Assembly (NCBI RefSeq): GCF_000730165.1
Contig: NZ_CP022112.1
Span: forward strand, 434,001 to 498,000
Direction of reading: 5' to 3'
Length of the DNA stretch: 64,000 bases
DNA from: Nitrospirillum viridazoti CBAmc
GTDB taxonomy: Bacteria > Pseudomonadota > Alphaproteobacteria > Azospirillales > Azospirillaceae
The notes under the pieces were generated by a model that searched no databases, had not been told where the DNA came from, and saw only the letters and a program-made list of their open reading frames with translations. Numbering within the stretch: position 1 is the stretch's first letter; each line of letters begins with the position of its first letter. Below are positions 1-64,000 of this stretch, one piece after another. The position numbers were made by a program, and so were the translations under genes.

Positions 1-148
1 CATCGGGCGTCAGCCGGTCCCGATCCACAGGGCGGACGCTCACGACCTTGCCGTCCGCGATGATCACCTCATGCGGGCCGGCGGGGGCCTGATCGGCAGA
101 GGCAATAAGGTGCCCGGCCCGCACGACCAGGGTGGTCTGATCCGACAT
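1..148 (-). CDS. Amidohydrolase-family protein, N-terminal fragment (cut by window edge)
   Basis: A minus-strand reading frame starts at an ATG at 146-148 and runs off the left edge, so only about 49 residues are visible. It begins MSDQTTLVVRAGHLI and continues with a glycine/aspartate turn (IIADGKVVSV). This is the typical N-terminal beta-sandwich of metal-dependent amidohydrolases such as imidazolonepropionase, cytosine deaminase or dipeptidase-like enzymes. The metal-binding HxH motif would lie beyond the edge. It is divergent from the TonB-dependent receptor gene. The substrate cannot be told from this fragment, and the family call rests on the N-terminal pattern only. Confidence 0.6.
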   Translation of the reverse strand, partial: MSDQTTLVVRAGHLIASADQAPAGPHEVIIADGKVVSVRPVDRDRLTPD

Positions 149-566
149 GCTTGCTCCGACGGTTTTCGGCTGCGGCCCATCATGATAGGGCGACGGGGGA
201 AAGAGGGTATCGGAAACAGGCCCCCCTTCGGTTGCCAGTTCCGCAGCGCCGGTGTGCACCCCCGGCAACGGCATGCCGTCGCACGGATTTAGCAACGGGA
301 CTGTTCCGTTCTTGCAATGGCCTTGGCCGCGTTTTCCTCGGACGATGTGGCTGTCGGGACATGCGGCGCCAACCATCACCCAGCGCCACCAGCCAGCGGA
401 CGATAGCGGAACTGGTGAAAATTACCGTCCTGGTGGCACGGTCCTGCTGGACGGATGCCGAAATAACCGCAGTCGCATCCAAGGTCCCGTACCGCAAGGT
501 ACGCGGCTCACAAGCGACATAACAAATAGCAGGGGGCACTAATGTTTCAGGTAAGGGGGACTCTTT
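149..566. promoter_or_regulatory. Intergenic region upstream of TonB-dependent receptor, with GCAA-loop hairpin
   Basis: This 418-bp gap separates the divergent amidohydrolase start from the receptor gene and must carry promoters for both. I see no convincing gene here. A perfect six-base-pair hairpin with a GCAA tetraloop (CGTACC-GCAA-GGTACG) lies at 488-503, about 65 bases before the receptor start, probably in its untranslated leader. A purine-rich ribosome binding site (AGGGGGA) sits just upstream of the ATG at 567. No clear sigma-70 boxes could be assigned by eye. Confidence 0.4.
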
Positions 567-2906
567 ATGTCTGAACGTCATCCGCGTACCAGCCGCTTGC
601 CGGTCCGTCGCGCCGGCCTGGCCTTTCTTGTTCTCTCAGCTGCCCCGGCCGGCCTTGTCGTTGGCGCCACGGCGGCCTGGGCCCAGGCTCAGCCGGCGTC
701 GGATGCGGACGGGCTCACCGAGATCATCGTGACCGCGCAGCGTCGCGGTGAAAGCATCAGCAAGGTTCCGCTGTCCGTCGCGTCCATGAGCCAGGACCAG
801 ATGGACCAGGAGGGCATCCGCAAGATCGACGATATCGCCCGGGTGACACCCGCCCTTCGCTTCGCGCCGACGTCGGGCGTCACGGCGAACAACGGCAGCA
901 ACATCTATATCCGCGGCCTGGCCTCGGACGTGGGCTCGGCCACCACCGCCATCTATATCGACGACACGCCTATCCAGATCCGTAACGTCGGCTACTACGG
1001 CGGCAACCCCTATCCCAAGGTGTTCGACCTGGAGCGGGTGGAGGTGCTGCGCGGGCCGCAGGGCACCTTGTTCGGCGCCAGCGCGGAAGGCGGCGCCGTG
1101 CGCTTCATCACGCCCCAGCCCAGCTTCGACAAGCTGGAGATTTACTCCCGGGCGGAGGTGGCCTCCACCTACAACGGTGCCGCCAGCTATGAAGCCGGTT
1201 CCGCCGTCGGCGGGCCGATTTCCGACACCCTGGCGGTGCGTGCCAGCGCCTGGTACCAGCACAGCGGTGGCTATATCGACCAGTTGAAGCAGGGCACCAA
1301 CACCGTCATCGACAAGGACGTCAACTTCAGCGACACGCGGGAAGCCCGCCTGGCCGCCTCCTGGCGGCCGATCGAGGATCTGACGATCACGCCCAGCATC
1401 TATTACCAGCTGGAAAAGTCCAACGCCCGCAGTGACTACTGGGAAGGCTACGGCAACACCGGGGATGCCGACTACAAGACCGGTGTCGCCAACCTGGAAC
1501 CGACCCGCGACCGCTTCACCATGCCGGCCCTGGCGATGAAGTACCGGTGGGACAACATCGACATCATCTCCAACACCTCCTATTTCGAGCGTCAGCAGGA
1601 CCAGACGCTGGACTATGGCACCTATTTCTCCTTCCTGCGGTCAGGCAAGCCCTTCGGTACCTATTCCAACAAGGATCTGTCCAACACGGCCGATTACCTG
1701 ACGCTGAACCAGCGCAACCTGACTCAGGAACTGCGGGCACAGTCTTATGACAACAAGTATGTGGACTGGACGGTGGGTGCCTATTATTCCCGCACCCGGC
1801 AGTACTTCACCAACTACACGGGCTCAGGCCGTTTCCCGGGGGTGCTGGTCAACGGCTATAAGCAGTACGACAACCGCTACAGCTACGTGAACCTGGTCTC
1901 GGCCAACGACCACCAGTACGCAGGCTATGGTGCCATCGACATCAAGCCGATGGAGGACCTGAAGGTCACCCTGGCGGTGCGCTACACCTTGGATGAGTTC
2001 GACTTCACCGACACCAAGGACGGCCCCACCAATGCCGGCGTCCGCACCGTCAAGACGGTGGGCCAGAACGAGGGCGCCTGGACGCCGAAGGTCGGCGTGT
2101 CCTACCAACTGGACACGGACCACATGCTGTACGCCTCCGCCACCGAAGGCTTCCGTCCCGGCGGCGCCCAGGCGGCGGTCGCCAGCGAATTCTGCGCCGC
2201 GGATCTCAAGACCCTGGGCCTGACCTCCAGCCCCACCGGGTATGAATCAGACAACCTCTGGTCCTATGAGGGCGGCAGCAAGAACAAGCTGTTCGGCGGC
2301 ATGGTGAGCCTGGATGCCAGCGGTTACCTGCTGAAGTGGAAGAACATCCAGCAGTCCATCCGCCTGCCGACCTGCAGCTTCTCCTACATCTCCAACCTGG
2401 GTGAGGCCACCGGCAAGGGCGCGGAGCTGTCCGCCGCCATCCGGCCCATGCACGGCCTGACCTTCGGTACGGAGCTGGGCTATACCCATATCACCTACGA
2501 TGAGAACATCTATGGCGGCAACAACCTGCTGCTGAAGGCGGCCGGCCAGCGCATCGGTGGGCCGCTGTGGTCTGGCCACGTCTATGGCGAAGGGGAAATC
2601 CCGGTCAACGAGAACGTCGTCGGCTATCTGCGTGCCGACTACAGCTTCGCCAGCAAGAACATCCAGCAGAACATCCAGGGCACCTACGGCTATGACGCCG
2701 GCCTCTATGCCCTGGGGGCCACCAACTACCTGTCCCTGAGGGCCGGCGCGCGGTTCTCCGGCCTGGACCTGTCGCTGTTCGTCGACAACGTCACCAACTC
2801 CACCGATGTTCTGGCGCGCAACCACGACGGCGTCGGCGGCACGCTGTACTACGATCAGGGCTATCGCCCCCGCACCATCGGTCTGACAGCGCAGTACCGC
2901 TACTGA
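567..2906 (+). CDS. TonB-dependent outer-membrane receptor
   Basis: This 779-residue protein is a ligand-gated outer-membrane transporter powered through TonB. It has a signal peptide (basic start, hydrophobic core, end near AWAQAQ). A TonB-box-like segment (EIIVTAQRR) lies near residue 52. The plug domain shows YIRG near residue 115 and RVEVLRGPQGTLFG near residue 155. The remainder is long, aromatic-rich beta-barrel sequence ending in ..AQYRY, the expected aromatic C-terminus. The length is normal for the FecA/CirA-like group common in alphaproteobacteria. The start is supported by a close AGGGGGA ribosome binding site. Its place beside hydrolases and a transporter suggests it imports the substrate of this island, but the ligand is unknown. 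Confidence 0.95.
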   Translation: MSERHPRTSRLPVRRAGLAFLVLSAAPAGLVVGATAAWAQAQPASDADGLTEIIVTAQRRGESISKVPLSVASMSQDQMDQEGIRKIDDIARVTPALRFAPTSGVTANNGSNIYIRGLASDVGSATTAIYIDDTPIQIRNVGYYGGNPYPKVFDLERVEVLRGPQGTLFGASAEGGAVRFITPQPSFDKLEIYSRAEVASTYNGAASYEAGSAVGGPISDTLAVRASAWYQHSGGYIDQLKQGTNTVIDKDVNFSDTREARLAASWRPIEDLTITPSIYYQLEKSNARSDYWEGYGNTGDADYKTGVANLEPTRDRFTMPALAMKYRWDNIDIISNTSYFERQQDQTLDYGTYFSFLRSGKPFGTYSNKDLSNTADYLTLNQRNLTQELRAQSYDNKYVDWTVGAYYSRTRQYFTNYTGSGRFPGVLVNGYKQYDNRYSYVNLVSANDHQYAGYGAIDIKPMEDLKVTLAVRYTLDEFDFTDTKDGPTNAGVRTVKTVGQNEGAWTPKVGVSYQLDTDHMLYASATEGFRPGGAQAAVASEFCAADLKTLGLTSSPTGYESDNLWSYEGGSKNKLFGGMVSLDASGYLLKWKNIQQSIRLPTCSFSYISNLGEATGKGAELSAAIRPMHGLTFGTELGYTHITYDENIYGGNNLLLKAAGQRIGGPLWSGHVYGEGEIPVNENVVGYLRADYSFASKNIQQNIQGTYGYDAGLYALGATNYLSLRAGARFSGLDLSLFVDNVTNSTDVLARNHDGVGGTLYYDQGYRPRTIGLTAQYRY

Positions 2907-2910
2907 TGTG

Positions 2911-2944
2911 TGCCGCCGCTGATCATGGTCGATCAGCGGCGGCA
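2911..2944. terminator. Perfect 14-bp hairpin just after the receptor gene
   Basis: Five bases after the receptor stop there is a perfect inverted repeat: TGCCGCCGCTGATC at 2911-2924, a six-base loop, and its complement at 2931-2944. No T-run follows, so it may stabilise the 3' end or help Rho-dependent termination rather than act alone. A second hairpin with a T-rich tail lies about 80 bases further on. Confidence 0.6.
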
Positions 2945-3026
2945 TCCTGCGGCGGCGTGGGGAAAATCCTCACGCCGCTGGTTTGATCGTGTGTTTCCTC
3001 AAGAGTTTCCCGTAGGCTTGAAACTG

Positions 3027-3065
3027 GGGCGGCGGCATCGTGATGGTGCCGCCGCCCTTCTTGTT
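3027..3065 (+). terminator. Rho-independent terminator between convergent genes
   Basis: An 11-bp perfect stem (GGGCGGCGGCA at 3027-3037 with its complement at 3047-3057) has a nine-base loop and is followed by TTCTTGTT. It lies between the plus-strand receptor gene and the 3' end of the minus-strand hydrolase. This is the best classical terminator for the receptor transcript. Confidence 0.75.
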
Positions 3066-3079
3066 GCCCGGGAGGCCCT

Positions 3080-4369
3080 TCAATCGTTGAAGGGGACACC
3101 CGGCGTCGGCGCCTGCACCGGCCCCGGCGGGATGATGTCCGTGCAGTTGCCCTTGGGTGTTTCACCGTTCAGCAGGGCCCGGACAAAGGGCAGGCTGTCA
3201 GCCAGGGAGCCGTTGACGGCGCCGTTGTGGCTGAGGCCGGGATAGACGTGCCATTGCACAGTGGTGCCGGCGTCGCACATGGCCTTGATGGCGTTGTACT
3301 GCCCGGCGGTGCCGGCCATGCCGTCGGCCAGGCCGGTGCCGGCGAAGATGGGCACGGTCATCTTCGCGACCGGCAGGACGAAGTTGGGCTCCATGTCCGC
3401 GTCCAGCGGCTTCAGGTCGGGGACGAAGACCTCTTCTCCCGTCAGGCCCTTTTCCTTGGACAGGGTGAACAGGTCATGCAGGCAAGAGGTGCGCGCGGCG
3501 TCCAGCAGGGGGCGGCCCTTGGCCGTGACGAAATCGGCGGGGTCCAGTTCCGGATGCAGGGCGCGGTCGATTCCGCCGATGCGCAGCATGGCGAAGCCCG
3601 GATCCATCTGGCGCGGGTCGGTGTACTGCTCCGGCTTCTTCACATAGCCATCGCCCTGGGGGCCGGCGAAGGTGACCACCAGGCCGGTGGCGACGGTGCC
3701 CAGGACATGCAGGTCAGGTGCGTAGTCGGGCGCCAGGTAGGTGGCCCCCAGCGCGGCGCCCGATCCTTGGGACTGCCCCGCGATGACCACCTGGTTGCGC
3801 AGCACGCCCGGCTTGGCCTTCAGGGCCGCGCGCACGGCGTCCAGGATGGACCGGCCCTCGGACTTCCACAGCAGGTAGGGGTGGACGCCCTTGGTCCCCA
3901 ACCCCTCATAGTCGGTGGCGACCACGGCGAAGCCGGCCCCCATCCAGCGCTGCAGATAGGCCACGTCCCGCGCCGGCTGGCCCCGCCAGGAGGGCGCGCA
4001 GACGTCGGCGAAACCGGTGGTGCCATGGGCCCAGGCCAGGATGGGCCAGCCGCCCTTGGGCGGCGCGCCGGCGGGAAGGTAGACGATGCCGGATACCGGC
4101 ACCAGGCCGCGCCCGACGCCGCTGGTGGCGGTGTAGAGGATGCGCAGCGCCGTCCCGGCCATCTTGGGCCGCGACAGGGCGGCCGGGAATGTTTCCTCCC
4201 GCAAGGGCAGGCCCGGCTGGGTGATCGCCGCGCCCCAGCGGTAAAAGGCCGAAACGCCGCCGTCGCCATCGACGTCGGGCGTGCTGTTCGTCGCGGCCCG
4301 CGCGAGGGCCGTTCCCGACAGCAGCGCCAGGGAAAAATACAGAAGCGCGCGCTTGGAAATCCTGACCAT
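3080..4369 (-). CDS. Secreted alpha/beta hydrolase, secretory lipase (LIP) family
   Basis: This 429-residue protein is predicted to be exported and to cleave ester bonds. The chosen start at 4369 (MVRISKRALLYF) gives a proper signal peptide ending near ALARAA. An upstream ATG at 4408 would only add 13 residues before it. The nucleophile motif is GQSQG with Ser about residue 200. The probable acid is Asp about residue 349 (GTGLADG) and the His is about residue 381 (GLSHNG). An HGTTG oxyanion-hole motif lies near residue 115. Order and spacing fit the fungal/bacterial secretory lipase family. It is convergent with the TonB receptor and divergent from an MFS exporter gene. The natural substrate is not evident. 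Confidence 0.85.
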   Translation of the reverse strand: MVRISKRALLYFSLALLSGTALARAATNSTPDVDGDGGVSAFYRWGAAITQPGLPLREETFPAALSRPKMAGTALRILYTATSGVGRGLVPVSGIVYLPAGAPPKGGWPILAWAHGTTGFADVCAPSWRGQPARDVAYLQRWMGAGFAVVATDYEGLGTKGVHPYLLWKSEGRSILDAVRAALKAKPGVLRNQVVIAGQSQGSGAALGATYLAPDYAPDLHVLGTVATGLVVTFAGPQGDGYVKKPEQYTDPRQMDPGFAMLRIGGIDRALHPELDPADFVTAKGRPLLDAARTSCLHDLFTLSKEKGLTGEEVFVPDLKPLDADMEPNFVLPVAKMTVPIFAGTGLADGMAGTAGQYNAIKAMCDAGTTVQWHVYPGLSHNGAVNGSLADSLPFVRALLNGETPKGNCTDIIPPGPVQAPTPGVPFND

Positions 4370-4590
4370 ACGCTGTCCGATCTCTTGTCGTGGTGATGGA
4401 TGGTCCACAGCCTAGGGCCCCGCCTCCATTTCCCCCGTGTCCATTTCTACCATGGGCCGTTGCCCGGGCGACAACGCGGCCGTGGTGCGGTTTTTGTGAA
4501 CGGCCCGGTGCTAATCCCGTACCCGGCTTGCTTGGGATGCGCTGGCGCCTCACAGTTGGCGTCTGAGGACCCACGTGGGAAAGCGGCACG

Positions 4591-5802
4591 ATGATGGCGA
4601 CGGCGGTGAAGCGGGGCGGATGGCTGGCCATCCTGGTGGTGTACGGCATAGGGCTGGGCGCCATGTCGCTGGTCGGCATCCTGTCGCCGCTGACGGTCCG
4701 CATCACCGCCGATCTGCAGGCCCCGGCCGCCGCCATCGGCCTGACCATCGCCTTGTTCTCCCTGCCGGCGGCCATCATGGCCATGGTCGGCGGTGGCATC
4801 GTCGACCGCATCGGGCCGCGTCGGACCCTGGTGTTGGCCGCACCGGTGCTGGCCCTGGCCGATGCTGTGGTTTTCCTGGCCCGGGACGTTTGGCTGCTGG
4901 ACGTCGGCGTGTTGCTGGCCGGCGTCGGCTATGTCGGGGTGCTGAACGGCGGTGCCGCCATGCTGATGGGCGGCCTGGACGGTGCCACCCGCACCAGGGC
5001 CATGGCGCTATGGTCCACCTACGCCCCCGTCGGCTTCTCCCTGGGCTTGCTGGTCGCGGCGCCGTTCACTACCGCGGCCGACTGGCGGTTGGCGCCGGCG
5101 CTGCACGGCGCCTTCATGCTGCTGTGTTGCGTCGGCACCGTGTTCCTGCCCCAGGTGCCGCCGCGCAAGGCCGACGGCGTGCCCGTCCGCCAACAGGTCG
5201 GCCGCCTGTTCGCCGCTTTGCGGCGCCGGGACGTGCTGCAACTGGCGGTCAGCGCCGCCCTGCCCAGCATGATCTCCTATGGCACCAGCCTGGTGGCCGC
5301 CACCTACCTGGCCAAGGTGCATGGCGTGTCCCTGGCGGCGTCCGCCAGCATCGTCGCGGTGGCGAAGATCGCGGCCGTCCTGCTGGGGGGCACCGTGACC
5401 GGCACCCTGCTGGCCCGCGACTTTCCGCCCCGCACCCTGTTCACCATCATGGTGGGCGTGGGCATGGTGGCGCAGTTCCTGCTGTTCTTCCCCGGCAGTC
5501 CGCTGATGCTGGCGGTGGCGGGGTTGATGGGCTGGCTGTTCACGTTCGGCGCCCTGTCGGGCGTGTGTATGGCCGCCATGCCGCTGGTCGCCGGCCAGGC
5601 GCTGGGGGGCGGCACGATGGCCGGCACCGTCAACCAATTCGTCTCCCTGGCGTCGTTCCTGACGCCCACCCTCTACTTCGCGTCATCGGCCTGGGGTGTT
5701 TATGTCGCCATCGCCCTGGCCGGCCTGGTGGTTGCCCTGGTGGCGTTGCCGGGTGTGGTGGGGGCGCAGCGCCGGTCGGCGCCGGCCGTTTCAGCGCCTT
5801 AA
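4591..5802 (+). CDS. MFS transporter
   Basis: This is a 403-residue integral membrane protein of the major facilitator superfamily with about twelve hydrophobic segments. The first half carries a motif-A-like loop (GGGIVDRIGPRR) between predicted helices 2 and 3. The start ATGATG at 4591/4594 is ambiguous by one codon. The stop is two bases from the stop of the converging SDR gene. The protein resembles small-solute permeases of the cyanate/YbfB-like type by general look, but no substrate can be assigned. Because it lies next to catabolic genes, import or export of an island metabolite is the simplest guess. Confidence 0.85.
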   Translation: MMATAVKRGGWLAILVVYGIGLGAMSLVGILSPLTVRITADLQAPAAAIGLTIALFSLPAAIMAMVGGGIVDRIGPRRTLVLAAPVLALADAVVFLARDVWLLDVGVLLAGVGYVGVLNGGAAMLMGGLDGATRTRAMALWSTYAPVGFSLGLLVAAPFTTAADWRLAPALHGAFMLLCCVGTVFLPQVPPRKADGVPVRQQVGRLFAALRRRDVLQLAVSAALPSMISYGTSLVAATYLAKVHGVSLAASASIVAVAKIAAVLLGGTVTGTLLARDFPPRTLFTIMVGVGMVAQFLLFFPGSPLMLAVAGLMGWLFTFGALSGVCMAAMPLVAGQALGGGTMAGTVNQFVSLASFLTPTLYFASSAWGVYVAIALAGLVVALVALPGVVGAQRRSAPAVSAP

Positions 5803-5804
5803 AC

Positions 5805-6524
5805 TCATACCGCCGTGTCGCCGCCGTCCACCGGGATCATCGCCCCGGAGATGTAGGACGCGGCGGGGGAGATCAGGTAGCGGACCAGGGCCGCCGCTTC
5901 CTCCGCCCGGCCATGGCGGCGCAGGGGGATGCGGCCGTCCACCGCCTGGCGCCCCGCGTCGGCGTCTTCCCGTGCCGACCAGAAGGCCCGGGTCTGCGGT
6001 GTGTCTACCCAGCCGACCAAGGCTACATTGACCCGGATACCCCTGGGGCCCAGCTCCGCCGCCAGGCTGCGGACCAGCCCAGCCAGCCCCGCCTTGGTCG
6101 CCTGGTAGGCATGGGTGTGCGGCTGCCCGCGCACCGTGGCCGTGGAGGAGATGAAGATGAGGCTGGCCTGGGGGCTGGCGACCAGCAGGTCCACCGCCGC
6201 CTGCGCCGCCAGGAAGGGCAGGCGCAGGTTCACGGCGGTCGCCTCGTCCCACATCGCCGCCGTCCATTGGCCCACCGGGGCCGCCTGCACCAGCGAGGCG
6301 GCGACCACCACGGCGTCCAGCGCCCCCTGGTCGGCCCGGACGGCTTCCATGGCGCGGGTGGGGGCTTCCGGATCCGCCGGATTTACGGGAATGTACAGGT
6401 CCCAGGGGCCGGTGGCGTCGGTGGCGCCATCCGCCATGGCGACCCAGTCGCCGTCGGCCCGGCATCCTTGCGCCACCGTCCGCCCCAGGCCGGCCGAACT
6501 GCCGATGATCAGGATGCGCGCCAT
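5805..6524 (-). CDS. Short-chain dehydrogenase/reductase (SDR)
   Basis: This is a 239-residue NAD(P)-dependent oxidoreductase. The start MARILIIGSS at 6524 places the glycine-rich cofactor motif (GSSAGLG) at the very N-terminus, as usual. Upstream in-frame ATGs would add an unrelated tail. The catalytic Ser lies in ISST and the Tyr/Lys in YQATK. A C-terminal SGAMIPVDGG segment is typical of classical SDRs. It is divergent from the D-glutamate cyclase-family gene and ends two bases from the MFS gene. The substrate is unknown. Its sequence is less similar to the other three SDRs of the window than they are to each other. Confidence 0.88.
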   Translation of the reverse strand: MARILIIGSSAGLGRTVAQGCRADGDWVAMADGATDATGPWDLYIPVNPADPEAPTRAMEAVRADQGALDAVVVAASLVQAAPVGQWTAAMWDEATAVNLRLPFLAAQAAVDLLVASPQASLIFISSTATVRGQPHTHAYQATKAGLAGLVRSLAAELGPRGIRVNVALVGWVDTPQTRAFWSAREDADAGRQAVDGRIPLRRHGRAEEAAALVRYLISPAASYISGAMIPVDGGDTAV

Positions 6525-6655
6525 GTCTTGTCCCATTGGTGATGGTATCCACCACCCATACTCCGGCCACCGCATAAACCCAGGGCCGCTTCGGCAACGG
6601 CCGGGGCAAAAAATAGCAACTCCCGGCAACACCCTTGCTGGATATGATCGGCGCT

Positions 6656-7483
6656 ATGAGCATTATGTCACATCCTGACGCGAGGGCCGGCGTGGCCGGT
6701 GCGTTCGATCCCGCCGACCCGGTGGCGGTGCGCCGGGCCATACGGGAACGCCGTTTCACCGGCTTCACCAACCTGGTGGCACGCACCGTGGTGCAAGGCA
6801 ACCTGGTGGCCGTGCCGGCGGACTATGCCGACGCGTTCGAGGCCTACTGCCGCGCCAATGCTCAGGCGCTGCCTCTGCTGGGCCGCAGCGCGCCGGGGGA
6901 ACGGACCATCCCGTCCCTGGCCCAGGACATGGACATCGCCCGGGACACCGGCGGCTATATGATCTTCCGCGATGGGGAACTGGTGGACACGCCGGTCGAC
7001 GCCAGCGGCGCCTGGCGCGATGACCTGGTGGCTTTCGTCCTCGGCTGTTCCTTTTCCTTCGAGGCGCTGCTGCAGCGTCACGGCGTGCGCCTGCGCCACC
7101 TGGATGAGGGCAATGTCTCGGCCATGTATGTGACCGACCGCGACACCACGCCCGTCGGCCCCTTCGCCGGCAAGCTGGTGGTGTCCATGCGGGCCTTGCG
7201 CCCGGCCGACGCCATCAAGGCCACGATCCTGTCGGCCCGCTACCCCGCCTTTCACGGCGCGCCGGTGTCCTTGGGCTTACCCGGCGACCTGGGCATCGAG
7301 GATTTGGAAAAGAGCTATGGCGGCCATGGCCTGACCCGGCTCAAGCCCGACGAGGTCCCCGTTTTCTGGGCCTGCGGCGCCACCGGGCAGATCGCCGCCC
7401 GCGCCGCCCGCCTGCCGCTCTGCATCACGCACTACAAGGCGCACATGGTCGTCACCGACCTGCCTTTGCCGAAGGAAGATTGA
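6656..7483 (+). CDS. D-glutamate cyclase / DUF1445 (putative hydro-lyase) family protein
   Basis: This 275-residue protein matches the DUF1445/D-glutamate cyclase-like family by several conserved stretches: GCSFSFE in the middle, then TPVGPF, VVSMRAL, HGAPV and VFWACGATGQ. In animals a member of this family interconverts 5-oxo-D-proline and D-glutamate. Bacterial members are often only called putative hydro-lyases. The chosen start MSIMSHPD (6656) leaves the usual N-terminus, and an ATG 21 bases upstream is possible. It is the first gene of a tight operon with a PhyH dioxygenase and an SDR. Its presence near 5-oxoprolinase-like genes may be meaningful. Confidence 0.8.
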   Translation: MSIMSHPDARAGVAGAFDPADPVAVRRAIRERRFTGFTNLVARTVVQGNLVAVPADYADAFEAYCRANAQALPLLGRSAPGERTIPSLAQDMDIARDTGGYMIFRDGELVDTPVDASGAWRDDLVAFVLGCSFSFEALLQRHGVRLRHLDEGNVSAMYVTDRDTTPVGPFAGKLVVSMRALRPADAIKATILSARYPAFHGAPVSLGLPGDLGIEDLEKSYGGHGLTRLKPDEVPVFWACGATGQIAARAARLPLCITHYKAHMVVTDLPLPKED

Positions 7484-7485
7484 GG

Positions 7486-8343
7486 ATGAACGTCGACGAA
7501 ATCGTCTCTCATTACGACACCCACGGCTACGCCGTCGTGCCGGGCTTGCTGGCCGGTCCCGTGCTGGATGAACTGCTGGAACTGACCGCCCGGATCGAGG
7601 CGCGCGCGGCCGACAGCATCGCCGACGACGCCTGGTTCGATTTCGACCAGGACGCCAATGGCAAGCGCACCATCCAGCGCATCAAGAAGCCCAACCGCAT
7701 CGATCCCTTCTATGCCCGCCTGGCCGGCCATCCCAAGATCGTCGACGTGCTGAACCGGCTGATCGGGCCCAACATTCGCCTGAACCACACCAAGATGAAC
7801 ATGAAGGCGGCCAACGGCGGCGCCGCCTTGGAATGGCATCAGGACTGGGCCTTCGCCCCACACACCAACATGTCCACCTGTGTCGCCTCCATCATGCTGG
7901 ACGGCGCTTCGGCCGAGAACGGCGCCATGCAGGTCATCCCCGGCAGCCACAAGGGGCCGCTGCTGGACCACCATGACGAGGAAGGCTATTTCGCCGGTGC
8001 CGTGGACGTCAGCCAGATCGCGCTGGACAAGGCCGCCCTGCTGGCCGGCCCGCCGGGCACCGTCAGCTTTCACCATCCCATGACCCTGCATGGCTCCAGC
8101 GTCAACCGTTCCGGCAGGTCGCGCCGCATCCTGTTCTACGAATACGCCGCCACCGACGCCTTCCCCCTGTTCTACAAGCTGGATTGGGAGGAGTACGACA
8201 GTCGCATCGTGGCCGGCCCGCCGACCAGCGAGGTGCGGTTCGAGCAGAACTACGTGAAGCTGCCGTTCCCGTCGCGCGCCGGCAGCTCCATCTACAAGAT
8301 CCAGGCGGAATCCAACCGCCGCTATTTCGCGGAGGCGATGTAA
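7486..8343 (+). CDS. Phytanoyl-CoA dioxygenase (PhyH) family Fe(II)/2-oxoglutarate oxygenase
   Basis: This 285-residue non-haem iron oxygenase would hydroxylate a small organic substrate using 2-oxoglutarate and O2. The iron-binding facial triad is visible: His118-x-Asp120 in WHQDWAF and His202 in MTLHGSS. A following Arg (about 211) probably binds 2-oxoglutarate. The start at ATG 7486 follows the previous stop by two bases and is preceded by GGAAGATTGAGG. It is co-transcribed with the D-glutamate cyclase-family gene before it and the SDR gene after it. The PhyH family hydroxylates many kinds of substrate, so specificity is open. Confidence 0.9.
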   Translation: MNVDEIVSHYDTHGYAVVPGLLAGPVLDELLELTARIEARAADSIADDAWFDFDQDANGKRTIQRIKKPNRIDPFYARLAGHPKIVDVLNRLIGPNIRLNHTKMNMKAANGGAALEWHQDWAFAPHTNMSTCVASIMLDGASAENGAMQVIPGSHKGPLLDHHDEEGYFAGAVDVSQIALDKAALLAGPPGTVSFHHPMTLHGSSVNRSGRSRRILFYEYAATDAFPLFYKLDWEEYDSRIVAGPPTSEVRFEQNYVKLPFPSRAGSSIYKIQAESNRRYFAEAM

Positions 8344-9147
8344 GTGGCCCCCCAAGGGACGACGCGTGAACGGCCCGTGGCCCTGGTTACGGGCGCCAGT
8401 GCGGGCACCGGCAGCGAGATCGCCCTGGCGCTGGGCGCCGCCGGCTATGACGTCGCCATCGCCGGCCGCCGGACGGCGGCGCTGGAGGAACTGGCCGGCC
8501 AACTGCGCGGGCAGGGGGGCGACGCCCTGATCCTGACGGTGGACGTGCGTGACGCCGAGGCCCTGGACCAGGCGCTGACCCGCTTCCTGGAATGGACGGG
8601 TGGCCGAGTGGACGTGGTGGTCAACGCCGCCGGCACCACCGGGCCGCTGTCCCCGCCCATCGGCGAATTCAGTGTGGCGGATTTCGACAACGTCATCGCC
8701 ACCAACTTGCGCGCGCCCTTCATCGTGCTGTCGCGCCTGCTGCCCGTCATGCGGGCGGCCAAGGGTGGGCGCGTCGTCAACATCGGCGGCAACCACGGCA
8801 TGCGCGGCCGCGCCGGCCGGTCCAGCTACAGCGCGTCCAAATGGGGCCTGCGCGGCCTGTCGCGCAGCGCCGCGCTGGAGGCGGGACCCGATGGCGTCAC
8901 CGTGAACTACATCGCGCCCGGCCCCGTCGCCGTGCCCCGCATGAAGGCCGCCTGGCGCGCCCGGGCGGAACAGGACGGCGTCAGCGAGGATGAGGCGCTG
9001 ACCCGCTACGTTGCCAACATGGGCATCCCGCTTGGCCGTCCAAGCGAACCGTCGGACATCGTCGCCATGGTCCTGTACCTGGTGGGCCCCGGTGGGCGGA
9101 ACATCACCGGCCAGGAAATGGTCATCGACGGCGGGGCGACGCTTTAG
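8344..9147 (+). CDS. Short-chain dehydrogenase/reductase (SDR), GTG start
   Basis: This 267-residue SDR starts at a GTG directly after the TAA of the dioxygenase gene, so it is very likely translationally coupled. It has the cofactor motif TGASAGTG near residue 17, NAAG near residue 95, and YSASK as the catalytic Tyr/Lys. The C-terminus is ITGQEMVIDGG. A GRAGRSSYSASKWGLRG stretch is nearly shared with the SDR at 24832, which points to paralogy within the island. It probably oxidises the alcohol made by the upstream dioxygenase (inference from order). Confidence 0.92.
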   Translation: MAPQGTTRERPVALVTGASAGTGSEIALALGAAGYDVAIAGRRTAALEELAGQLRGQGGDALILTVDVRDAEALDQALTRFLEWTGGRVDVVVNAAGTTGPLSPPIGEFSVADFDNVIATNLRAPFIVLSRLLPVMRAAKGGRVVNIGGNHGMRGRAGRSSYSASKWGLRGLSRSAALEAGPDGVTVNYIAPGPVAVPRMKAAWRARAEQDGVSEDEALTRYVANMGIPLGRPSEPSDIVAMVLYLVGPGGRNITGQEMVIDGGATL

Positions 9148-9263
9148 TATCGCCCTCAGGCGCCTGGCGGCGGCATGCGCCGCCTTGGCTTCCCCGCCGC
9201 CCTTCGGTACTCGCTCCGGCGGATGCAGTCGCATCCTAGGAAAAGTGAGGCGCCAGCAGAGAA

Positions 9264-9298
9264 AAACGCCCCGATCGGCTGGCCGGGGCGTTTCATTT
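9264..9298. terminator. Bidirectional Rho-independent terminator
   Basis: A stem AAACGCCCC (9264-9272) pairs with GGGGCGTTT (9285-9293) across a 12-base loop. It is followed by CATTTT and preceded by a run of A. It sits between the convergent SDR gene (ends 9147) and the glutamine-synthetase-family gene (ends 9309) and can serve both strands. Confidence 0.8.
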
Positions 9299-9308
9299 TG
9301 GCGCGTCT

Positions 9309-10748
9309 TCAGTACAGATCAAAATATTCGCGGTGTTCCCAGTCGGTCACCGTGCTGTTGTAGCGGGCGACCTCGGCGCACTTGATCATCAGGAAGTGAT
9401 CGACGAAGCCGTCGCCAAAGCCGCGGCGCAGCAGATCGCTGCGGTCCAGCAACACCAGGGCGGATTCCAGGCTGGTGGGCAGGGCCTCGGCCTCGGCCAT
9501 ATAGGGGCTGTCGACGGCGGGGGGCGGTTCCTCCCCGGCCTCGATGCCGGCCAGGCCGGTCAGTATCTGTGAGGACAGGTAGAGGTAGGGGTTGGCCGCC
9601 GGCTCGCCGATGCGGTTCTCGATGCGGGTGGCGCCTGGCTCCCCGCGTGCCAGGACGCGCAGCAGGGCGCCCCGATTGTCCTCCCCCCAGGCCACCCGGT
9701 CGGGCGCCAGGCTGTTGGCGCGGTAGCGCTTGTACCCGTTGATGGTGGGGGTGCTGAAGGGCGTGGCCGCTGCGGCACCCCGCAGCAGGCCGGCCAGGAA
9801 CAGCCGGCCGATGCGGGACAGCCTGGGCGCGCCATCCGCCGCCGCGAACGCGTTGGCGCCGGTCCTGCGGTCGCGCAGGGACTGGTGCAGGTGCCAGCCG
9901 CTGGACATGGCGTTGGGCAACTGTGGCCGGCACATGAAGCTGGCGTGGTAGCCGTGGCGCCGGGCAATCTGTTTCACCGCGTTGCGGAACAGGATCATGT
10001 CGTCGGCCGGCTGGATGCCGCTGCCGGGGCTGAACACGAACTCGCACTGGCTGGGCCCGAACTCCAGTTCCAGCGAATGCAGCGGCAGGCCCAGGGCCAG
10101 GCAGTCGCGCCGCAGGATGTCCAGCACCGGCTCGATCTGGTCGAAGCGCTGCTCGGTCAGGTAGGCGTAGCCCTGGTGCAGCAGCGTGACCTCCGGCGGC
10201 GTGCCCGGTTGCCCGGAATCCGCCGGCGCCAGCTTGGGATCCACCAGCCGGGTCAGGTGGAATTCCACCTCCAGCCCGCTGACATAGTCGAAGCCGAGAT
10301 CGGCCAGCCGCGCCGCTGCCGCCTGCGCGATCCGCCGGGTGGACAGGGCTACCGGCCTGCCATCGGCATGGTAGAGGTCGCACATCATCCAGGCGGTGCC
10401 CGGCGCCCAGGGCAGGTGCCGGAAGGTGGCGGGGTCGGGCACCATGACCACGTCGCCGCCGCCCTGCAGGTCGGCGTTGCCGATGCCGGCCCCGGCGGTG
10501 AACACCGGCACCACCGTGCGGTGGGCGGTGTCCTTCAGCAACAGGGTGGAGGTGATGGCGCAGCCGTCGCGCAAGGCCCCGGGCATCGCGCCGGGCAGCA
10601 GCGTCTTGCCGCGCAGCAGGCCGTGCATGTCGGGGAAGGACAGGCGCACCTGGTGCAGGTCCCCGCCCTTGAGCCGGGCCAGCACTTCATCCGCCTGGCG
10701 CCGCTGGTCGTCCGTCCATAGGCCGTGGCGTTCGATGAAGGCCGGCAT
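9309..10748 (-). CDS. Glutamine synthetase family ligase (gamma-glutamylamide synthetase-like)
   Basis: This 479-residue protein belongs to the glutamine synthetase fold. It shows the EVEFHL metal-site strand, GWHLHQSL (the His-containing glutamate/ammonia-site loop) and the C-terminal ENRIGEPAANPYLYL segment. It lacks the features and length of housekeeping GlnA. It looks more like PuuA or gamma-glutamylanilide synthetase relatives, which join glutamate to an amine. The start ATG at 10746-10748 overlaps the stop of the Rieske oxygenase gene (TGATG), so the two are translationally coupled. In aniline degradation a GS-like enzyme works with a Rieske dioxygenase, and this pairing suggests a similar gamma-glutamylation step. 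No glutamine amidotransferase partner is visible. Confidence 0.85.
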   Translation of the reverse strand: MPAFIERHGLWTDDQRRQADEVLARLKGGDLHQVRLSFPDMHGLLRGKTLLPGAMPGALRDGCAITSTLLLKDTAHRTVVPVFTAGAGIGNADLQGGGDVVMVPDPATFRHLPWAPGTAWMMCDLYHADGRPVALSTRRIAQAAAARLADLGFDYVSGLEVEFHLTRLVDPKLAPADSGQPGTPPEVTLLHQGYAYLTEQRFDQIEPVLDILRRDCLALGLPLHSLELEFGPSQCEFVFSPGSGIQPADDMILFRNAVKQIARRHGYHASFMCRPQLPNAMSSGWHLHQSLRDRRTGANAFAAADGAPRLSRIGRLFLAGLLRGAAAATPFSTPTINGYKRYRANSLAPDRVAWGEDNRGALLRVLARGEPGATRIENRIGEPAANPYLYLSSQILTGLAGIEAGEEPPPAVDSPYMAEAEALPTSLESALVLLDRSDLLRRGFGDGFVDHFLMIKCAEVARYNSTVTDWEHREYFDLY

Positions 10749-12073
10749 CAGGCGCTGGCCTTCACGGGCGCGGTCCACGGCGCCTGCGCCCGGCGGCGGG
10801 CGTCGGTGCGCTGCCAATAGACCTGGATGTCCTCGCCCGCCTTGGCGACGCCGTCCACGGTGGCGGGGCCGGTGACGCCGGCCGCGGCGGCCGCGTCCAG
10901 CACCAGCAGGGGCGTCTCGCCCTGGTCGGACTTGCGCATCTGGCTCATCAGCATCATGCGGTAGGCGACGATGGCCTTGTCCGTCGTGCCCAGGTGCTCG
11001 CGCGTGCGGTCCTGGATGCGGCCCTGGCTTTCCACAGCCCACTGGTCGTGGACGTTGATGTCCTCACCCATGCCGGTGTAGGTGCGGCTGCGCTGTTCCA
11101 CCACGTCATAGCCATAGTCGTTGTGACGGCCCAGGCGCGGCTTGTAGTCGGGCAGGGTATAGAGCTGCAGGCGCTGACGGCGCATCTCTTCCTTGTTCAC
11201 GGGCTCGGCGAAGCCGGTGAAGGCGGCGTACCAATAGCAGCTGACATCGTCGATGGGCACATGCCACTGGGTGATGGTCATCATCTCCGACAGGGGGATG
11301 ACGAAGGCCTGGGGGAACAGCAGGTTGGTGACGCGCACATGGGTGTCGCCGGTGTTCAGCGCGCGCAGCGAGGTCAGGCGCAGGCCGATGTCCGTCTTCT
11401 CTACGCTGATGTCGGGGTTCTCATACTCCCGCAGCACCTGGGTCATGGTCATGTCGCTGTCGGCGGACTGGGCGCGGAACTGGCGGCCATAGCTGCCGGC
11501 GGCGTCCTCATCCTCGAAGAAGCGGTGCAGGAAGCTGGCGTGCGCGGGGTCGATGCCGACCTCCAGCGCTTGCAGCCAGTTGCAGTCCAGATAGCCCTTG
11601 AAGGCGAAGACGTGGCTGTCCGGGGCGATGAAGCAGTCCAGGTCGGGGAAGGCCGGCGCCTCACCCTCACCCAGATAGCCGAAGACCATGCCGCTCTTCT
11701 CCACCACCGGATAGGCGCGCTGGTGGATACGGGTGCACAGCTTGCTGCCCGCCGGCTCACCTGGGGTTTCGATGCAGTTGCCGTTCACGTCGAACAGCCA
11801 GCCGTGGAACAGGCAGCGCAGGCCGCCACCCTCCAGCCGGCCGAAGGCCAGGTCGGCGTTGCGGTGGGGGCAGTCGCGGTCCAACAGGCCCAGGCGCCCG
11901 GCCTCATCGCGGAACAGCACCATGTCCTGGCCCAGCACACGCACCGCCTTGGCGGGACGGGCGCCCTCCAGCTCCTCCACCAGGGCGATGGGCTGCCAAT
12001 AGCGGCGCAGCAGCTTGCCCAGCGACGTGTCGGGGCCCGACCGGGTGATCAGCGCGTTCTGTTCGGGAGTCAT
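10748..12073 (-). CDS. Rieske non-haem iron oxygenase, alpha subunit
   Basis: This 441-residue protein is the terminal oxygenase of a multicomponent ring-hydroxylating or demethylating system. The Rieske [2Fe-2S] ligands are Cys68-x-His70 and Cys87-x2-His90. The mononuclear iron site shows Asp175, His178 and His183 (EVGIDPAHASFLH). The layout and the single-subunit context resemble phthalate 4,5-dioxygenase or O/N-demethylase types. No beta subunit is seen. It is the first gene of a two-gene operon with the GS-family ligase. A [2Fe-2S] ferredoxin and a FAD reductase about 5 kb away are the likely electron donors. The substrate is unknown. Confidence 0.93.
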   Translation of the reverse strand: MTPEQNALITRSGPDTSLGKLLRRYWQPIALVEELEGARPAKAVRVLGQDMVLFRDEAGRLGLLDRDCPHRNADLAFGRLEGGGLRCLFHGWLFDVNGNCIETPGEPAGSKLCTRIHQRAYPVVEKSGMVFGYLGEGEAPAFPDLDCFIAPDSHVFAFKGYLDCNWLQALEVGIDPAHASFLHRFFEDEDAAGSYGRQFRAQSADSDMTMTQVLREYENPDISVEKTDIGLRLTSLRALNTGDTHVRVTNLLFPQAFVIPLSEMMTITQWHVPIDDVSCYWYAAFTGFAEPVNKEEMRRQRLQLYTLPDYKPRLGRHNDYGYDVVEQRSRTYTGMGEDINVHDQWAVESQGRIQDRTREHLGTTDKAIVAYRMMLMSQMRKSDQGETPLLVLDAAAAAGVTGPATVDGVAKAGEDIQVYWQRTDARRRAQAPWTAPVKASA

Positions 12074-12118
12074 GCGGTTGCTCCTGCTCTTCCTTGGTGC
12101 CAGGCGGCCCTATGCGGT

Positions 12119-12150
12119 GCCGCGCGCGGGGTTCATGCCCCACGCGCGGC
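12119..12150 (-). promoter_or_regulatory. Leader hairpin upstream of the Rieske/GS operon
   Basis: A 13-bp stem with one mismatch (12119-12131 with 12138-12150, six-base loop) lies about 45 bases upstream of the Rieske gene start. If transcribed it would form a strong hairpin in the leader. No T-run follows on either strand that would make it a simple terminator. The wider gap 12074-12366, between the Rieske gene and the divergent LOG gene, must hold both promoters but shows no other clear element. Confidence 0.35.
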
Positions 12151-12366
12151 TGGTTGCTTGTTTGGTTGGAAGCGGGACCCGTGCCAGTACTTCGCGGGGA
12201 TTGCCGTGCGCCCGCGTGATTTTCCATAGTATGCACCGGGTGCCGCACGCCCCCCGTTGCCCAAACGGCGGCGGGGCGGTGCCGAAACAAAACTGCCGTC
12301 GCGTTGTATAGGTCCCGGCCATGACCTATGCTTTGACTGCTCGCTCTATTAGGGATGCCTCACGAC

Positions 12367-12969
12367 ATGAGTGTGGAAACGCCTGCCGCCGCCACGCGGA
12401 CGTTGAAGAATATTGCGATTTTCTGTGGGTCGAACACCGGCCTGGGCGACGCTTTCAAGGACGCCGCCGCCCAGTTGGGCGCCACGCTGGCGCGCCGGGG
12501 CATCGGCATCGTCTATGGCGGCACGCACAAGGGCCTGATGGGCATCCTGGCCAATGCCGCCCTGGCGGAGGGCGGGCACGTCCACGGCGTCATCACCCGC
12601 CGCCTGTTCGAACGCGACCATCTGCACCCGACGCTCAGCCTGCATGAGATCGTGGAGGGCATGCGGGCGCGCAAAGAACGGATGCTGACCCTGGCGGACG
12701 CCTGCATCGCCCTGCCGGGCGGCATCGGCACCACCGAGGAGTTCATGGAAGCCTGGACCCTGAACCAGCTGGGCGACATCGACAAGCCGGTGGGCCTGCT
12801 GAATGTCGGCGGTTATTTCGACGCCTTCATGGCCTTCGTCGACACCATGATCGCCCAGCGCTTCCTGCCCCCCGAACACCGCGCCGGCATCGCCCTGGCC
12901 CCGGATGCCGACGGCCTGATCGACCAGCTGCAGGTGTTCCGGAAGCCCACCGTGGCCAAGTGGCTGTAG
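12367..12969 (+). CDS. LOG family protein (cytokinin riboside 5'-monophosphate phosphoribohydrolase-like)
   Basis: This protein of about 200 residues has the Rossmann-like LOG fold, which releases the base from nucleoside 5'-monophosphates. Motifs are FCGSNTGLG near the N-terminus, GGTHKGLMG, and the signature PGGIGTTEEFMEAWTLNQLG that builds the active site. An in-frame ATG at 12355 is possible, but the AGGG ahead of it is only one base away, so 12367 was preferred. The gene stands alone between two minus-strand operons. LOG proteins are common housekeeping or stress genes, so a tie to the surrounding catabolism is not assured. Confidence 0.9.
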   Translation: MSVETPAAATRTLKNIAIFCGSNTGLGDAFKDAAAQLGATLARRGIGIVYGGTHKGLMGILANAALAEGGHVHGVITRRLFERDHLHPTLSLHEIVEGMRARKERMLTLADACIALPGGIGTTEEFMEAWTLNQLGDIDKPVGLLNVGGYFDAFMAFVDTMIAQRFLPPEHRAGIALAPDADGLIDQLQVFRKPTVAKWL

Positions 12970-12988
12970 GCCCCGGCGCCTGAGGGGA

Positions 12989-14467
12989 TCAGCGAGAGCT
13001 GATCCACAGGCTTTTCGTCTCCAGATGCTCATCCAGGTGGGCACGGCCGTATTCCCGGCCGTAGCCGCTGGCCTTCATGCCGCCCGAGGGCATGGCCGGA
13101 TCGATGGCGTTGTAGCAGTTGACCCAGACCGATCCGGCACGCAGGCGCCGGCCCAGGCGATGGGCCCGGCCCACGTCGCGCGTCCACACCCCCGCACCCA
13201 GGCCGAAGGGGGTGGCGTTGGCCCGGGTGACGACCTCATCCTCGGTGGTGAAGGGCAGGGTTGCCAGGATGGGGCCGAAAATCTCCTCCCGCACCGCGCG
13301 CATGTCGTCGCGCGCGTCCACCAGCACGGTGGGCGGGAAGAAGAAGCCCTGGTCATAGCCGGCGCCGGTCAGGCGGCCGCCGCCGCTGATGGCCGTGGCG
13401 CCAGCGGCCCGGGCGTCGTCCATATGCCCGCAGACGCGGCCCAGCTGGCGGGCGCTGACCAGGGGCCCCAAATCGGTGTCCGGATCCATGCCGTCGCCGA
13501 TGCGCAAGGTCTGGGCGATCCGCGCCACCCGCTCGGCGAACTCCCGGTGCACGGGCTGCTCCACGAACAGGCGGGTGCCGGCGCTGCATACCTGGCCGGA
13601 ATTGGCGAAGGCGGCGATGACGGCGGTGCGGGCGGCCGCGTCCAGGTCGGCGTCGGCGAAGATGATGTTGGGCGACTTGCCGCCCAGCTCCAGCGACAGC
13701 TTCGTCAGGTTGGCGCCCGCGGCGGCGGCGATGGCGCGCCCGGTGGCGTCTGATCCGGTGAAGGCCAGCTTGTCGATGCCCGGATGGGCCGCCAGGGCGG
13801 CGCCTGCCTCAGCCCCGAAACCGGTGACGACGTTGAAGACGCCGGGCGGAACGCCGGCCTCCTCCGCCAGGCGCGCCAGCATCAGCGGTGCCAGCGAGGC
13901 GTCCTCCGCCGGCTTCAACACCAGGGTGCAGCCGGTGGCCAGCACGGGGCCGAGCTTGAGGACGGAGGCCCACAGCGGCCCGTTCCACGGGATGATGGCG
14001 CCGCAGACGCCCACAGGCTCCCGCAGGGTGCAGGCGAACATGTCGGGGTCGGACGGCTGGGCCGTCAGCCCTTCGATCGCCCGCGCCATGCCGGCGTAAT
14101 AGCGCAGCAGATCGACCAGCAGGGCCACGCTGCCCCGCGTGTGCCGGATGGGCGATCCCATTTCCAGCGTGTCGATGCGGGCGAAATCTTCCGCATCCCG
14201 TTCCAGCAGGTCCGCCAGGCGCAGCAGCAGGCGCTGCCGGTCGGCGGGGGAGAAGCGGGGCCAGGCGCCATCCTCGAACGCCGTGCGGGCGGCGGTGACG
14301 GCGGCGTCGACCTCCCGCGCCGTGCCGCGCGCGACGGTGGCCAGCACCTGGCCGTTGGCGGGGTTGCGCGTCTCGAAGGTCGCGTCGGTCACCTGCCAGC
14401 GGCCGCCGATGAACAGGGCCTTGGGCTGGCCGTCCAGGAAGGGGTGCACGGGGAGGGGCGCGCTCAT
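12989..14467 (-). CDS. NAD(P)-dependent aldehyde dehydrogenase
   Basis: This 492-residue enzyme oxidises an aldehyde to the acid. The expected residues are present: Asn162 (PWNGP), Glu260 (LELGGKSPN), catalytic Cys294 (GQVCSAG) and the FTGSDATGR cofactor loop near residue 236. The start MSAPLPVHPF at 14467 overlaps the stop of the DUF3830 gene by four bases (ATGA). In-frame sequence further upstream is only the shadow of that gene. It is the last gene of a four-gene minus-strand operon (SDR, PLP lyase, DUF3830, ALDH). Sequence features fit the betaine/hydroxymuconic semialdehyde dehydrogenase clan. Confidence 0.94.
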   Translation of the reverse strand: MSAPLPVHPFLDGQPKALFIGGRWQVTDATFETRNPANGQVLATVARGTAREVDAAVTAARTAFEDGAWPRFSPADRQRLLLRLADLLERDAEDFARIDTLEMGSPIRHTRGSVALLVDLLRYYAGMARAIEGLTAQPSDPDMFACTLREPVGVCGAIIPWNGPLWASVLKLGPVLATGCTLVLKPAEDASLAPLMLARLAEEAGVPPGVFNVVTGFGAEAGAALAAHPGIDKLAFTGSDATGRAIAAAAGANLTKLSLELGGKSPNIIFADADLDAAARTAVIAAFANSGQVCSAGTRLFVEQPVHREFAERVARIAQTLRIGDGMDPDTDLGPLVSARQLGRVCGHMDDARAAGATAISGGGRLTGAGYDQGFFFPPTVLVDARDDMRAVREEIFGPILATLPFTTEDEVVTRANATPFGLGAGVWTRDVGRAHRLGRRLRAGSVWVNCYNAIDPAMPSGGMKASGYGREYGRAHLDEHLETKSLWISSR

Positions 14468-14880
14468 GCGCGGGGCCGGAAGCTGATGGCTTGCGCCCCT
14501 TCCCACAGGACCTTGCGGCCCAGGGCCGGCAACTGCTGCTGGCCCTCGACGATGGTCAGGAAGTGGTTGCCGGCCAGTGGGCCCAGCTTGCTGGCGAAGG
14601 CGACGCCCCCGTAGGCCAGCAGGATCTCGGTTTCGCTGTAGCCGCCGGGATAGAAGATGAACTGCCCGGGGGCGGGATGGCGAGTGGCGTTCTCCCATGG
14701 CAGGTCATAGGGCGTGTCGCCCATGGGGATCCAGCAGCCCTCGCCGCTCCACCGCACGTGGATCAGCTTCTCGTCATAGGGCTGCATGGCCAGGAAGCGG
14801 GCGCAGGTGACAGGTGCCAGCTCTTCCTCCAGCCGGGCGGCGAAGCGGAAGCCACCGGCGGTGATGTCGATCAGGGTCAT
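14464..14880 (-). CDS. DUF3830 family protein (cyclophilin-like)
   Basis: This 138-residue protein matches the DUF3830 family. Characteristic pieces are ARLEEELAPVTCARF near the N-terminus, HVRWSGEGCWIPMGD, PGQFIFYPGGYSETEIL, and GPLAGNHFLTI. The family has a small beta-barrel resembling cyclophilin and often sits next to hydantoinase, racemase or amidase genes, but no enzymatic role is established. Here it lies between the PLP C-S lyase and the aldehyde dehydrogenase, whose start it overlaps by four bases. Confidence 0.85.
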   Translation of the reverse strand: MTLIDITAGGFRFAARLEEELAPVTCARFLAMQPYDEKLIHVRWSGEGCWIPMGDTPYDLPWENATRHPAPGQFIFYPGGYSETEILLAYGGVAFASKLGPLAGNHFLTIVEGQQQLPALGRKVLWEGAQAISFRPRA

Positions 14881-14917
14881 GGGATGTTCCTAGGCTCGGG
14901 TCAGCGGGGGCTTGGGG

Positions 14918-16114
14918 TCAGCGGGCGGCGGCCAGGCGGGCGAAGCCCCGTTCCAGGTCGGCAATCAGATCCTCCGGATCCTCCAGGCCGACATGCAGGC
15001 GCAGCGAGGGGCCCGGCGCCTCCCACGTCACGGCGGAGCGCAGGTCGGACGGGTAGGTCGGCACCACTAGGCTTTCATACCCACCCCAGCTGTAGCCCAG
15101 CTTGAACAGGTCCATATGGTCCAGCATGGCGGCGAACTGAGTGTCCGTGCAGGCGTTCAGCACCACGCCGAACAGGCCCGACGCGCCGTCGTAGTCGCGC
15201 TTCCAGATGGCATGGCCGGGGTCGTCGGGCAGGGCCGGGTACATCACCCGCGCCACCTCCGGGCGCCGCTGCAGCCACAGGGCCACGCGCAGGGCCGATT
15301 CCTGGTGCCGCTTCATGCGCAGCGCCAGGGTGCGCAGGCCGCGCAGGGCCATGTAGACGTCGTCCGGCCCGCCGCAATAGCCGGAGCCCGAGGCCGTCTT
15401 CTTCACCGGGATGAAGGCTTCCTCCGTACAGACGGCGATGCCCAGCATCAGGTCGGAATGGCCGGAGATGTACTTGGTGGCGGCGTTGACCGAGACGTCG
15501 ACGCCATGTTCCAGCGGCCGGAAGCACACGGGCGAGGCCCAGGTGTTGTCCATGATGGTCTTGATGCCCCGCGCCCGGCACAGCTTGGTGATGGCCGGCA
15601 CGTCCGTCATCTCGAAGGTCAGGGAGCCGGGGGATTCCAGATAGACGACCTTGGTGTTGGGCTGGAACAGCGCCTCGATCCCGGCGCCGATGGTCGGGCG
15701 GTAATAGGTGATCTCCACGCCGAATTTGCGCAGAAAATCCTCACAGAAGGCCCGCGCCGGACCGTACAGGCTGTCCACGATCAGCAGGTGGTCGCCCGCC
15801 GACAGGAAGGCGGTGAGCGACGCGCAGATGGCCCCCAGCCCGCAGGAGGTGGTGACGGCGCGGTAGCCGCCCTCCAGCAGGGTTACGGCGTCCTCGAAGG
15901 CGCGGGTCGTCTCCGTGCCCTCACGGCCGTAGGTGAAGCCGACATAAGCGCCCGAGGCCCGGTCCTTGCGGGTTTCCAGCAGTGCTTCCACGCTGTCGAA
16001 CAGAACGGTGGAGCAATGATAGACCGGCGGGTTCACGACGCCGTGGTTGGCCTTGGGGTCGCGGCCCGCGTGCAGGATCTGCGTTTCGCGCCGGAAGCCG
16101 GTCAAATCGCTCAT
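14918..16114 (-). CDS. Cystathionine beta-lyase / Cys-Met metabolism PLP enzyme
   Basis: This 398-residue fold-type I PLP enzyme shows the phosphate-binding TYGREGTET loop near residue 61 and the Asp189 that contacts the pyridine (MDNTWAS). The Schiff-base lysine is Lys214 in AATKYISGHSD. These features place it in the cystathionine beta-lyase/gamma-synthase group, closest in look to MetC-type C-S lyases. It is the second gene of the minus-strand operon that starts with the SDR at 16953. In a catabolic setting it may cleave a thioether or another gamma/beta-substituted amino acid rather than serve methionine synthesis. Confidence 0.9.
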   Translation of the reverse strand: MSDLTGFRRETQILHAGRDPKANHGVVNPPVYHCSTVLFDSVEALLETRKDRASGAYVGFTYGREGTETTRAFEDAVTLLEGGYRAVTTSCGLGAICASLTAFLSAGDHLLIVDSLYGPARAFCEDFLRKFGVEITYYRPTIGAGIEALFQPNTKVVYLESPGSLTFEMTDVPAITKLCRARGIKTIMDNTWASPVCFRPLEHGVDVSVNAATKYISGHSDLMLGIAVCTEEAFIPVKKTASGSGYCGGPDDVYMALRGLRTLALRMKRHQESALRVALWLQRRPEVARVMYPALPDDPGHAIWKRDYDGASGLFGVVLNACTDTQFAAMLDHMDLFKLGYSWGGYESLVVPTYPSDLRSAVTWEAPGPSLRLHVGLEDPEDLIADLERGFARLAAAR

Positions 16115-16158
16115 GTCTCAAGCTCTCCTTAAATCGCCATGCCCTAAACGACCATGAC

Positions 16159-16953
16159 TTAAACGACCATACCGGCATCGACCACGATGTCCTGGCCCGT
16201 CATCATCCGCCCGCCCGGGCCCAGCAGGTGCAGCATGGCGGCGGCGACGTCGTCCTCGCCCACCAGCCGCCCCAGCGCCGTGCCGGCAGTGAAGCGCTTC
16301 AGCGGCGCGTCCTCGGGTTCGCCATTGGCCGCCGCCGACTGGCGGAACAGCCGGCGCAGCCGTTCGCCGTCCACCCCGCCGGGCGAGATCATGTTGACCG
16401 TGACGCCATGCGGTGCCGCGTCCAGCGCGGCGGACCGCACCAGCCCGCGCAGCGCCCATTTCGAGGCGGCGTAGACGGAGAAGCCGGCCACCCCCTTGTG
16501 GCCATAGGTGCCGCCGATGACGATGACCTTGCCGCCGCCGCGCGCCACCATGCCGGGCAGGGTGGCCGTCAGGCTGTTCAACACGCCCAGCACATTGGTG
16601 TCGAAGCAGTGGCGGTAGGTGTCGGCGGAATTGGTCCAGATGGGCGCGCGAGGGGAACTGACGCCCGCAGCGCAGACGGTGATGTCCAGCGGGCCCAAGC
16701 GCGCTTCGGCCTCGGCGGCGGCGGCCTTCATCGCCTGTTCGTCGGTGACGTCGGCGCTGAGCGCGCAGACCGGGCCGCCGCGGGCCTGCAAATGATCGAA
16801 GGCCAACGCCCCCGCCTGCGGGTCGCGGCCGATCACGGCGACGGCGCAGCCGGCATCCGCCAGGGTGCGCGCCAGCATCAGGCCCAGCCCCCGCGTTCCC
16901 CCCGTCACCAGTGCGACCTTGCCCGCCAGTGCGCCCGTCAGTGCCCGTTCCAT
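16159..16953 (-). CDS. Short-chain dehydrogenase/reductase (SDR)
   Basis: This is a 264-residue classical SDR. The start MERALTGALAG at 16953 is preferred over an ATG 36 bases upstream because it places the TGGTRGLG cofactor motif at the usual distance. The catalytic motif is YAASK, with a C-terminal MTGQDIVVDAG. It opens the operon with the PLP lyase (44-bp gap), DUF3830 and aldehyde dehydrogenase genes. It lies divergent from the FAD reductase gene, with the first copy of the repeated 70-bp regulatory element in between. It shares the (Y)xASKW(G/A)LRG run with two other SDRs of the window. Confidence 0.92.
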   Translation of the reverse strand: MERALTGALAGKVALVTGGTRGLGLMLARTLADAGCAVAVIGRDPQAGALAFDHLQARGGPVCALSADVTDEQAMKAAAAEAEARLGPLDITVCAAGVSSPRAPIWTNSADTYRHCFDTNVLGVLNSLTATLPGMVARGGGKVIVIGGTYGHKGVAGFSVYAASKWALRGLVRSAALDAAPHGVTVNMISPGGVDGERLRRLFRQSAAANGEPEDAPLKRFTAGTALGRLVGEDDVAAAMLHLLGPGGRMMTGQDIVVDAGMVV

Positions 16954-17015
16954 GGTCCGACCCGAAATCCCCTTGTTCCATAGAATCACTAATGCGCCGG
17001 CCGGGTCGGGAAAAA

Positions 17016-17085
17016 GTGATCATTTGGCCACGGCGCCTGTAGAAAAAAGCACCGCCCCGGCCTCTTGTGTTGCCGTAATCATCAA
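17016..17085 (+). promoter_or_regulatory. 70-bp regulatory repeat, copy 1 (upstream of reductase/ferredoxin unit)
   Basis: This element is about 80% identical, without gaps, to 18792-18861 (56 of 70 positions by eye). Conserved blocks are GTGATCATT, GGCCACGGCGCC, AAAAGCACCGC and GTGTTGCCGTAATCATCA. The two ends form inverted half-sites (TGATCATT and AATCATCA). It ends about 60 bases before the FAD reductase start and lies about 60 bases upstream of the divergent SDR. A shared operator or promoter is the simplest reading. Confidence 0.7.
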
Positions 17086-17145
17086 CAGGACCGCCCGCCA
17101 GACCCGGCCGGCGGCGTCACAAGGCCGTTTGGCGGATAGGGTAAC

Positions 17146-18375
17146 ATGCAGCACGACGTCCTGATCGTCGGCGCTGGGCACGGTGGTGCCCAGGTGGCCA
17201 TCACGCTGCGCCAGCGGGGTTACACCGGCGGCATCGCCCTGGTCGGGGATGAGCCGGAACTGCCCTACGAACGCCCGCCCTTGACCAAGGACTACCTGTC
17301 CGGCGCCAAGCCGTTCGAGCGCATCCTGATCCGGCCCGCCGCCTTTTGGCAGGCGCGCGGCGTCACCCTGCTGCCGGGGCGGCGGGTGGCGGCGGTGGAC
17401 GCGGCGGCCCATACCGTGACCACGGCCGGGGGCGAGGTCTTCGGCTATGGCCAGCTGGTCTGGGCGGCCGGCGGCCAGGCCCGGCGCCTGGCCTGCGCGG
17501 GCGGCGATCTGGCCGGCGTGCACACCGTGCGCACCCGCGCCGACGCCGATGCCCTGCGGGCGGAGCTGCCGGCGGTGGAGCGGGTGGTGGTGATCGGCGG
17601 CGGCTATGTCGGGCTGGAGGCGGCGGCGGTGCTGCGCGCGGCCGGCAAGTCCGTCGTCCTGCTGGAACAGGCGGACCGCGTGCTGGCCCGCGTGGCAGGG
17701 GAAGCACTGTCGCGCTTCTATGAGGATGAACACCGCGCGCAGGGCGTGGACCTGCGCCTGGGCGCCCAGGTGAAGGATATCGTCGGCGACGGGCGGCAGG
17801 TGACCGGCGTGCGGCTGGCGGACGGTACCCTGATCCCGGCGCAGATGGTGGTGGCGGGCATCGGCATCACCCCGGCGGTGCAGCCTCTGCTGGCGGCGGG
17901 GGCTGAGGGCGGCGACGGTGTCGTGGTCGACGCGTTCTGCCGAACCTCGCTGCCCGATATCCGCGCCATCGGCGATTGCGCCCTGCACGCCAACGCTTAT
18001 GCCGACGGCCGGCGCATCCGCCTGGAATCGGTGCAGAACGCCAACGACATGGCGATCACCGTGGCCAAGGCGCTGACCGGCGCGGCCGATCCCTATCACG
18101 CGGTGCCGTGGTTCTGGTCCAACCAATATGACCTGAAGCTGCAGACCGTGGGTCTGTCGGCCGGCCATGACGCGGCGGTGCTGCGGGGCGACCCGGCGGC
18201 GCGCAGCTTCTCCATCGTCTATTTCCGCGCGGGCCGGGTGGTGGCGTTGGATTGCGTCAACGCCATCCGCGACTACACCCAGGGCCGCGCCCTGGTGGAG
18301 GGTGGTGCCCGCTGTGACCCGGCCGCCGTGGCCGACATCAGCGTTCCGCTGAAGGACCTGGCCGCCGGCGCGTGA
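17146..18375 (+). CDS. FAD-dependent ferredoxin reductase
   Basis: This 409-residue flavoprotein passes electrons from NAD(P)H to a ferredoxin. It has an N-terminal FAD-binding GAGHGG motif at residues 9-14, a second dinucleotide motif GGGYVGLE at residues 151-158 for NAD(P)H, and a third FAD-contacting segment (DIRAIGDCA) near residue 280. The architecture is that of putidaredoxin/rubredoxin reductase-type proteins, with a C-terminal reductase domain. The adjacent [2Fe-2S] ferredoxin gene starts 63 bases after its stop. Together they are the best candidate electron chain for the Rieske oxygenase encoded on the opposite strand about 5 kb away. Confidence 0.94.
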   Translation: MQHDVLIVGAGHGGAQVAITLRQRGYTGGIALVGDEPELPYERPPLTKDYLSGAKPFERILIRPAAFWQARGVTLLPGRRVAAVDAAAHTVTTAGGEVFGYGQLVWAAGGQARRLACAGGDLAGVHTVRTRADADALRAELPAVERVVVIGGGYVGLEAAAVLRAAGKSVVLLEQADRVLARVAGEALSRFYEDEHRAQGVDLRLGAQVKDIVGDGRQVTGVRLADGTLIPAQMVVAGIGITPAVQPLLAAGAEGGDGVVVDAFCRTSLPDIRAIGDCALHANAYADGRRIRLESVQNANDMAITVAKALTGAADPYHAVPWFWSNQYDLKLQTVGLSAGHDAAVLRGDPAARSFSIVYFRAGRVVALDCVNAIRDYTQGRALVEGGARCDPAAVADISVPLKDLAAGA

Positions 18376-18437
18376 CCGGTTTCGTTTCTTGCCTGGTCTT
18401 GCCTGGCTTCATTTTTCCTTGGGGGATAGGGACACCC

Positions 18438-18740
18438 ATGCCGATTATCACCGTTGTCAGCCGGGACGGCACCGGCCGCGCCGTCGAGATGGACACGGGC
18501 ACGACCCTGATGGAGGGCTTGCGCGACCATGGCTTCGATGAGGTGCTGGCCATGTGTGGCGGCTGCTGTTCCTGCGCCACCTGTCATGTCTATGTCGAGC
18601 CGGCATCGACGGCGACGGAGGAGGAGGACGCGCTGCTGGCCCTGTCCGCGCATCGCCGGGATAATTCGCGGCTGTCCTGCCAGATCACGCTGGCGCCGGA
18701 CCATGACGGCCTGCGGGTGGAAATTCCACCGGAGGATTGA
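18438..18740 (+). CDS. [2Fe-2S] ferredoxin (adrenodoxin/putidaredoxin type)
   Basis: This 100-residue ferredoxin carries its cluster on Cys40, Cys46, Cys49 (in MCGGCCSCATCHVYV) and Cys81 (RLSCQ), the usual C-x5-C-x2-C-xn-C pattern. Two extra cysteines (43 and 44) lie inside the loop, which is unusual. The start at 18438 (MPIITVVSRD) is the normal N-terminus, and the in-frame sequence ahead of it is not ferredoxin-like. It follows the reductase gene and probably delivers electrons to the Rieske oxygenase. Confidence 0.93.
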   Translation: MPIITVVSRDGTGRAVEMDTGTTLMEGLRDHGFDEVLAMCGGCCSCATCHVYVEPASTATEEEDALLALSAHRRDNSRLSCQITLAPDHDGLRVEIPPED

Positions 18741-18791
18741 TTGGTATTTCGCGGGCCAAGCCAACTATTGCGCTGGCGGGATACTGCAACA

Positions 18792-18861
18792 GTGATCATT
18801 CGGCCACGGCGCCATCAGGAAAAAGCACCGCATTGCCTTGCCGTGTTGCCGTAATCATCAT
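18792..18861 (+). promoter_or_regulatory. 70-bp regulatory repeat, copy 2 (upstream of 2OG oxygenase/hydantoinase unit)
   Basis: This is the second copy of the element at 17016-17085, in the same orientation and ungapped. It ends about 73 bases before the start of the 2OG oxygenase gene. The last 18-base block (GTGTTGCCGTAATCATCA) and the first block (GTGATCATT) are identical to copy 1, while the middle has drifted. That pattern fits protein-binding sites at both ends of the element. Confidence 0.7.
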
Positions 18862-18934
18862 CGCAACGGGCCGTCCGTCCTGAGCACTGGGCCGCCTGAT
18901 GGGGTGGGCTCAAAGAATAGTCTCGGAGGTTGAA

Positions 18935-19945
18935 ATGAGCAGAAGCGAACGCAGCGCGGACGATATTGCCGCCGCCAGCGCCATTTCCCTGGCTGAATTA
19001 CCTTTAATCGATTTCGCGCCCTTCCTGTCGGGTGATGCGGCCGCGCGCCGACGGGTGGCTGCCGAGATCGCGCACGCCTGTGAGGAGATCGGCTTCTTCT
19101 ACCTGGCGGGTCACGGTGTGCCGCAGGCGACGGTGGACGGTATCTTCGGCCAGGCCGACGCCTTCTTCTCCCGCGATAAGGCGGACCGCCGCACAGCCAT
19201 GGCGACGCCTGACTGGTATCGCGGCTGGATCCCCGCGCCGGAGGCCCAGCCCCTGTCGCGCAACACCCGCATGTTCGAGCAATATCGCCTGCAGCACGAA
19301 TGGCCGGCCAACCCGCGCGATATGCAGCACGCCGACATTTTCGACAAGCCCAACCGCTGGCCCGACGACATGCCGGCCTTCAAGCAGGCCAGCGAGGACT
19401 ACCTGGCCGCCATGCTGACCTTCTCCCGGGAGCTGCTGCGCGCCTTCGCCCTGGGCCTGGGCGTGGCGGAGGACCGCTTCGACGATTGCTTCCACCAGCC
19501 GGCCTCGCAGCTGAGCATGAACTATTACCCCCAGCTGCCTATGGACGCGCACGACGAGGTGTCCAACATGGTGGCCCACACGGACGAAGGGCCGTTCACC
19601 GTCCTGGCGCAGCAGGATGTCGGCGGGCTGGAGGTGAAGCGCCGCGACGGCGTGTGGATCCAGGCGCCGCCGGTGCGGGGTGCCTTCACCATCAATGTCG
19701 GCGACATGATGATGTGGTGGTCCAACGGCCGCTTCCTGTCCAACTATCACCGCGTGCGCAACCGCGACGGCGCCCGCCGCTTCTCCGTGCCCTACTTCGC
19801 CAACCCCGATCGCGAGGTCGTCGTGGCCCCGCTGCCCGAGCTGCTGGCGAGTGCTGAGCCGAAGTACAAGCCCGTGCGCGTTGCCGACCATCTGGCCCGC
19901 TTCTATTCCACGCTGTCCAAGAATCCCCATGACATCTACAACTGA
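18935..19945 (+). CDS. Isopenicillin-N-synthase-like 2-oxoglutarate/Fe(II) oxygenase
   Basis: This 336-residue protein of the plant-type 2OG oxygenase superfamily binds iron with His215-x-Asp217 (HTDEG) and His272 (NYHRVRN). Arg282-x-Ser284 is the 2-oxoglutarate contact. An N-terminal DIOX_N region (GFFYLAGHGVP) starts near residue 53. The start at 18935 has a GGAGG site six bases upstream, and the in-frame ATG at 18899 lacks one. The gene overlaps the start of the hydantoinase A gene by 17 bases, so the products are likely coupled. A hydroxylation or ring-opening role on a nitrogenous substrate is inferred from this context. Confidence 0.9.
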   Translation: MSRSERSADDIAAASAISLAELPLIDFAPFLSGDAAARRRVAAEIAHACEEIGFFYLAGHGVPQATVDGIFGQADAFFSRDKADRRTAMATPDWYRGWIPAPEAQPLSRNTRMFEQYRLQHEWPANPRDMQHADIFDKPNRWPDDMPAFKQASEDYLAAMLTFSRELLRAFALGLGVAEDRFDDCFHQPASQLSMNYYPQLPMDAHDEVSNMVAHTDEGPFTVLAQQDVGGLEVKRRDGVWIQAPPVRGAFTINVGDMMMWWSNGRFLSNYHRVRNRDGARRFSVPYFANPDREVVVAPLPELLASAEPKYKPVRVADHLARFYSTLSKNPHDIYN

Positions 19946-22034
19946 CCGCGGCCCATCCGCGCCCAAGGGCGCGCGTATCGGCGCCGACATTGGCGGCACC
20001 TTCACCGACATCGTGCTGGAGGTGGGCGACCGCCGGCATTCCACCAAGCTGCTGACCACCTACGACGCGCCGGAGCGTGCCTTGCTGGACGGCGTGCGCC
20101 TGCTGCTGGACGAGGCGGGCGTGGCGCCCGCCGAGGTGTCGCTGGTGGTGCACGGCACCACGCTGGCGACCAACGCCCTGATCGAACGGCGGGGCGTGCC
20201 GACCGCCTTGCTGACCACCGACGGTTTCCGCGATGTCCTGGCCCTGGGCAGCGAAAGCCGCTTCGACCAGTACGACATCGGCATGGAAAAGCCCCAGCCC
20301 CTGGTGCCGCGCCGGCTGCGCGTGGGCGTGGCGGAGCGTATGGACGCGCGCGGTCAGGTGCAGGTGCCGCTGGACGGCGATGCTGTGCGCGCCGCAGCGG
20401 CCGAGTGGCGGGAGCAGGGCATCCGCAGCGTGGCCATCGCCTTCCTGCACAGCTACGCCAACGACAGCCATGAGCGTCGGGCGGCGGAGATCCTGGCGGC
20501 GGAGATGCCGGGCGTCAGCCTGTCGCTGTCGTCGGAAGTCTCGCCTGAGATGCGGGAGTATGAGCGCTTCTCCACCACCGTCGCCAACGCCTACGTCCAG
20601 CCGCTGGTCAATGCCTATCTGCACCGCCTGGATGACAAGCTGAAGGCCATGGGCTTCGGCTGCCCGTTGTACCTGATGCTGTCGTCCGGCGGCCTCACCA
20701 CCGTGGACGCCGCCGCCCGCTATCCTGTGCGGCTGGTGGAAAGCGGCCCCGCCGGCGGCGCCATCTTCGCGGCGTCGGTGGCGGCGGAGCGGGGCGTGGG
20801 GCAGGTGGTGGCCCTGGACGTTGGCGGCACCACCGCCAAGATCTGCCTGATCAACGACGGCATGCCCCAAACCTCGCAGGTGTTCGAGGTCGGCCGCGCC
20901 CACCGCTTCCGCAAGGGCAGCGGCCTGCCGCTGCGCATCCCGGTGGTGGAGATGGTGGAGATCGGCGCCGGCGGCGGCTCCATCGCCTCGGTCGACAATG
21001 CCGGCCGCTTGGCGGTGGGCCCGCACAGCGCCGGTTCCGAGCCCGGGCCGGCGGCTTATGGCCGGGGCGGCACCCGCCCCACCGTGACGGACGCCGACAT
21101 CACCCTGGGCCGCATCGACCCGTCGCGCTTCGCCGGCGGCAAGGTCACGCTGAACGCCGGCGCCTCCCACGACGCCCTGGCGGCCTTGGGCATCTGGGAC
21201 GGCAAGGCGGAGACGCTGGCTATCGGCGTCAGCGAGATCGTGGACGAAACCATGGCCAGTGCGGCCCGTGTTCACGCCGTGGAACAGGGCATGACCCTGG
21301 ACGACCGCAGCCTGATCGCCTTCGGGGGCGCCGCCCCCCTGCATGCCGCGCGCTTCGCCGAGAAGCTGGGCATTCGTGAGGTCATCATCCCGTCGGGTGC
21401 CGGTGTCGGCTCCGCCATCGGCTTCCTGCGGGCGCCGGTGTCCTATGAGATGGCGCGCAGCCTGACCCTGCGGCTGGACCAGCTGGACCTCGACCGGCTC
21501 AACAGCCTGCTGGACGGCATGACGGCCGAGGCGCGGGCCCTGGTGGAGGCGGGCGCCCCAGGGGCGGCCCAGGTGGAACGGCGCACCTGCCTGGCCCGCT
21601 ACAAGGGCCAGGGCTATGAGATCCCCTTCGAGATCCCGGCCCGCACCCTGGTGCCCGAGGATGTGGACCTGCTGCGTGCGGCGTTCGAAACGGCCTACCG
21701 CACCCAGTACGGCGGCGTGACCCTGGACCTGCCCATCGAGGCGCTGACCTGGCGTGTCACCGTGGGATCGCCCGCCTGGAAGCCCAAGGATACGGCGGTG
21801 GTCACGGCCACCCGCGACCTGGAGGTCACGGAGCGGCGGCCGGTGATCGACCCCGACAGCGGTGCTGCGCTGCCCTTCGCCCTGGTGCGGCGCGAGGTCC
21901 TGCGGCCGGGCGACCGGGTCCAGGGGCCGGCGCTGATCACCGAGCGTGAGACCACCACGGTGGTCTCCCCCCGTTTCGATGCCTGGATGGACGCCAACGG
22001 CTATCTCATCCTGACCCGGCGTGAGGAAGGTTAA
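19929..22034 (+). CDS. Hydantoinase/5-oxoprolinase family subunit A (HyuA-like)
   Basis: This 701-residue protein is the ATP-binding subunit of the N-methylhydantoinase, 5-oxoprolinase and acetone carboxylase family. It has an actin-like nucleotide-binding motif ADIGGTFTDIVL near residue 18, a second phosphate motif DVGGTTAKICL near residue 298, and a GAGGGSIA segment near residue 350. The start at 19929 lies inside the end of the oxygenase gene and gives the family N-terminus. The B subunit gene follows after five bases. Family members use ATP to open a lactam or hydantoin ring, or to carboxylate a ketone. Which of these applies here is unknown. Confidence 0.94.
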   Translation: MTSTTDRGPSAPKGARIGADIGGTFTDIVLEVGDRRHSTKLLTTYDAPERALLDGVRLLLDEAGVAPAEVSLVVHGTTLATNALIERRGVPTALLTTDGFRDVLALGSESRFDQYDIGMEKPQPLVPRRLRVGVAERMDARGQVQVPLDGDAVRAAAAEWREQGIRSVAIAFLHSYANDSHERRAAEILAAEMPGVSLSLSSEVSPEMREYERFSTTVANAYVQPLVNAYLHRLDDKLKAMGFGCPLYLMLSSGGLTTVDAAARYPVRLVESGPAGGAIFAASVAAERGVGQVVALDVGGTTAKICLINDGMPQTSQVFEVGRAHRFRKGSGLPLRIPVVEMVEIGAGGGSIASVDNAGRLAVGPHSAGSEPGPAAYGRGGTRPTVTDADITLGRIDPSRFAGGKVTLNAGASHDALAALGIWDGKAETLAIGVSEIVDETMASAARVHAVEQGMTLDDRSLIAFGGAAPLHAARFAEKLGIREVIIPSGAGVGSAIGFLRAPVSYEMARSLTLRLDQLDLDRLNSLLDGMTAEARALVEAGAPGAAQVERRTCLARYKGQGYEIPFEIPARTLVPEDVDLLRAAFETAYRTQYGGVTLDLPIEALTWRVTVGSPAWKPKDTAVVTATRDLEVTERRPVIDPDSGAALPFALVRREVLRPGDRVQGPALITERETTTVVSPRFDAWMDANGYLILTRREEG

Positions 22035-22039
22035 CCGCC

Positions 22040-23698
22040 ATGACGGCAGCGTTGAATGAACTGCGCACCCAGGTGATCTGGACCCGCCTGATCTCCATCG
22101 TGGAGGAACAGGCCCAGACCCTGATGCGCACGGCCTTTTCCACCACCGTGCGCGACGCCGGCGACCTGTCGGCCGCCCTGTTCGACCTGGAAGGCCGGTT
22201 GATCGCGGAGGCCGTGACCGGCACCCCCGGCCATGTGAACTCCATGGCGGCCGGCGTGCGGCATTTTCTGGCCAAGTTCCCCGTGCCGACGATGGCGGAG
22301 GGGGATCACTTCATCACCAACGACCCCTGGCTGACGGCCGGCCACCTGCATGACGTCACCGTCCTGTCGCCCGCCTTCCACCAGGGGCGTATCGTCGGGC
22401 TGTTCGGCGTCTGCTGCCACCAGGTGGACATCGGGGGCCTGGGCCAGGGGCCGGACGGCCGGTCGGTCTTCGAGGAAGGCCTGCAGATCCCGCTGATGAA
22501 GCTGGCCAGCCGGGGCGTGCTGAACCAGGATCTGCTGGACATCCTATGCCTGAACGTGCGCACGCCGCTGCAGGTGCGGGGCGATGTGCTGTCCTACATC
22601 TCCAGCAACGAGTCAGCGGCGCGGCGGCTCAGCGCCATGCTGGCGGAATTCCGGCTGGACGACCTGGCCGGTGTCGCCGACTACATCGTCGATCGCTCGC
22701 TGGCTGCCACCCGGGCGGAAATCGCCAGGCTGCCCCAGGGCAGCTGGACCAGCAGCCTGACCATCGACGGCTATGACCATCCCATCACCCTGCGCGCCCG
22801 CCTGACGATTGATGGCGAGCGCATCCTGGTGGATTACGAGGGCACCGACGCCTGCGTGCCGCGCGGCATCAACGTGGTGCTCAACTATTGCCGGGCCTAT
22901 ACCATCTTCGGCCTGCGCTGCGTCATCTCGCCGGAGGTGCCGAACAACTACGGCGCCCTGCTGCCGTTCGAGGTGGTGGCGCCGGAGGGCAGCATCGTCA
23001 ATGTCCAGCGGCCCTGGCCGGTGGCCGCCCGCCACGTCATCGGCCAGATGTTGCCCGACCTGGTGTTCGGCTGCCTGTCTCAGGCCATCCCGGATCGGGT
23101 GCCGGCGGAGGGCAGTTCCTGCCTGTGGAGCGTGCAGTTGCGCGGGCGCCAGCCGGCGGGCGAGCCCCAGGCCGGTGAGAGCTTCGACGCCATCTTCTTC
23201 AATAGCGGCGGTTCGGGCGCGCGTCCCAGCCAGGACGGCCTGTCCGGCACCGCCTTCCCCAGCGGTGTGCGCGCCATGCCGGTGGAGATCACCGAGAACA
23301 GCGCCCCCATCGTCATCTGGCGCAAGGAGCTGCTGACGGACAGCGGCGGCATCGGCGAACGGCGCGGCGGCCTGGGCCAGCGGGTGGAGGTGGCCATGCG
23401 CGATGGCAGCGCCTTTGAGGTGCTGGCTATGTTCGAGCGTGTGGACCATCCCGCCCAGGGCCGGGATGGCGGCGGAGACGGTTCGCAGGGGTCGGTACGC
23501 CTGGCGTCGGGCAAGGCGATGCAGGCCAAGGGCCTTCAGCAAATCCCGGCCGGCGACCGGCTGGTGCTGGACATTCCCGGCGGCGCCGGCCTGGGGGCGG
23601 CCACATCGCGCGCCGCGGACCTGGTGGCGCGCGATGTGGAGGAGGGCTTCGTCTCCGCCGAAGCGGCCGCCCGCCTTTACGGAAGCGGCGTCGGCTGA
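22040..23698 (+). CDS. Hydantoinase/5-oxoprolinase family subunit B (HyuB-like)
   Basis: This 552-residue partner of the preceding subunit contains the family hallmarks: AFSTTVRDAGDLSAALFD near the N-terminus, GTPGHVNSMA, FITNDPWLTAGHLHDV, and a C-terminal GGRGQRVE-like stretch (RRGGLGQRVEV). It lies five bases after subunit A in the same operon. Its last 22 bases overlap the 3' end of the convergent LysR gene. Together A and B would form the heteromeric ATP-dependent cyclic amide hydrolase. Confidence 0.94.
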   Translation: MTAALNELRTQVIWTRLISIVEEQAQTLMRTAFSTTVRDAGDLSAALFDLEGRLIAEAVTGTPGHVNSMAAGVRHFLAKFPVPTMAEGDHFITNDPWLTAGHLHDVTVLSPAFHQGRIVGLFGVCCHQVDIGGLGQGPDGRSVFEEGLQIPLMKLASRGVLNQDLLDILCLNVRTPLQVRGDVLSYISSNESAARRLSAMLAEFRLDDLAGVADYIVDRSLAATRAEIARLPQGSWTSSLTIDGYDHPITLRARLTIDGERILVDYEGTDACVPRGINVVLNYCRAYTIFGLRCVISPEVPNNYGALLPFEVVAPEGSIVNVQRPWPVAARHVIGQMLPDLVFGCLSQAIPDRVPAEGSSCLWSVQLRGRQPAGEPQAGESFDAIFFNSGGSGARPSQDGLSGTAFPSGVRAMPVEITENSAPIVIWRKELLTDSGGIGERRGGLGQRVEVAMRDGSAFEVLAMFERVDHPAQGRDGGGDGSQGSVRLASGKAMQAKGLQQIPAGDRLVLDIPGGAGLGAATSRAADLVARDVEEGFVSAEAAARLYGSGVG

Positions 23699-24657
23699 CC
23701 CTCGAAGGGCACCTGCTCCTCCTCCGGATAATAGTCGCCCAGCGTGGGCAGCGACCGGCAGTCGTTGAGTTCGCGGGCCATCTGCTCGGCGAACTTGGCG
23801 GCGGCCAGGGGCAGGGGGCGCCCCTTCAGCTGGCCCAGGACCAGCGGCCCATAGGTGCGGTCCAGGTCACTGATGCGGCGCACGGCGTAGCGCGGGTCGT
23901 TGCGCCACAGGTCGGCGCCGATGTCGATCTGGAAGGCGATCAGGTTGGACACCGCCACCAGGTCGCCCAGCAGGTCGAAGCTGTTGGACTCCACGCCGAT
24001 GGACAGCTTGGCCGAGCTGGCCGCCAGGCGGTTCTCAATGATCTCACGCCCGCCGAACGATGATTCCGGCATGGCGGTTTCATACTCCGCGCACTCGCGC
24101 AGGCGCAGGATATCCTTGGCCGCCAGCGGATGGTCGGCGCTCATGATGGCGACCAGGCCCTGGCCGATCGACATGATCGGGTGCAGTTCCGGGTGACGTA
24201 GCGGGCGGAAGATCAGCACCAGGTCGATGTCGAACGCGGTCAGCTGCCGCATGGCCGTGGAATGGTCGGTGACCGTGATCTTGAAGCGCACGTTGGGGTG
24301 CTTCTTGCGGAAGGCGGCGACCTGCCGCAGCACGAAGCCGCGCGCCACCGCCTGGCTGCAGGCCAGCCGCACCTCCCCCCGCTGCAGGCCGGACAGTTCC
24401 TCGATCTCCGAATAGACCCGGCGCAGGTCCGCCGATTGCGAGCGGATCCAGCGGATCAGCACCTCACCGGCCGCGGTCAGGCGGACGCCGGAGGAATGGC
24501 GTTCGAAGATGGGGGCGCCCAGGTCGTGTTCGACATCCTGGATACGCCGCAGCAAGGCCGAGGGGGTGACGTTCAGGCGTTCCGCTGCCTGGCGTACCGA
24601 TCCGATGCGGGCGACCTCGTTTATGTAGATCCAAATTCGCTGATTACGCAGAGCCAT
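23677..24657 (-). CDS. LysR-type transcriptional regulator
   Basis: This 326-residue regulator has an N-terminal winged helix-turn-helix (residues about 5-62, including GSVRQAAERLNVTPSALLRRI), followed by a periplasmic-binding-protein-like effector domain with typical GEVRLACSQ at its start. The start MALRNQRIW at 24657 is preferred over an ATG 48 bases upstream because it fits the family N-terminus. It is convergent with hyuB and divergent from the SDR/amidohydrolase pair at 24832. LysR regulators usually act on the divergent promoter, so it may control that unit and perhaps the island. Confidence 0.92.
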   Translation of the reverse strand: MALRNQRIWIYINEVARIGSVRQAAERLNVTPSALLRRIQDVEHDLGAPIFERHSSGVRLTAAGEVLIRWIRSQSADLRRVYSEIEELSGLQRGEVRLACSQAVARGFVLRQVAAFRKKHPNVRFKITVTDHSTAMRQLTAFDIDLVLIFRPLRHPELHPIMSIGQGLVAIMSADHPLAAKDILRLRECAEYETAMPESSFGGREIIENRLAASSAKLSIGVESNSFDLLGDLVAVSNLIAFQIDIGADLWRNDPRYAVRRISDLDRTYGPLVLGQLKGRPLPLAAAKFAEQMARELNDCRSLPTLGDYYPEEEQVPFEGQPTPLP

Positions 24658-24831
24658 GACGGGTCCCTGTTCGTTTTTGGCTACGCCCCACCCCAGCTTT
24701 AGCACAACTGTGGCAACGGCATATCTTTAATGTCAACGGGGTGGGGCGCTAACCATCCGACCTTGCATTCCAGATTGATCTAAATCTGTCCAAATATCCA
24801 TAGTTGCCTGACGCAATATAGAGGAAAAGAA

Positions 24832-25623
24832 ATGGATCTGTTCCTTGCAGGAAAGAAGATTCTTGTCACCGGTGCTGGCAAGGGAATGGGCCCGGAGATT
24901 TGCCTTTGTTTTGCGGAAGAGGGTGCGGATATTGCAATTTTAGGGAGAGATATGGCGCCGCTGAACGAACTGGCGGCAAAAATAGAAGGGTTGGGCGTGC
25001 GCGCGCTGGTGCTGTCGTGCGATGTGCTGGACGCCGCGCAGTGTGAGGCCGCCGTTTCGGCAACGGTCGAAGCATTCGGCCAGGTAGACGTGCTGGTCAA
25101 CGTGGCGGGCGGCACCGGCCCGGTGGGAACCACGGCGTGGGACACCACGTCGGAGGCCTTTGACGAGATCGTGCGTCTGAACATGACCGGCTGTTTCAAC
25201 ACCATGCGCGCCGTGCTGCCGGGCATGATCGCGCGCCGCTATGGCAAGATCGTCAATGTCGGCGGCACCTTCGGCTTGCGCGGCCGCGCCGGCCGCATGG
25301 CTTATTCGGCTTCCAAGTGGGGCCTGCGCGGCATCACCAAATCCACCGCCATCGAGGCGGGGCCGCATAACATCAACGTCAACATCGTCGCCCCCGGCAT
25401 GGTGGACGGTCCGCGCTTCCGCACCAAGGTGATGCCCGCCGTGGCCAAGGCCCGCGGTCTGACGGAGGAGGAGGTGATCGCCGAGCACGCGGCCGAGTAC
25501 GCGCTGCGCCGCATCAGCACCGCCCGGGACGTGGCCGCCGCCTGCCTGTTCCTGGCGTCCGACGTTTCCAAGCAGATCACCGGTGTCGACCTGCCGGTCG
25601 ACGGCGGCTGGGCCGCCCTCTGA
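24832..25623 (+). CDS. Short-chain dehydrogenase/reductase (SDR)
   Basis: This 263-residue SDR has TGAGKGMG near residue 14, NVAGG near residue 91, and YSASK as catalytic Tyr/Lys. It ends ITGVDLPVDGGWAAL. The first 130 bases are visibly richer in A and T than the rest of the gene. The ribosome binding site is GAGGAAAAG just ahead of the ATG. It is divergent from the LysR gene and followed after 52 bases by the allantoinase-like gene, probably in one transcript. Near-identity of its GRAGRMAYSASKWGLRG run to the SDR at 8344 points to paralogy. Confidence 0.93.
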   Translation: MDLFLAGKKILVTGAGKGMGPEICLCFAEEGADIAILGRDMAPLNELAAKIEGLGVRALVLSCDVLDAAQCEAAVSATVEAFGQVDVLVNVAGGTGPVGTTAWDTTSEAFDEIVRLNMTGCFNTMRAVLPGMIARRYGKIVNVGGTFGLRGRAGRMAYSASKWGLRGITKSTAIEAGPHNINVNIVAPGMVDGPRFRTKVMPAVAKARGLTEEEVIAEHAAEYALRRISTARDVAAACLFLASDVSKQITGVDLPVDGGWAAL

Positions 25624-25675
25624 CCCCTCGATCCAATTTGGCATCCGATTTAGGCATCCTTGCGGGAAAAGCATC

Positions 25676-27094
25676 ATGAAGGCAGACATCGTCATCAACG
25701 GCGCCACCCTGGTCACCGACAGCGCTCAGTTCCAGGCCTCCGTCGCCATCAAGGACGGCGCCATCCTGTCCATCGGCGCCGCTGAGTCCATGCCTGAGGC
25801 GGCGGAGGTGGTGGACGCCCGGGGCAAGTACATCCTGCCCGGCGCCATCGACGCCCATGTGCATTTCCGCGACCCCGGCTATACCCACAAGGAAACGTGG
25901 GAGACGGGGACGGCCAGCGCCGCCATGGGCGGCGTCACCACCGTGTTCGAGATGCCCAACACCAATCCGCCCACCGGCACGGTGGAGGCGTTGAACCTGA
26001 AATTGAAGTCTGCCGAGCAAGCCTATGTTGACTTTGGCATTTATGGCCTGCTGGGGGAAGACAACCTTACGGAGCTGGAGGCCTTGATCGAGGGCGGTGT
26101 CGCCGGGTTCAAGTGCTTCATGGGCAACACCTTCGGCAACCTGCCGTCGCCGCCCACCGGCGCCATCCTGGAGGGCTTCGAGATCGTGGCCAAGCACGGC
26201 TACCGCATCGCCCTGCATGCCGAAAACGCTTCCATCATGGCGCGCCGGTCCAAGAAGCTGCGGGAGGCCGGCCGCTGTGACCCGCTGGCCCACCTGGACG
26301 CCCGGCCGCCGGTGGTGGCGACGGAGGCCGTGTCCCGCGCCGCCATCCTGGCGGAATGGACCGGCGCCCGCATCCACATCCTGCACGTCTCCTCAGGTGA
26401 CGAGTTGCGCCCCCTGCGGGAGGCCAAGGCGCGCGGCGTGGACATCACGGCGGAAACCTGCCCGCATTACCTGCTGCTGGATGAGCGCGCCTACACCGAG
26501 AAGAAGTCGCTGATCCGCGTGAACCCGCCGGTGCGTGAGAAGACGCATCAGGACCAGCTGTGGCGCGCGGTGCAGGACGGCACCATCGACATGATCGCCA
26601 CCGACCACGCCCCCCATTCACATGAGGAAAAGCATCGCGACGACATCTGGACGACGGATTGTGGTTTCACCGGCGTGCAGACGCAGATGCCGCTGATGCT
26701 GACGCAAGTGGGCGCGGGCCGCCTGTCGCTGACCGACTATGTGCGCATGACCTCGCTCGCCCCGGCCAAGGCCTTTGGCCTCTACCCGCGCAAGGGCGCC
26801 CTGTTGCCAGGTTCGGACGCCGACTTGGTGATCATCGACATGGAGCGGGAAACCCAGGTGGATTCGAGCAAGCTGAAGTCCAAGGGCTCTAGCACACCCT
26901 TCCACGGCCACGCGGCCAAAGGGGCGCCGGTGCACACTCTGGTTCGCGGCCGCTTCGTCATGCGGGATGGCGCCTTGGTGACGGAGGCCAAGGGCCACGG
27001 CTGCAACGTCCGCCGCATCCAGCAGATGCCGACGCCCAAGCCCCGCAATGTCGAGACGACCACGGCGGCCATCGTCAGAAAGAACCGTAAATAG
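25676..27094 (+). CDS. Cyclic amidohydrolase (allantoinase / dihydroorotase-like)
   Basis: This 472-residue metal-dependent hydrolase of the dihydroorotase/allantoinase/hydantoinase group would open a cyclic amide ring. It shows the first metal motif H61-x-H63-x-R65-D66-P-G, a lysine likely to be carboxylated (Lys146 in GFKCFMG), His181 (ALHAEN), His237 (HILHVSS) and Asp310 (ATDHAPH). This full set of metal ligands indicates an active enzyme. The start at 25676 (MKADIVINGATL) is the family N-terminus, and earlier in-frame sequence is not conserved. It follows the SDR gene under likely LysR control. A hydantoin, allantoin-like or dihydropyrimidine substrate cannot be told apart by eye. Confidence 0.92.
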   Translation: MKADIVINGATLVTDSAQFQASVAIKDGAILSIGAAESMPEAAEVVDARGKYILPGAIDAHVHFRDPGYTHKETWETGTASAAMGGVTTVFEMPNTNPPTGTVEALNLKLKSAEQAYVDFGIYGLLGEDNLTELEALIEGGVAGFKCFMGNTFGNLPSPPTGAILEGFEIVAKHGYRIALHAENASIMARRSKKLREAGRCDPLAHLDARPPVVATEAVSRAAILAEWTGARIHILHVSSGDELRPLREAKARGVDITAETCPHYLLLDERAYTEKKSLIRVNPPVREKTHQDQLWRAVQDGTIDMIATDHAPHSHEEKHRDDIWTTDCGFTGVQTQMPLMLTQVGAGRLSLTDYVRMTSLAPAKAFGLYPRKGALLPGSDADLVIIDMERETQVDSSKLKSKGSSTPFHGHAAKGAPVHTLVRGRFVMRDGALVTEAKGHGCNVRRIQQMPTPKPRNVETTTAAIVRKNRK

Positions 27095-27155
27095 AGGATT
27101 TGCCGCAGCGCGAACCGTATGGGGCATCCCCTGGGCCTTGCCGATATTTCCCGTT

Positions 27156-28166
27156 TCACAATCCTCTGATCCGCCTGGGGTCCACCGGTTCAACCGGCAC
27201 CCCGGCGGCCCGCTTCTTGTCATCATAAACCGCGCGTGTTTTCAGCACGGTTTCATCTATCCACCCCGGGGGGCGTATCTGGCGGCCGATGAATTCCATC
27301 GCGTCGAGAAGCCGTGGCACCAGCGATGGGCCCACATGGTCTGCGCCGTGCACCAACCGATATTCGTGGCCGACCCCGGCGTCAAAAAGGATGCGATGCA
27401 GAAATTCCGCCCCTTGATTCAGGTACAGCATGTCCTGATCGCCGACATCGATGTAAATGGGCAGGTCGGTGAGCCGCCCGGGATCGCGCTTGGCGATTGT
27501 TGGGGGATGGTTCGCCGCCCAGTATTCGAGATCGATGGGCGAACCGAACATTGGCTCGATCACCTTTTCCGGCCGCCAGAATTTGACGCGTGGGCCCGCG
27601 TCGCTCCAGGACAGGACGGGCTCGACAGCGGGTTCCAGGCCTGCCACGGCGCCGAAGACTTCCGGGTGTTTGAACGCGAGCCGCAGGCTTCCCAGTCCGC
27701 CCATGGAATATCCGCCGACGAAGCTGTCTCGCCGCTCCGCCGACACGGCCAGGGTGTCGCGCAGGTGGGGGAGCAGGTCGGAAATGATGAACGTTTCCCA
27801 CCGCTGCGACCCGTCCTTGAAATCCATGTACAGGGATCGGCGTGCGCCGGGCGTGGCGATGACCACGGGCGGGATTCGGCCGTCGGCTATGGCGGCGTCG
27901 ATCGCCGGAACGAAACGCAGCAAATCCTGATCGCTTCCGTTGCCGCCATGCAGAAGAAGCATGAGGGGAAGGGGACGCCCCTGACCGTAGGCCGGTGGCG
28001 TGTAGATGCTGACAGGGACGTCCCCCGGGACGTTGGCTGATCGTAGCGTGACGCTACGCACCTTCCCCGCAACCTTGCCTTCGGCATGGACGCTGGCCGG
28101 CATGCTTGCCATCGCGGCCATCGCGACCGCCAAATCACGTCGGTTGATCACCGGAAGTTTCCCCAT
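27156..28166 (-). CDS. Secreted esterase D-like alpha/beta hydrolase
   Basis: This 336-residue putative esterase has a signal sequence with an early double arginine (NRRDLAVAMAAMASMPASVHA), which may be a Tat-type signal. The nucleophile is Ser154 in GGYSMGG, the acid probably Asp243 or Asp245 (DVGDQD) and the base His277 (HGADHVG). A LLLHGG oxyanion segment lies near residue 70. The family (esterase D/antigen 85-like) cleaves acyl esters, including feruloyl and enterobactin-type esters. It is divergent from the AraC regulator gene, whose downstream cluster includes a tannase-family enzyme, so a joint role in ester use is plausible. Confidence 0.88.
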   Translation of the reverse strand: MGKLPVINRRDLAVAMAAMASMPASVHAEGKVAGKVRSVTLRSANVPGDVPVSIYTPPAYGQGRPLPLMLLLHGGNGSDQDLLRFVPAIDAAIADGRIPPVVIATPGARRSLYMDFKDGSQRWETFIISDLLPHLRDTLAVSAERRDSFVGGYSMGGLGSLRLAFKHPEVFGAVAGLEPAVEPVLSWSDAGPRVKFWRPEKVIEPMFGSPIDLEYWAANHPPTIAKRDPGRLTDLPIYIDVGDQDMLYLNQGAEFLHRILFDAGVGHEYRLVHGADHVGPSLVPRLLDAMEFIGRQIRPPGWIDETVLKTRAVYDDKKRAAGVPVEPVDPRRIRGL

Positions 28167-28468
28167 CGCGGCGACCTTCGGGCACGGCCCCGGCGCATTC
28201 CGGTCAAGGATGCGAGAGGGCGTGTGGGCGAGGAGGTCAAGCGCTTGGTATTAATTTTATTAGACTGTGAATAAATGATTTGGCGTGTCAAGGTTCCTTG
28301 CACGGCGCAGGCGGGGCCGCGGCGGTGCGTGTGTGTCATGGAAAGAAGCTATCGTGCGGCGCGCCACCGTCACCCGGCTCTTGCGGCGCGGATGGGGCAC
28401 TGCAAATAATGGACGCCTTGCGGTACGCGACATCGGCCCGGCCATGTCGCCATAAGAACGAATACGGG
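28167..28468. promoter_or_regulatory. Divergent promoter region between esterase and AraC regulator genes
   Basis: This 302-bp gap contains a marked A/T-rich patch at about 28245-28277 (including TTGGTATTAATTTTATTAG), unlike the rest of the window. It probably holds the promoters of the esterase and regulator genes. An in-frame TTG at 28280 and ATG at 28409 could extend the regulator upstream. No complete -35/-10 pair could be fixed with confidence. Confidence 0.4.
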
Positions 28469-29560
28469 ATGGAAGAAGAACCCACGGGAAAAATGGGGTT
28501 GGATGGCGAGGCGGTCCGGCAACTGCTGCAAGGCGCCGTGCTCAAAGGGTTAGACCCCCACGCGCTTTTACGGGACGCGGCGATCGATCCGGCGGTATAC
28601 GGAAACGCGCGCGCCGCGATCGATGGCCAAGCCCTGGTCCGACTGATCCGTCGGATTCAGTTCGCGCTTGATGACGTCTATCTCGGCTTCTTCGCCCAAG
28701 GCTGCCGCCTCGCGCTTGAGGCCGAGCGGCTCCTGTCCTTCCTGCATTGCGCCACCCTGGGCGAGGCGCTGCGGGTCAGCATCCGCTTCACCGACGCGAT
28801 GTCCGCCGATGTGGGGCCGGGCATCACCGAAGAGCACGGCTCCGGCCTTCAGCACATCTGCAAGTACCAGACCATCCCAGGTGTAAACCGGGACATCCTG
28901 GTCTGGATCAGGTTCGTCTGGATATATCAGTTCTTCAGTTGGCTGATCGGCCGGCCGCTGGTGCTTCGCGGCCTTTCCATCCGGGGGCCGCGCCCCATCC
29001 AGGAAAACGGTTTCGATCGGTTCGCGCTATTCCGCTGTCCCGTGCAGTTTGACGCGCCGGTGGATGCCTTGTCTTACGACTGGGACGACCTGGCGGTGCG
29101 CCTGGTGCACAGTTCCATCAAGGAATATGACGATTACTACGCGAGCGAGCCCGACTGGTTCGACATTCCCGACCGTGGCCCGACCTGGCGGGAGCGGACG
29201 CAGCAGGTGCTGATCGATTTCCAGCGCGCCGGCCTCTGGTCGGCGCCGGTCGAGGTCGTCGCCGCGCGCCTGCGGACGCGTCCCCGGCGGCTTCGCCAGG
29301 ATCTGTCGCTGGAAGGGGAGTGCTTCCAGGACATGAGGACGCGCCTGCGCGGGGAATTGGCCGCGGCCTACCTGCTTGCGAGCGATCTGCCGATCACGGA
29401 GATCGGCCTTACCGTGGGGTTCAGCGAACCCGGAAGCTTTTCGCGCCATTTCTACGCCTGGGCCGGAATGACGCCATCGGCATACCGCACCGAATATATG
29501 GCCGACGCGGCAAAGGTCGGCGCCGCGACCGTCCTTCTCAAGGATCGGCGTATCGCATAG
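28469..29560 (+). CDS. AraC family transcriptional regulator (OruR/ArgR-like, arabinose-binding-domain type)
   Basis: This regulator of about 363 residues has an N-terminal domain of the Arabinose_bd type found in OruR-, VirF- and CdhR-like proteins. The C-terminal AraC helix-turn-helix is visible as LLASDLPITEIGLTVGFSEPGSFSRHFYAW followed, after MT, by PSAYR. The start at 28469 (MEEEPTGK) was chosen because upstream in-frame sequence is low in family character. ATG 28409 and TTG 28280 are alternatives. It lies between the divergent esterase and a TonB receptor, acyl-CoA ligase, transporter and tannase cluster, and is the likely activator of one or both. Confidence 0.88.
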   Translation: MEEEPTGKMGLDGEAVRQLLQGAVLKGLDPHALLRDAAIDPAVYGNARAAIDGQALVRLIRRIQFALDDVYLGFFAQGCRLALEAERLLSFLHCATLGEALRVSIRFTDAMSADVGPGITEEHGSGLQHICKYQTIPGVNRDILVWIRFVWIYQFFSWLIGRPLVLRGLSIRGPRPIQENGFDRFALFRCPVQFDAPVDALSYDWDDLAVRLVHSSIKEYDDYYASEPDWFDIPDRGPTWRERTQQVLIDFQRAGLWSAPVEVVAARLRTRPRRLRQDLSLEGECFQDMRTRLRGELAAAYLLASDLPITEIGLTVGFSEPGSFSRHFYAWAGMTPSAYRTEYMADAAKVGAATVLLKDRRIA

Positions 29561-29567
29561 GCGGGAT

Positions 29568-29589
29568 GGGGCCGCGCGGCCCCCCCCCC
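29568..29589. repeat. 16-bp GC palindrome running into a 10-C tract
   Basis: Just after the AraC gene there is a perfect palindrome GGGGCCGCGCGGCCCC at 29568-29583. It runs directly into a homopolymer of ten C residues (29580-29589). It may act as a weak terminator. Such a tract is also prone to slippage in replication and to sequencing error. It lies in non-coding sequence before the TonB receptor gene. Confidence 0.6.
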
Positions 29590-29717
29590 ATGTCACTTCC
29601 GCCAAATCATGGCGTCACCCGTGTCATTGCCTCTCGTCCGGCAAATGCGAAGATCCGCCTCGACCGGGGGCGTGAGATCCCCGGCGTCAATCGCATCAAA
29701 AAAAGGGAGGGGAGGAC

Positions 29718-32018
29718 ATGAGCAGCTTGAGGCTGATCCGTCGTGGGCGCGCGCTGGCTTTGGGGGCGACGGCGCTGGTCGGTGGATGCCTGGCCACGGG
29801 CCAGGTGTGGGCGCAAGCCCAGACCCAGGGGGCCGCCGTTCAGTCGCAGAATGGCGCTCAGGCCGACGCCTCGCGCGACCTCGGACTGGAGGAAATTCTC
29901 GTGACGGCCGAAAAGCGCGCCGAGGGGCTGCAGAACATCCCGATAGCGATCACTGCCGTCTCGGGGGAAACGCTGGAGAAGGCCGGCGTGAAGGAGGTGG
30001 GCGACCTCGTCCAACTCGCGCCCAGCCTCCAGTTCGGCACGCGGTCCACCAATGTGTTCATCGCCATGCGCGGCATCGGCCAGGCCGGGCAGGACATCGG
30101 CAGCCAGTCGGGTGTGACCGTCTCGCTCGACGGTGTTCCGTTGCTCAACCATTTCATGATGAACCCGTCCTTCCTCGACGTCGAACGGGTGGAGGTTCTC
30201 CGCGGACCGCAAGGCACCATCCAGGGCCGCAATGCGACGGGTGGCGCCATCAATGTCAACAGCAAGGCCCCGACCGATCAGACCGATGCCGAACTGGCGC
30301 TTACCGGTGGCAACTATTCGCGTTTCGGGGCCAAGGGCTTCGTGAACGTGCCGCTGTCCGACAAGGTTCTGACCCGCGTCTCCTTCCAGCGGGACCGTGC
30401 GGATGGCTGGACGGACAACGCGTATCTCGGCCGCCACAACGACAATGCCGACCTGACGGAGGTGCGCGGCCAGGTGTTGGTGAAGCCGTCCGAAATCTTC
30501 AGCATCAGTGCGCTGGTCGATTACACGCGTGACCGCAGCGACCCATCGTTCAATCTTCTGCTGGGCCGTGCCGATCCGGCCAGGCCCACGCCGGCCGAAG
30601 TGCCGGGGTATGCGTATCCCCGCAACAACATTGACGACCTGACCTTCTATTTCAACGAACCCAATCAACGGGACGTGGAGGACATCAGGGCCACCCTGAC
30701 CGCGCACCTGGACCTGGGGCCGGACACGTCGATTACCTCGACCACGGGCTTCATCAAGCACGATATCGACCTGACCAACCTCGATGTCGACCTGACGCCG
30801 GTCGCCAGCGCGCGGTTCGATCTCATCGGCCTGTACGCGAAGCAGGTGACGCAGGAACTCACCGCGACCACGGACGTGGGCAGCCGGGCGGATCTGGTCG
30901 CCGGCCTGTTCTACATGCACGGGGATTCGAGTGAACCGCTGTACCTCAGCACGGCGGCGGTCAAGAACCTGCTGGTCTATCTTCCCGCCGAGACGCTGGA
31001 CTCGTATGCGGCCTACGCGCAGTTCCGCTACAACCTGACCGACAATCTTCGTGCGACGGCCGGTGGACGCTATACCCTCGACTCCAAGTCTTACGCGATG
31101 GATGCCACATCGGGCGGGCGTCACTATCTTCTCGGCGACAACGATATCTGGAAGGCTTTCACGCCCCGCTTCGTGCTTGACTACGCGCCCCAGGACAACA
31201 CGCTGGTTTATGCAAGCGTGTCCCGTGGCTTCAAGTCGGGTGGCTTCAACACCCTGGGCGACATCACGCAGCCGGTTAATTTCTTCAATCCGGAATATGT
31301 CTGGAACTACGAAATCGGCACCAAGGCCAAGTTGTTCGACAACAAATTGCGCATGGGCCTTACCGCGTTCTATGCCGACTACACCAACCTGCAACAGACC
31401 GTCTTCCGCACGAACGTGCAGACGGGGGTGCAGTTCCCGAAGGTCGAGAACTCGTCCGCCGCCACGATCAAGGGCGTCGAATTCGAAGTCGAGGCCATTC
31501 TGGCTGAAGGGTTGAAGGTGGCCGGGGCGGCCACGCGCCTCGATACGGCATTTGGGAAGTTCTGCAACAACGATCCGCTGTATCCGACCCTGCCGACCGC
31601 CGCCGCATGCGTGGGTGTGACCAGCGATGGCCAGGCTTTGCCGCCCGGTGCCAAGAACTTGGAAGGCAATACGCTGACCCAGGCGCCGAAATGGCAGTTC
31701 AACGTATCCGGCGAGTACGTCTTCCCGGTTTCCGGCGCCCTGGAGGTCACCGCGCGCGCCGATTACAAATGGCAAAGCAGGGTCTATTTCGACATCTACA
31801 ACAATCCGCTCGTCTCCCAGGACGGGTACGGGCTGTTCAACGCGTCGGTCGGCCTGGGCACCTTCGACAAGGCCTGGTCGCTGACCGGCTGGGTCCGCAA
31901 CGCCTTCGACGTCCGCTATATCAGCCAGGCGAACACCAGCCCCGGTGCGACGGCGTACACCGCCGGGTCCATCGGCATGCCGCGCATGTACGGGGCGACG
32001 CTCTATCACAGGTTCTAA
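29718..32018 (+). CDS. TonB-dependent outer-membrane receptor
   Basis: This 766-residue outer-membrane transporter has a signal peptide ending near QVWAQAQ and a TonB-box-like EEILVTAEKR near residue 58. The plug domain shows RGIGQAGQD near residue 118 and ERVEVLRGPQGTIQGRNATGG near residue 155. The C-terminal barrel ends ..ATLYHRF with a terminal Phe. A very strong GGAGGGGAGGA ribosome binding site precedes the ATG. It starts a cluster with an acetoacetyl-CoA synthetase-like ligase, an MHS transporter and a tannase. It probably carries that cluster's substrate across the outer membrane. It is only distantly like the first receptor of the window. Confidence 0.95.
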   Translation: MSSLRLIRRGRALALGATALVGGCLATGQVWAQAQTQGAAVQSQNGAQADASRDLGLEEILVTAEKRAEGLQNIPIAITAVSGETLEKAGVKEVGDLVQLAPSLQFGTRSTNVFIAMRGIGQAGQDIGSQSGVTVSLDGVPLLNHFMMNPSFLDVERVEVLRGPQGTIQGRNATGGAINVNSKAPTDQTDAELALTGGNYSRFGAKGFVNVPLSDKVLTRVSFQRDRADGWTDNAYLGRHNDNADLTEVRGQVLVKPSEIFSISALVDYTRDRSDPSFNLLLGRADPARPTPAEVPGYAYPRNNIDDLTFYFNEPNQRDVEDIRATLTAHLDLGPDTSITSTTGFIKHDIDLTNLDVDLTPVASARFDLIGLYAKQVTQELTATTDVGSRADLVAGLFYMHGDSSEPLYLSTAAVKNLLVYLPAETLDSYAAYAQFRYNLTDNLRATAGGRYTLDSKSYAMDATSGGRHYLLGDNDIWKAFTPRFVLDYAPQDNTLVYASVSRGFKSGGFNTLGDITQPVNFFNPEYVWNYEIGTKAKLFDNKLRMGLTAFYADYTNLQQTVFRTNVQTGVQFPKVENSSAATIKGVEFEVEAILAEGLKVAGAATRLDTAFGKFCNNDPLYPTLPTAAACVGVTSDGQALPPGAKNLEGNTLTQAPKWQFNVSGEYVFPVSGALEVTARADYKWQSRVYFDIYNNPLVSQDGYGLFNASVGLGTFDKAWSLTGWVRNAFDVRYISQANTSPGATAYTAGSIGMPRMYGATLYHRF

Positions 32019-32171
32019 GCGGTACCAGTTCTGAGCGGGCCTCGAGGCCCGGGTTCCGCGCGGTCCGGATGGGCCGGCGCTCGGCATCCGGGTCTCGATC
32101 GCGGCCCTACGCAAGGCCTGGCGCTGCGATCCGGAGCGGCGCTGGCCATCGATTCACGAGGAAAGTCCGAC

Positions 32172-34214
32172 ATGACAAATCGCGGGGCGGGCGACAGCGT
32201 CCCCCAGATAAGACTGTATCGGGAATGGCTGCATCGGGAACGCGGCCTGACGTTTCCCGACTACGCGGCGATGTGGGAATGGTCGCGCTCCGATCTTGCC
32301 GCGTTCTGGCTGAGCATCTGGGACTATCACGCGCTGGAATCCCCGACGCCGCCGACCGTCATCGTGGATGGGGCGATGCCGGGCGCACGCTGGTTCGCGG
32401 GCGCGCAGGTGAATTATGCGCGCCAGGTGTTTCGCCACGCCGACTTGGCCGATGCCGCCGGGCAGCCGGCGATCATCGCAGAAGGGGAAAGCGGGCAGGC
32501 CGTCGAATGGACCTGGGGCCAGTTGCGTCGGCGCACGGCGTCGCTGGCCCTTGCCTTGCGCCGCGCGGGCATAGGGCGCGGCGACGTGGTCGCGGCCTAC
32601 CTGCCCAATATCCCTGAGGCGGTCGTTTCCATGCTCGCCTGTGCCAGCCTGGGCGCGGTGTGGACGATGTGCTCGCCCGATATGGGCACGCCAGCGGTGC
32701 TGGATCGATTGCGGCAGGCGGCACCCAAGGCGCTCATCGCCGTCGACGGGGTCTTTTATGGCGGCCGGCGCATGGATCGCTCCGCCACCGTCGAGGCGAT
32801 CCGGCGCGGGCTGCCCACCGTGGCGGCCCTGTTCGCGATCCGGACGGGACATGGCGCGGCGCACATACGGGACTCTATCGACTTCAACGGTGCCCAGTCT
32901 GCGGATGACGCAGAGGTCGCGGCGTTCGAACCCGAATGGCTGCCTTTCGATCATCCGCTGTGGATCCTCTATTCCAGCGGAACGACAGGCCTGCCCAAGG
33001 CGATCGTGCACGGGCATGGCGGCATCGTCATCTCGGCCTGCGTCGGCAACATGCATTTGGACCTGGGGTCCAGCTATTCGCTCAACACGGTCGGTGAAAG
33101 GTTCCACTGGTACAGTGCCACGGGCTGGGTGATGTGGAACATCCAGGTCGGCGGACTTCTCACCGGAACGACGATCTGCCTCTATGACGGTTCGCCGAAA
33201 GGTGCCGCGGGGCAATCGGAATGGCAGCCTTTATGGGCGTTCGCCGCGCGGCACGGCGTGACCTGGTTCGGTGCCGGGGCGGCGTTTTTCGCCAGTTGCC
33301 GCAAGGCGGGCCTGGCCTTGAACGGGATCGGTGACCTGAGGGCCATCCGCGCGCTGGGCAGCACCGGCTCCCCATTGACGGCCGATGTCCAGGACTGGGG
33401 CACGGCGCAGTTTGACGCCGTGGGCACCCCCGACATCTGGTGGTGCAACATCTCCGGCGGGACCGACATCGCCGCCGCGTTCCTGTCGGGGAACCGGGAA
33501 TCGCCTCCGACGCCTGGCCGCCTTCAATGCCGCCACCTGGGCGCCTCGGTCGAGGCATGGGATGAGGATGGACGCGCGCTGCGCGGCCGGGTCGGCGAGC
33601 TTGTCTGCACGCGGCCCTTCCCCAGCATGCCGCTGTTCTTCTGGGGTGACGAGGACGGCAGCCGCTATCGCTCGACCTACTTCGACGCGTGGGACGGCAT
33701 CTGGCGGCATGGTGATTGGCTGGCGGTGGAGGCTGACGGAAGCTGCGTCATCGCCGGACGGAGCGACGCCACCATCAACCGGCACGGCTTGCGGATGGGC
33801 ACCGCCGATATCTATGCCGCCGTGGAGCGCCTGGGGTCCATTGCGGACAGCCTGGTGATCGACCTTGAGGACGGCGCCGGCGACAGCAAGCTGCTCATGT
33901 TTGTCGTCCCTGGCGACGGGCGCGTCTGGGGTCCGGAACTGGAGGCGGCCGTGGTCGCAACCATCCGGGACACGCTCTCGCCCCGGTTCATCCCCGACGC
34001 GTTCATTCCGGCACCGGCAATTCCGCGTACCCTGTCCGGCAAGAAGCAGGAACTGCCGATCAAGCGCCTGTTCCAGGGTTGGCCCGTGGCGAAGGTCATC
34101 GATCCCAATGTGACCGAGAATCCCGGCGTCATCCCCTGGTACATCACGCAGGCCGAGGCCTGGCGGGAACGATCGGGCGCTGCGGAAACGAAAGCCAGGG
34201 GTGACATTGGATGA
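32172..34214 (+). CDS. Acetoacetyl-CoA synthetase-like acyl-CoA ligase
   Basis: This 680-residue ANL-superfamily enzyme activates a carboxylic acid to its CoA thioester through an acyl-AMP. It has an N-terminal acyl-CoA synthetase helix region (YREWLHRERGLTFPDYAAMWEWS), the P-loop YSSGTTGLPKAIVHGHGG near residue 266, the GRSDATINRHGLRMG hinge near residue 540, and the catalytic Lys segment LSGKKQELPIKR near residue 622. The overall form is that of acetoacetate-CoA ligase. Its place with a tannase and a transporter suggests it activates the acid freed by ester cleavage, so the true acid may differ from acetoacetate. Confidence 0.9.
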   Translation: MTNRGAGDSVPQIRLYREWLHRERGLTFPDYAAMWEWSRSDLAAFWLSIWDYHALESPTPPTVIVDGAMPGARWFAGAQVNYARQVFRHADLADAAGQPAIIAEGESGQAVEWTWGQLRRRTASLALALRRAGIGRGDVVAAYLPNIPEAVVSMLACASLGAVWTMCSPDMGTPAVLDRLRQAAPKALIAVDGVFYGGRRMDRSATVEAIRRGLPTVAALFAIRTGHGAAHIRDSIDFNGAQSADDAEVAAFEPEWLPFDHPLWILYSSGTTGLPKAIVHGHGGIVISACVGNMHLDLGSSYSLNTVGERFHWYSATGWVMWNIQVGGLLTGTTICLYDGSPKGAAGQSEWQPLWAFAARHGVTWFGAGAAFFASCRKAGLALNGIGDLRAIRALGSTGSPLTADVQDWGTAQFDAVGTPDIWWCNISGGTDIAAAFLSGNRESPPTPGRLQCRHLGASVEAWDEDGRALRGRVGELVCTRPFPSMPLFFWGDEDGSRYRSTYFDAWDGIWRHGDWLAVEADGSCVIAGRSDATINRHGLRMGTADIYAAVERLGSIADSLVIDLEDGAGDSKLLMFVVPGDGRVWGPELEAAVVATIRDTLSPRFIPDAFIPAPAIPRTLSGKKQELPIKRLFQGWPVAKVIDPNVTENPGVIPWYITQAEAWRERSGAAETKARGDIG

Positions 34215-34300
34215 ACGCGCGGCAAGTGGATAAAGCGTTGCGTCAACCGTCTGCCGCGCAGCCCCTGGCTGACGGGCGGGCGCCGGCCCGGGAAGAACAA

Positions 34301-35638
34301 ATGACGGATTCATCAGCGGCGAACAAAGGGGCGGCGACCAAAGGGTCCTCGCTCTTCAAGGTCGCGTTGACGGCCGGTGCCGGCGCCACCATCGAATGGT
34401 ACGATTTCTTCGTCTACGGAACGGCCGCTGCCCTGGTCTTTCCGAAGATCTTCTTCGCGGCGGACTTGCCTCCGCTGGTGGCCCAGCTCGCGGCGTTCAG
34501 CACCTTTGCCGTGGGCTTCATCGCCCGGCCGTTCGGCGGCATCGTATTCGGCCATTTCGGGGACCTGTTCGGCCGCAAGAAGGCCTTGCTGGTCGCGTTG
34601 CTGACGATGGGCCTCGCCACCACCGCGATCGGCTTCCTGCCCACATATGCGAGTGTCGGCGTCTTCAGCCCGCTGCTGCTCCTGGCCCTGCGCTTCGTCC
34701 AAGGCATCGCCGTCGGCGGGCAATGGGGCGGGGCCGCGCTCATGGCGATCGAAAGCGCACCCCCAGGCAGGGGTGGCTTTTACGGCAGCTTCGTCCAGAT
34801 GGGCGTCCCGTTGGGCGTGGTCCTGTCCAACATCGTCTTCTTCTTCGTGGTGGCGGCCTTCCCGCAAAACGCGTTCGAAACCTGGGCTTGGCGCGTACCC
34901 TTCATCCTGAGCATCGCGCTGGTTTTCGTCGGCCTCTATATCCAGACGAGGCTGGAGGAGTCGGTGGCATTCGAACAGGCCGCTCGGACGCAGGATTTCA
35001 CCCGGAAGGAAAAGCGCAAGTCTCCGGTCCTTCAGGTTCTGACGCGCCACCCCAGGAAGATCGTGCTGGCGGGTGGGGCCTTCATCGCCTCGAACACATG
35101 CTTCTACGCCGCGATCACCTATGCCGTGTCTTACGGTGACTCGGTCCTGCACCTGTCGCGAAGCGCAATGCTCGCGTCCGTGGTGGCGGCGAGCGTTGTC
35201 ATGGTGCCCGGCCTGCTGTTCTTCGGGGCGCTGTCGGACCGGTGGGGGCGATCAACCCTTTTCATGGCTGGGGCGGCACTGACCGGGCTGTGGTCCTTCG
35301 CCTTCTTCCCGCTGCTGGAGACGCTGTCCTATCTGGCCGTCCTGGTGGCGCTCATCGTCGAACTGCTGTGCCTGAGCGTGATGTACGGCCCGCAGGCGGC
35401 GCTTTTCGCCGAATTGTTCCCGGTGGAAGTGCGCTATTCCGGCGCCTCGCTCGGCTACCAATTGGGCGCCGTCATCGGCGGTGGCTTCGCCCCGATCATC
35501 GCGACCGCCCTGTTCGCGAAGTACGCGTCGACCCTGCCGATCTCCATCTTCCTGTTCGGCGTGTGCTTCATATCGCTGACATGCACCTATTTCTTGACCC
35601 GGGACGCCAAATCATCTTCCGCCAGGCGAGGTTCATGA
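34301..35638 (+). CDS. MFS transporter of the metabolite:H+ symporter (MHS) type
   Basis: This 445-residue inner-membrane transporter shows the MHS hallmarks: GATIEWYDFFVYG in helix 1, the motif-A loop GHFGDLFGRKKAL, and LRFVQGIAVGGQWGGA in helix 4. Relatives carry proline/betaine, shikimate, citrate or aromatic acids in symport with protons. An ATG at 34211 overlapping the ligase stop would add 30 residues. The start at 34301 has a GGGAAGAA ribosome binding site and places helix 1 normally. Its stop overlaps the tannase start by four bases (ATGA), so the two are coupled. Confidence 0.9.
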   Translation: MTDSSAANKGAATKGSSLFKVALTAGAGATIEWYDFFVYGTAAALVFPKIFFAADLPPLVAQLAAFSTFAVGFIARPFGGIVFGHFGDLFGRKKALLVALLTMGLATTAIGFLPTYASVGVFSPLLLLALRFVQGIAVGGQWGGAALMAIESAPPGRGGFYGSFVQMGVPLGVVLSNIVFFFVVAAFPQNAFETWAWRVPFILSIALVFVGLYIQTRLEESVAFEQAARTQDFTRKEKRKSPVLQVLTRHPRKIVLAGGAFIASNTCFYAAITYAVSYGDSVLHLSRSAMLASVVAASVVMVPGLLFFGALSDRWGRSTLFMAGAALTGLWSFAFFPLLETLSYLAVLVALIVELLCLSVMYGPQAALFAELFPVEVRYSGASLGYQLGAVIGGGFAPIIATALFAKYASTLPISIFLFGVCFISLTCTYFLTRDAKSSSARRGS

Positions 35639-37317
35639 CCATGAAGGTTTCGGCCCTTAACATTTCAAGATTCTTCGCCCCGCTCGCCATGGCCATGGCG
35701 GCTTTCGCGCTCGCCACGCCGTCACCGGCGGCCGAGACGGCGCCAGCGGCCGATGCCGCCCGCTGTGAGGCGCTTACCCAACTGCACCTCAAGGACACCA
35801 CCGTCGACAGCGCGGCGATGGTCGAAAAGGGTGCGGGGGCCACTCCGGGTCTCCGCGACGCATCGACCCTGCCGGCCTTCTGCCGAGTTGTCGCCCATGT
35901 ACGATCGGCCCCCGACTCCGATATCGGGGTCGAGGCCTGGCTGCCGGTCGGCACCTGGGGCGGCGTCTTTCACGGCAACGGCAACGGGGGGTTCGCCGGC
36001 GTGCTTCAGGGCGGGTACGGCAGCATGGTCGCCGGGTTGCGGCGCGGGTACGCCGTGGCGACGACCGATACGGGAACGGCACCCGCGACGCCGTTGGACG
36101 GCGATGCGCTTATCGGTCATCCCCGCAAGTGGAAGGACTGGGGGCGTCTGTCAACCCACGTCATGACGGTGACCGGCAAGGCCGTCGCCCAGGCCTATTA
36201 CGGCCGGGGTGCCACGCGCTCCTACTACACCGGCTGTTCGACCGGGGGGCAGCAGGGGCTGATCGAGGCGCTCTATTATCCGGCGGATTATGACGGCATT
36301 CTGGTCGGCGCGCCCGTCATCAATCGGACCTGGGGCCACGCCGCCGTCCTGTGGGACTTCATCGCCGCCAATCGCACACCCGGCAGCCACCTGTCGGATG
36401 CCAAGCTTCGATTGCTGAACGACGCCGCGGTCGCAAGCTGCAACCGTCGCGGCTACGGCCTGCAGGGGGACGCCTTCATCACCGATCCCCTCAGCTGTCC
36501 CTTCGATCCTGCGGAACTGGGCTGCCAGGGGGCGGAGTCCGACCAATGCCTGACGCCGGCTGAGGTCGCGACCGCCCGCGCGTTCTACGATGGCCCGACC
36601 ACCGCGGACGGGCGGGCGGTCTTTTTCGGCTGGCCGCCGGGCAGCGAGGTTCAGGGCCGGTTCGGCTGGGCGTTCCTGCAGAGCGCCGCCAACGGCCAGC
36701 CGCAATTCGGCAGCTTGTTCAAATGGGTGTTCGGTGCCGACTGGGATTGGCGGGGCTTCGACCTTGATCGCGACATGCCCACGGTCGACCGCGCCCTGGG
36801 CGGCGACGTCAACGACGCCACCCAGGGAAGTCTGCGTGCATTCAAGGCGCGCGGCGGCAAGCTGATCATCTATCATGGCCTGGCTGACACGCTGGTGCCG
36901 CCGGGCCAATCGGTCGCGTTCTACGACCGCCAGGTGCGGGAACTGGGGGGCATGGACCAAGCCCGGGATGTTGCCAGACTCTTTCTGGCGCCCGGGCTGA
37001 TGCACTGCGGTGGCGGCCCCGGCCCCGACGCGTTCAACTCGGCGCTTGGCGGCACGCCGCAACCGCCCGTCGGTGGTCCGGGGGATGACCTCTTCGCCTC
37101 ATTGGTCGACTGGGCCAACGGCGGGCGCGCGCCCGACCGCGTGATCGCCACGAAGTTCGCGATGGGGGACCCGAAGACGATCCAGCTTCAACGGCCGCTG
37201 TGCGCGTATCCGCAAAAGGCGTCATATGATGGTCGCGGTTCGACCAATGCCGCGGAAAGTTTCGTTTGCTCATCCACGCCGAACCGCACGGAAGGTGACA
37301 AGGGCACCCAACGTTGA
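35635..37317 (+). CDS. Tannase / feruloyl esterase family protein
   Basis: This 560-residue secreted esterase has a signal peptide ending near SPAAETA. The family's CS-D-HC arrangement is present: Cys201-Ser202 in YTGCSTGGQQG, Asp418 in HGLADTLVPP, and His457-Cys458 in LMHCGGG. The disulfide between the two motif cysteines positions the catalytic Ser and His. Additional cysteines (such as those near residues 288, 297 and 305) fit the lid domain. Family members hydrolyse gallate, ferulate or other aromatic and aliphatic esters. It ends the receptor, ligase and transporter cluster and is translationally coupled to the transporter. Confidence 0.92.
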   Translation: MTMKVSALNISRFFAPLAMAMAAFALATPSPAAETAPAADAARCEALTQLHLKDTTVDSAAMVEKGAGATPGLRDASTLPAFCRVVAHVRSAPDSDIGVEAWLPVGTWGGVFHGNGNGGFAGVLQGGYGSMVAGLRRGYAVATTDTGTAPATPLDGDALIGHPRKWKDWGRLSTHVMTVTGKAVAQAYYGRGATRSYYTGCSTGGQQGLIEALYYPADYDGILVGAPVINRTWGHAAVLWDFIAANRTPGSHLSDAKLRLLNDAAVASCNRRGYGLQGDAFITDPLSCPFDPAELGCQGAESDQCLTPAEVATARAFYDGPTTADGRAVFFGWPPGSEVQGRFGWAFLQSAANGQPQFGSLFKWVFGADWDWRGFDLDRDMPTVDRALGGDVNDATQGSLRAFKARGGKLIIYHGLADTLVPPGQSVAFYDRQVRELGGMDQARDVARLFLAPGLMHCGGGPGPDAFNSALGGTPQPPVGGPGDDLFASLVDWANGGRAPDRVIATKFAMGDPKTIQLQRPLCAYPQKASYDGRGSTNAAESFVCSSTPNRTEGDKGTQR

Positions 37318-37388
37318 CGCAACGGCATCTTATATTCAGGGCTTGCGCTTCAGCCATGGCCCGCGTGTTCCTCCCGTATTCGTTCATT

Positions 37389-37421
37389 CTGAACGGCCGG
37401 GCCCAATGCCGGCCCGGTCAG
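37389..37421 (+). terminator. GC-rich hairpin downstream of the tannase gene
   Basis: About 70 bases after the tannase stop there is an imperfect inverted repeat. CTGA..GGCCGGGC pairs with GCCGGCCC..TCAG around a short loop, with about 11 of 14 pairs. No T-run follows. It is a plausible transcript end, but a weak call. Confidence 0.35.
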
Positions 37422-37470
37422 CACCCAAACTATCAATAAGTCGTTCTGCCCCCGGAGGTGTCGAACGTCG

Positions 37471-37623
37471 ATGCGTGTGGCCAAGGCCGTCCGTCAATCA
37501 AGGAACCAGGCCAGGGCTGATGTCTTCGACTACATCGAATGCTTCTTCAACCCAACACGCTGCCATTCGATGCTGGGGTGTCTCAGCCCCGTCTACTTCG
37601 AACGAAACAGCGAGGTGGCTTGA
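37471..37623 (+). pseudogene. IS3-family transposase (OrfB) C-terminal remnant
   Basis: A 50-codon stretch reads RADVFDYIECFFNPTRCHS, then LGCLSPVYFER, ending at a TGA. This is the C-terminal tail of the IS3-family OrfB integrase (the usual form is DVFDYIE.FYN..R.HS.LGYLSP..FE). Everything upstream of this tail is missing. The fragment shows that the gap before the RiPP precursor was once a mobile-element insertion site. The flanks (37318-37470 and 37624-37911) show no other gene that I can support. Confidence 0.75.
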
Positions 37624-37911
37624 TCGACCTTATCCCGGTGTCATCCAATCCGGCAGCAGACCAGTATTCGGATTGATGGTTATGGGAGAGGGGCATGGGA
37701 AAGGGCGGTTACCGCTGTGGCGCGTTTGTTCTACAGACAGGTTCTCGACCCGTAATTACTCTCACACGAGATCGGCAAACAGCACACGCGATAAGCCGAC
37801 CATCAACCACCGTATGCCTGACAGCAGGTTCCAGATTTCTTTCGGCATGTTTGCAATCACTTTGACCAATCTCATGTGAGCTGGACGTGACGAACGAAAG
37901 GAAGGTGAAGG

Positions 37912-37968
37912 CTCGGCCGTCAGGACGGCGGCGGGATCAGCCAGCAACCGCGCCCTGAACCCTTCATG
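37912..37968 (-). pseudogene. Inverted fragment of an NHLP-type leader peptide
   Basis: Read on the minus strand, 19 codons give HEGFRARLLADPAAVLTAE. The intact leader at 38053 has DEGFKARLLADPSAVLAAE on the plus strand. About 45 of 57 bases agree by eye. Similarity stops at both ends, so only the central helix region of a second precursor gene is left, in the opposite direction and about 140 bp away. A 37-codon tail in the same frame (37762-37875) is hydrophobic but unrecognised. Confidence 0.6.
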
Positions 37969-38052
37969 CCCAATGAAACCTGGATTATCCCGGGGGTGCG
38001 GAACGGGGGGGTATTGCTGTTCGAGTGTTTGAACCAAAAGGGGAATGCGCAA

Positions 38053-38322
38053 ATGCTGAATGAAGAAAATGCCAAGGTCGCCGGCCGGATCATTGCCAAG
38101 GCCTGGGCGGATGAGGGTTTCAAGGCGCGGCTGCTGGCCGATCCGTCGGCCGTGCTGGCGGCGGAAGGGGTCGACGTACCGGCGGGGATCCGCCTGTCGG
38201 TCGTGGAGAACACCGAGGCGAGCTACACCCTGGTGCTTCCCGCCCGTCCGACCGATTTGTCGGACGAGGAGTTGGATGGCGCTTCCGGCGGCTGGTGCTG
38301 GTACTGCGAACTCAGTCTCTGA
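38053..38322 (+). CDS. RiPP precursor peptide, nitrile-hydratase-like leader (NHLP) family
   Basis: This 89-residue protein has the layout of an NHLP-type precursor: an alpha-helical leader related to the nitrile hydratase alpha subunit, then a short core after a double glycine. Diagnostic pieces are GFKARLLADPSAVLAAEG (residues about 22-39), IRLSVVENTEASYTLVLP, and DLSDEELDGASGG ending at residues 79-80. The predicted core is residues 81-89, WCWYCELSL, with two cysteines three apart and three aromatics. A ribosome binding site AAGGGGAA lies eight bases ahead of the start. No radical SAM, YcaO, LanM-type enzyme or peptidase-type ABC exporter is visible within the window, so the gene is an orphan here. 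Confidence 0.78.
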   Translation: MLNEENAKVAGRIIAKAWADEGFKARLLADPSAVLAAEGVDVPAGIRLSVVENTEASYTLVLPARPTDLSDEELDGASGGWCWYCELSL

Positions 38323-38735
38323 CGCGGCATCCGCCGTCACCTGCCCCTTGCGCCCTGTGTCAAGGAAAGTGGACACGATTAAGTGAGGGGACCGGGCCGT
38401 CATCGCCCGGAGGGCCTTCAACACAGCTCGCATCCTGGCCTGGGGCGCGTTCGGCACGCTGCCGTCCCGCACGACGGGCTGTGATGTGCTGATCCATAAG
38501 GGCTGCATTTTCAATGCAGCCCTTACGATGCCTGGTCTGAATGTGTATGCGGAAGGTGTTATTGGTTAAAGTCAAGATCCCGTCTATAGTACTAACCTGT
38601 ATTACATAAGAATAATGCGTCGTGTGTGCGGGGGCTCAAGAAGAGCCTATCGGAATGTTTGAGTTTAACCAGCCTATTAGCGGATCTGGACCGGCAGTGT
38701 AAGGCGGCGATTTTCTGTGGGGCGATCAAAAAAGT
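38323..38735. other. Intergenic region upstream of the giant autotransporter gene
   Basis: This 413-bp gap holds no supported gene. It contains the perfect hairpin at 38497-38525. It also has a more A/T-rich stretch at about 38555-38625 (CTATAGTACTAACCTG and nearby) that probably carries the autotransporter promoter. A short GTGTC..GACAC motif at about 38361-38380 resembles the ends of some IS3-group elements, but this could not be confirmed. Confidence 0.4.
38497..38525. terminator. Perfect 13-bp hairpin with three-base loop
   Basis: TAAGGGCTGCATT (38497-38509) is followed by TTC and the exact complement AATGCAGCCCTTA (38513-38525). It lies 175 bases after the RiPP precursor and 211 bases before the autotransporter start. 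Its perfection and small loop suggest a structured RNA end, but no T-run follows on either strand. It could end the precursor transcript or shape the autotransporter leader. Confidence 0.5.
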
Positions 38736-41700
38736 ATGGGGGCAGGGATGGGGCTGCGAGGAGCTGGCGGGACTGACACCTGTCCGCAAGAGATACGACA
38801 TGACCACCGGCTGCGGCTCGCTCGTGCCCGAAGGGTTTTTCTGGCTGGTTCCTCGCTGGCGGTGGTGGCCGTCGGCATGGCGGCGCCCCGGCCCGTCCAC
38901 GCCCAGAGCGCCTACACCACCTACAGCGGCAATTTTTTATCCAGCGGCGTGACCTTGACCGGCAATACGGTGATCGGCGCTGGCACCATCGGCGCCCTGT
39001 TCAAAAACGCCCGGGTCAATCCGCTGCTGATCACCGCCGGCGGCACCATCAAAACCGGCCTGGGCGGCATCGCGCTGATCAGCGGATCGTCGATCACCAG
39101 CATCGTCAACAGTGGCGTGATCGGCGGCACCAACTTCGCCGTGTCCATTTCCAGCGACAGCACCCTGGGCGCGTTGCGCAACAGCGGCACCATCCTGGGC
39201 GACGTCATCAACAACGGCAGCACGGATCTGACCCTGGGTGGCGGCACCGCCGCGGGCACCTATACCGGCATGAGCGGCCAGGGCACCATCACCAACACGC
39301 TCAGCAACCTGATCTTCACTGGCGGTTTCCTGCTGAACGACGCCGTCAACATCAGCGGCCATACGCTGATCAACAGCGGCGCTGCCGTCACCCTGACCAG
39401 CATCGTCACCGTCACCGGCGACTACACCCAGGCGTCCGGCACCCTGGCACTGGGCCCCTCGGGCGAACTGGTGATCACCGGCAATGCCAGCCTGGCCGGT
39501 GGCCAGGTGACCGCCACCCTGTCCACCCTGTCGGCCGGCGCCACATACCTGGTGGGGGATGCCCTGGCCACCCTGGTGGCCGCCGGCAGCGGTACCTATA
39601 CCGGCCTGACCGGCAGCATCACCAGCAGTTTGGCTCGCCTGGCCGCCACCCTCGGCACGGCCGGCGGCAACTTGGTGGCGCAGGCTCTGAACGACTACAT
39701 CGGCGCCGGCACGCCCAGCCTGACGCTGACCGGTACGGTGGATACCAACGGCACCACGCCCGTCGCCGCCTATGTGGCGCCCGGCGTCAGCATCGGTACC
39801 CTGGTCAATACCGGGCACCTGACCGGCGACACCATCGGGTTGAGCATCGGCACCGGCGCCACCATCGGCACCCTGATCAACGCCGGTCTGATCGACCTGC
39901 ATGTGTCCCTCAACGGTATGCCGCAGACCGGCATTGCCGTCGCGCGGAACGCCGTCGTGGGCACCCTGTCGAACAGCGGCACGATCCAGCAGATCCGCTA
40001 CGGCATCACGGCCTTCAACGCCACCGTCGGGCTGCTGTCGAACAGCGGCACGATCACGGGCACGACCAACGGCATCGGCATCTACACCACGGTCAGCACC
40101 ATCCAGACGCTGGTCAACAGCGGCACCATCGACATGCGCGCCGGATCCGCCGGTGTCCTGAGCAGCGCGACCCTCGGCACGCTGGTCAACAGCGGCGCCA
40201 TTCTTCTTGGCGCCAACAGCACCTACAACTACGGCATCATTCAACGAACGGCGACGCTCGGGACGCTGGTCAACAGCGGCCTGATTTCGGCGCCCGATGC
40301 CCTGATGGTGCAAACCATTGGCTCCGGCAGCAGCGGCGCGTTCCTGACCATCGTGAATTCCGGCACCATCGCCGGCAACATCAGTACCAGCACCCTGGCC
40401 GCCAGTGTGCCCAACGTGACCGTCCTGGGCGGCAGCGCCGGCACGGTCGGCACCCTGACCGGCTTCTCCGGCACGCTCAATCCCGGCGGCACCGGTGTCG
40501 TGGGTGTGTTCACCAACGCCAACAGTGATTTGTATTTCGCCGGCGGCAACCTGTTGCTGAACGACCGCATCAACGCCACAGGGCATACGGTGCTGAACAC
40601 CGGCGCCGCCCTCACGCTGGTCAACCCCATCAACGTCACCGGCGCCTACGCCCAGACGGGCGGCAGCCTGGTCCTGACCAACAGCGGCGCGCTGACAGTC
40701 AGCGGCAGCGCCAGCCTGACCAACGCGACCGTCAGCATCGCCCCCAACGCCGCCGGCAACTACGTCGTCGGCAGCCCCGTCACCGTGGTGGTCGGCGGCG
40801 GCGGATCCGATTTCACCGGCGTGTCCGTTTCCCTGGGTGCGCTGACCGGTGCCAGCCTGACCGGCAGCGTGGCCGGCAACGGCCTGCTGGTGGTGGCCAG
40901 TAATGATTATATCGGCAGCACGCTGGCAACGCTGACCAACAGCGGCAGCCTGTCGGGTGCCACCGTGGTCTACATCGCCGCCACCGGCAGCCTGGGCCAA
41001 CTGGTCAACACCGGCACGCTGACCGGGGACATCCGGAACCTGTCGGCCAATACCCTGTCCATCAGTGGCGGCACGGGCGGCGTGGTGGGCACGCTGACGG
41101 GCGGCACCCTCAGCAACAGCTTCAGCGACCTGGTGCTCAGCGGCGGCAGCCTTCTGCTGGACGATGCGGTCAACGTCAGCGGCCACACCCTGGCCAACAG
41201 CGGCGCATCCGTGACCCTGGCCAGCGTGGTCGGGGTCACCGGCAACTACGCGCAGACGGCCGGCACCCTGGTCCTGCAGCCGGGCGCCGGGCTGGCGGTC
41301 AGCGGCGGCGCCACCATGACGGGTGGCAGCGTCATCGCCACGCTGTCCACCCCATCGGCGGGCGCGACATACCTGGTGGGTGACGCACTGTCGACCCTGG
41401 TGTCCGCGGCCAGCGGCGCCTATACGGGGCTAAGCGGCACGGTGGCCAGCGGCCTCAGTCCGCTGACGGCCGCCCTGGGTACCGACAGCGCCAACCTGCT
41501 GGCGGTGGCCACCAGCGACTACGTCGGCGCCAACGCCGCCAGCCTGACGCTGACCGGCACCGTGGATACCGGCAGCATTGCCGCCTATGTCGCCAGCGGC
41601 GTGTCCCTTGGCACGCTGGTCAACGCCGGCCACCTCACCGCCGGCACGGTGGGGGTGGGGATTGACGTGGCGTCGGCCACTATCGGCACCCTGATTAACA

Positions 41701-44700
41701 ACGGGCTGATCGACGGGCGCGTGAGCGCCAGCACCACCCAGTTCGGCATCCGCGTCGGCACCGGCGCCACTGTTGGCACCGTGTCCAACACCGGCACCAT
41801 CCAGGCCCATGTCGGCATCCTCAGCCAGACCAGATTCGGCAGCGTCTTGTCCAACAGCGGCCGGATCGCCGTAGGTGCCAGTGGCTTCGGCATCGTCAAC
41901 AACGCCACCGTGGCCACGGTCAGCAACAGCGGCACCATCGCGGCCACCGCCGGCGGCGTCGGCATCTACAATGTCGGGACCATTGGCGCGGTGCTGAACA
42001 GCGGGCTGATCACCGTCAGCGGCGGTACCGGCAACCAATACGGCATCCTGCAATCGCAGTTCTCCATGGGCACGGTGATCAACAGCGGCACCATCCTGGC
42101 GCCCGAGGCCGTGGCGCTGGTCTTCGGCGGCAGCATCGGCACCCTGGTGAACGCGGGCTTGATTGCCGGCAACATCGTCAACGGCACCCTGAACGACAGC
42201 TATTCCTATGGCGGCCTGACCATCGCGGGCGGCAGCGGCGGCAGCATCGGCACCTTCACCGGCTATGTCGCTAACAGCCAGGGCACCATCAGCAACACCT
42301 TCAGCAATGTGGTCTTCACCAGCGGCGCCCTGCTGCTGAACGATGCCATCGATGCCGCCGGCCACACGGTCATCAACACCGGCGCCGGCATCACGCTGGC
42401 CAATACCGTCCGCATCACCGGCGACTATGCCCAGACGGGCGGCAGCCTGAGCCTGTCCAACGGCGCCCAACTGCTCGTCAGCGGGGCCGCCAGCCTGACC
42501 GGCGCCCAGGTCAGCGTGAGCAGTCTGCCCACCCAGGCCAACTACGTGGTGGGTGCCCCCACCACGGTGGTGGTGGGCGGTGCCGGTTCCGACTACACCG
42601 GCGCGTCCGTGACGGTGGCGCCTCAGACGGGCATCACCCTCACCGGTGGGAATGACGGCACCAATCTGCTGCTGATGGCGCAGAGCGATTATGTTGGTGA
42701 CACCCTGGCCACCCTGACCAACAGCGGGGCCGTGTCGGCCCCCACGGCCCTTTACATCGCCGCCACCGGCAGCCTGGGCCAGTTGGTCAATACCGGCACC
42801 CTGTCCGGCACCATCCTGAACCTGTCGGCGCACGACCTGTCCATCATCGGCGGGACGGCCGGCACGGTGGGCGTGCTGACCGGCGGCGCCATCATCAACA
42901 CCCTCGGCAACGTGATGCTGAGCGGCGGCCTGCGCCTGGCCGAGAATGTGAACGTCAGCGGCCACACCCTGGTCAACACCGGCGGCATCGTCGACGCGAC
43001 CGGCAACCTTGCCATCACCGGCGACTATACCCAGGTGGGTGGCGCCCTGATCGTCGCCAACAACACCGCCCTGGCCGTCAGCGGTAGCGCCAGCATCACC
43101 GGCGCCACGGTCAGCGGCACCGTGGCGGTCAACAATGGCGCCACCTATCTGCTGGGCGACACCCTGGGCACCCTGGTGAGCGCGGCCAGCGGCAGCTACA
43201 CCAGCCTGACCGGCTCCCTTGCCGCCTCGACCGATCGTGTGACGGCCAGCCTGGGATCGGACGGCGCCAACCTGCTGGCCGTGGCCGGCAACTATTACAT
43301 CCGCAGCAATCTTGCCAGTATCGGCAACACCGGCGTCGCCAGTGGCGTCACCGCCCTGTATCTCACCAACACACTTGGCACCTTCACCAACAGCGGCACG
43401 CTGGCCGGCAGCAGCTACGGCATCATCGGTCAGGCCAGCGGCAGCATCGGCCTGCTGGACAACAGCGGCCTGATCCAGGGCGGGGCGTTTGCCGTGGCGA
43501 TGGGCAGCATCGGCACGCTGGTCAATGGCGGCACCATTGCCGCCGGCACGGTCGCCATCCTGGGCAGCAACCAGTACACCCTCGCCACCATCGACAACCA
43601 GACCCTGGGCCTCATCAGCGGCCAGACCGCCCTGTCCCTGGCCGGCACCGTCGTGGCCATCGGCTCGATCAACAACAGCGGCACGATCCTGGGGCAGTCC
43701 TACGGGATCTGGAACAGCGGCACCATCAACCGGCTGTCGAACAGCGGCACCATCGCGGCGACCGTGACCAACGGGCTGGCCATGATGAACTTCGGCAGCA
43801 TCGGGACCTTCGATAACAGCGGCAGGGTCACCGCCGTCCGGTCGGACATGGTGAACAACGGCACCATCGACACGCTGACCAACAGCGGGCTGATCGGTGG
43901 CGGGACCAACGTCGCCCTGCGCAACTACTCCATCATCAGCACCCTGTCCAACAGTGGCACCCTGACGTCCACCAACGGGGTGGGCTTCTACAACAATGGC
44001 ACCGTCGGCCTGCTGGACAACAACGGCGGCACCATCAGCAGCGGCGGGTCCTTCGCCCTGGTCAGCCCCGGCACCATCGTCCGCCTGGCCAACAGCGGCA
44101 CCATCACCGCCCCTGGTTTCGGCATCGGCCTCTTCAACGGCGGCAAGATCGGCACCCTCGCCAACGCCGGACTGATCACGGGCGGCACGGCCCTGGAGAT
44201 CTTCGTGGGCAGCCAGGTGGACCTGCTGGTCAACAGCGGCACCATCGCCGGCAATATCGACAACAACTTCGACCCGAACAACGCCGGACCGGGCACGCTG
44301 GCGGCCGCCCTCACCATCGCCGGCGGCACCGGCGGCACCATTGGTACCCTGACTGGCGCCAACCTGACCAATCAAGGCCACATCACCACCCGGTATGCCG
44401 ACGTGGTCTTCTCTGGCGGCGATCTGCTGCTGAACGATAACATCACCACCAACGGCTTTACCGTGCGGAACACCGGTGCCGGCATCACCGTCGCCAACAC
44501 CGTCAACATCACCGGCGGCTATATCCAGACAGGGGGCAGCCTGGGCGTGGCGGTGGGGGCCGGCCTGCTGGCCGTCAGCGGCAGCGCCAGCCTGACCAAC
44601 GGACAGGTGCAGCTGGTTGGCGCCGCCACCAACAACTATTTCCAAGCCGACACCCTGGGCACCCTGGTGACCGGTGGCGCCGGTTCCGACTATGCCGGCG

Positions 44701-47700
44701 TGACGCTCAGCGGCGATGGCGCCGGCCTCAGCCTGGCCGGGGTCACCATTGGTACCGACCTCATCGCCGTCGTGCGGAACGACTACATCGGCGGCACCTA
44801 CGCCAGTCTGGGCAACACCGGGACGCTCAGCGTCCAGAACGGCGCCGCGGTTTACGTGGCCCAGACCGGCACACTGGGCACCCTGGCCAACACCGGCGGC
44901 GTGATCAGCAGCGTCGGCAGCACCGCCATCGCCAACAGGGGCACCATCGGCACGCTGTCAAACAGCGGCACGATCACCGGCGCCGGGGTCGGCCTCCATA
45001 ACACCGGCCTCATCCATACGCTGACCAATGACGGCACCCTGGGCGGCCTGTTCGCGGACGGCGTCATCGACACGGTTGTCAACAGCGGCACCATCGGCGG
45101 CGCGTTCGATGTCAAGGGCACGCTGGGCCTGCTGTCCAACAGCGGCAGCATCGGCACCCGGATTTATGTGGAGCAGACGGGCGGTGTCGGCACCCTCATC
45201 AACAGCATCGGCGGCGCGATCAGCGGTGCCGCCAGCGGTATCGGGAATGCCGGTTCCCTAGGCACTTTGGTCAACCGAGGCCTGATCAGCGGCGCCCAGT
45301 ACGGCGTCTTTTCCTCCAACGCCACGGGCACGGTGGTCAACAGCGGCACCATCCAGGCCACCGGTGCCAGCGGTACCGCCCTATATGGTTCCTTCGGCAC
45401 CATCCTGAACAGCGGCCTGATCAGTGGCGCCAACGCCCTGTCCCTCACCAGCCAGCCGGACCTGCTGAACAACAGCGGCACCATCCTGGGCGATATCCAG
45501 GCCACGTCCGGTACCCTGACCCTCACCGGCGGCACCGGCACGGTGGCGGGCACCTTCAGCGGCGCCACGGTGACCAACCGGGGCACCATCACCGTCACCA
45601 GCGGCAATGTGGTGCTGGCGGGTGGCAACGTCCTGCTGAACGACAACGTCGTCGTCAGCGGGCACACCCTGATCAACAACGGCGCCAACCTTCAACTGGC
45701 CGGCGCCGTCAGCGTCACCGGCGGCTACAGCCAAACGGTCGGCACCCTGGGCGTCACGGTAAACAACGGCCTGACGGCCAGCGGCGTCGCCAACATCACC
45801 GGCGGCACGGTCCTGGCCTCCCTGGCCGCCACCGGCAACTATCTGGCGGGCACGCTGGGCACCCTGGTGGCCGGCGCCAACGGGTCCAGCTACGGCGCCA
45901 CCGTGGTCTCCGCCCTCACGGGCCTGGCGGGCAGCGGCGCCCTCAGCGGCGGCACCCTGCTGTTCGTGGGCGGCAACGACTACATCGGCGGTGCCTACGC
46001 CACGCTGAGCAACAGCGGCAGCCTGTCGGCCGCGACGGCGGTCTACATCGCGGCCACCGGCAGCCTGGGCAATCTTTCCAACACCGGCACGCTGGTGGGC
46101 AACGTCCGCAACCTGTCGGCCGTCGACCTTTCCATCGTTGGCGGGACCACGGGCACGGTTGGCACCTTTACCGGCGGCACCCTCATCAACACCCTGTCCA
46201 ACGTGGTGCTCGCATCCGGCAATGTGCGCCTGGCCGATGCCGTCGACGTGACCGGCCACACCCTGGTGAACAGCGCCGCCGCCGTGACCCTGGGCGGCAC
46301 CGTGGCCGTCACCGGCGATTACAGCCAGACGGGAGGTGGCCTGCGGTTGGGTATCGGCAGCGACCTGCTGTCCGTTACCGGGGCGGCCCGGTTCGCGGGC
46401 GGCGTGGCCACCGTCACCGGTTTCTCAAGCACCGCCAACTATATGGCTGGCAGCATCTTCGGTACCCTGGTGCAGGGTGGGGCGGGGTCCGACTACACCG
46501 GTATCAGCATCACCAACACGGTGGCCGGCTTCGGGCTGGGCGGCACGGTGGCGAACAACGCCCTGCAGGCCGTGGCGCTGAACGACTATGTCGGCGGCAC
46601 GCTGTCCGCCCTGACCGTCACCAATGCCGTCAGCACCGCCAGCACGGCGTTGTACGTGGCGGCCACGGGGTCGGTATCGGGCACGCTGACCAACAGCACC
46701 TCGCTGGTGGGTCAGAACGCCGGCGTGCGCAATTTCGGCACCATCGGCGCGCTGCTGAACGACGGGACGATCGCCGGCGGTGCCTATGGCCTGCGCAACA
46801 GCGGGGGCGCCATCACCTTCCTCGGCAACCACGGCACCCTGGCGGGCCAGACGGCCGGCCTGGCGGTGGACGGCGGTAGCGTCATGTTCGCCCTGAACGA
46901 CGGCAGCATCGCCACCGTCGCCGTCAGCGGCGGCGGTTCGATGTTCGCGCTGGGCAATATCGGGCGGATCAGCGGCGGTGTTCAGGTGCAGGACGGCGGC
47001 ACGCTGGGCTCCATCCTCAACTTCAACGGCGGCCTGATCAGCGGCGCCACCGCCCTCAGCATCGGCGCCCAAGGCCAGTTCTTCGCGCTGGCCAACGGCG
47101 GCACCATCGCCGGCAACATCATCAATAACGCCACGGCCACGCCCAACCTGACCATCATGGGCGGCACGCTGGGCAATACCACCATCGGGACCGGCACCTT
47201 TACCGGCGCCGCCCTGACCAACCAGGGCATCATCACCAACACGCTGGGCGACGTGCTCTTCGCATCCGGCGACGTGCTGCTGAACGACAGCGTCAATGTT
47301 GGCGGCAACACGGTACGGAACATCGGCGCGGACCTGACCCTGACCGGCACCGTCAGCGTCACCGGCAATTATGCCCAGACGGGCGGCACCCTGGTCCTGG
47401 TGACAGGCGCCGGCCAGCTGGCAGCCAGCGGCAGCGCCAGCCTGACCAACGGGCAGGTGCAGCTGATCGGTGCCGCCGCCGGCAATTACCTGCAGGGCGG
47501 CACGGTGGGGACCCTTGTGGCCGGCGGTGCCGGCTCCGACTACGCCGGCGTGGTGGTGACTGATGACGCCACCGGCCTGACCCTCAGCGGCGCCATCGCC
47601 GGCACCGCCCTGGTGGGCGTGGCGCGGAACGACTATATCGGCAGCACCTATACCAGCCTGGGAAATACCGGGACGCTCAGCGTCCAGAACGGCGCCGCCG

Positions 47701-50700
47701 TTTACGTGGCCCAGACCGGCACCCTGGGCACCCTGGCCAACACCGGCGGCGTGATCAGCAGTGTCGGCAGCACCGCCGTCGCCAACCTGGGCACCATCGG
47801 CACGCTGTCGAACAGCGGCACCATCACCGGCGGCGGGGTCGGCCTCCATAACACCGGCCTCATCGATACGCTGACCAACGCCGGCACCCTGGGCGGCCTG
47901 TTCGCGGATGGCGTCATCGACACGGCCGTCAACAGCGGCACCATCGGCGGCACGTTCGATGTCAGGGGCACGCTGGGCCTGCTGGCTAACAGCGGCAGCA
48001 TCGCCACCCAGATTCATATCGAACAGACGGGCGGTGTCGCCACCGTCATCAACACCACCGGCGGCGTGATCAGCGGTGCCGCCAGCGGCATCGAGAATGC
48101 CGGTTCCCTCGGCACTCTGGTCAACAGTGGCACCATCCTCGGCACCACCAATGCCGGCATCGGCGGCGCCGGCGCCATCGGCCTGCTGTCCATCACCAGT
48201 CTGGGCCTGATCGGTGGCGGCGTGGTGGGTGTGGAGGCCGGCGCCTTGGGAACCCTCATCAACCAGGGCACCATCGCCGGCGGCAGCATCGGCATTTCCG
48301 CGGGCACCATCGGCCTGCTGGCCAATGCCGGCACCATCGCCGGCGACGTGGCCACCTCGGGCGACCTGACCGTCACCGGCGGCAGCGGCACGGTGATGGG
48401 CATCTTCACCGGCGCCACCCTGGGCAGCCAGGGTGCCCTCAGCATTGCCGGCGGCAACCTGGTGCTGGCCGGTGGCAATGTCCTGCTGAACGACAGCGTG
48501 CGGGCGGCGACCGTGGCCAATACCGGCGCCTATCTGGCGTTGGCTGCCGGCATCAGCGTCACAGGCGCCTACGGCCAGACGGCCGGCACCCTCGGTGTCA
48601 CCGTGGACCACGGCCTGACGGTCAGCGGCGTCGCCGGCATCACTGGCGGCACCGTCCTGGCCACCCTGGATGCCGGCGGCAACTATCTGGCAGGCACCTT
48701 GGGCACCCTGGTGGCCGGCGCCGCCGGGTCCGACTACAGCGGCGCTGTGGTGGCCTCCGCCCTGACCGGCCTGACGGGCGGTGGCGTGGCCAGCGGCGAC
48801 AGCCTGCTGTTCGTGGGCGGCAACGACTATATCGGCGGCGCCTACGCCACGCTCAGCAGCAGCGGCAGCCTGTCGGCCGCTACGGCCATCTATATCGCGG
48901 CCGGCGGCAGCTTGGGGCAACTGGCCAACACCGGCACGCTGGCCGGCAACATCCGCAACCTCTCGTCCGTTGACCTGTCCATCACCGGTGGGACCGGGGG
49001 CACGGTGGGCACCTTCACCGGCGGCACCATCGTCAACAGCCTGTCCAACGTGGTCTTCGCGTCCGGCGATGTGCGCTTGGCCGATGCCATCGACGCCGCC
49101 GGCCACACGGTGGTGAACAGCGGTGCCGACCTGACGCTCGGCGGCACGGTCGCCGTCACCGGCGACTACGACCAGACGGGCGGCAGCCTGCGGTTGGGCA
49201 TCGGCAGCGACATGCTGTCCGTCACCGGGGCGGCGCGGTTCATGGGCGGCGGCGCCACCGTGACCAGCGCGTCGGGCACCGCCAACTATATGGCCGGCAG
49301 CATCCTGGGGCCGCTTGTGCAGGGCGGGGTGGGGTCCGACTATACGGGCCTCAGCATCACCAACCTGGTGACCGGCTTCGGTCTGGGCGGTACGGTGGTG
49401 AGCAACGCCCTGCAGGCTGTGGCGCTGAACGACTATATTGGCGGCACGCTCGCCACGCTGTCCATCACCGGCGCGGTCAACAACGCCAGCACGGCGCTGT
49501 ATGTGGCCACCACAGGGTCGCTGGGCACCCTGACCAACAGCACCACGCTGGTCGGCCAGAACGCCGGCCTGCGCAATGTCGGCACCGTCGGTGCGCTGGT
49601 GAATGACGGCTCCATTGGCGGCGGCAGCTATGGCCTGCGCAACAGCGGCGGCCTGATCACTTTCCTCGACAATGTCGGCACCCTGACCGGGCAGACGGCC
49701 GGCCTGGCCATCGACGGCGGCGTTGTCGCCTCCGCCCTGAACGTCGGCGGCATCGCCACCGTTTCCATCGGCGGCACCGGCACGCTGCTTTCCCTCGACA
49801 ACCAGGGCCAACTCAGTGGCGGCATCCTGGTGACCGGGGGCGGGCGCCTTGACACCCTGGGCAACAGCGGCACCATCGCCGGCGACATCCGGGTGGCCGC
49901 CGGCACCCTGACCATCGTCGGCGGCAGCGGCGCTGCCCAGGGCACCTTCACCGGCGGCACCCTGGGCAGCCAGGGCACCATCGCCGTCAGCGGCGATGTG
50001 GTCCTTGCCGGCGGCAACATCTGGCTGAACGACGGCATCCAGGCCACCGGCCATACCGTGGCCAATGCCGGCGCCAACCTGCAGCTGGCGGGTGCCGTCA
50101 GCGTCACCGGCGCCTACAGTCAGACGGCCGGCACCCTGGGGGCCACCGTGAACAATGGGCTGACGGCCAGCGGTGCCGCCAGCATCACCGGCGGCACCGT
50201 GCTGGCCACCCTGGACGCCACCGGCAACTACCTGGCGGGTACGCTGGGCACCCTGGTGGCCGGCGGTAACGGGTCAAACTACAGCGGCGCCACTGTCAGC
50301 TCAGTCCTCACCGGCCTGACCGGCACCGGTGCCGTCAGCGGCGACACCCTGCTGCTGGTGGCGGAGAACGACTATATCGGCGGCGCCTACGCCACATTGA
50401 CCAACAGCGGCAGCCTGTCGGCCGCCACGGCCGTCTATATCGCGGCGGGGGGCAGCTTGGGCCAGCTGGCCAATGCCGGCACGCTGGCCGGCAACATCCG
50501 CAACCTGTCGGCCGTGGATCTCTTCATCACCGGCGGGGGCGGCGGCACGGTGGGCACCTTCACCGGCGGCACCATTGTCAACAGCCTATCCAACGTGGTG
50601 TTCGCGTCCGGCGACCTGTTGCTGGCCGACGCCATCGATGCCACCGGCCACACGGTGGTGAACCAATCCGCCACCCTGCGGCTGGCCAGCCAGGTCAGCA

Positions 50701-53700
50701 TCACCGGCGCCTACGCCCAGACCGGCGGCACCCTCAGCATCGATCCCGGCACCGGCCGCCTGGTCGCCAGCCAGGCCATCGTCGTCAGCGGCGGCGTGGT
50801 GCAGGCCACGCTTAACGCCGGCGGTACCTATCTCTACGGCAACGGCTACACCTTGATGCAGGCTGGCGGTGGTATCGACCTCAGCGGCGCCAACCTCATC
50901 ACCGCCCTGGCCGGTTTCGCCGGCAACGCCACCATCGTGACGGTGACGGGCGCCAGCGCGCTGCTGCTGCAGTTCGCCAACGACTATATCGGCGGCACCA
51001 TCGGCAGCGCGTCGAACAGCGGCACCATCTCTGGCGTGCGCACTGCCGGATACGTTGCCGCGACCGGCAGCGTCGGCACCCTGTCCAACAGTGGCCTGTT
51101 ATCGGGCGGTGTGATTGGCGCCGCCAACAACGGGGTCGTCGGCACCCTGGTGAACGACGGCGCCATCACAGGGGCTAGCAGTGCGGCCGCCAACGTCGGC
51201 ACCCTTGGCACCCTGGCCAACAGCGGCACCATCACCGGCGGCCGCGATGGCGTCCACAACATCGGTACGGCCACGCTGGTCAGCAACACGGGCCTGATCA
51301 GCGCCATGTCCCGCGCCGGCCTGTACAACGGCGGCGGCATCGCCACCGTTTCCAACAGCGGCACCATCACCGGCACCGTCGGCCTCTACAACAGCGGCAC
51401 GCTGGCGGTCCTGATGAACGCCGCCGGCGGCACCTTGGCGGGTGTCACGGCGCTGTACAACGACGGTACCCTGGGCACCATCGCCAACAGCGGCATGATC
51501 CGCGGCGCCATCGTGAACGACGCGGCGCAGGACCTGGTGTTCACCGGCGCCGGCGGCGGCGGCCAGGGCACGCTGACGGGCCTGTCGGGCAGGGGCACGA
51601 TCACCAATACCCGGGGCAACGTGGTCTTCGCGGCCGGTGCCCTGCTGCTGGACGATGACCTCGCCGCCACCGGTCATGCCGTGGTGAACAGCGGCGCGAC
51701 CCTGGCGCTGGCCAATGCCGTGACGGTCAGCGGCGATTACAGCCAGGTCGGCGGCAACCTGGTGCTGACGCGGAACGACACCCAGGCGGCTGAACTGGTG
51801 GTCAGCGGCACCGCCACCGTCGGCGGTACCGTGCTGGCCAACCTGTCCTCCACCGCCAACTATCTTGTGGGGACCAGCACCTTGCTGCAGGCGGCGGGCG
51901 GTGCCACCGTGACGGCACAGCTGCAGGTCAGCGGCATCACCGGCCTGTCCGCCGCGCAGGGCGCCGTCAGCAATGGCCTGACTCTTACGGTCGGTAACGA
52001 CTATGTCGGCGGTTCGCTGGGCAGCGTCACCAACAGCGGCACCCTGTCGGCGGCCACCGCCATCTATGTGGCCGGCAGCGGCACCCTCGCCACCCTGGTC
52101 AACAGCGGCCTGCTGACCGGCACCGCCCATGCCCTGGTCAATTTGGGCAGCCTGGGCACCATCGCCAACAGCGGCACCCTCGCCGGCGATATCCTGAACG
52201 ATGGCACCGGCACGCTGGTGATCACGGGTGGCGCCGGCACCCTGGTCGGCACGTTGACGGGGCAGTTGTCGGGGCCGGGGGCCGGCATCGGCACGCTGAC
52301 CAGCACGGGCGGCGACGTGGTCTTCGCCGGCGGTACCCTGTTGCTGAACGACATGATCGCCGCGGCGGGCCATACGGTGTCCAACACCGGTGCCTCATTG
52401 CATCTGGCCAGCACCCTGACCATCACCGGCGACTATCGCCAGACAGCGGGCAGCCTGGCGCTGGACGCCGGTCAGTTGGTGGTCACCGGTGTCGCAGCGC
52501 TCAGCGGCGGCACGGTCGCGGCCTCGGTCTCGGCGGCCAGCAACCAGTTGGTGGGGGCGGTGCTGGGCACCATGGTCGTGGGTGGTGCCGGTTCCAGCTA
52601 TACCGGGCTGACGGCCCTCGTGAACGTGGCCAGTGTGGGCGTGACGCTCAGCACCGTCACCATCGGCGGCACTGTCGACCTGCTGGCCGTGATCGCCAAC
52701 AACTATGTCGGCGACACGCTGGGCAGCCTGGGCAACAGCGGGGTGATCGACGCCCCGACAGCCGTCCATGTTGCCGCCGGCGGCACCGTTGGCAGCCTGT
52801 CCAACACCGGCACCCTGATCGGCACCATCGCCGTGCTGAACCAGGGCCAGGTCGGCAGCTTCAGCAATGACGGCACCGTCATGGGCAGCGTCGCCGGCAT
52901 CAGCAACGCGGGATCCATCGGCACCCTGGGCAACCAAGGCACAGTGATGGGCAGCGTCACCGGCCTGGGCAACCAAGCGGGTGCCAGCATCGGCACGCTC
53001 AGCAACAGCGGCACCGTGGCCGGCCAGATGGCCCTTTACAACGCCGGCACCATCGACGTCTTCGTCAACACCGGATCGCTGATCGATGCCGGCGCGCCCA
53101 CGGCCGCCGGCCTGTACAACACGGGCAACATCGCCACGGTGCTGAACAGCGGCACCATCCTGGGTGCCACCTACGGTGTCTACAACGCCGGGACCATCGG
53201 CACGCTGGCCAACAGCGGCCTGATCACCGCACCTACCGCCCTCTATCTCGACACCAGCGCCAGCCTGGGCGTTCTGGCCAACAGCGGCACCGTCACCGGC
53301 AACATCCTGAACCTGTCGGCCAACAGCCTCAGCATCACCGGCGGCAGCGGGACGGTGGTGGGCACCCTGACCGGCTATGCCGCCGGCAGCCAGGGCAGTA
53401 TCATCAACACCTTCGGCAACGTGGTTCTCGCTTCGGGCAATCTGTTGCTGAACGACGCCGTGGACGTGGCTGGCCACACGCTGGTCAACAGCGGTGCCTC
53501 GGTAATTCTGGACAGCCTGGTCAGCGTCACTGGCGCCTACAGCCAGACGGCCGGCACCCTGACCCTGGACATCGCCAGCGGCGGGGCCCTGGCCGTCAGC
53601 GACGCCACCAGCCTGAGCGGCGGCACCGTGCTTGCGGATTTCGCGTCCACCGGCAACTACCTGGCCGGCAATGTCACGACGCTGGTCGCTGGCGGCATCG

Positions 53701-56700
53701 GCTCCAGCTACACCGGCGTGGCGGTGCAGGGCTCCCTGACCGGGCTGTTGGTGAGCCAGGGCGTGGTGGGCACCAATCTGCTGGCGGTAATTGGCAATGA
53801 CTATGTCGGCGGTACCCTGGGCAATCTTTCCAACACCGGCACCCTCACCGCCGCCACGGCTGTGTACATTGCGGCCAGCGGCAGCCTGGGCAATCTTTCC
53901 AACAGTGGCGCCCTGATCGGCGACCTGCTGAACACCAGCAGCCATGATCTGGTGATCGTGGGCGGCACCGGCACGGCGGTGGGCAGCTTCTCGGGTGGCA
54001 CCATCCGCAACAGCCTGTCCAACCTGACCTTCGCGTCGGGCGCGGTCAGCCTGGGCGATGCCATCGACGTCACCGGCCATACCGTCAGCAACAGCGGCGC
54101 CAACCTCACCCTGGCCAGCGACATCTCCGTCACCGGCGCCTACAGTCAATCGGCGGGCGCACTCGACGTGGCCGGCCATAGCCTGAACGTCAGCGATGCC
54201 GCCAACGTCAGCGGCGGCACGGTCTCCGCCGGTCTCAATGGCACCGGCAATTACCTGGTGGGTGACAGCGCCACCCTGATCCAGGGCGGTGCCGGTTCCA
54301 ACTATGCCGGCGCCGTGGTGACCAGCGGTGTCAGCGGCCTGTCGGCGACCGGCACGACCAGCGGCACCAGCCTGCAGGCCGTGGCCGCCAACGACTATAT
54401 CGGCGGCACTCTGGTCAGCCTGGCCGTCACCGGCAGCCTGACCAACACCGCCGGCGGCGCCACGGCGCTGTACATCGCCAGCACGGGCACGCTGGGCACC
54501 CTGGCCAACAGCGGGACGATATCCGGCAACATCGCCAACGCCGGCACCGCCAGCCTCAGCATCACCGGCGGCACCGGCACGGTGACCGGCACCCTGACGG
54601 GGACCGGCGGCATCGGCACCATCACCAGCACGCTGGCGAATGTGGAACTGGCCAGCGGCAACCTGGTGCTGAACGACCAGGTCAACGTTGGTGCCGGCAC
54701 GCTGGTGAACAGCGGCGCCACCGTGCTGCTGACCAACGCCATCAGCGTGACGGGCAACTACAGCCAGTCGGCGGGCACGCTGGCCATGGGCATCGGCAGC
54801 GGCACGGCGGGTGAGCTGCTGGTCAGCGGCAACGCCGCCTTCACCGGCGGCACCGTGGCGGTGACGGCGCTCTCGGGCAGCAACCTGATCGCGGGTCAGA
54901 GCTACACCATCGCCGAGGTGGGCGGGTCCTTGACCACCAGCGGCCTCAGTGCCGCGGCTACGGGCTTCAGCGCCACGCTGGGCACGGGCGCCAACGGGGC
55001 CGCCACCGACCTGCTGCTGACGCTGCTCAGCGACTATGTCAGTGGCACGCTGGGGACGCTGAGCAACACCGGCACGATCAACGCCGCCACGGCGGTGCTG
55101 ATCACCAGCGCCGGTTCCTTGGGCACGCTGGCCAACAGCGGTGTCCTCATCGGCAACGTGATCAACGCCAGCGCCAATGACCTGGTGATCGTCGGCGGGG
55201 CCAATGGCACGGTGGGCGGCTTCGCGGGCGGCACCATCCGCAACAGCCTGAGCAACCTGACCTTCGCTAGCGGGGCGGTCAGCCTGGGCGACGCCATCGA
55301 CGTGACCGGCCACACGGTCAGCAACAGCGGGGCCGGCCTGACGTTGGCCGGCGACGTGGCGGTGACGGGCAACTACAGCCAGACGGCGGGCACGTTGGCC
55401 GTGGCCGGCCATAGCTTGAGCGTCAGCGGTGCGGCGCAGGTGACGGGCGGCGTGGTCGATGCCGGGATGACCGGGACGGCCAACTACCTGGTGGGCGACA
55501 GCGTCACCCTGATCCGGGGCGGCAACGGCTCGACCTACACCGGGGCCACGGTGGTCAGCGGCCTGACGGGCCTGGACGCCACCGGCACCACCAGCGGCAG
55601 CAACCTGTTGGCCGTGGCGGGCAACGACTACATCGGTGCCAGCCTGGCCACGCTGAACGTCACGGGTACCCTGGCCAATACGGCCGGCGGCGCCACGGCG
55701 CTGTACATCGCCTCGACCGGTACCCTGGGCGCCCTGGCCAACAGCGGCACCATCAGCGGCAACGTCACCAACGTCTCGGCGCGGGATCTGACCATTACCG
55801 GCGGCAGCGGCACCGTGGTGGGCAGCTTCACCGGCGGGACCATCCGCAACACGGGCGCCAATGTGGTCTTCGCCTCGGGTAACGTCAGCCTGGGCGATGC
55901 GATCGATGTGGGCGGCACGCACACGGTCAGCAACATCGGGGCGGCCATTGCGCTGACCACGGACGTTGGCGTCAACGGCACCTATGCCCAGAGCGCGGGC
56001 AGCCTGAACGTGGGCGGCCATGTGCTGACGGTCAGCGATGCGGCGGTGGTCTCCGGCGGCGTGGTCAACGCCGGCGTCAACGCCACCGGCAACTACATCG
56101 TTGGCGACAGCGTCACCCTGATCCAGGGCGGCACGGGTTCCAGCTACAGCGGCGCCACCGTCATCAGCGGTATCACCGGCCTCGATGCAACCGGCACCAC
56201 CAGCGGGACCAACCTGCTGGCGATCGCGGGCAACGATTATGTCGGCGGGACTCTCAACACCCTGAACGTCACCGGCACGCTGGCCAACACGGCCGGCGGC
56301 GCTACGGCGCTGTACATCGCTCACACGGGCACCCTGGGCAGCCTGGCCAACAGCGGCACCATCACCGGCAATGTGGTGAACACCGGTGTCCGCGACCTGA
56401 CCATCATTGGCGCCACTGGGGGCGGCGGCAACGGCGCGGTGGGCCGCTTCACCGGCGGCACCATCACCAGCACCGGGGCCAACGTGGTGTTCGCGTCCGG
56501 TGCCGTCAGCCTGGCTGATGCGCTGAACGTCGCCACCCATACCGTCAGCAACGCCGGCGCTGGCATTGCGCTCGCCAGTGACGTGGCGGTCACGGGCAAC
56601 TTCGCCCAGAGCAGCGGCACGCTGACCACGGGCGGTCATGTCCTGACCGTCAGCAATGCTGCCACCGTGACGGGCGGCGTGGTCAATGCCGGTGTCAGTG

Positions 56701-58682
56701 CCACGGCCAACGTCCTGGCGGGCGACAGCGTCACCCTGATCCAGGGTGGCACCGGCTCCAGCTACAGCGGTGCCACGGTCACCAGCGGCCTCACCGGCCT
56801 GTCGGCCAGTGCCGCTGTCAGCGGCAGCAGCCTGATGGCCGTGGCCGGCAACGACTATGTCGGCGGTAGCCTGGCCAACTTGAGTGTCACCGGCACGCTC
56901 AGCAGCCCGACGGCGCTCTATATCGCGGCCACCGGCGCCTTGGGCACCCTGGCCAACAGCGGCACCATCAGTGGCAACATCACCAACCTGTCGGCCAACG
57001 ACCTGGTGGTTGCGGGCGGCACCGACAGCGCCCCCGGCACCCTGACGGGCGGCACCATCACCAATACCCGGTCCGATCTGCGCTTCGTGCGCGGCGTCAT
57101 GATGCTGAACGACCGGGTCGATGTCGGCAGCCACAGCGTGGTGAACAGCGGGGCGACCTTGCTGGTGAACAGCGCGGTCAACATCACCGGCAGCTACAGC
57201 CAGACGGCCGGCAATCTGGTGGTCGGCGTGTCGTCCACCACCAGCTACGGCAGCCTGGTCATCAGCGGCAGCGCCAGCCTGACGGGCGGGTCGGTGACGC
57301 TGACGGCGATCAATGGCGGCCAGCTGTCGGCGGGCAGCTACACCATCGCGTCGGCTGGGTCCACGCTGACGACCAGCAACCTGACCCTGACGGCCGCCGG
57401 CTACACCGTCACCAGTTCCACCATCACCGCCAACGGTGCCACGGACCTGATCCTGACGCTCAGCAGCGGCAGCGGCGGGACCACCGGTCCCACGGGCCCC
57501 ACGGGCCCGACCATCAGCACCCAGTACACGGCGGTGGGCCTGGCGGCGGGCGGCCCGGGGGTGGGCACCGGCCGGGCGCTGGACGTCATCGCCAACAGCA
57601 GCCGTGCGACGGCCCAGGCCTTCCAGGCGGCGGTGCTGACCCGCCTGTCCAAGCTGTCGGGCGAGGCGCAGCAGCTGGCGGTGATCCAGCTGTCGCCCAG
57701 CCAGCTGACGCCGCAGATCAACACCTTCTCCGTCACGCCCTCCACCAACGCCATCAGCCTGCACCAGCAGCATGCGGCGGCGTACATGGATGGCCCAATG
57801 GGGGATGTAAACGGGAAGGGGGCGGCGGCCGGCTCCGACGGCCAGCAAGGCGCGGTGTGGGGCGAGATCCTGGGCGGCGGTGTGCTGCGCGGCAACAACG
57901 CCGACGCGGCGGGCTACAGCGGCACCACGGCCGGCCTGGTGCTGGGCGTGGACTGGTACGCCAATGACACGGTCATGGCGGGCCTGGCCTTCAGCTGGCT
58001 GAACGGTTCGGTCAACGGCGAGGGCACCGCCGCCGGCAGCCAGACCAAGGCGGCCAGCTACCAGCTGACGACCTACAGCGTCTGGCGACCGGATTGGGCG
58101 GACCAGCGCCTGTCGGTCGAGGGCCAGGCCAGCTTCGGCTACAACCACTACGACCAGCGCCGCTGGATCGGTTTCCTGGGCGCCCGCGCCGACGCCAACT
58201 ATGGCGGGGAGCAGTATCTGGGCAAGGTGACGGTGGGCTACGACCTGCCGGTCTCCGCCAGCTTCACCCTGACGCCGCAGGCCAGCCTGCGGGCCGTGCG
58301 CCTGACCAACCACGCCTATGACGAGCATGACGCCGGCGTGGCCAACATGGCGGTGGGCGCCTTGAAGGTGGACAACCTGACGCAGGAGCTGGGCGCCAAG
58401 CTGTCGGGTAATATAGGGACGGCCTGGGGCCGGCTGCTGCCGGACCTGCGTCTGGCCTGGGTGCACGACTATCTGAACGGCCCCATCGCCACCACCAGCG
58501 TCCTGGCCGGCACCAGCTTCGTCAGCAGCACCGGCCGCACCGCCGCCGATGGTCTGGGCATCGGCGTGGGGGCCACCCTGGACCAGGGCGACGGCTTCAA
58601 GCTGCGGCTGGAATACTCCGGTGAGCTACGCCGCGATTACCAGAGCCACGCCGGGGTTCTGCATGCTACCTTTGACTTCTGA
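38736..58682 (+). CDS. Giant autotransporter adhesin (type Va), 6,648 residues
   Basis: One uninterrupted frame of 19.9 kb encodes a surface protein of about 0.6 MDa. A long N-terminal leader with signal core VFLAGSSLAVVAVGMAA ends at PVHA, cleaving about residue 56. The passenger (about 57-6250) is made of Gly/Ser/Thr/Asn-rich beta-strand repeats, such as LxNSGTI, SNVVFASGNLLLNDAV and NDYIGG, typical of a beta-solenoid. It appears to lack cysteine after the signal. A GPTGPTGP linker lies near residue 6250. The C-terminal autotransporter beta-domain (about 6367-6648, from VWGEILGG) ends ..HATFDF with the terminal Phe needed for insertion. ATG 38748 is an alternative start. Adhesion or biofilm function is inferred from the family. 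Confidence 0.93.
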   Translation: MGAGMGLRGAGGTDTCPQEIRHDHRLRLARARRVFLAGSSLAVVAVGMAAPRPVHAQSAYTTYSGNFLSSGVTLTGNTVIGAGTIGALFKNARVNPLLITAGGTIKTGLGGIALISGSSITSIVNSGVIGGTNFAVSISSDSTLGALRNSGTILGDVINNGSTDLTLGGGTAAGTYTGMSGQGTITNTLSNLIFTGGFLLNDAVNISGHTLINSGAAVTLTSIVTVTGDYTQASGTLALGPSGELVITGNASLAGGQVTATLSTLSAGATYLVGDALATLVAAGSGTYTGLTGSITSSLARLAATLGTAGGNLVAQALNDYIGAGTPSLTLTGTVDTNGTTPVAAYVAPGVSIGTLVNTGHLTGDTIGLSIGTGATIGTLINAGLIDLHVSLNGMPQTGIAVARNAVVGTLSNSGTIQQIRYGITAFNATVGLLSNSGTITGTTNGIGIYTTVSTIQTLVNSGTIDMRAGSAGVLSSATLGTLVNSGAILLGANSTYNYGIIQRTATLGTLVNSGLISAPDALMVQTIGSGSSGAFLTIVNSGTIAGNISTSTLAASVPNVTVLGGSAGTVGTLTGFSGTLNPGGTGVVGVFTNANSDLYFAGGNLLLNDRINATGHTVLNTGAALTLVNPINVTGAYAQTGGSLVLTNSGALTVSGSASLTNATVSIAPNAAGNYVVGSPVTVVVGGGGSDFTGVSVSLGALTGASLTGSVAGNGLLVVASNDYIGSTLATLTNSGSLSGATVVYIAATGSLGQLVNTGTLTGDIRNLSANTLSISGGTGGVVGTLTGGTLSNSFSDLVLSGGSLLLDDAVNVSGHTLANSGASVTLASVVGVTGNYAQTAGTLVLQPGAGLAVSGGATMTGGSVIATLSTPSAGATYLVGDALSTLVSAASGAYTGLSGTVASGLSPLTAALGTDSANLLAVATSDYVGANAASLTLTGTVDTGSIAAYVASGVSLGTLVNAGHLTAGTVGVGIDVASATIGTLINNGLIDGRVSASTTQFGIRVGTGATVGTVSNTGTIQAHVGILSQTRFGSVLSNSGRIAVGASGFGIVNNATVATVSNSGTIAATAGGVGIYNVGTIGAVLNSGLITVSGGTGNQYGILQSQFSMGTVINSGTILAPEAVALVFGGSIGTLVNAGLIAGNIVNGTLNDSYSYGGLTIAGGSGGSIGTFTGYVANSQGTISNTFSNVVFTSGALLLNDAIDAAGHTVINTGAGITLANTVRITGDYAQTGGSLSLSNGAQLLVSGAASLTGAQVSVSSLPTQANYVVGAPTTVVVGGAGSDYTGASVTVAPQTGITLTGGNDGTNLLLMAQSDYVGDTLATLTNSGAVSAPTALYIAATGSLGQLVNTGTLSGTILNLSAHDLSIIGGTAGTVGVLTGGAIINTLGNVMLSGGLRLAENVNVSGHTLVNTGGIVDATGNLAITGDYTQVGGALIVANNTALAVSGSASITGATVSGTVAVNNGATYLLGDTLGTLVSAASGSYTSLTGSLAASTDRVTASLGSDGANLLAVAGNYYIRSNLASIGNTGVASGVTALYLTNTLGTFTNSGTLAGSSYGIIGQASGSIGLLDNSGLIQGGAFAVAMGSIGTLVNGGTIAAGTVAILGSNQYTLATIDNQTLGLISGQTALSLAGTVVAIGSINNSGTILGQSYGIWNSGTINRLSNSGTIAATVTNGLAMMNFGSIGTFDNSGRVTAVRSDMVNNGTIDTLTNSGLIGGGTNVALRNYSIISTLSNSGTLTSTNGVGFYNNGTVGLLDNNGGTISSGGSFALVSPGTIVRLANSGTITAPGFGIGLFNGGKIGTLANAGLITGGTALEIFVGSQVDLLVNSGTIAGNIDNNFDPNNAGPGTLAAALTIAGGTGGTIGTLTGANLTNQGHITTRYADVVFSGGDLLLNDNITTNGFTVRNTGAGITVANTVNITGGYIQTGGSLGVAVGAGLLAVSGSASLTNGQVQLVGAATNNYFQADTLGTLVTGGAGSDYAGVTLSGDGAGLSLAGVTIGTDLIAVVRNDYIGGTYASLGNTGTLSVQNGAAVYVAQTGTLGTLANTGGVISSVGSTAIANRGTIGTLSNSGTITGAGVGLHNTGLIHTLTNDGTLGGLFADGVIDTVVNSGTIGGAFDVKGTLGLLSNSGSIGTRIYVEQTGGVGTLINSIGGAISGAASGIGNAGSLGTLVNRGLISGAQYGVFSSNATGTVVNSGTIQATGASGTALYGSFGTILNSGLISGANALSLTSQPDLLNNSGTILGDIQATSGTLTLTGGTGTVAGTFSGATVTNRGTITVTSGNVVLAGGNVLLNDNVVVSGHTLINNGANLQLAGAVSVTGGYSQTVGTLGVTVNNGLTASGVANITGGTVLASLAATGNYLAGTLGTLVAGANGSSYGATVVSALTGLAGSGALSGGTLLFVGGNDYIGGAYATLSNSGSLSAATAVYIAATGSLGNLSNTGTLVGNVRNLSAVDLSIVGGTTGTVGTFTGGTLINTLSNVVLASGNVRLADAVDVTGHTLVNSAAAVTLGGTVAVTGDYSQTGGGLRLGIGSDLLSVTGAARFAGGVATVTGFSSTANYMAGSIFGTLVQGGAGSDYTGISITNTVAGFGLGGTVANNALQAVALNDYVGGTLSALTVTNAVSTASTALYVAATGSVSGTLTNSTSLVGQNAGVRNFGTIGALLNDGTIAGGAYGLRNSGGAITFLGNHGTLAGQTAGLAVDGGSVMFALNDGSIATVAVSGGGSMFALGNIGRISGGVQVQDGGTLGSILNFNGGLISGATALSIGAQGQFFALANGGTIAGNIINNATATPNLTIMGGTLGNTTIGTGTFTGAALTNQGIITNTLGDVLFASGDVLLNDSVNVGGNTVRNIGADLTLTGTVSVTGNYAQTGGTLVLVTGAGQLAASGSASLTNGQVQLIGAAAGNYLQGGTVGTLVAGGAGSDYAGVVVTDDATGLTLSGAIAGTALVGVARNDYIGSTYTSLGNTGTLSVQNGAAVYVAQTGTLGTLANTGGVISSVGSTAVANLGTIGTLSNSGTITGGGVGLHNTGLIDTLTNAGTLGGLFADGVIDTAVNSGTIGGTFDVRGTLGLLANSGSIATQIHIEQTGGVATVINTTGGVISGAASGIENAGSLGTLVNSGTILGTTNAGIGGAGAIGLLSITSLGLIGGGVVGVEAGALGTLINQGTIAGGSIGISAGTIGLLANAGTIAGDVATSGDLTVTGGSGTVMGIFTGATLGSQGALSIAGGNLVLAGGNVLLNDSVRAATVANTGAYLALAAGISVTGAYGQTAGTLGVTVDHGLTVSGVAGITGGTVLATLDAGGNYLAGTLGTLVAGAAGSDYSGAVVASALTGLTGGGVASGDSLLFVGGNDYIGGAYATLSSSGSLSAATAIYIAAGGSLGQLANTGTLAGNIRNLSSVDLSITGGTGGTVGTFTGGTIVNSLSNVVFASGDVRLADAIDAAGHTVVNSGADLTLGGTVAVTGDYDQTGGSLRLGIGSDMLSVTGAARFMGGGATVTSASGTANYMAGSILGPLVQGGVGSDYTGLSITNLVTGFGLGGTVVSNALQAVALNDYIGGTLATLSITGAVNNASTALYVATTGSLGTLTNSTTLVGQNAGLRNVGTVGALVNDGSIGGGSYGLRNSGGLITFLDNVGTLTGQTAGLAIDGGVVASALNVGGIATVSIGGTGTLLSLDNQGQLSGGILVTGGGRLDTLGNSGTIAGDIRVAAGTLTIVGGSGAAQGTFTGGTLGSQGTIAVSGDVVLAGGNIWLNDGIQATGHTVANAGANLQLAGAVSVTGAYSQTAGTLGATVNNGLTASGAASITGGTVLATLDATGNYLAGTLGTLVAGGNGSNYSGATVSSVLTGLTGTGAVSGDTLLLVAENDYIGGAYATLTNSGSLSAATAVYIAAGGSLGQLANAGTLAGNIRNLSAVDLFITGGGGGTVGTFTGGTIVNSLSNVVFASGDLLLADAIDATGHTVVNQSATLRLASQVSITGAYAQTGGTLSIDPGTGRLVASQAIVVSGGVVQATLNAGGTYLYGNGYTLMQAGGGIDLSGANLITALAGFAGNATIVTVTGASALLLQFANDYIGGTIGSASNSGTISGVRTAGYVAATGSVGTLSNSGLLSGGVIGAANNGVVGTLVNDGAITGASSAAANVGTLGTLANSGTITGGRDGVHNIGTATLVSNTGLISAMSRAGLYNGGGIATVSNSGTITGTVGLYNSGTLAVLMNAAGGTLAGVTALYNDGTLGTIANSGMIRGAIVNDAAQDLVFTGAGGGGQGTLTGLSGRGTITNTRGNVVFAAGALLLDDDLAATGHAVVNSGATLALANAVTVSGDYSQVGGNLVLTRNDTQAAELVVSGTATVGGTVLANLSSTANYLVGTSTLLQAAGGATVTAQLQVSGITGLSAAQGAVSNGLTLTVGNDYVGGSLGSVTNSGTLSAATAIYVAGSGTLATLVNSGLLTGTAHALVNLGSLGTIANSGTLAGDILNDGTGTLVITGGAGTLVGTLTGQLSGPGAGIGTLTSTGGDVVFAGGTLLLNDMIAAAGHTVSNTGASLHLASTLTITGDYRQTAGSLALDAGQLVVTGVAALSGGTVAASVSAASNQLVGAVLGTMVVGGAGSSYTGLTALVNVASVGVTLSTVTIGGTVDLLAVIANNYVGDTLGSLGNSGVIDAPTAVHVAAGGTVGSLSNTGTLIGTIAVLNQGQVGSFSNDGTVMGSVAGISNAGSIGTLGNQGTVMGSVTGLGNQAGASIGTLSNSGTVAGQMALYNAGTIDVFVNTGSLIDAGAPTAAGLYNTGNIATVLNSGTILGATYGVYNAGTIGTLANSGLITAPTALYLDTSASLGVLANSGTVTGNILNLSANSLSITGGSGTVVGTLTGYAAGSQGSIINTFGNVVLASGNLLLNDAVDVAGHTLVNSGASVILDSLVSVTGAYSQTAGTLTLDIASGGALAVSDATSLSGGTVLADFASTGNYLAGNVTTLVAGGIGSSYTGVAVQGSLTGLLVSQGVVGTNLLAVIGNDYVGGTLGNLSNTGTLTAATAVYIAASGSLGNLSNSGALIGDLLNTSSHDLVIVGGTGTAVGSFSGGTIRNSLSNLTFASGAVSLGDAIDVTGHTVSNSGANLTLASDISVTGAYSQSAGALDVAGHSLNVSDAANVSGGTVSAGLNGTGNYLVGDSATLIQGGAGSNYAGAVVTSGVSGLSATGTTSGTSLQAVAANDYIGGTLVSLAVTGSLTNTAGGATALYIASTGTLGTLANSGTISGNIANAGTASLSITGGTGTVTGTLTGTGGIGTITSTLANVELASGNLVLNDQVNVGAGTLVNSGATVLLTNAISVTGNYSQSAGTLAMGIGSGTAGELLVSGNAAFTGGTVAVTALSGSNLIAGQSYTIAEVGGSLTTSGLSAAATGFSATLGTGANGAATDLLLTLLSDYVSGTLGTLSNTGTINAATAVLITSAGSLGTLANSGVLIGNVINASANDLVIVGGANGTVGGFAGGTIRNSLSNLTFASGAVSLGDAIDVTGHTVSNSGAGLTLAGDVAVTGNYSQTAGTLAVAGHSLSVSGAAQVTGGVVDAGMTGTANYLVGDSVTLIRGGNGSTYTGATVVSGLTGLDATGTTSGSNLLAVAGNDYIGASLATLNVTGTLANTAGGATALYIASTGTLGALANSGTISGNVTNVSARDLTITGGSGTVVGSFTGGTIRNTGANVVFASGNVSLGDAIDVGGTHTVSNIGAAIALTTDVGVNGTYAQSAGSLNVGGHVLTVSDAAVVSGGVVNAGVNATGNYIVGDSVTLIQGGTGSSYSGATVISGITGLDATGTTSGTNLLAIAGNDYVGGTLNTLNVTGTLANTAGGATALYIAHTGTLGSLANSGTITGNVVNTGVRDLTIIGATGGGGNGAVGRFTGGTITSTGANVVFASGAVSLADALNVATHTVSNAGAGIALASDVAVTGNFAQSSGTLTTGGHVLTVSNAATVTGGVVNAGVSATANVLAGDSVTLIQGGTGSSYSGATVTSGLTGLSASAAVSGSSLMAVAGNDYVGGSLANLSVTGTLSSPTALYIAATGALGTLANSGTISGNITNLSANDLVVAGGTDSAPGTLTGGTITNTRSDLRFVRGVMMLNDRVDVGSHSVVNSGATLLVNSAVNITGSYSQTAGNLVVGVSSTTSYGSLVISGSASLTGGSVTLTAINGGQLSAGSYTIASAGSTLTTSNLTLTAAGYTVTSSTITANGATDLILTLSSGSGGTTGPTGPTGPTISTQYTAVGLAAGGPGVGTGRALDVIANSSRATAQAFQAAVLTRLSKLSGEAQQLAVIQLSPSQLTPQINTFSVTPSTNAISLHQQHAAAYMDGPMGDVNGKGAAAGSDGQQGAVWGEILGGGVLRGNNADAAGYSGTTAGLVLGVDWYANDTVMAGLAFSWLNGSVNGEGTAAGSQTKAASYQLTTYSVWRPDWADQRLSVEGQASFGYNHYDQRRWIGFLGARADANYGGEQYLGKVTVGYDLPVSASFTLTPQASLRAVRLTNHAYDEHDAGVANMAVGALKVDNLTQELGAKLSGNIGTAWGRLLPDLRLAWVHDYLNGPIATTSVLAGTSFVSSTGRTAADGLGIGVGATLDQGDGFKLRLEYSGELRRDYQSHAGVLHATFDF
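44310..46995 (+). repeat. Higher-order repeat in autotransporter passenger, copy 1
   Basis: This block of about 2.7 kb recurs about 2.85 kb downstream (47155-49845). Matched landmarks are SASLTNGQVQL, GTLSVQNGAAVYVAQTG, LFADGVIDT, GNYLAGTLGTLVAG, GNDYIGGAYATLS, LRLGIGSDLLSVTGAARF and YGLRNSGG, all at an offset of 2,845-2,850 bases. The block spans several basic modules, so it arose by duplicating a multi-module segment, not a single unit. Edges are approximate. Confidence 0.75.
47155..49845 (+). repeat. Higher-order repeat in autotransporter passenger, copy 2
   Basis: This is the second copy of the block at 44310-46995, in the same reading frame and order. Many stretches differ by only one or two residues, for example GTLSVQNGAAVYVAQTG, which is identical, and LRLGIGSDMLSVTGAARF against LRLGIGSDLLSVTGAARF. 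The segment between GSLGTLVN and TGGTVLA differs in content and by about 15 bases in length. Confidence 0.75.
49960..50700 (+). repeat. Third, partial copy of the higher-order repeat
   Basis: This stretch matches the middle of the two larger copies (45540-46320 and 48400-49170). Shared pieces are GTLGATVNNGLTASG, GNYLAGTLGTLVAGG, NDYIGGAYATLTNSGSLSAAT and GTFTGGTIVNSLSNVVFASGD. Similarity fades after ATGHTVVN. It suggests a further, shorter duplication or gene-conversion event next to copy 2. Confidence 0.65.
53797..57200 (+). repeat. Compact array of about 600-bp modules at the C-terminal end of the passenger
   Basis: Here the NDY(I/V)GG landmark recurs at about 53797, 54389, 55028, 55623, 56230 and 56847, that is every 590-640 bases (about 200 residues). 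Little extra sequence lies between modules. Each module runs NDYxGG, NTGTL/ATALYIA, LANSGTISGN, SITGGTGTV, NVVFASGxVSL, TVSNSGA, SVTGxYSQSAG, VSGGxV, NYLVGDSxTLIQGG. It shows the basic unit of the passenger most cleanly. Confidence 0.75.
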
Positions 58683-58841
58683 GCGAAGACGCGCCCCGGC
58701 TACTGTCACTTCCATCATCTGCGACTTGGCACTGAAGTAGGCCTTCTGCCGAAAATGGGGCAAGTCATCTAGAGTCTGTCTGATTTAGATAGAAGCATAT
58801 CCTGCGTGTCGGATGTAGGCAGCACACTCCGTGGGCTCGAA

Positions 58842-59270
58842 TCAGTCGAGGAGTGTGCCGATACGCCGCCAAGTTGTTTCTATGGTTCTCTCGTCTGCCT
58901 TGCGGACCAGCCTTTTGAGCTTTGCAAACATCATCTCGATGGGATTGAGGTCCGGGCTGTAGGGCGGAAGAAAGAGGATGTGGGCGCCGGCATCTCGTAT
59001 GGCTTTGCGAACGGCGTCGCCCTTGTGGCTGCCCAGGTTGTCGAGGATGACGACGTCCTTTGGCGCCAAGGTTGGGACCAGAGCTTGCTCGACCCAGGCA
59101 GAGAAGATGGTGCCGTTGATTGGGCCGTCGAGGACGAAAGGCGCGACAATACGATCATGCCGCAAGCCGGCCAGGAAGGTCAGCGTCTTCCAGTGGCCAT
59201 GGGGGACTTTGTCCAGATAGGGTTGCCCGCGCTGACACCAGCCATGTGTCCGAGTCATGTTGGTTTTCAC
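58842..59270 (-). pseudogene. IS630-family transposase, C-terminal remnant
   Basis: A minus-strand frame entering at 59270 reads KTNMTRTHGW, PHGHWKTLTFLAGL, APFVLDGPING, VVILDNLGSHKG and FLPPYSPDLNPIE, ending at a TGA at 58842. The second Asp (LDN) and final Glu (NPIE) of the DDE triad are present. The first Asp and the whole N-terminal half are missing. The break lies exactly at the left end of the IS66 element, which removed or displaced the rest. The outer end of the IS630 element is probably near 58770-58790, before TCTGTCTGATTTAG. Confidence 0.85.
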
Positions 59271-59320
59271 GTAAGCGTCTTCTGACGGCTGCGGCCGGCT
59301 CCAGTTGATCGGCGCGTGGC

Positions 59321-60366
59321 TCAGGGCCTCTGGACGATGTTCCAGGGCAGCAGGTCGGTGATGCGGTTGATGGGGTGGTCGGCGATACGGTCGAGCACGT
59401 CGCGCAGGTAGGCCTGGGGATCGAGGCCGTTGAGCTTGGCGGTCTGGGTGGTGGTGTAGATCGCGGCGGCCCGTTCCCCACCGGCGTCGGAACCGGCGCA
59501 ACATCCAGTTGCGTCTTCCGATGGCCAGGGGCCTGATCGCCCGTTCGGCGGCGTTGTTGGAGAGTTCCAGCCGGCCGTCGTCCACATAGCGCGTCAGCGC
59601 CGTCCACCGCGAGCGGGCGTAGCGGATGGCCTTGGCCAGGTCGCCTTTGCCGGGGATGCGCAGCAGCGTGGCATCGAGGAAGGCGGCCAGTTCGTCCAGG
59701 GCTGGCCGAGCTTTGGCTTGGCGAAGCAGGCTGCGTTCCTCGGCCGACAGGCCGACCAGGGACCGTTCGATGTCGAACAGCACCCCGATGCGCTTGAGCA
59801 CCTCCGCGGCCAAGGGAGAGCCGGTTTCGACGTGTTCGTCGAAGAACTTGCGGCGCACATGCGCCATGCAGGCCACTTCGGCGATCCGGCCGCCGTCGTA
59901 CAGGGCATCGAACCCGCCATAGCCATCGGCGTGCAGGTGCCCACGGAAGCCGGCCAGTTCCCGTTGCGGATGCTCGCCCTTGCGGTCGGGCGTGTAGCGG
60001 TACAGCACCGCCGGCGGGCCTTGTCCGGCATGGGGGCGTTCGTCGCGCAGGTAGACCCACAGCTTCAGCGGCGGTTGTGACCTCCAGGTCCTCCAGCGAC
60101 AGCTCAAGCTGCTCGATCTCGCGGGCGATCTTCTCGGAAGACGAACCGAACTGCATCCGCCGCAGACGGGCCAGTTGGATCTTGAGCTTCTCCATCTCCA
60201 GCGCCTTGGCCACCAGGCCCGCCTTGGCGGCCGCCAGTTCGGTCTCGCTGGCCTCACGGCGCCGGCGCTCTGCCTCCAACTCCGCAGCCTGCGCGGCGAT
60301 GATCGCGCGCAGCGCCTCGACGTCATTGGGCAATGGAGCGGGCAGTGGATCGGCGATGGACGACAT
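59321..60366 (-). pseudogene. tnpC: IS66 transposase TnpC, broken by internal deletion and frameshift
   Basis: The gene begins normally (MSSIADPLPAP, then a coiled-coil region with LARLRRMQFGSSSEKIA). At about 60070 it jumps to a different frame at LWVYLRDERPHAG. The zinc-binding and first catalytic regions of about 190 residues are missing. The middle (DGYGGFDALY, HVRRKFFDEH, ELSNNAAERAIRPLAIGRRNW) is in one frame. At about 59490 the frame shifts again for the tail AGSDAGGERAAAIY to LLPWNIVQRP. The element cannot move by itself. Confidence 0.88.
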
Positions 60367-60452
60367 GGGCCGATTCTACCGGAAGGGCGCCACCCCGAGG
60401 AGGACCGATCACCGTCATCGCGCCGATCACCGGCGAGCGTGGCAGCCCGGAC

Positions 60453-60800
60453 TCACCCCGCCGTCTCCGGACGCCAGGGGCGCTGCGGAGCCCGCCAGTC
60501 CATACCTTCAAGAAGCATCCCGAGTTGGGCCGGGGTGAGAGCCGCCACTCCCTCGCGGCTGATCGGCCACACGAAGCGGCCTTTCTCCAGGCGCTTGGCG
60601 AACAGGCAATAACCCTGGCCATCCCAGTACAGCACCTTCACCAGGTGCCCTTGCCGGCCACGGAAGACGAAGAGATGGCCGGCGAACGGGTCCTGCTTCA
60701 GAACCTCCTGGGCTAGCATGGCCAACCCGTCCATGCCCTTGCGCATGTCGGTGGCGCCCATCGCCAGGTAAATCCGCACGCCGGCGGGAACCGTGATCAC
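60453..60800 (-). CDS. tnpB: IS66 family protein TnpB
   Basis: This 115-residue protein is the conserved IS66 Orf2/TnpB. Markers are [19 protein letters not shown] at the start, [27 protein letters not shown] in the middle and [11 protein letters not shown] near the end. It appears intact and its start overlaps the tnpA stop (ATGA). The protein is needed for transposition of IS66 elements together with TnpA and TnpC. Confidence 0.93.
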
Positions 60801-61234
60801 CGGCCGTCCAGCACATCGGCCAGCCGACGGAGCGTGGCGGGGGCGATGTCCTCGCCGACACGCAGCACGCGGCCGTTGGTGAGCACCACCTCGACCAGGG
60901 CGGCCTGCCGCTCAACGGGCGGCCCCGGTGGTTGGGAGGGCAGCACGGCGGGGGACACCACGCCGGCAGGGGGCGCCGCGTCAACCAGATGCACCGGCAC
61001 AAAGGACGCCGCCTCAGGGGTGAGTTCGCCGCTCCGGATCTGCCGGCGCCATCGGTAGATCAGGCTGCTGCACACCCCATGGCGCCCTGCCACCGCCGCC
61101 ACGGTGCCGCGACCGCCACGCGCCTCGCCCACCAGGCGAATCTTCTCCTCCGCCGAATAGGCGCGCCGCCCACCGGCCCCAGTGATGACCTCGATACGTT
61201 GGACTGCCACGGTGCAAACCACACTGCTTGCCAT
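60797..61234 (-). CDS. tnpA: IS66 accessory protein TnpA
   Basis: This 145-residue protein has the N-terminal helix-turn-helix of IS66 TnpA-type proteins ([32 protein letters not shown], then [11 protein letters not shown]). It ends [11 protein letters not shown], as these proteins usually do. The start at 61234 ([11 protein letters not shown]) is preferred, and an ATG 21 bases upstream also exists. The stop overlaps the tnpB start by four bases. Confidence 0.85.
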
Positions 61235-61329
61235 GATGCCAAGCCGGCCACACACCCACGCGCCGCCGACACATAGCTTTCAGCACAACAGCCCCCGATC
61301 CAACAAGGCAGCCCACAGACGACGCTTAC

Positions 61330-61506
61330 GCCGAAGCCGCCCTTGCGAACGCAGAATCGACGCTGGCCCTATCCCGTGCGCAAATGGCCGATCGTCAGAT
61401 CGATCTGTTCCTGGCGCTTGGGGGCGGCTGGCCAACTCCCACGGAAGGTTCTGAACAGCTCGGAACGGATAGCCAGCCCAGCACCGGGGTAACGGCTTCG
61501 CGGTAA
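61330..61506 (+). pseudogene. Efflux outer-membrane factor (NodT/OprM-type), C-terminal fragment
   Basis: Directly next to the IS66 right end a plus-strand frame reads ALANAESTLALSRAQMADRQ, IDLFLALGGGW and then a short tail to TAA at 61504. The helix followed by (L)xLGGGW is the standard C-terminal end of RND efflux outer-membrane lipoproteins. All of the upstream gene is gone, so IS66 insertion with deletion truncated it. Confidence 0.75.
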
Positions 61507-61636
61507 CGGCGGAGGAGAACGCGTCGCGGCGCTTCTCGGAGGTCTTGGAGACGGGCTTGTGACCGGTGCGGCGCACCTTGGCCTGGTAGCCGATGACCTG
61601 GCCGTCTCGATTCTACCAGGGGGTGATGGTGGCCAT
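61507..61636 (-). pseudogene. Tyrosine recombinase (phage integrase), N-terminal fragment with internal stop
   Basis: The minus strand from the ATG at 61636 reads MATITPW, a TAG stop, then NRDGQVIGYQAKVRRTGHKP and VSKTSEKRRDAFSSAV. This is the start of integrases with an N-terminal DNA-arm-binding domain (usual form MATI..R..G.W.A.IRRKG.P..SKTF). After about 43 codons similarity ends where it meets the efflux-factor tail. The in-frame stop and the truncation show that it is dead. Confidence 0.65.
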
Positions 61637-61957
61637 GGGATGCAGGTCCTCGCGATGATCGCTGAGGTAAACTGTCCCGTAACTATCCCGCAAAATCCAG
61701 CTAAAGTGCTGGAAGTGTGGCGTCCCCTAGGGGAGGTTTCGCCGACTAAGGCCCAAGGGATTGATCGCCTTAGCAATCAGGGCGCCAGATCTTGATGATC
61801 CGCGTGTAGCACGACTGTATGCCACATGGGCATCCGGCGCAAGAGCCACCGCACCGTGCCCAGGGCGACGAGGTCAGGTTAACGGTTGACGGCAGGGCTT
61901 TTCCTGAGGCGCCGGGTGTGATTCCTGGAGGGCTCATATCCTGAAGGAAGGTGTGGG
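61637..61957. other. Gene-free stretch with two 10-bp direct repeats
   Basis: This 321-bp stretch upstream of the integrase fragment shows no supported gene. It contains AACTGTCCCG at 61670-61679 and AACTATCCCG at 61681-61690, spaced by one helical turn (11 bases), which could be arm-type or repressor sites of the lost integrase. A palindromic CCCCTAGGGG lies at about 61725-61734. The sequence CAGGGCTTTTCCTGAGGCGCC near 61894-61914 resembles the left end of ISAs1-family elements. Confidence 0.4.
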
Positions 61958-62055
61958 ATGCCCGGTGAGATTGATGAGACGTTTCAGCCGTCGCGGCTAT
62001 GCAGCCTGCTCGACCACTTTGCCGTCGTGGAGGACCCTCGGGAAGCGCCGAAGGT
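61958..62055 (+). pseudogene. ISAs1-family transposase, N-terminal fragment
   Basis: The frame from ATG 61958 reads MPGEIDETFQPSRLCSLLDH, FAVVEDPREAPKV, which is the N-terminal DDE_Tnp_1-associated region of ISAs1/H-repeat transposases (LLD.F..I.DPR...KV.YPL). At about 62055 it breaks off into an IS66 transposase fragment in another frame. Only about 33 codons remain. Confidence 0.65.
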
Positions 62056-62238
62056 GAGGTGCTGGCGCCGAGCAACGGCCAGGCCCGGCTTGGCCGCCTT
62101 TGGACCTATCTGGTCGATGAGCGGCCCTGGTGCGGCGACCGTACGCTGGCGGCGTTCTATCGCTTCAGCCCGAACCGCGAAGGCGAGCGCCCCCGCGAGC
62201 ATCTCTCCGGGTTCAGCAGCGTGATCCAGTTCGTTTGA
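62056..62238 (+). pseudogene. tnpC: IS66-family TnpC internal fragment
   Basis: On the plus strand this piece reads VLAPSNGQARLGRLWTYL, DERPWCGDRTLAAFYRFSP and NREGERPREHLSGF before losing similarity and ending at a TGA. It matches the part of IS66 TnpC just after the catalytic HADDTPVPVLAPG motif. It is in the opposite direction to the IS66 element at 59271-61329 and differs from it in sequence, so it stems from another IS66 copy. Confidence 0.78.
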
Positions 62239-62253
62239 AGCGAACGCGAGGCC

Positions 62254-62282
62254 TTCCTACATACGCGCAAAGCGTGTATAAT
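62254..62282 (+). promoter_or_regulatory. Possible sigma-70-type promoter with perfect TATAAT
   Basis: A perfect TATAAT lies at 62277-62282. Seventeen bases upstream is only a weak -35 (TTCCTA). It is placed 35 bases before the reduced sedolisin gene. In a GC-rich genome a perfect -10 box is notable, but the poor -35 leaves the call uncertain. Confidence 0.35.
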
Positions 62283-62316
62283 CAGGTCCCAAAAGGCGAG
62301 CAACATGGAGGCGCAG

Positions 62317-62712
62317 ATGGACAATCACGCCGTTCTCAAGAACAGCCAGCACATGTTGCCGCCTAGCGCGAAAGCCATGCGCCGAACGAGCACAAGCTGC
62401 TGTATTGAACTGACGTTTGGCGTGAAGCGTAAGAAGGATCTGCTCGGTCTTGACGCTCTCGACCACATGCGGCCGGGCGAGCGCAAATACATGACGCGGG
62501 AGAAACTGGCCTTTGTGGCCAAACACAATCTCCTCGTCACGTGCAGCGATCCCGGCTCCGCGCCCCTGCGCGATATCGTGAGCGGCAACAACGACACCGA
62601 TGCGCTGCTGAACAGCAAATATCAGGCCGGGCCAGGCTGGGACGCCTGCACCGGCTGGGGCGCACCTGACGAAGTGAAGCTGCTCAAAGCGCTGCAAACG
62701 CCTGCGGCCTGA
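62317..62712 (+). pseudogene. Sedolisin (S53) protease reduced to prodomain plus C-terminal tail
   Basis: This 131-codon open frame fuses two ends of a pro-kumamolisin/sedolisin gene. The first part ([18 protein letters not shown], then [19 protein letters not shown]) is the pro-kumamolisin activation domain. From about residue 85 the sequence is the C-terminal end with calcium-site style DIVSGNN and [17 protein letters not shown], then LLKALQ. The whole catalytic core (Glu, Asp, and Ser in SGTS) is missing, about 300 residues compared with the family. The deletion keeps the frame open. The start at 62317 has GGAGG five bases upstream, and an ATG at 62305 is also possible. Confidence 0.7.
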
Positions 62713-62822
62713 AGCCGGGGCGGCGCTTCACAGGACGGGCCGCCTGACTTGCGCAGTATGGTTCTCATTACTCAAGTAACGTTGTTCTTTTGATATGTGG
62801 CTTTTTAACGCGAGGTCATATC

Positions 62823-63119
62823 ATGGAAAGTCAGTCTGATCCCACTTTTGAGGCCCGTGGCTGGGCGTCGTATGTGACGTTCGACAAGGATCTGGCTCCG
62901 GAAACGGTCCAAGACAAGAACGCAAAATACTCCGCCAATGAGCGTGAATATGCTGCGCAGATGACGCTCGTGGCGCCGAACCAGGTGCGGGTTTCGCCGG
63001 CCGAGGACATCGACGCGAGTGATTATTATGTCCTGCTGAACGACCTCGCTTTCACGGATGGCGCGCGCATTTCCAGCGAGGTTCTGGCCTTCGGGCCCGG
63101 TCAGGGATCGGGCAGCTAA
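62823..63119 (+). CDS. Small acidic protein of unknown function (98 residues)
   Basis: I do not recognise this protein. It begins MESQSDPTFEARGWASYVTF, is rich in Asp and Glu, lacks cysteine, and ends in a small glycine-rich tail (GPGQGSGS). No membrane segment or signal peptide is apparent. A GAGG ribosome binding site lies eight bases ahead of the ATG at 62823, and an ATG at 62790 lacks one. It is followed after 12 bases by an adenylate-forming enzyme gene on the same strand, so the two are probably co-transcribed. It could be a partner, carrier or substrate of that enzyme, but the sequence does not show which. Confidence 0.65.
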   Translation: MESQSDPTFEARGWASYVTFDKDLAPETVQDKNAKYSANEREYAAQMTLVAPNQVRVSPAEDIDASDYYVLLNDLAFTDGARISSEVLAFGPGQGSGS

Positions 63120-63131
63120 GACGACCTGGGC

Positions 63132-64000
63132 ATGACCGCATTCCGACCGACCGGAGCGGGCGAATCCGAAGACGCGTTTCGCGCTTCGGTTCGGTCCGAG
63201 CTTTGGTGGCATGCCGTTCGACGTCAGCTGGGCCGGCTGCATCCCGCCGCGGTAGTGATGCAGCGCCGGGCCGCCGCCTATGCCCGGTCGCGACCGACTG
63301 GCGATGTCCTGCAGCACCTCGACGCCCTGCTGACCCATGCCCGTCATAATGTTCCCTATTATGCAGAAGTGCTTACGGGGCTCGGCGCGACCCGCCTGCG
63401 CCATATCCCTATCCTCACGCGGGAGTTGCTCCAGGCGCGGACGCTCGACCTCGTGGCCAGGGACAAGGCTGATCGGCGTCTTCACGGCCGGGAAATCCGG
63501 ATCCGCTCGACTAGCGGCAGCAGCGGGGTGCCGGCCAGCCATTTCCAGGCAGATCGGGAAGCGGCAATCGACGCGGGCCTGTTGTTGCGTCTACACCGCG
63601 AACTGCGCCTGCCAGCTTCTGGGCACCTCTTCGATCTCGGTCTTCATCATGCGGGCCGGGCGCTCCTCGAAACCCGGATTGTGCCGGGCGCCTATACCTG
63701 CTGGAACCTGCGTAGCGCACACAATGGCGGGGCCATGCTCGAATATGCAACGGCACTGTCGTCGGTCAGGCCGACACTGATTTACGGAGCCGCCTCGCGT
63801 TTGCAGGAGTTTGCCGACCATGTCCTGAGTCAGTCTCTACCGGTCCGCCCGAGGGTGGTCCTGTCTTCATACGAACAACTGACATCGTCCGGGCGAGCGC
63901 TGCTGTCGCGCGCCTTCGACTGTCCCGTGCGTTCGGTCTATGGCTCGAGCGAACTGGGCTATTGCGCCTGGGAATGCGGACAGGGCGCGCTGCATGTGCA
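63132..64000 (+). CDS. PaaK/CapK-like adenylate-forming enzyme, N-terminal part (cut by window edge)
   Basis: An open frame from ATG 63132 runs to the window end (289 residues seen). It belongs to the phenylacetate-CoA ligase / CapK / coenzyme F390 synthetase-like branch of ANL enzymes. Markers are HARHNVPYYAEVL near residue 70, the P-loop STSGSSGVP at 126-134, and the adenine-site motif SVYGSSELGY at 268-277 followed by CAWECG. These enzymes make acyl-adenylates and pass the acyl group to CoA, a carrier or an amine. Its N-terminal basic helix region and coupling to a 98-residue protein are notable. The substrate is unknown and the C-terminal domain is out of view. Confidence 0.83.
   Translation, partial: MTAFRPTGAGESEDAFRASVRSELWWHAVRRQLGRLHPAAVVMQRRAAAYARSRPTGDVLQHLDALLTHARHNVPYYAEVLTGLGATRLRHIPILTRELLQARTLDLVARDKADRRLHGREIRIRSTSGSSGVPASHFQADREAAIDAGLLLRLHRELRLPASGHLFDLGLHHAGRALLETRIVPGAYTCWNLRSAHNGGAMLEYATALSSVRPTLIYGAASRLQEFADHVLSQSLPVRPRVVLSSYEQLTSSGRALLSRAFDCPVRSVYGSSELGYCAWECGQGALHV

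Follow-up and report, generated by a model that had tools for sequence, protein, structure and literature searches.

A satellite NHLP-type RiPP precursor in Nitrospirillum, probably left by a decayed cluster copy and served in trans by a distant YcaO/NHLM cluster

Described RiPP systems and the present locus

In the prochlorosin/ProcM system, precursor genes are scattered. That system (PMC10783134) resembles the locus reported here in that one promiscuous enzyme is matched with many precursors, whereas its Nif11-type leaders and lanthionines differ from the NHLP leaders and probable azolines of the present case. The NHLP-TOMM systems of Haft et al. 2010 (PMC2887384) share with the present locus the leader family, the Gly-Gly, a short and variable core, a large number of precursors for each YcaO set and the NHLM transport trio, and their precursors can lie far from the modification and export genes. 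In contrast to those cases, the detachment seen here is traceable to a decayed copy of a cluster, and the core here is copied from one precursor of the main cluster. According to the work on MprC/MprE (PMC12455567), a single YcaO, MprC, modifies ten NHLP precursors, and its binding involves helix-1 positions 7, 10, 11, 14 and 17 together with an L(X)4L motif. The helix-1 features and the L(X)4L are both present in the leader of the precursor described below, which is called the satellite. On the other hand, MprD of that system (PMC12455567) is a flavin oxidase, whereas three Nitrospirillum genomes gave no SagB-type match, and a gene of unknown function, called 'mid' here, sits in the Nitrospirillum cluster. 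By analogy, maturation of the satellite in trans by a distant YcaO is plausible.

The DNA analysed is a window of 64 kb, G000:C3:434001-498000, where G000 is the genome carrying the window and belongs to the genus Nitrospirillum; a search of open-access papers found no literature on RiPPs in this genus. The genus sample comprised seven genomes, G000 included, among them Nitrospirillum amazonense BR 12005 (G001), N. amazonense BR 11880 (G003) and Azospirillum sp. B4 (G005). Wider comparisons drew on 385 genomes of the class and on 62 loci, and matches in a plasmid collection came from seven records, each at <60% identity.

The satellite precursor and the main cluster on its contig

The gene at 38053-38322 (+) has 89 codons and encodes an intact NHLP-family RiPP precursor of 89 aa, as the preliminary description had claimed; translation of the reading frame also bears out the leader end SDEELDGASGG and the core WCWYCELSL given there. 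The search with an NHLP model that it had proposed gave a match well above the threshold (TIGR03793, profile search, E 2.3e-24, 85 bits against a cut-off of 50.9, residues 7-80). NHLP leaders are relatives of the nitrile hydratase alpha family, and PF02979 of that family matches the satellite as well (E 6e-10). The leader of 80 aa (38053..38292, +) contains the L(X)4L motif as LSDEEL (Leu69, Leu74) and ends in Gly-Gly, which is followed by the nine-residue core (38293..38319, +), cyclisable at positions 2, 5 and 8. A ribosome-binding-like stretch, AAAAGGGGAA, was read from the sequence at 38036..38045 (+), and its purine run recurs 5' of the ortholog in G001. A C-terminus that does not vary had been named as a point against a core; it is conserved among orthologs and variable between paralogs, and several main-cluster cores are equally conserved between genomes.

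The precursor had been described as an orphan, which holds inside the 64-kb window and fails genome-wide. TIGR03793 has 12 matches in G000, namely the satellite and, on the same contig but 112-119 kb further right, 11 precursors at C3:584426-591020, adjoined by a YcaO pair, an NHLM HlyD and two NHLM ABC proteins; the satellite is therefore not an orphan. The suggested scan of the whole genome thus recovered NHLM ABC exporters, YcaO proteins, a LanM and 11 other NHLP precursors, and calling a precursor an 'orphan' on the basis of one window requires such a search first. The order in the cluster (L009, L011) is histidine kinase (-), response regulator (-), ten precursors (+), YcaO1, 'mid' (our name for the cluster's gene of unknown function), precursor 11, YcaO2, HlyD, ABC1 and ABC2. 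YcaO1 (C3:587594-589885) and YcaO2 both exceed the cut-offs of TIGR03882, for the leader-binding region, and of TIGR03604, for the YcaO region, so that a YcaO cyclodehydratase with a leader-binding domain is present in the satellite's genome. The NHLM export trio is present in G000 too, about 120 kb off rather than local: HlyD scores above the TIGR03794 cut-off, ABC1 (1056 bits) above that of TIGR03796 and ABC2 (835 bits) above that of TIGR03797. This set is common to G000, G001, G003 and G005, except that YcaO2 (L009:15131-17368) and precursor 11 (L009:14782-15099) occur only in G000 and G001. Since these two are present together or, as in the clusters of G003 and G005, missing together, they may be a dedicated enzyme-substrate pair. 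In the G005 cluster the kinase matches as two separate pieces, and the 5' part of the first precursor is missing.

When WCWYCELSL was compared with the last nine residues of 42 main-cluster cores, the first precursors of four genomes were the best matches (7, 6, 6 and 5 of nine positions), and all other cores agreed at two positions at most. Core shuffling gave p 5e-5 for 7/9 over the 42 cluster cores and p 0.0014 for 5/9 against the 11 cores of G000 alone. Seven related cores (three satellites and four first precursors) carry either Cys or Ser at positions 2, 5 and 8 (21/21 cells), and both residues occur at positions 2 and 8, an exchange at cyclisable positions such as cyclodehydration would tolerate. 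In a pattern scan of the 62 loci, no GG-W-[C/S]-x-x-C core was found outside Nitrospirillum, all five matches coming from the genus. The closest cluster leader in DNA is that at C3:586416 (79.6% nucleotide identity over 226 bases), and the satellite, with a core like that of the first precursor, is thus a mosaic. In our own mapping of helix 1, anchored on the helix Trp and with two short rows left out, the five positions read K/G/R/A/W in 3/3 satellites and 10/41 cluster leaders, the Trp being found in 44/44 leader rows and the Ala in 43/44; the L(X)4L pattern used for the leaders demanded hydrophobic ends.

Remains of a second cluster copy around the satellite

Window positions 37000-39000 were compared with the main cluster by blastn, and the 64-kb window was searched by tblastn with eight cluster proteins (YcaO1, YcaO2, 'mid', HlyD, the two ABC proteins, the kinase and the regulator). 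These eight queries revealed no intact gene for a maturase or an exporter in the window; with the YcaO, ABC, kinase or regulator proteins as queries, nothing fell below E 0.004 there, and the best of these matches (YcaO2) falls inside an autotransporter gene. The earlier statement that the window holds no maturase or exporter gene is hence right for intact genes, but it missed scraps of HlyD and 'mid' beside the precursor. The remnant of the NHLM HlyD gene lies at 38432..38514 (+; blastn 79.5% over 83 bases, E 6e-15; tblastn 38426-38539, E 1e-7), and a remnant of the 3' part of 'mid' at 38388..38447 (+; blastn 76.7% over 60 bases, E 9e-7; tblastn 38390-38446, 14/19 residues, E 0.001). To the left of the precursor, alignment with G001 and G003 reveals the opening codons (GTG ACG AAC GAA ...) of a tandem NHLP leader, now decayed, at 37887..37913 (+). 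Next to them is an inverted leader fragment at 37912..37972 (-), which blastn matches in opposite orientation to several leaders of the cluster (best 37887-37972, E 1.4e-10).

Further upstream, at 37716..37786 (+), stands an element shared with the main cluster (86% over 71 bases to L009:8253-8323), where its copy separates the response regulator from the first precursor. It was found in 10 places in four of the seven genus genomes, and nine copies were aligned. The element is a putative promoter or regulator site; its distance from the start codon, 266 bases at the satellite vs 82 in the main cluster, counts against the main reading given below. Its position and conservation suggest that the two-component pair of the cluster may regulate both through it.

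The same decay can be followed in related genomes. G000 and G001 have a dead tandem leader ahead of the surviving precursor. The G003 locus has suffered a deletion through which the start of this tandem leader now runs in frame into the surviving precursor, whose core is unchanged. Both the 'mid' and the HlyD scraps are present at the G001 locus; that of G003 has the upstream element and, of the two scraps, the HlyD one, and a sequence search there did not find the 'mid' scrap. Because scraps are common to G000, G001 and partly G003, much of the decay is older than the split of these genomes. In G005, the main cluster's ABC2 is directly followed by the upstream element and the autotransporter, with the precursor deleted past its first codons, an arrangement suggesting that the cluster once ended with the satellite unit. 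The left flanks of the units in G000, G001 and G003, over about 9-11 kb, have no common blastn match at E 1e-5, which points to a unit that has since moved or to rearranged surroundings. On the strength of these sequence comparisons, the window locus is taken to be the remains of a second copy of the genus NHLP/YcaO cluster in which one precursor is intact.

Other broken pieces of the cluster, consisting of the regulator end, the upstream element and the first leader, were observed at L043 (G003:C1, element 200239-200308) and at L041/L045 (G005:C636). They are read as repeated duplication and decay within the genus.

The autotransporter gene on the right (38736..58682, +) is a giant ORF of 6648 aa with a C-terminal autotransporter beta-domain (PF03797, 148 bits) and many internal repeats, and it adjoins the precursor in G001 and G003 too. 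Dependence of the satellite on it was considered and rejected because of an autotransporter ortholog in G006 that has no NHLP scraps upstream at E 1e-4; the gene is accordingly treated as a neighbour.

Retention, maturation and rival readings

Orthologs stand intact in the same place in G001 and G003 (TIGR03793 84 and 84.5 bits), with the cores WCWYCELCL and WCWYCELSL, respectively. Between G000 and G001, dN is 0.010 and dS 0.148 (dN/dS 0.07); between G000 and G003, the values for codons 10-89 are 0.023 and 0.202 (0.11), and those for all codons 0.052 and 0.264, the resulting ratio of 0.20 being due to the fused start of G003. G001 and G003 give 0.034 and 0.182 (0.19) over codons 10-89. Nonsynonymous codons number only 2, 4 and 6 in the three pairs. 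In a simple neutral simulation, in which the observed number of changes was placed at random and outcomes were scored for equally few nonsynonymous codons without a stop, p was 0.04% (G000-G001), 0.06% (G000-G003) and 0.46% (G001-G003), for pairs that are not independent and counts that are small. The alignments thus indicate that the satellite orthologs are under constraint, with dN/dS about 0.07-0.2 from small counts. The satellite occurs in 3/4 genus genomes with the cluster YcaO and in 0/3 without it, and YcaO1 is present in every genome keeping it. It is dispensable, since G005 has kept the cluster with the satellite deleted.

What is observed, therefore, is an intact precursor with decayed flanks and constrained orthologs, and a complete cluster at a distance. 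The precursor might still be a silent relic, a leftover yet to decay that is neither expressed nor matured, and the gene scraps that fill the locus, the dead tandem leader adjoining it, the loss of the satellite gene from G005 and the other broken copies at G003:C1 and G005:C636 all accord with such a state. We consider this unlikely, because three genomes keep the ORF open, with few nonsynonymous changes, between flanks that carry many indels, and because the deletion in G003 supplied an in-frame new start without altering the core. The preliminary description had offered, besides an unrecognised enzyme, maturation in trans or a relic, and both of these are partly right: the surroundings are a relic, whereas the precursor itself is kept and could be served by the distant cluster.

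An aromatic cross-link or a disulfide, made by an unrecognised enzyme, had also been proposed for the product. The core does contain two Trp, one Tyr and a C-x-x-C, and 'mid' carries a weak iron-redox signal; azolines are nevertheless likelier, since Cys and Ser alternate at core positions 2 and 8 of the seven related cores as for cyclodehydration and the recognisable maturases of the cluster are YcaO proteins, so that a cross-linked or disulfide product is improbable. Even less probable, to the point of being very remote, is a lanthipeptide formed through a second NHLM system with a LanM (G000:C2:446453-449227). This LanM is accompanied by its own NHLM HlyD, ABC1 and ABC2, but G003 keeps the satellite without any LanM, and the G001 core WCWYCELCL has no Ser/Thr to dehydrate; LanM does not go with the precursor throughout, nor does a core Ser/Thr, and LanM maturation was rejected as the main reading. 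The second export set and the LanM occupy genes 8697-17285 of L108 (G000:C2:432000-451900) and occur also in G001; a simple motif scan recognised no precursor near the LanM locus, yielding two meaningless matches.

The probable explanation is that the satellite is a precursor of a decayed cluster copy, azoline-modified and exported in trans by the distant YcaO/NHLM cluster. That it is expressed, modified, cleaved and exported, and what its product is, we infer along the following lines. The local maturation and export genes would have been lost, one precursor surviving as the satellite, which is probably still transcribed from the element copied off the main cluster. YcaO1 would probably recognise its leader in trans through the leader-binding domain and make azolines of Cys2, Cys5 and Cys/Ser8 in the core; the peptidase domain of the distant NHLM exporter would then cleave after Gly-Gly, and a nine-residue product would be exported. 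The calculated [M+H]+ of the core WCWYCELSL is 1202.50 when unmodified, and would be 1184.49, 1166.48 or 1148.47 with one, two or three azolines.

A SagB-type dehydrogenase is needed for azoles, not for azolines. TIGR03605 found no such enzyme in G000, G001 or G003, and one in G005. This suggests azolines, unless 'mid' is an oxidase, and makes full azoles uncertain. The candidate azoline oxidase 'mid' (L009:13899-14750 = G000:C3:589898-590746) has a weak signal of PF14518 (heme-oxygenase-like iron-containing redox) in 3/3 members, with a best E of 1.1e-4 and a score below the cut-off for the member shown, and it matches structure 3dde weakly (E 0.06). Its AlphaFold model, with a mean pLDDT of 39.8, is unusable. 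Relatives of 'mid' were found in 1/385 class genomes, which is G000 itself, and in 3/62 loci, in these searches only in Nitrospirillum.

The window locus is a genuine small modified-peptide gene that stands alone after a cluster copy decayed, and distant NHLP precursors have been known since 2010 (PMC2887384). Although scattered precursors are known, the detachment of RiPP precursors from their clusters is seldom visible, and here its stages stand side by side in one genus: the element with the precursor deleted (G005), the tandem pair with one member dead (G000, G001) and the fused start (G003). As a tentative and rather doubtful extension, duplicated RiPP clusters that decay to single, still-served precursors may be how NHLP-type precursors scatter, the locus being a snapshot of that process, and 'mid', as a heme-oxygenase-like iron enzyme rather than a flavin dehydrogenase, may finish the azolines.
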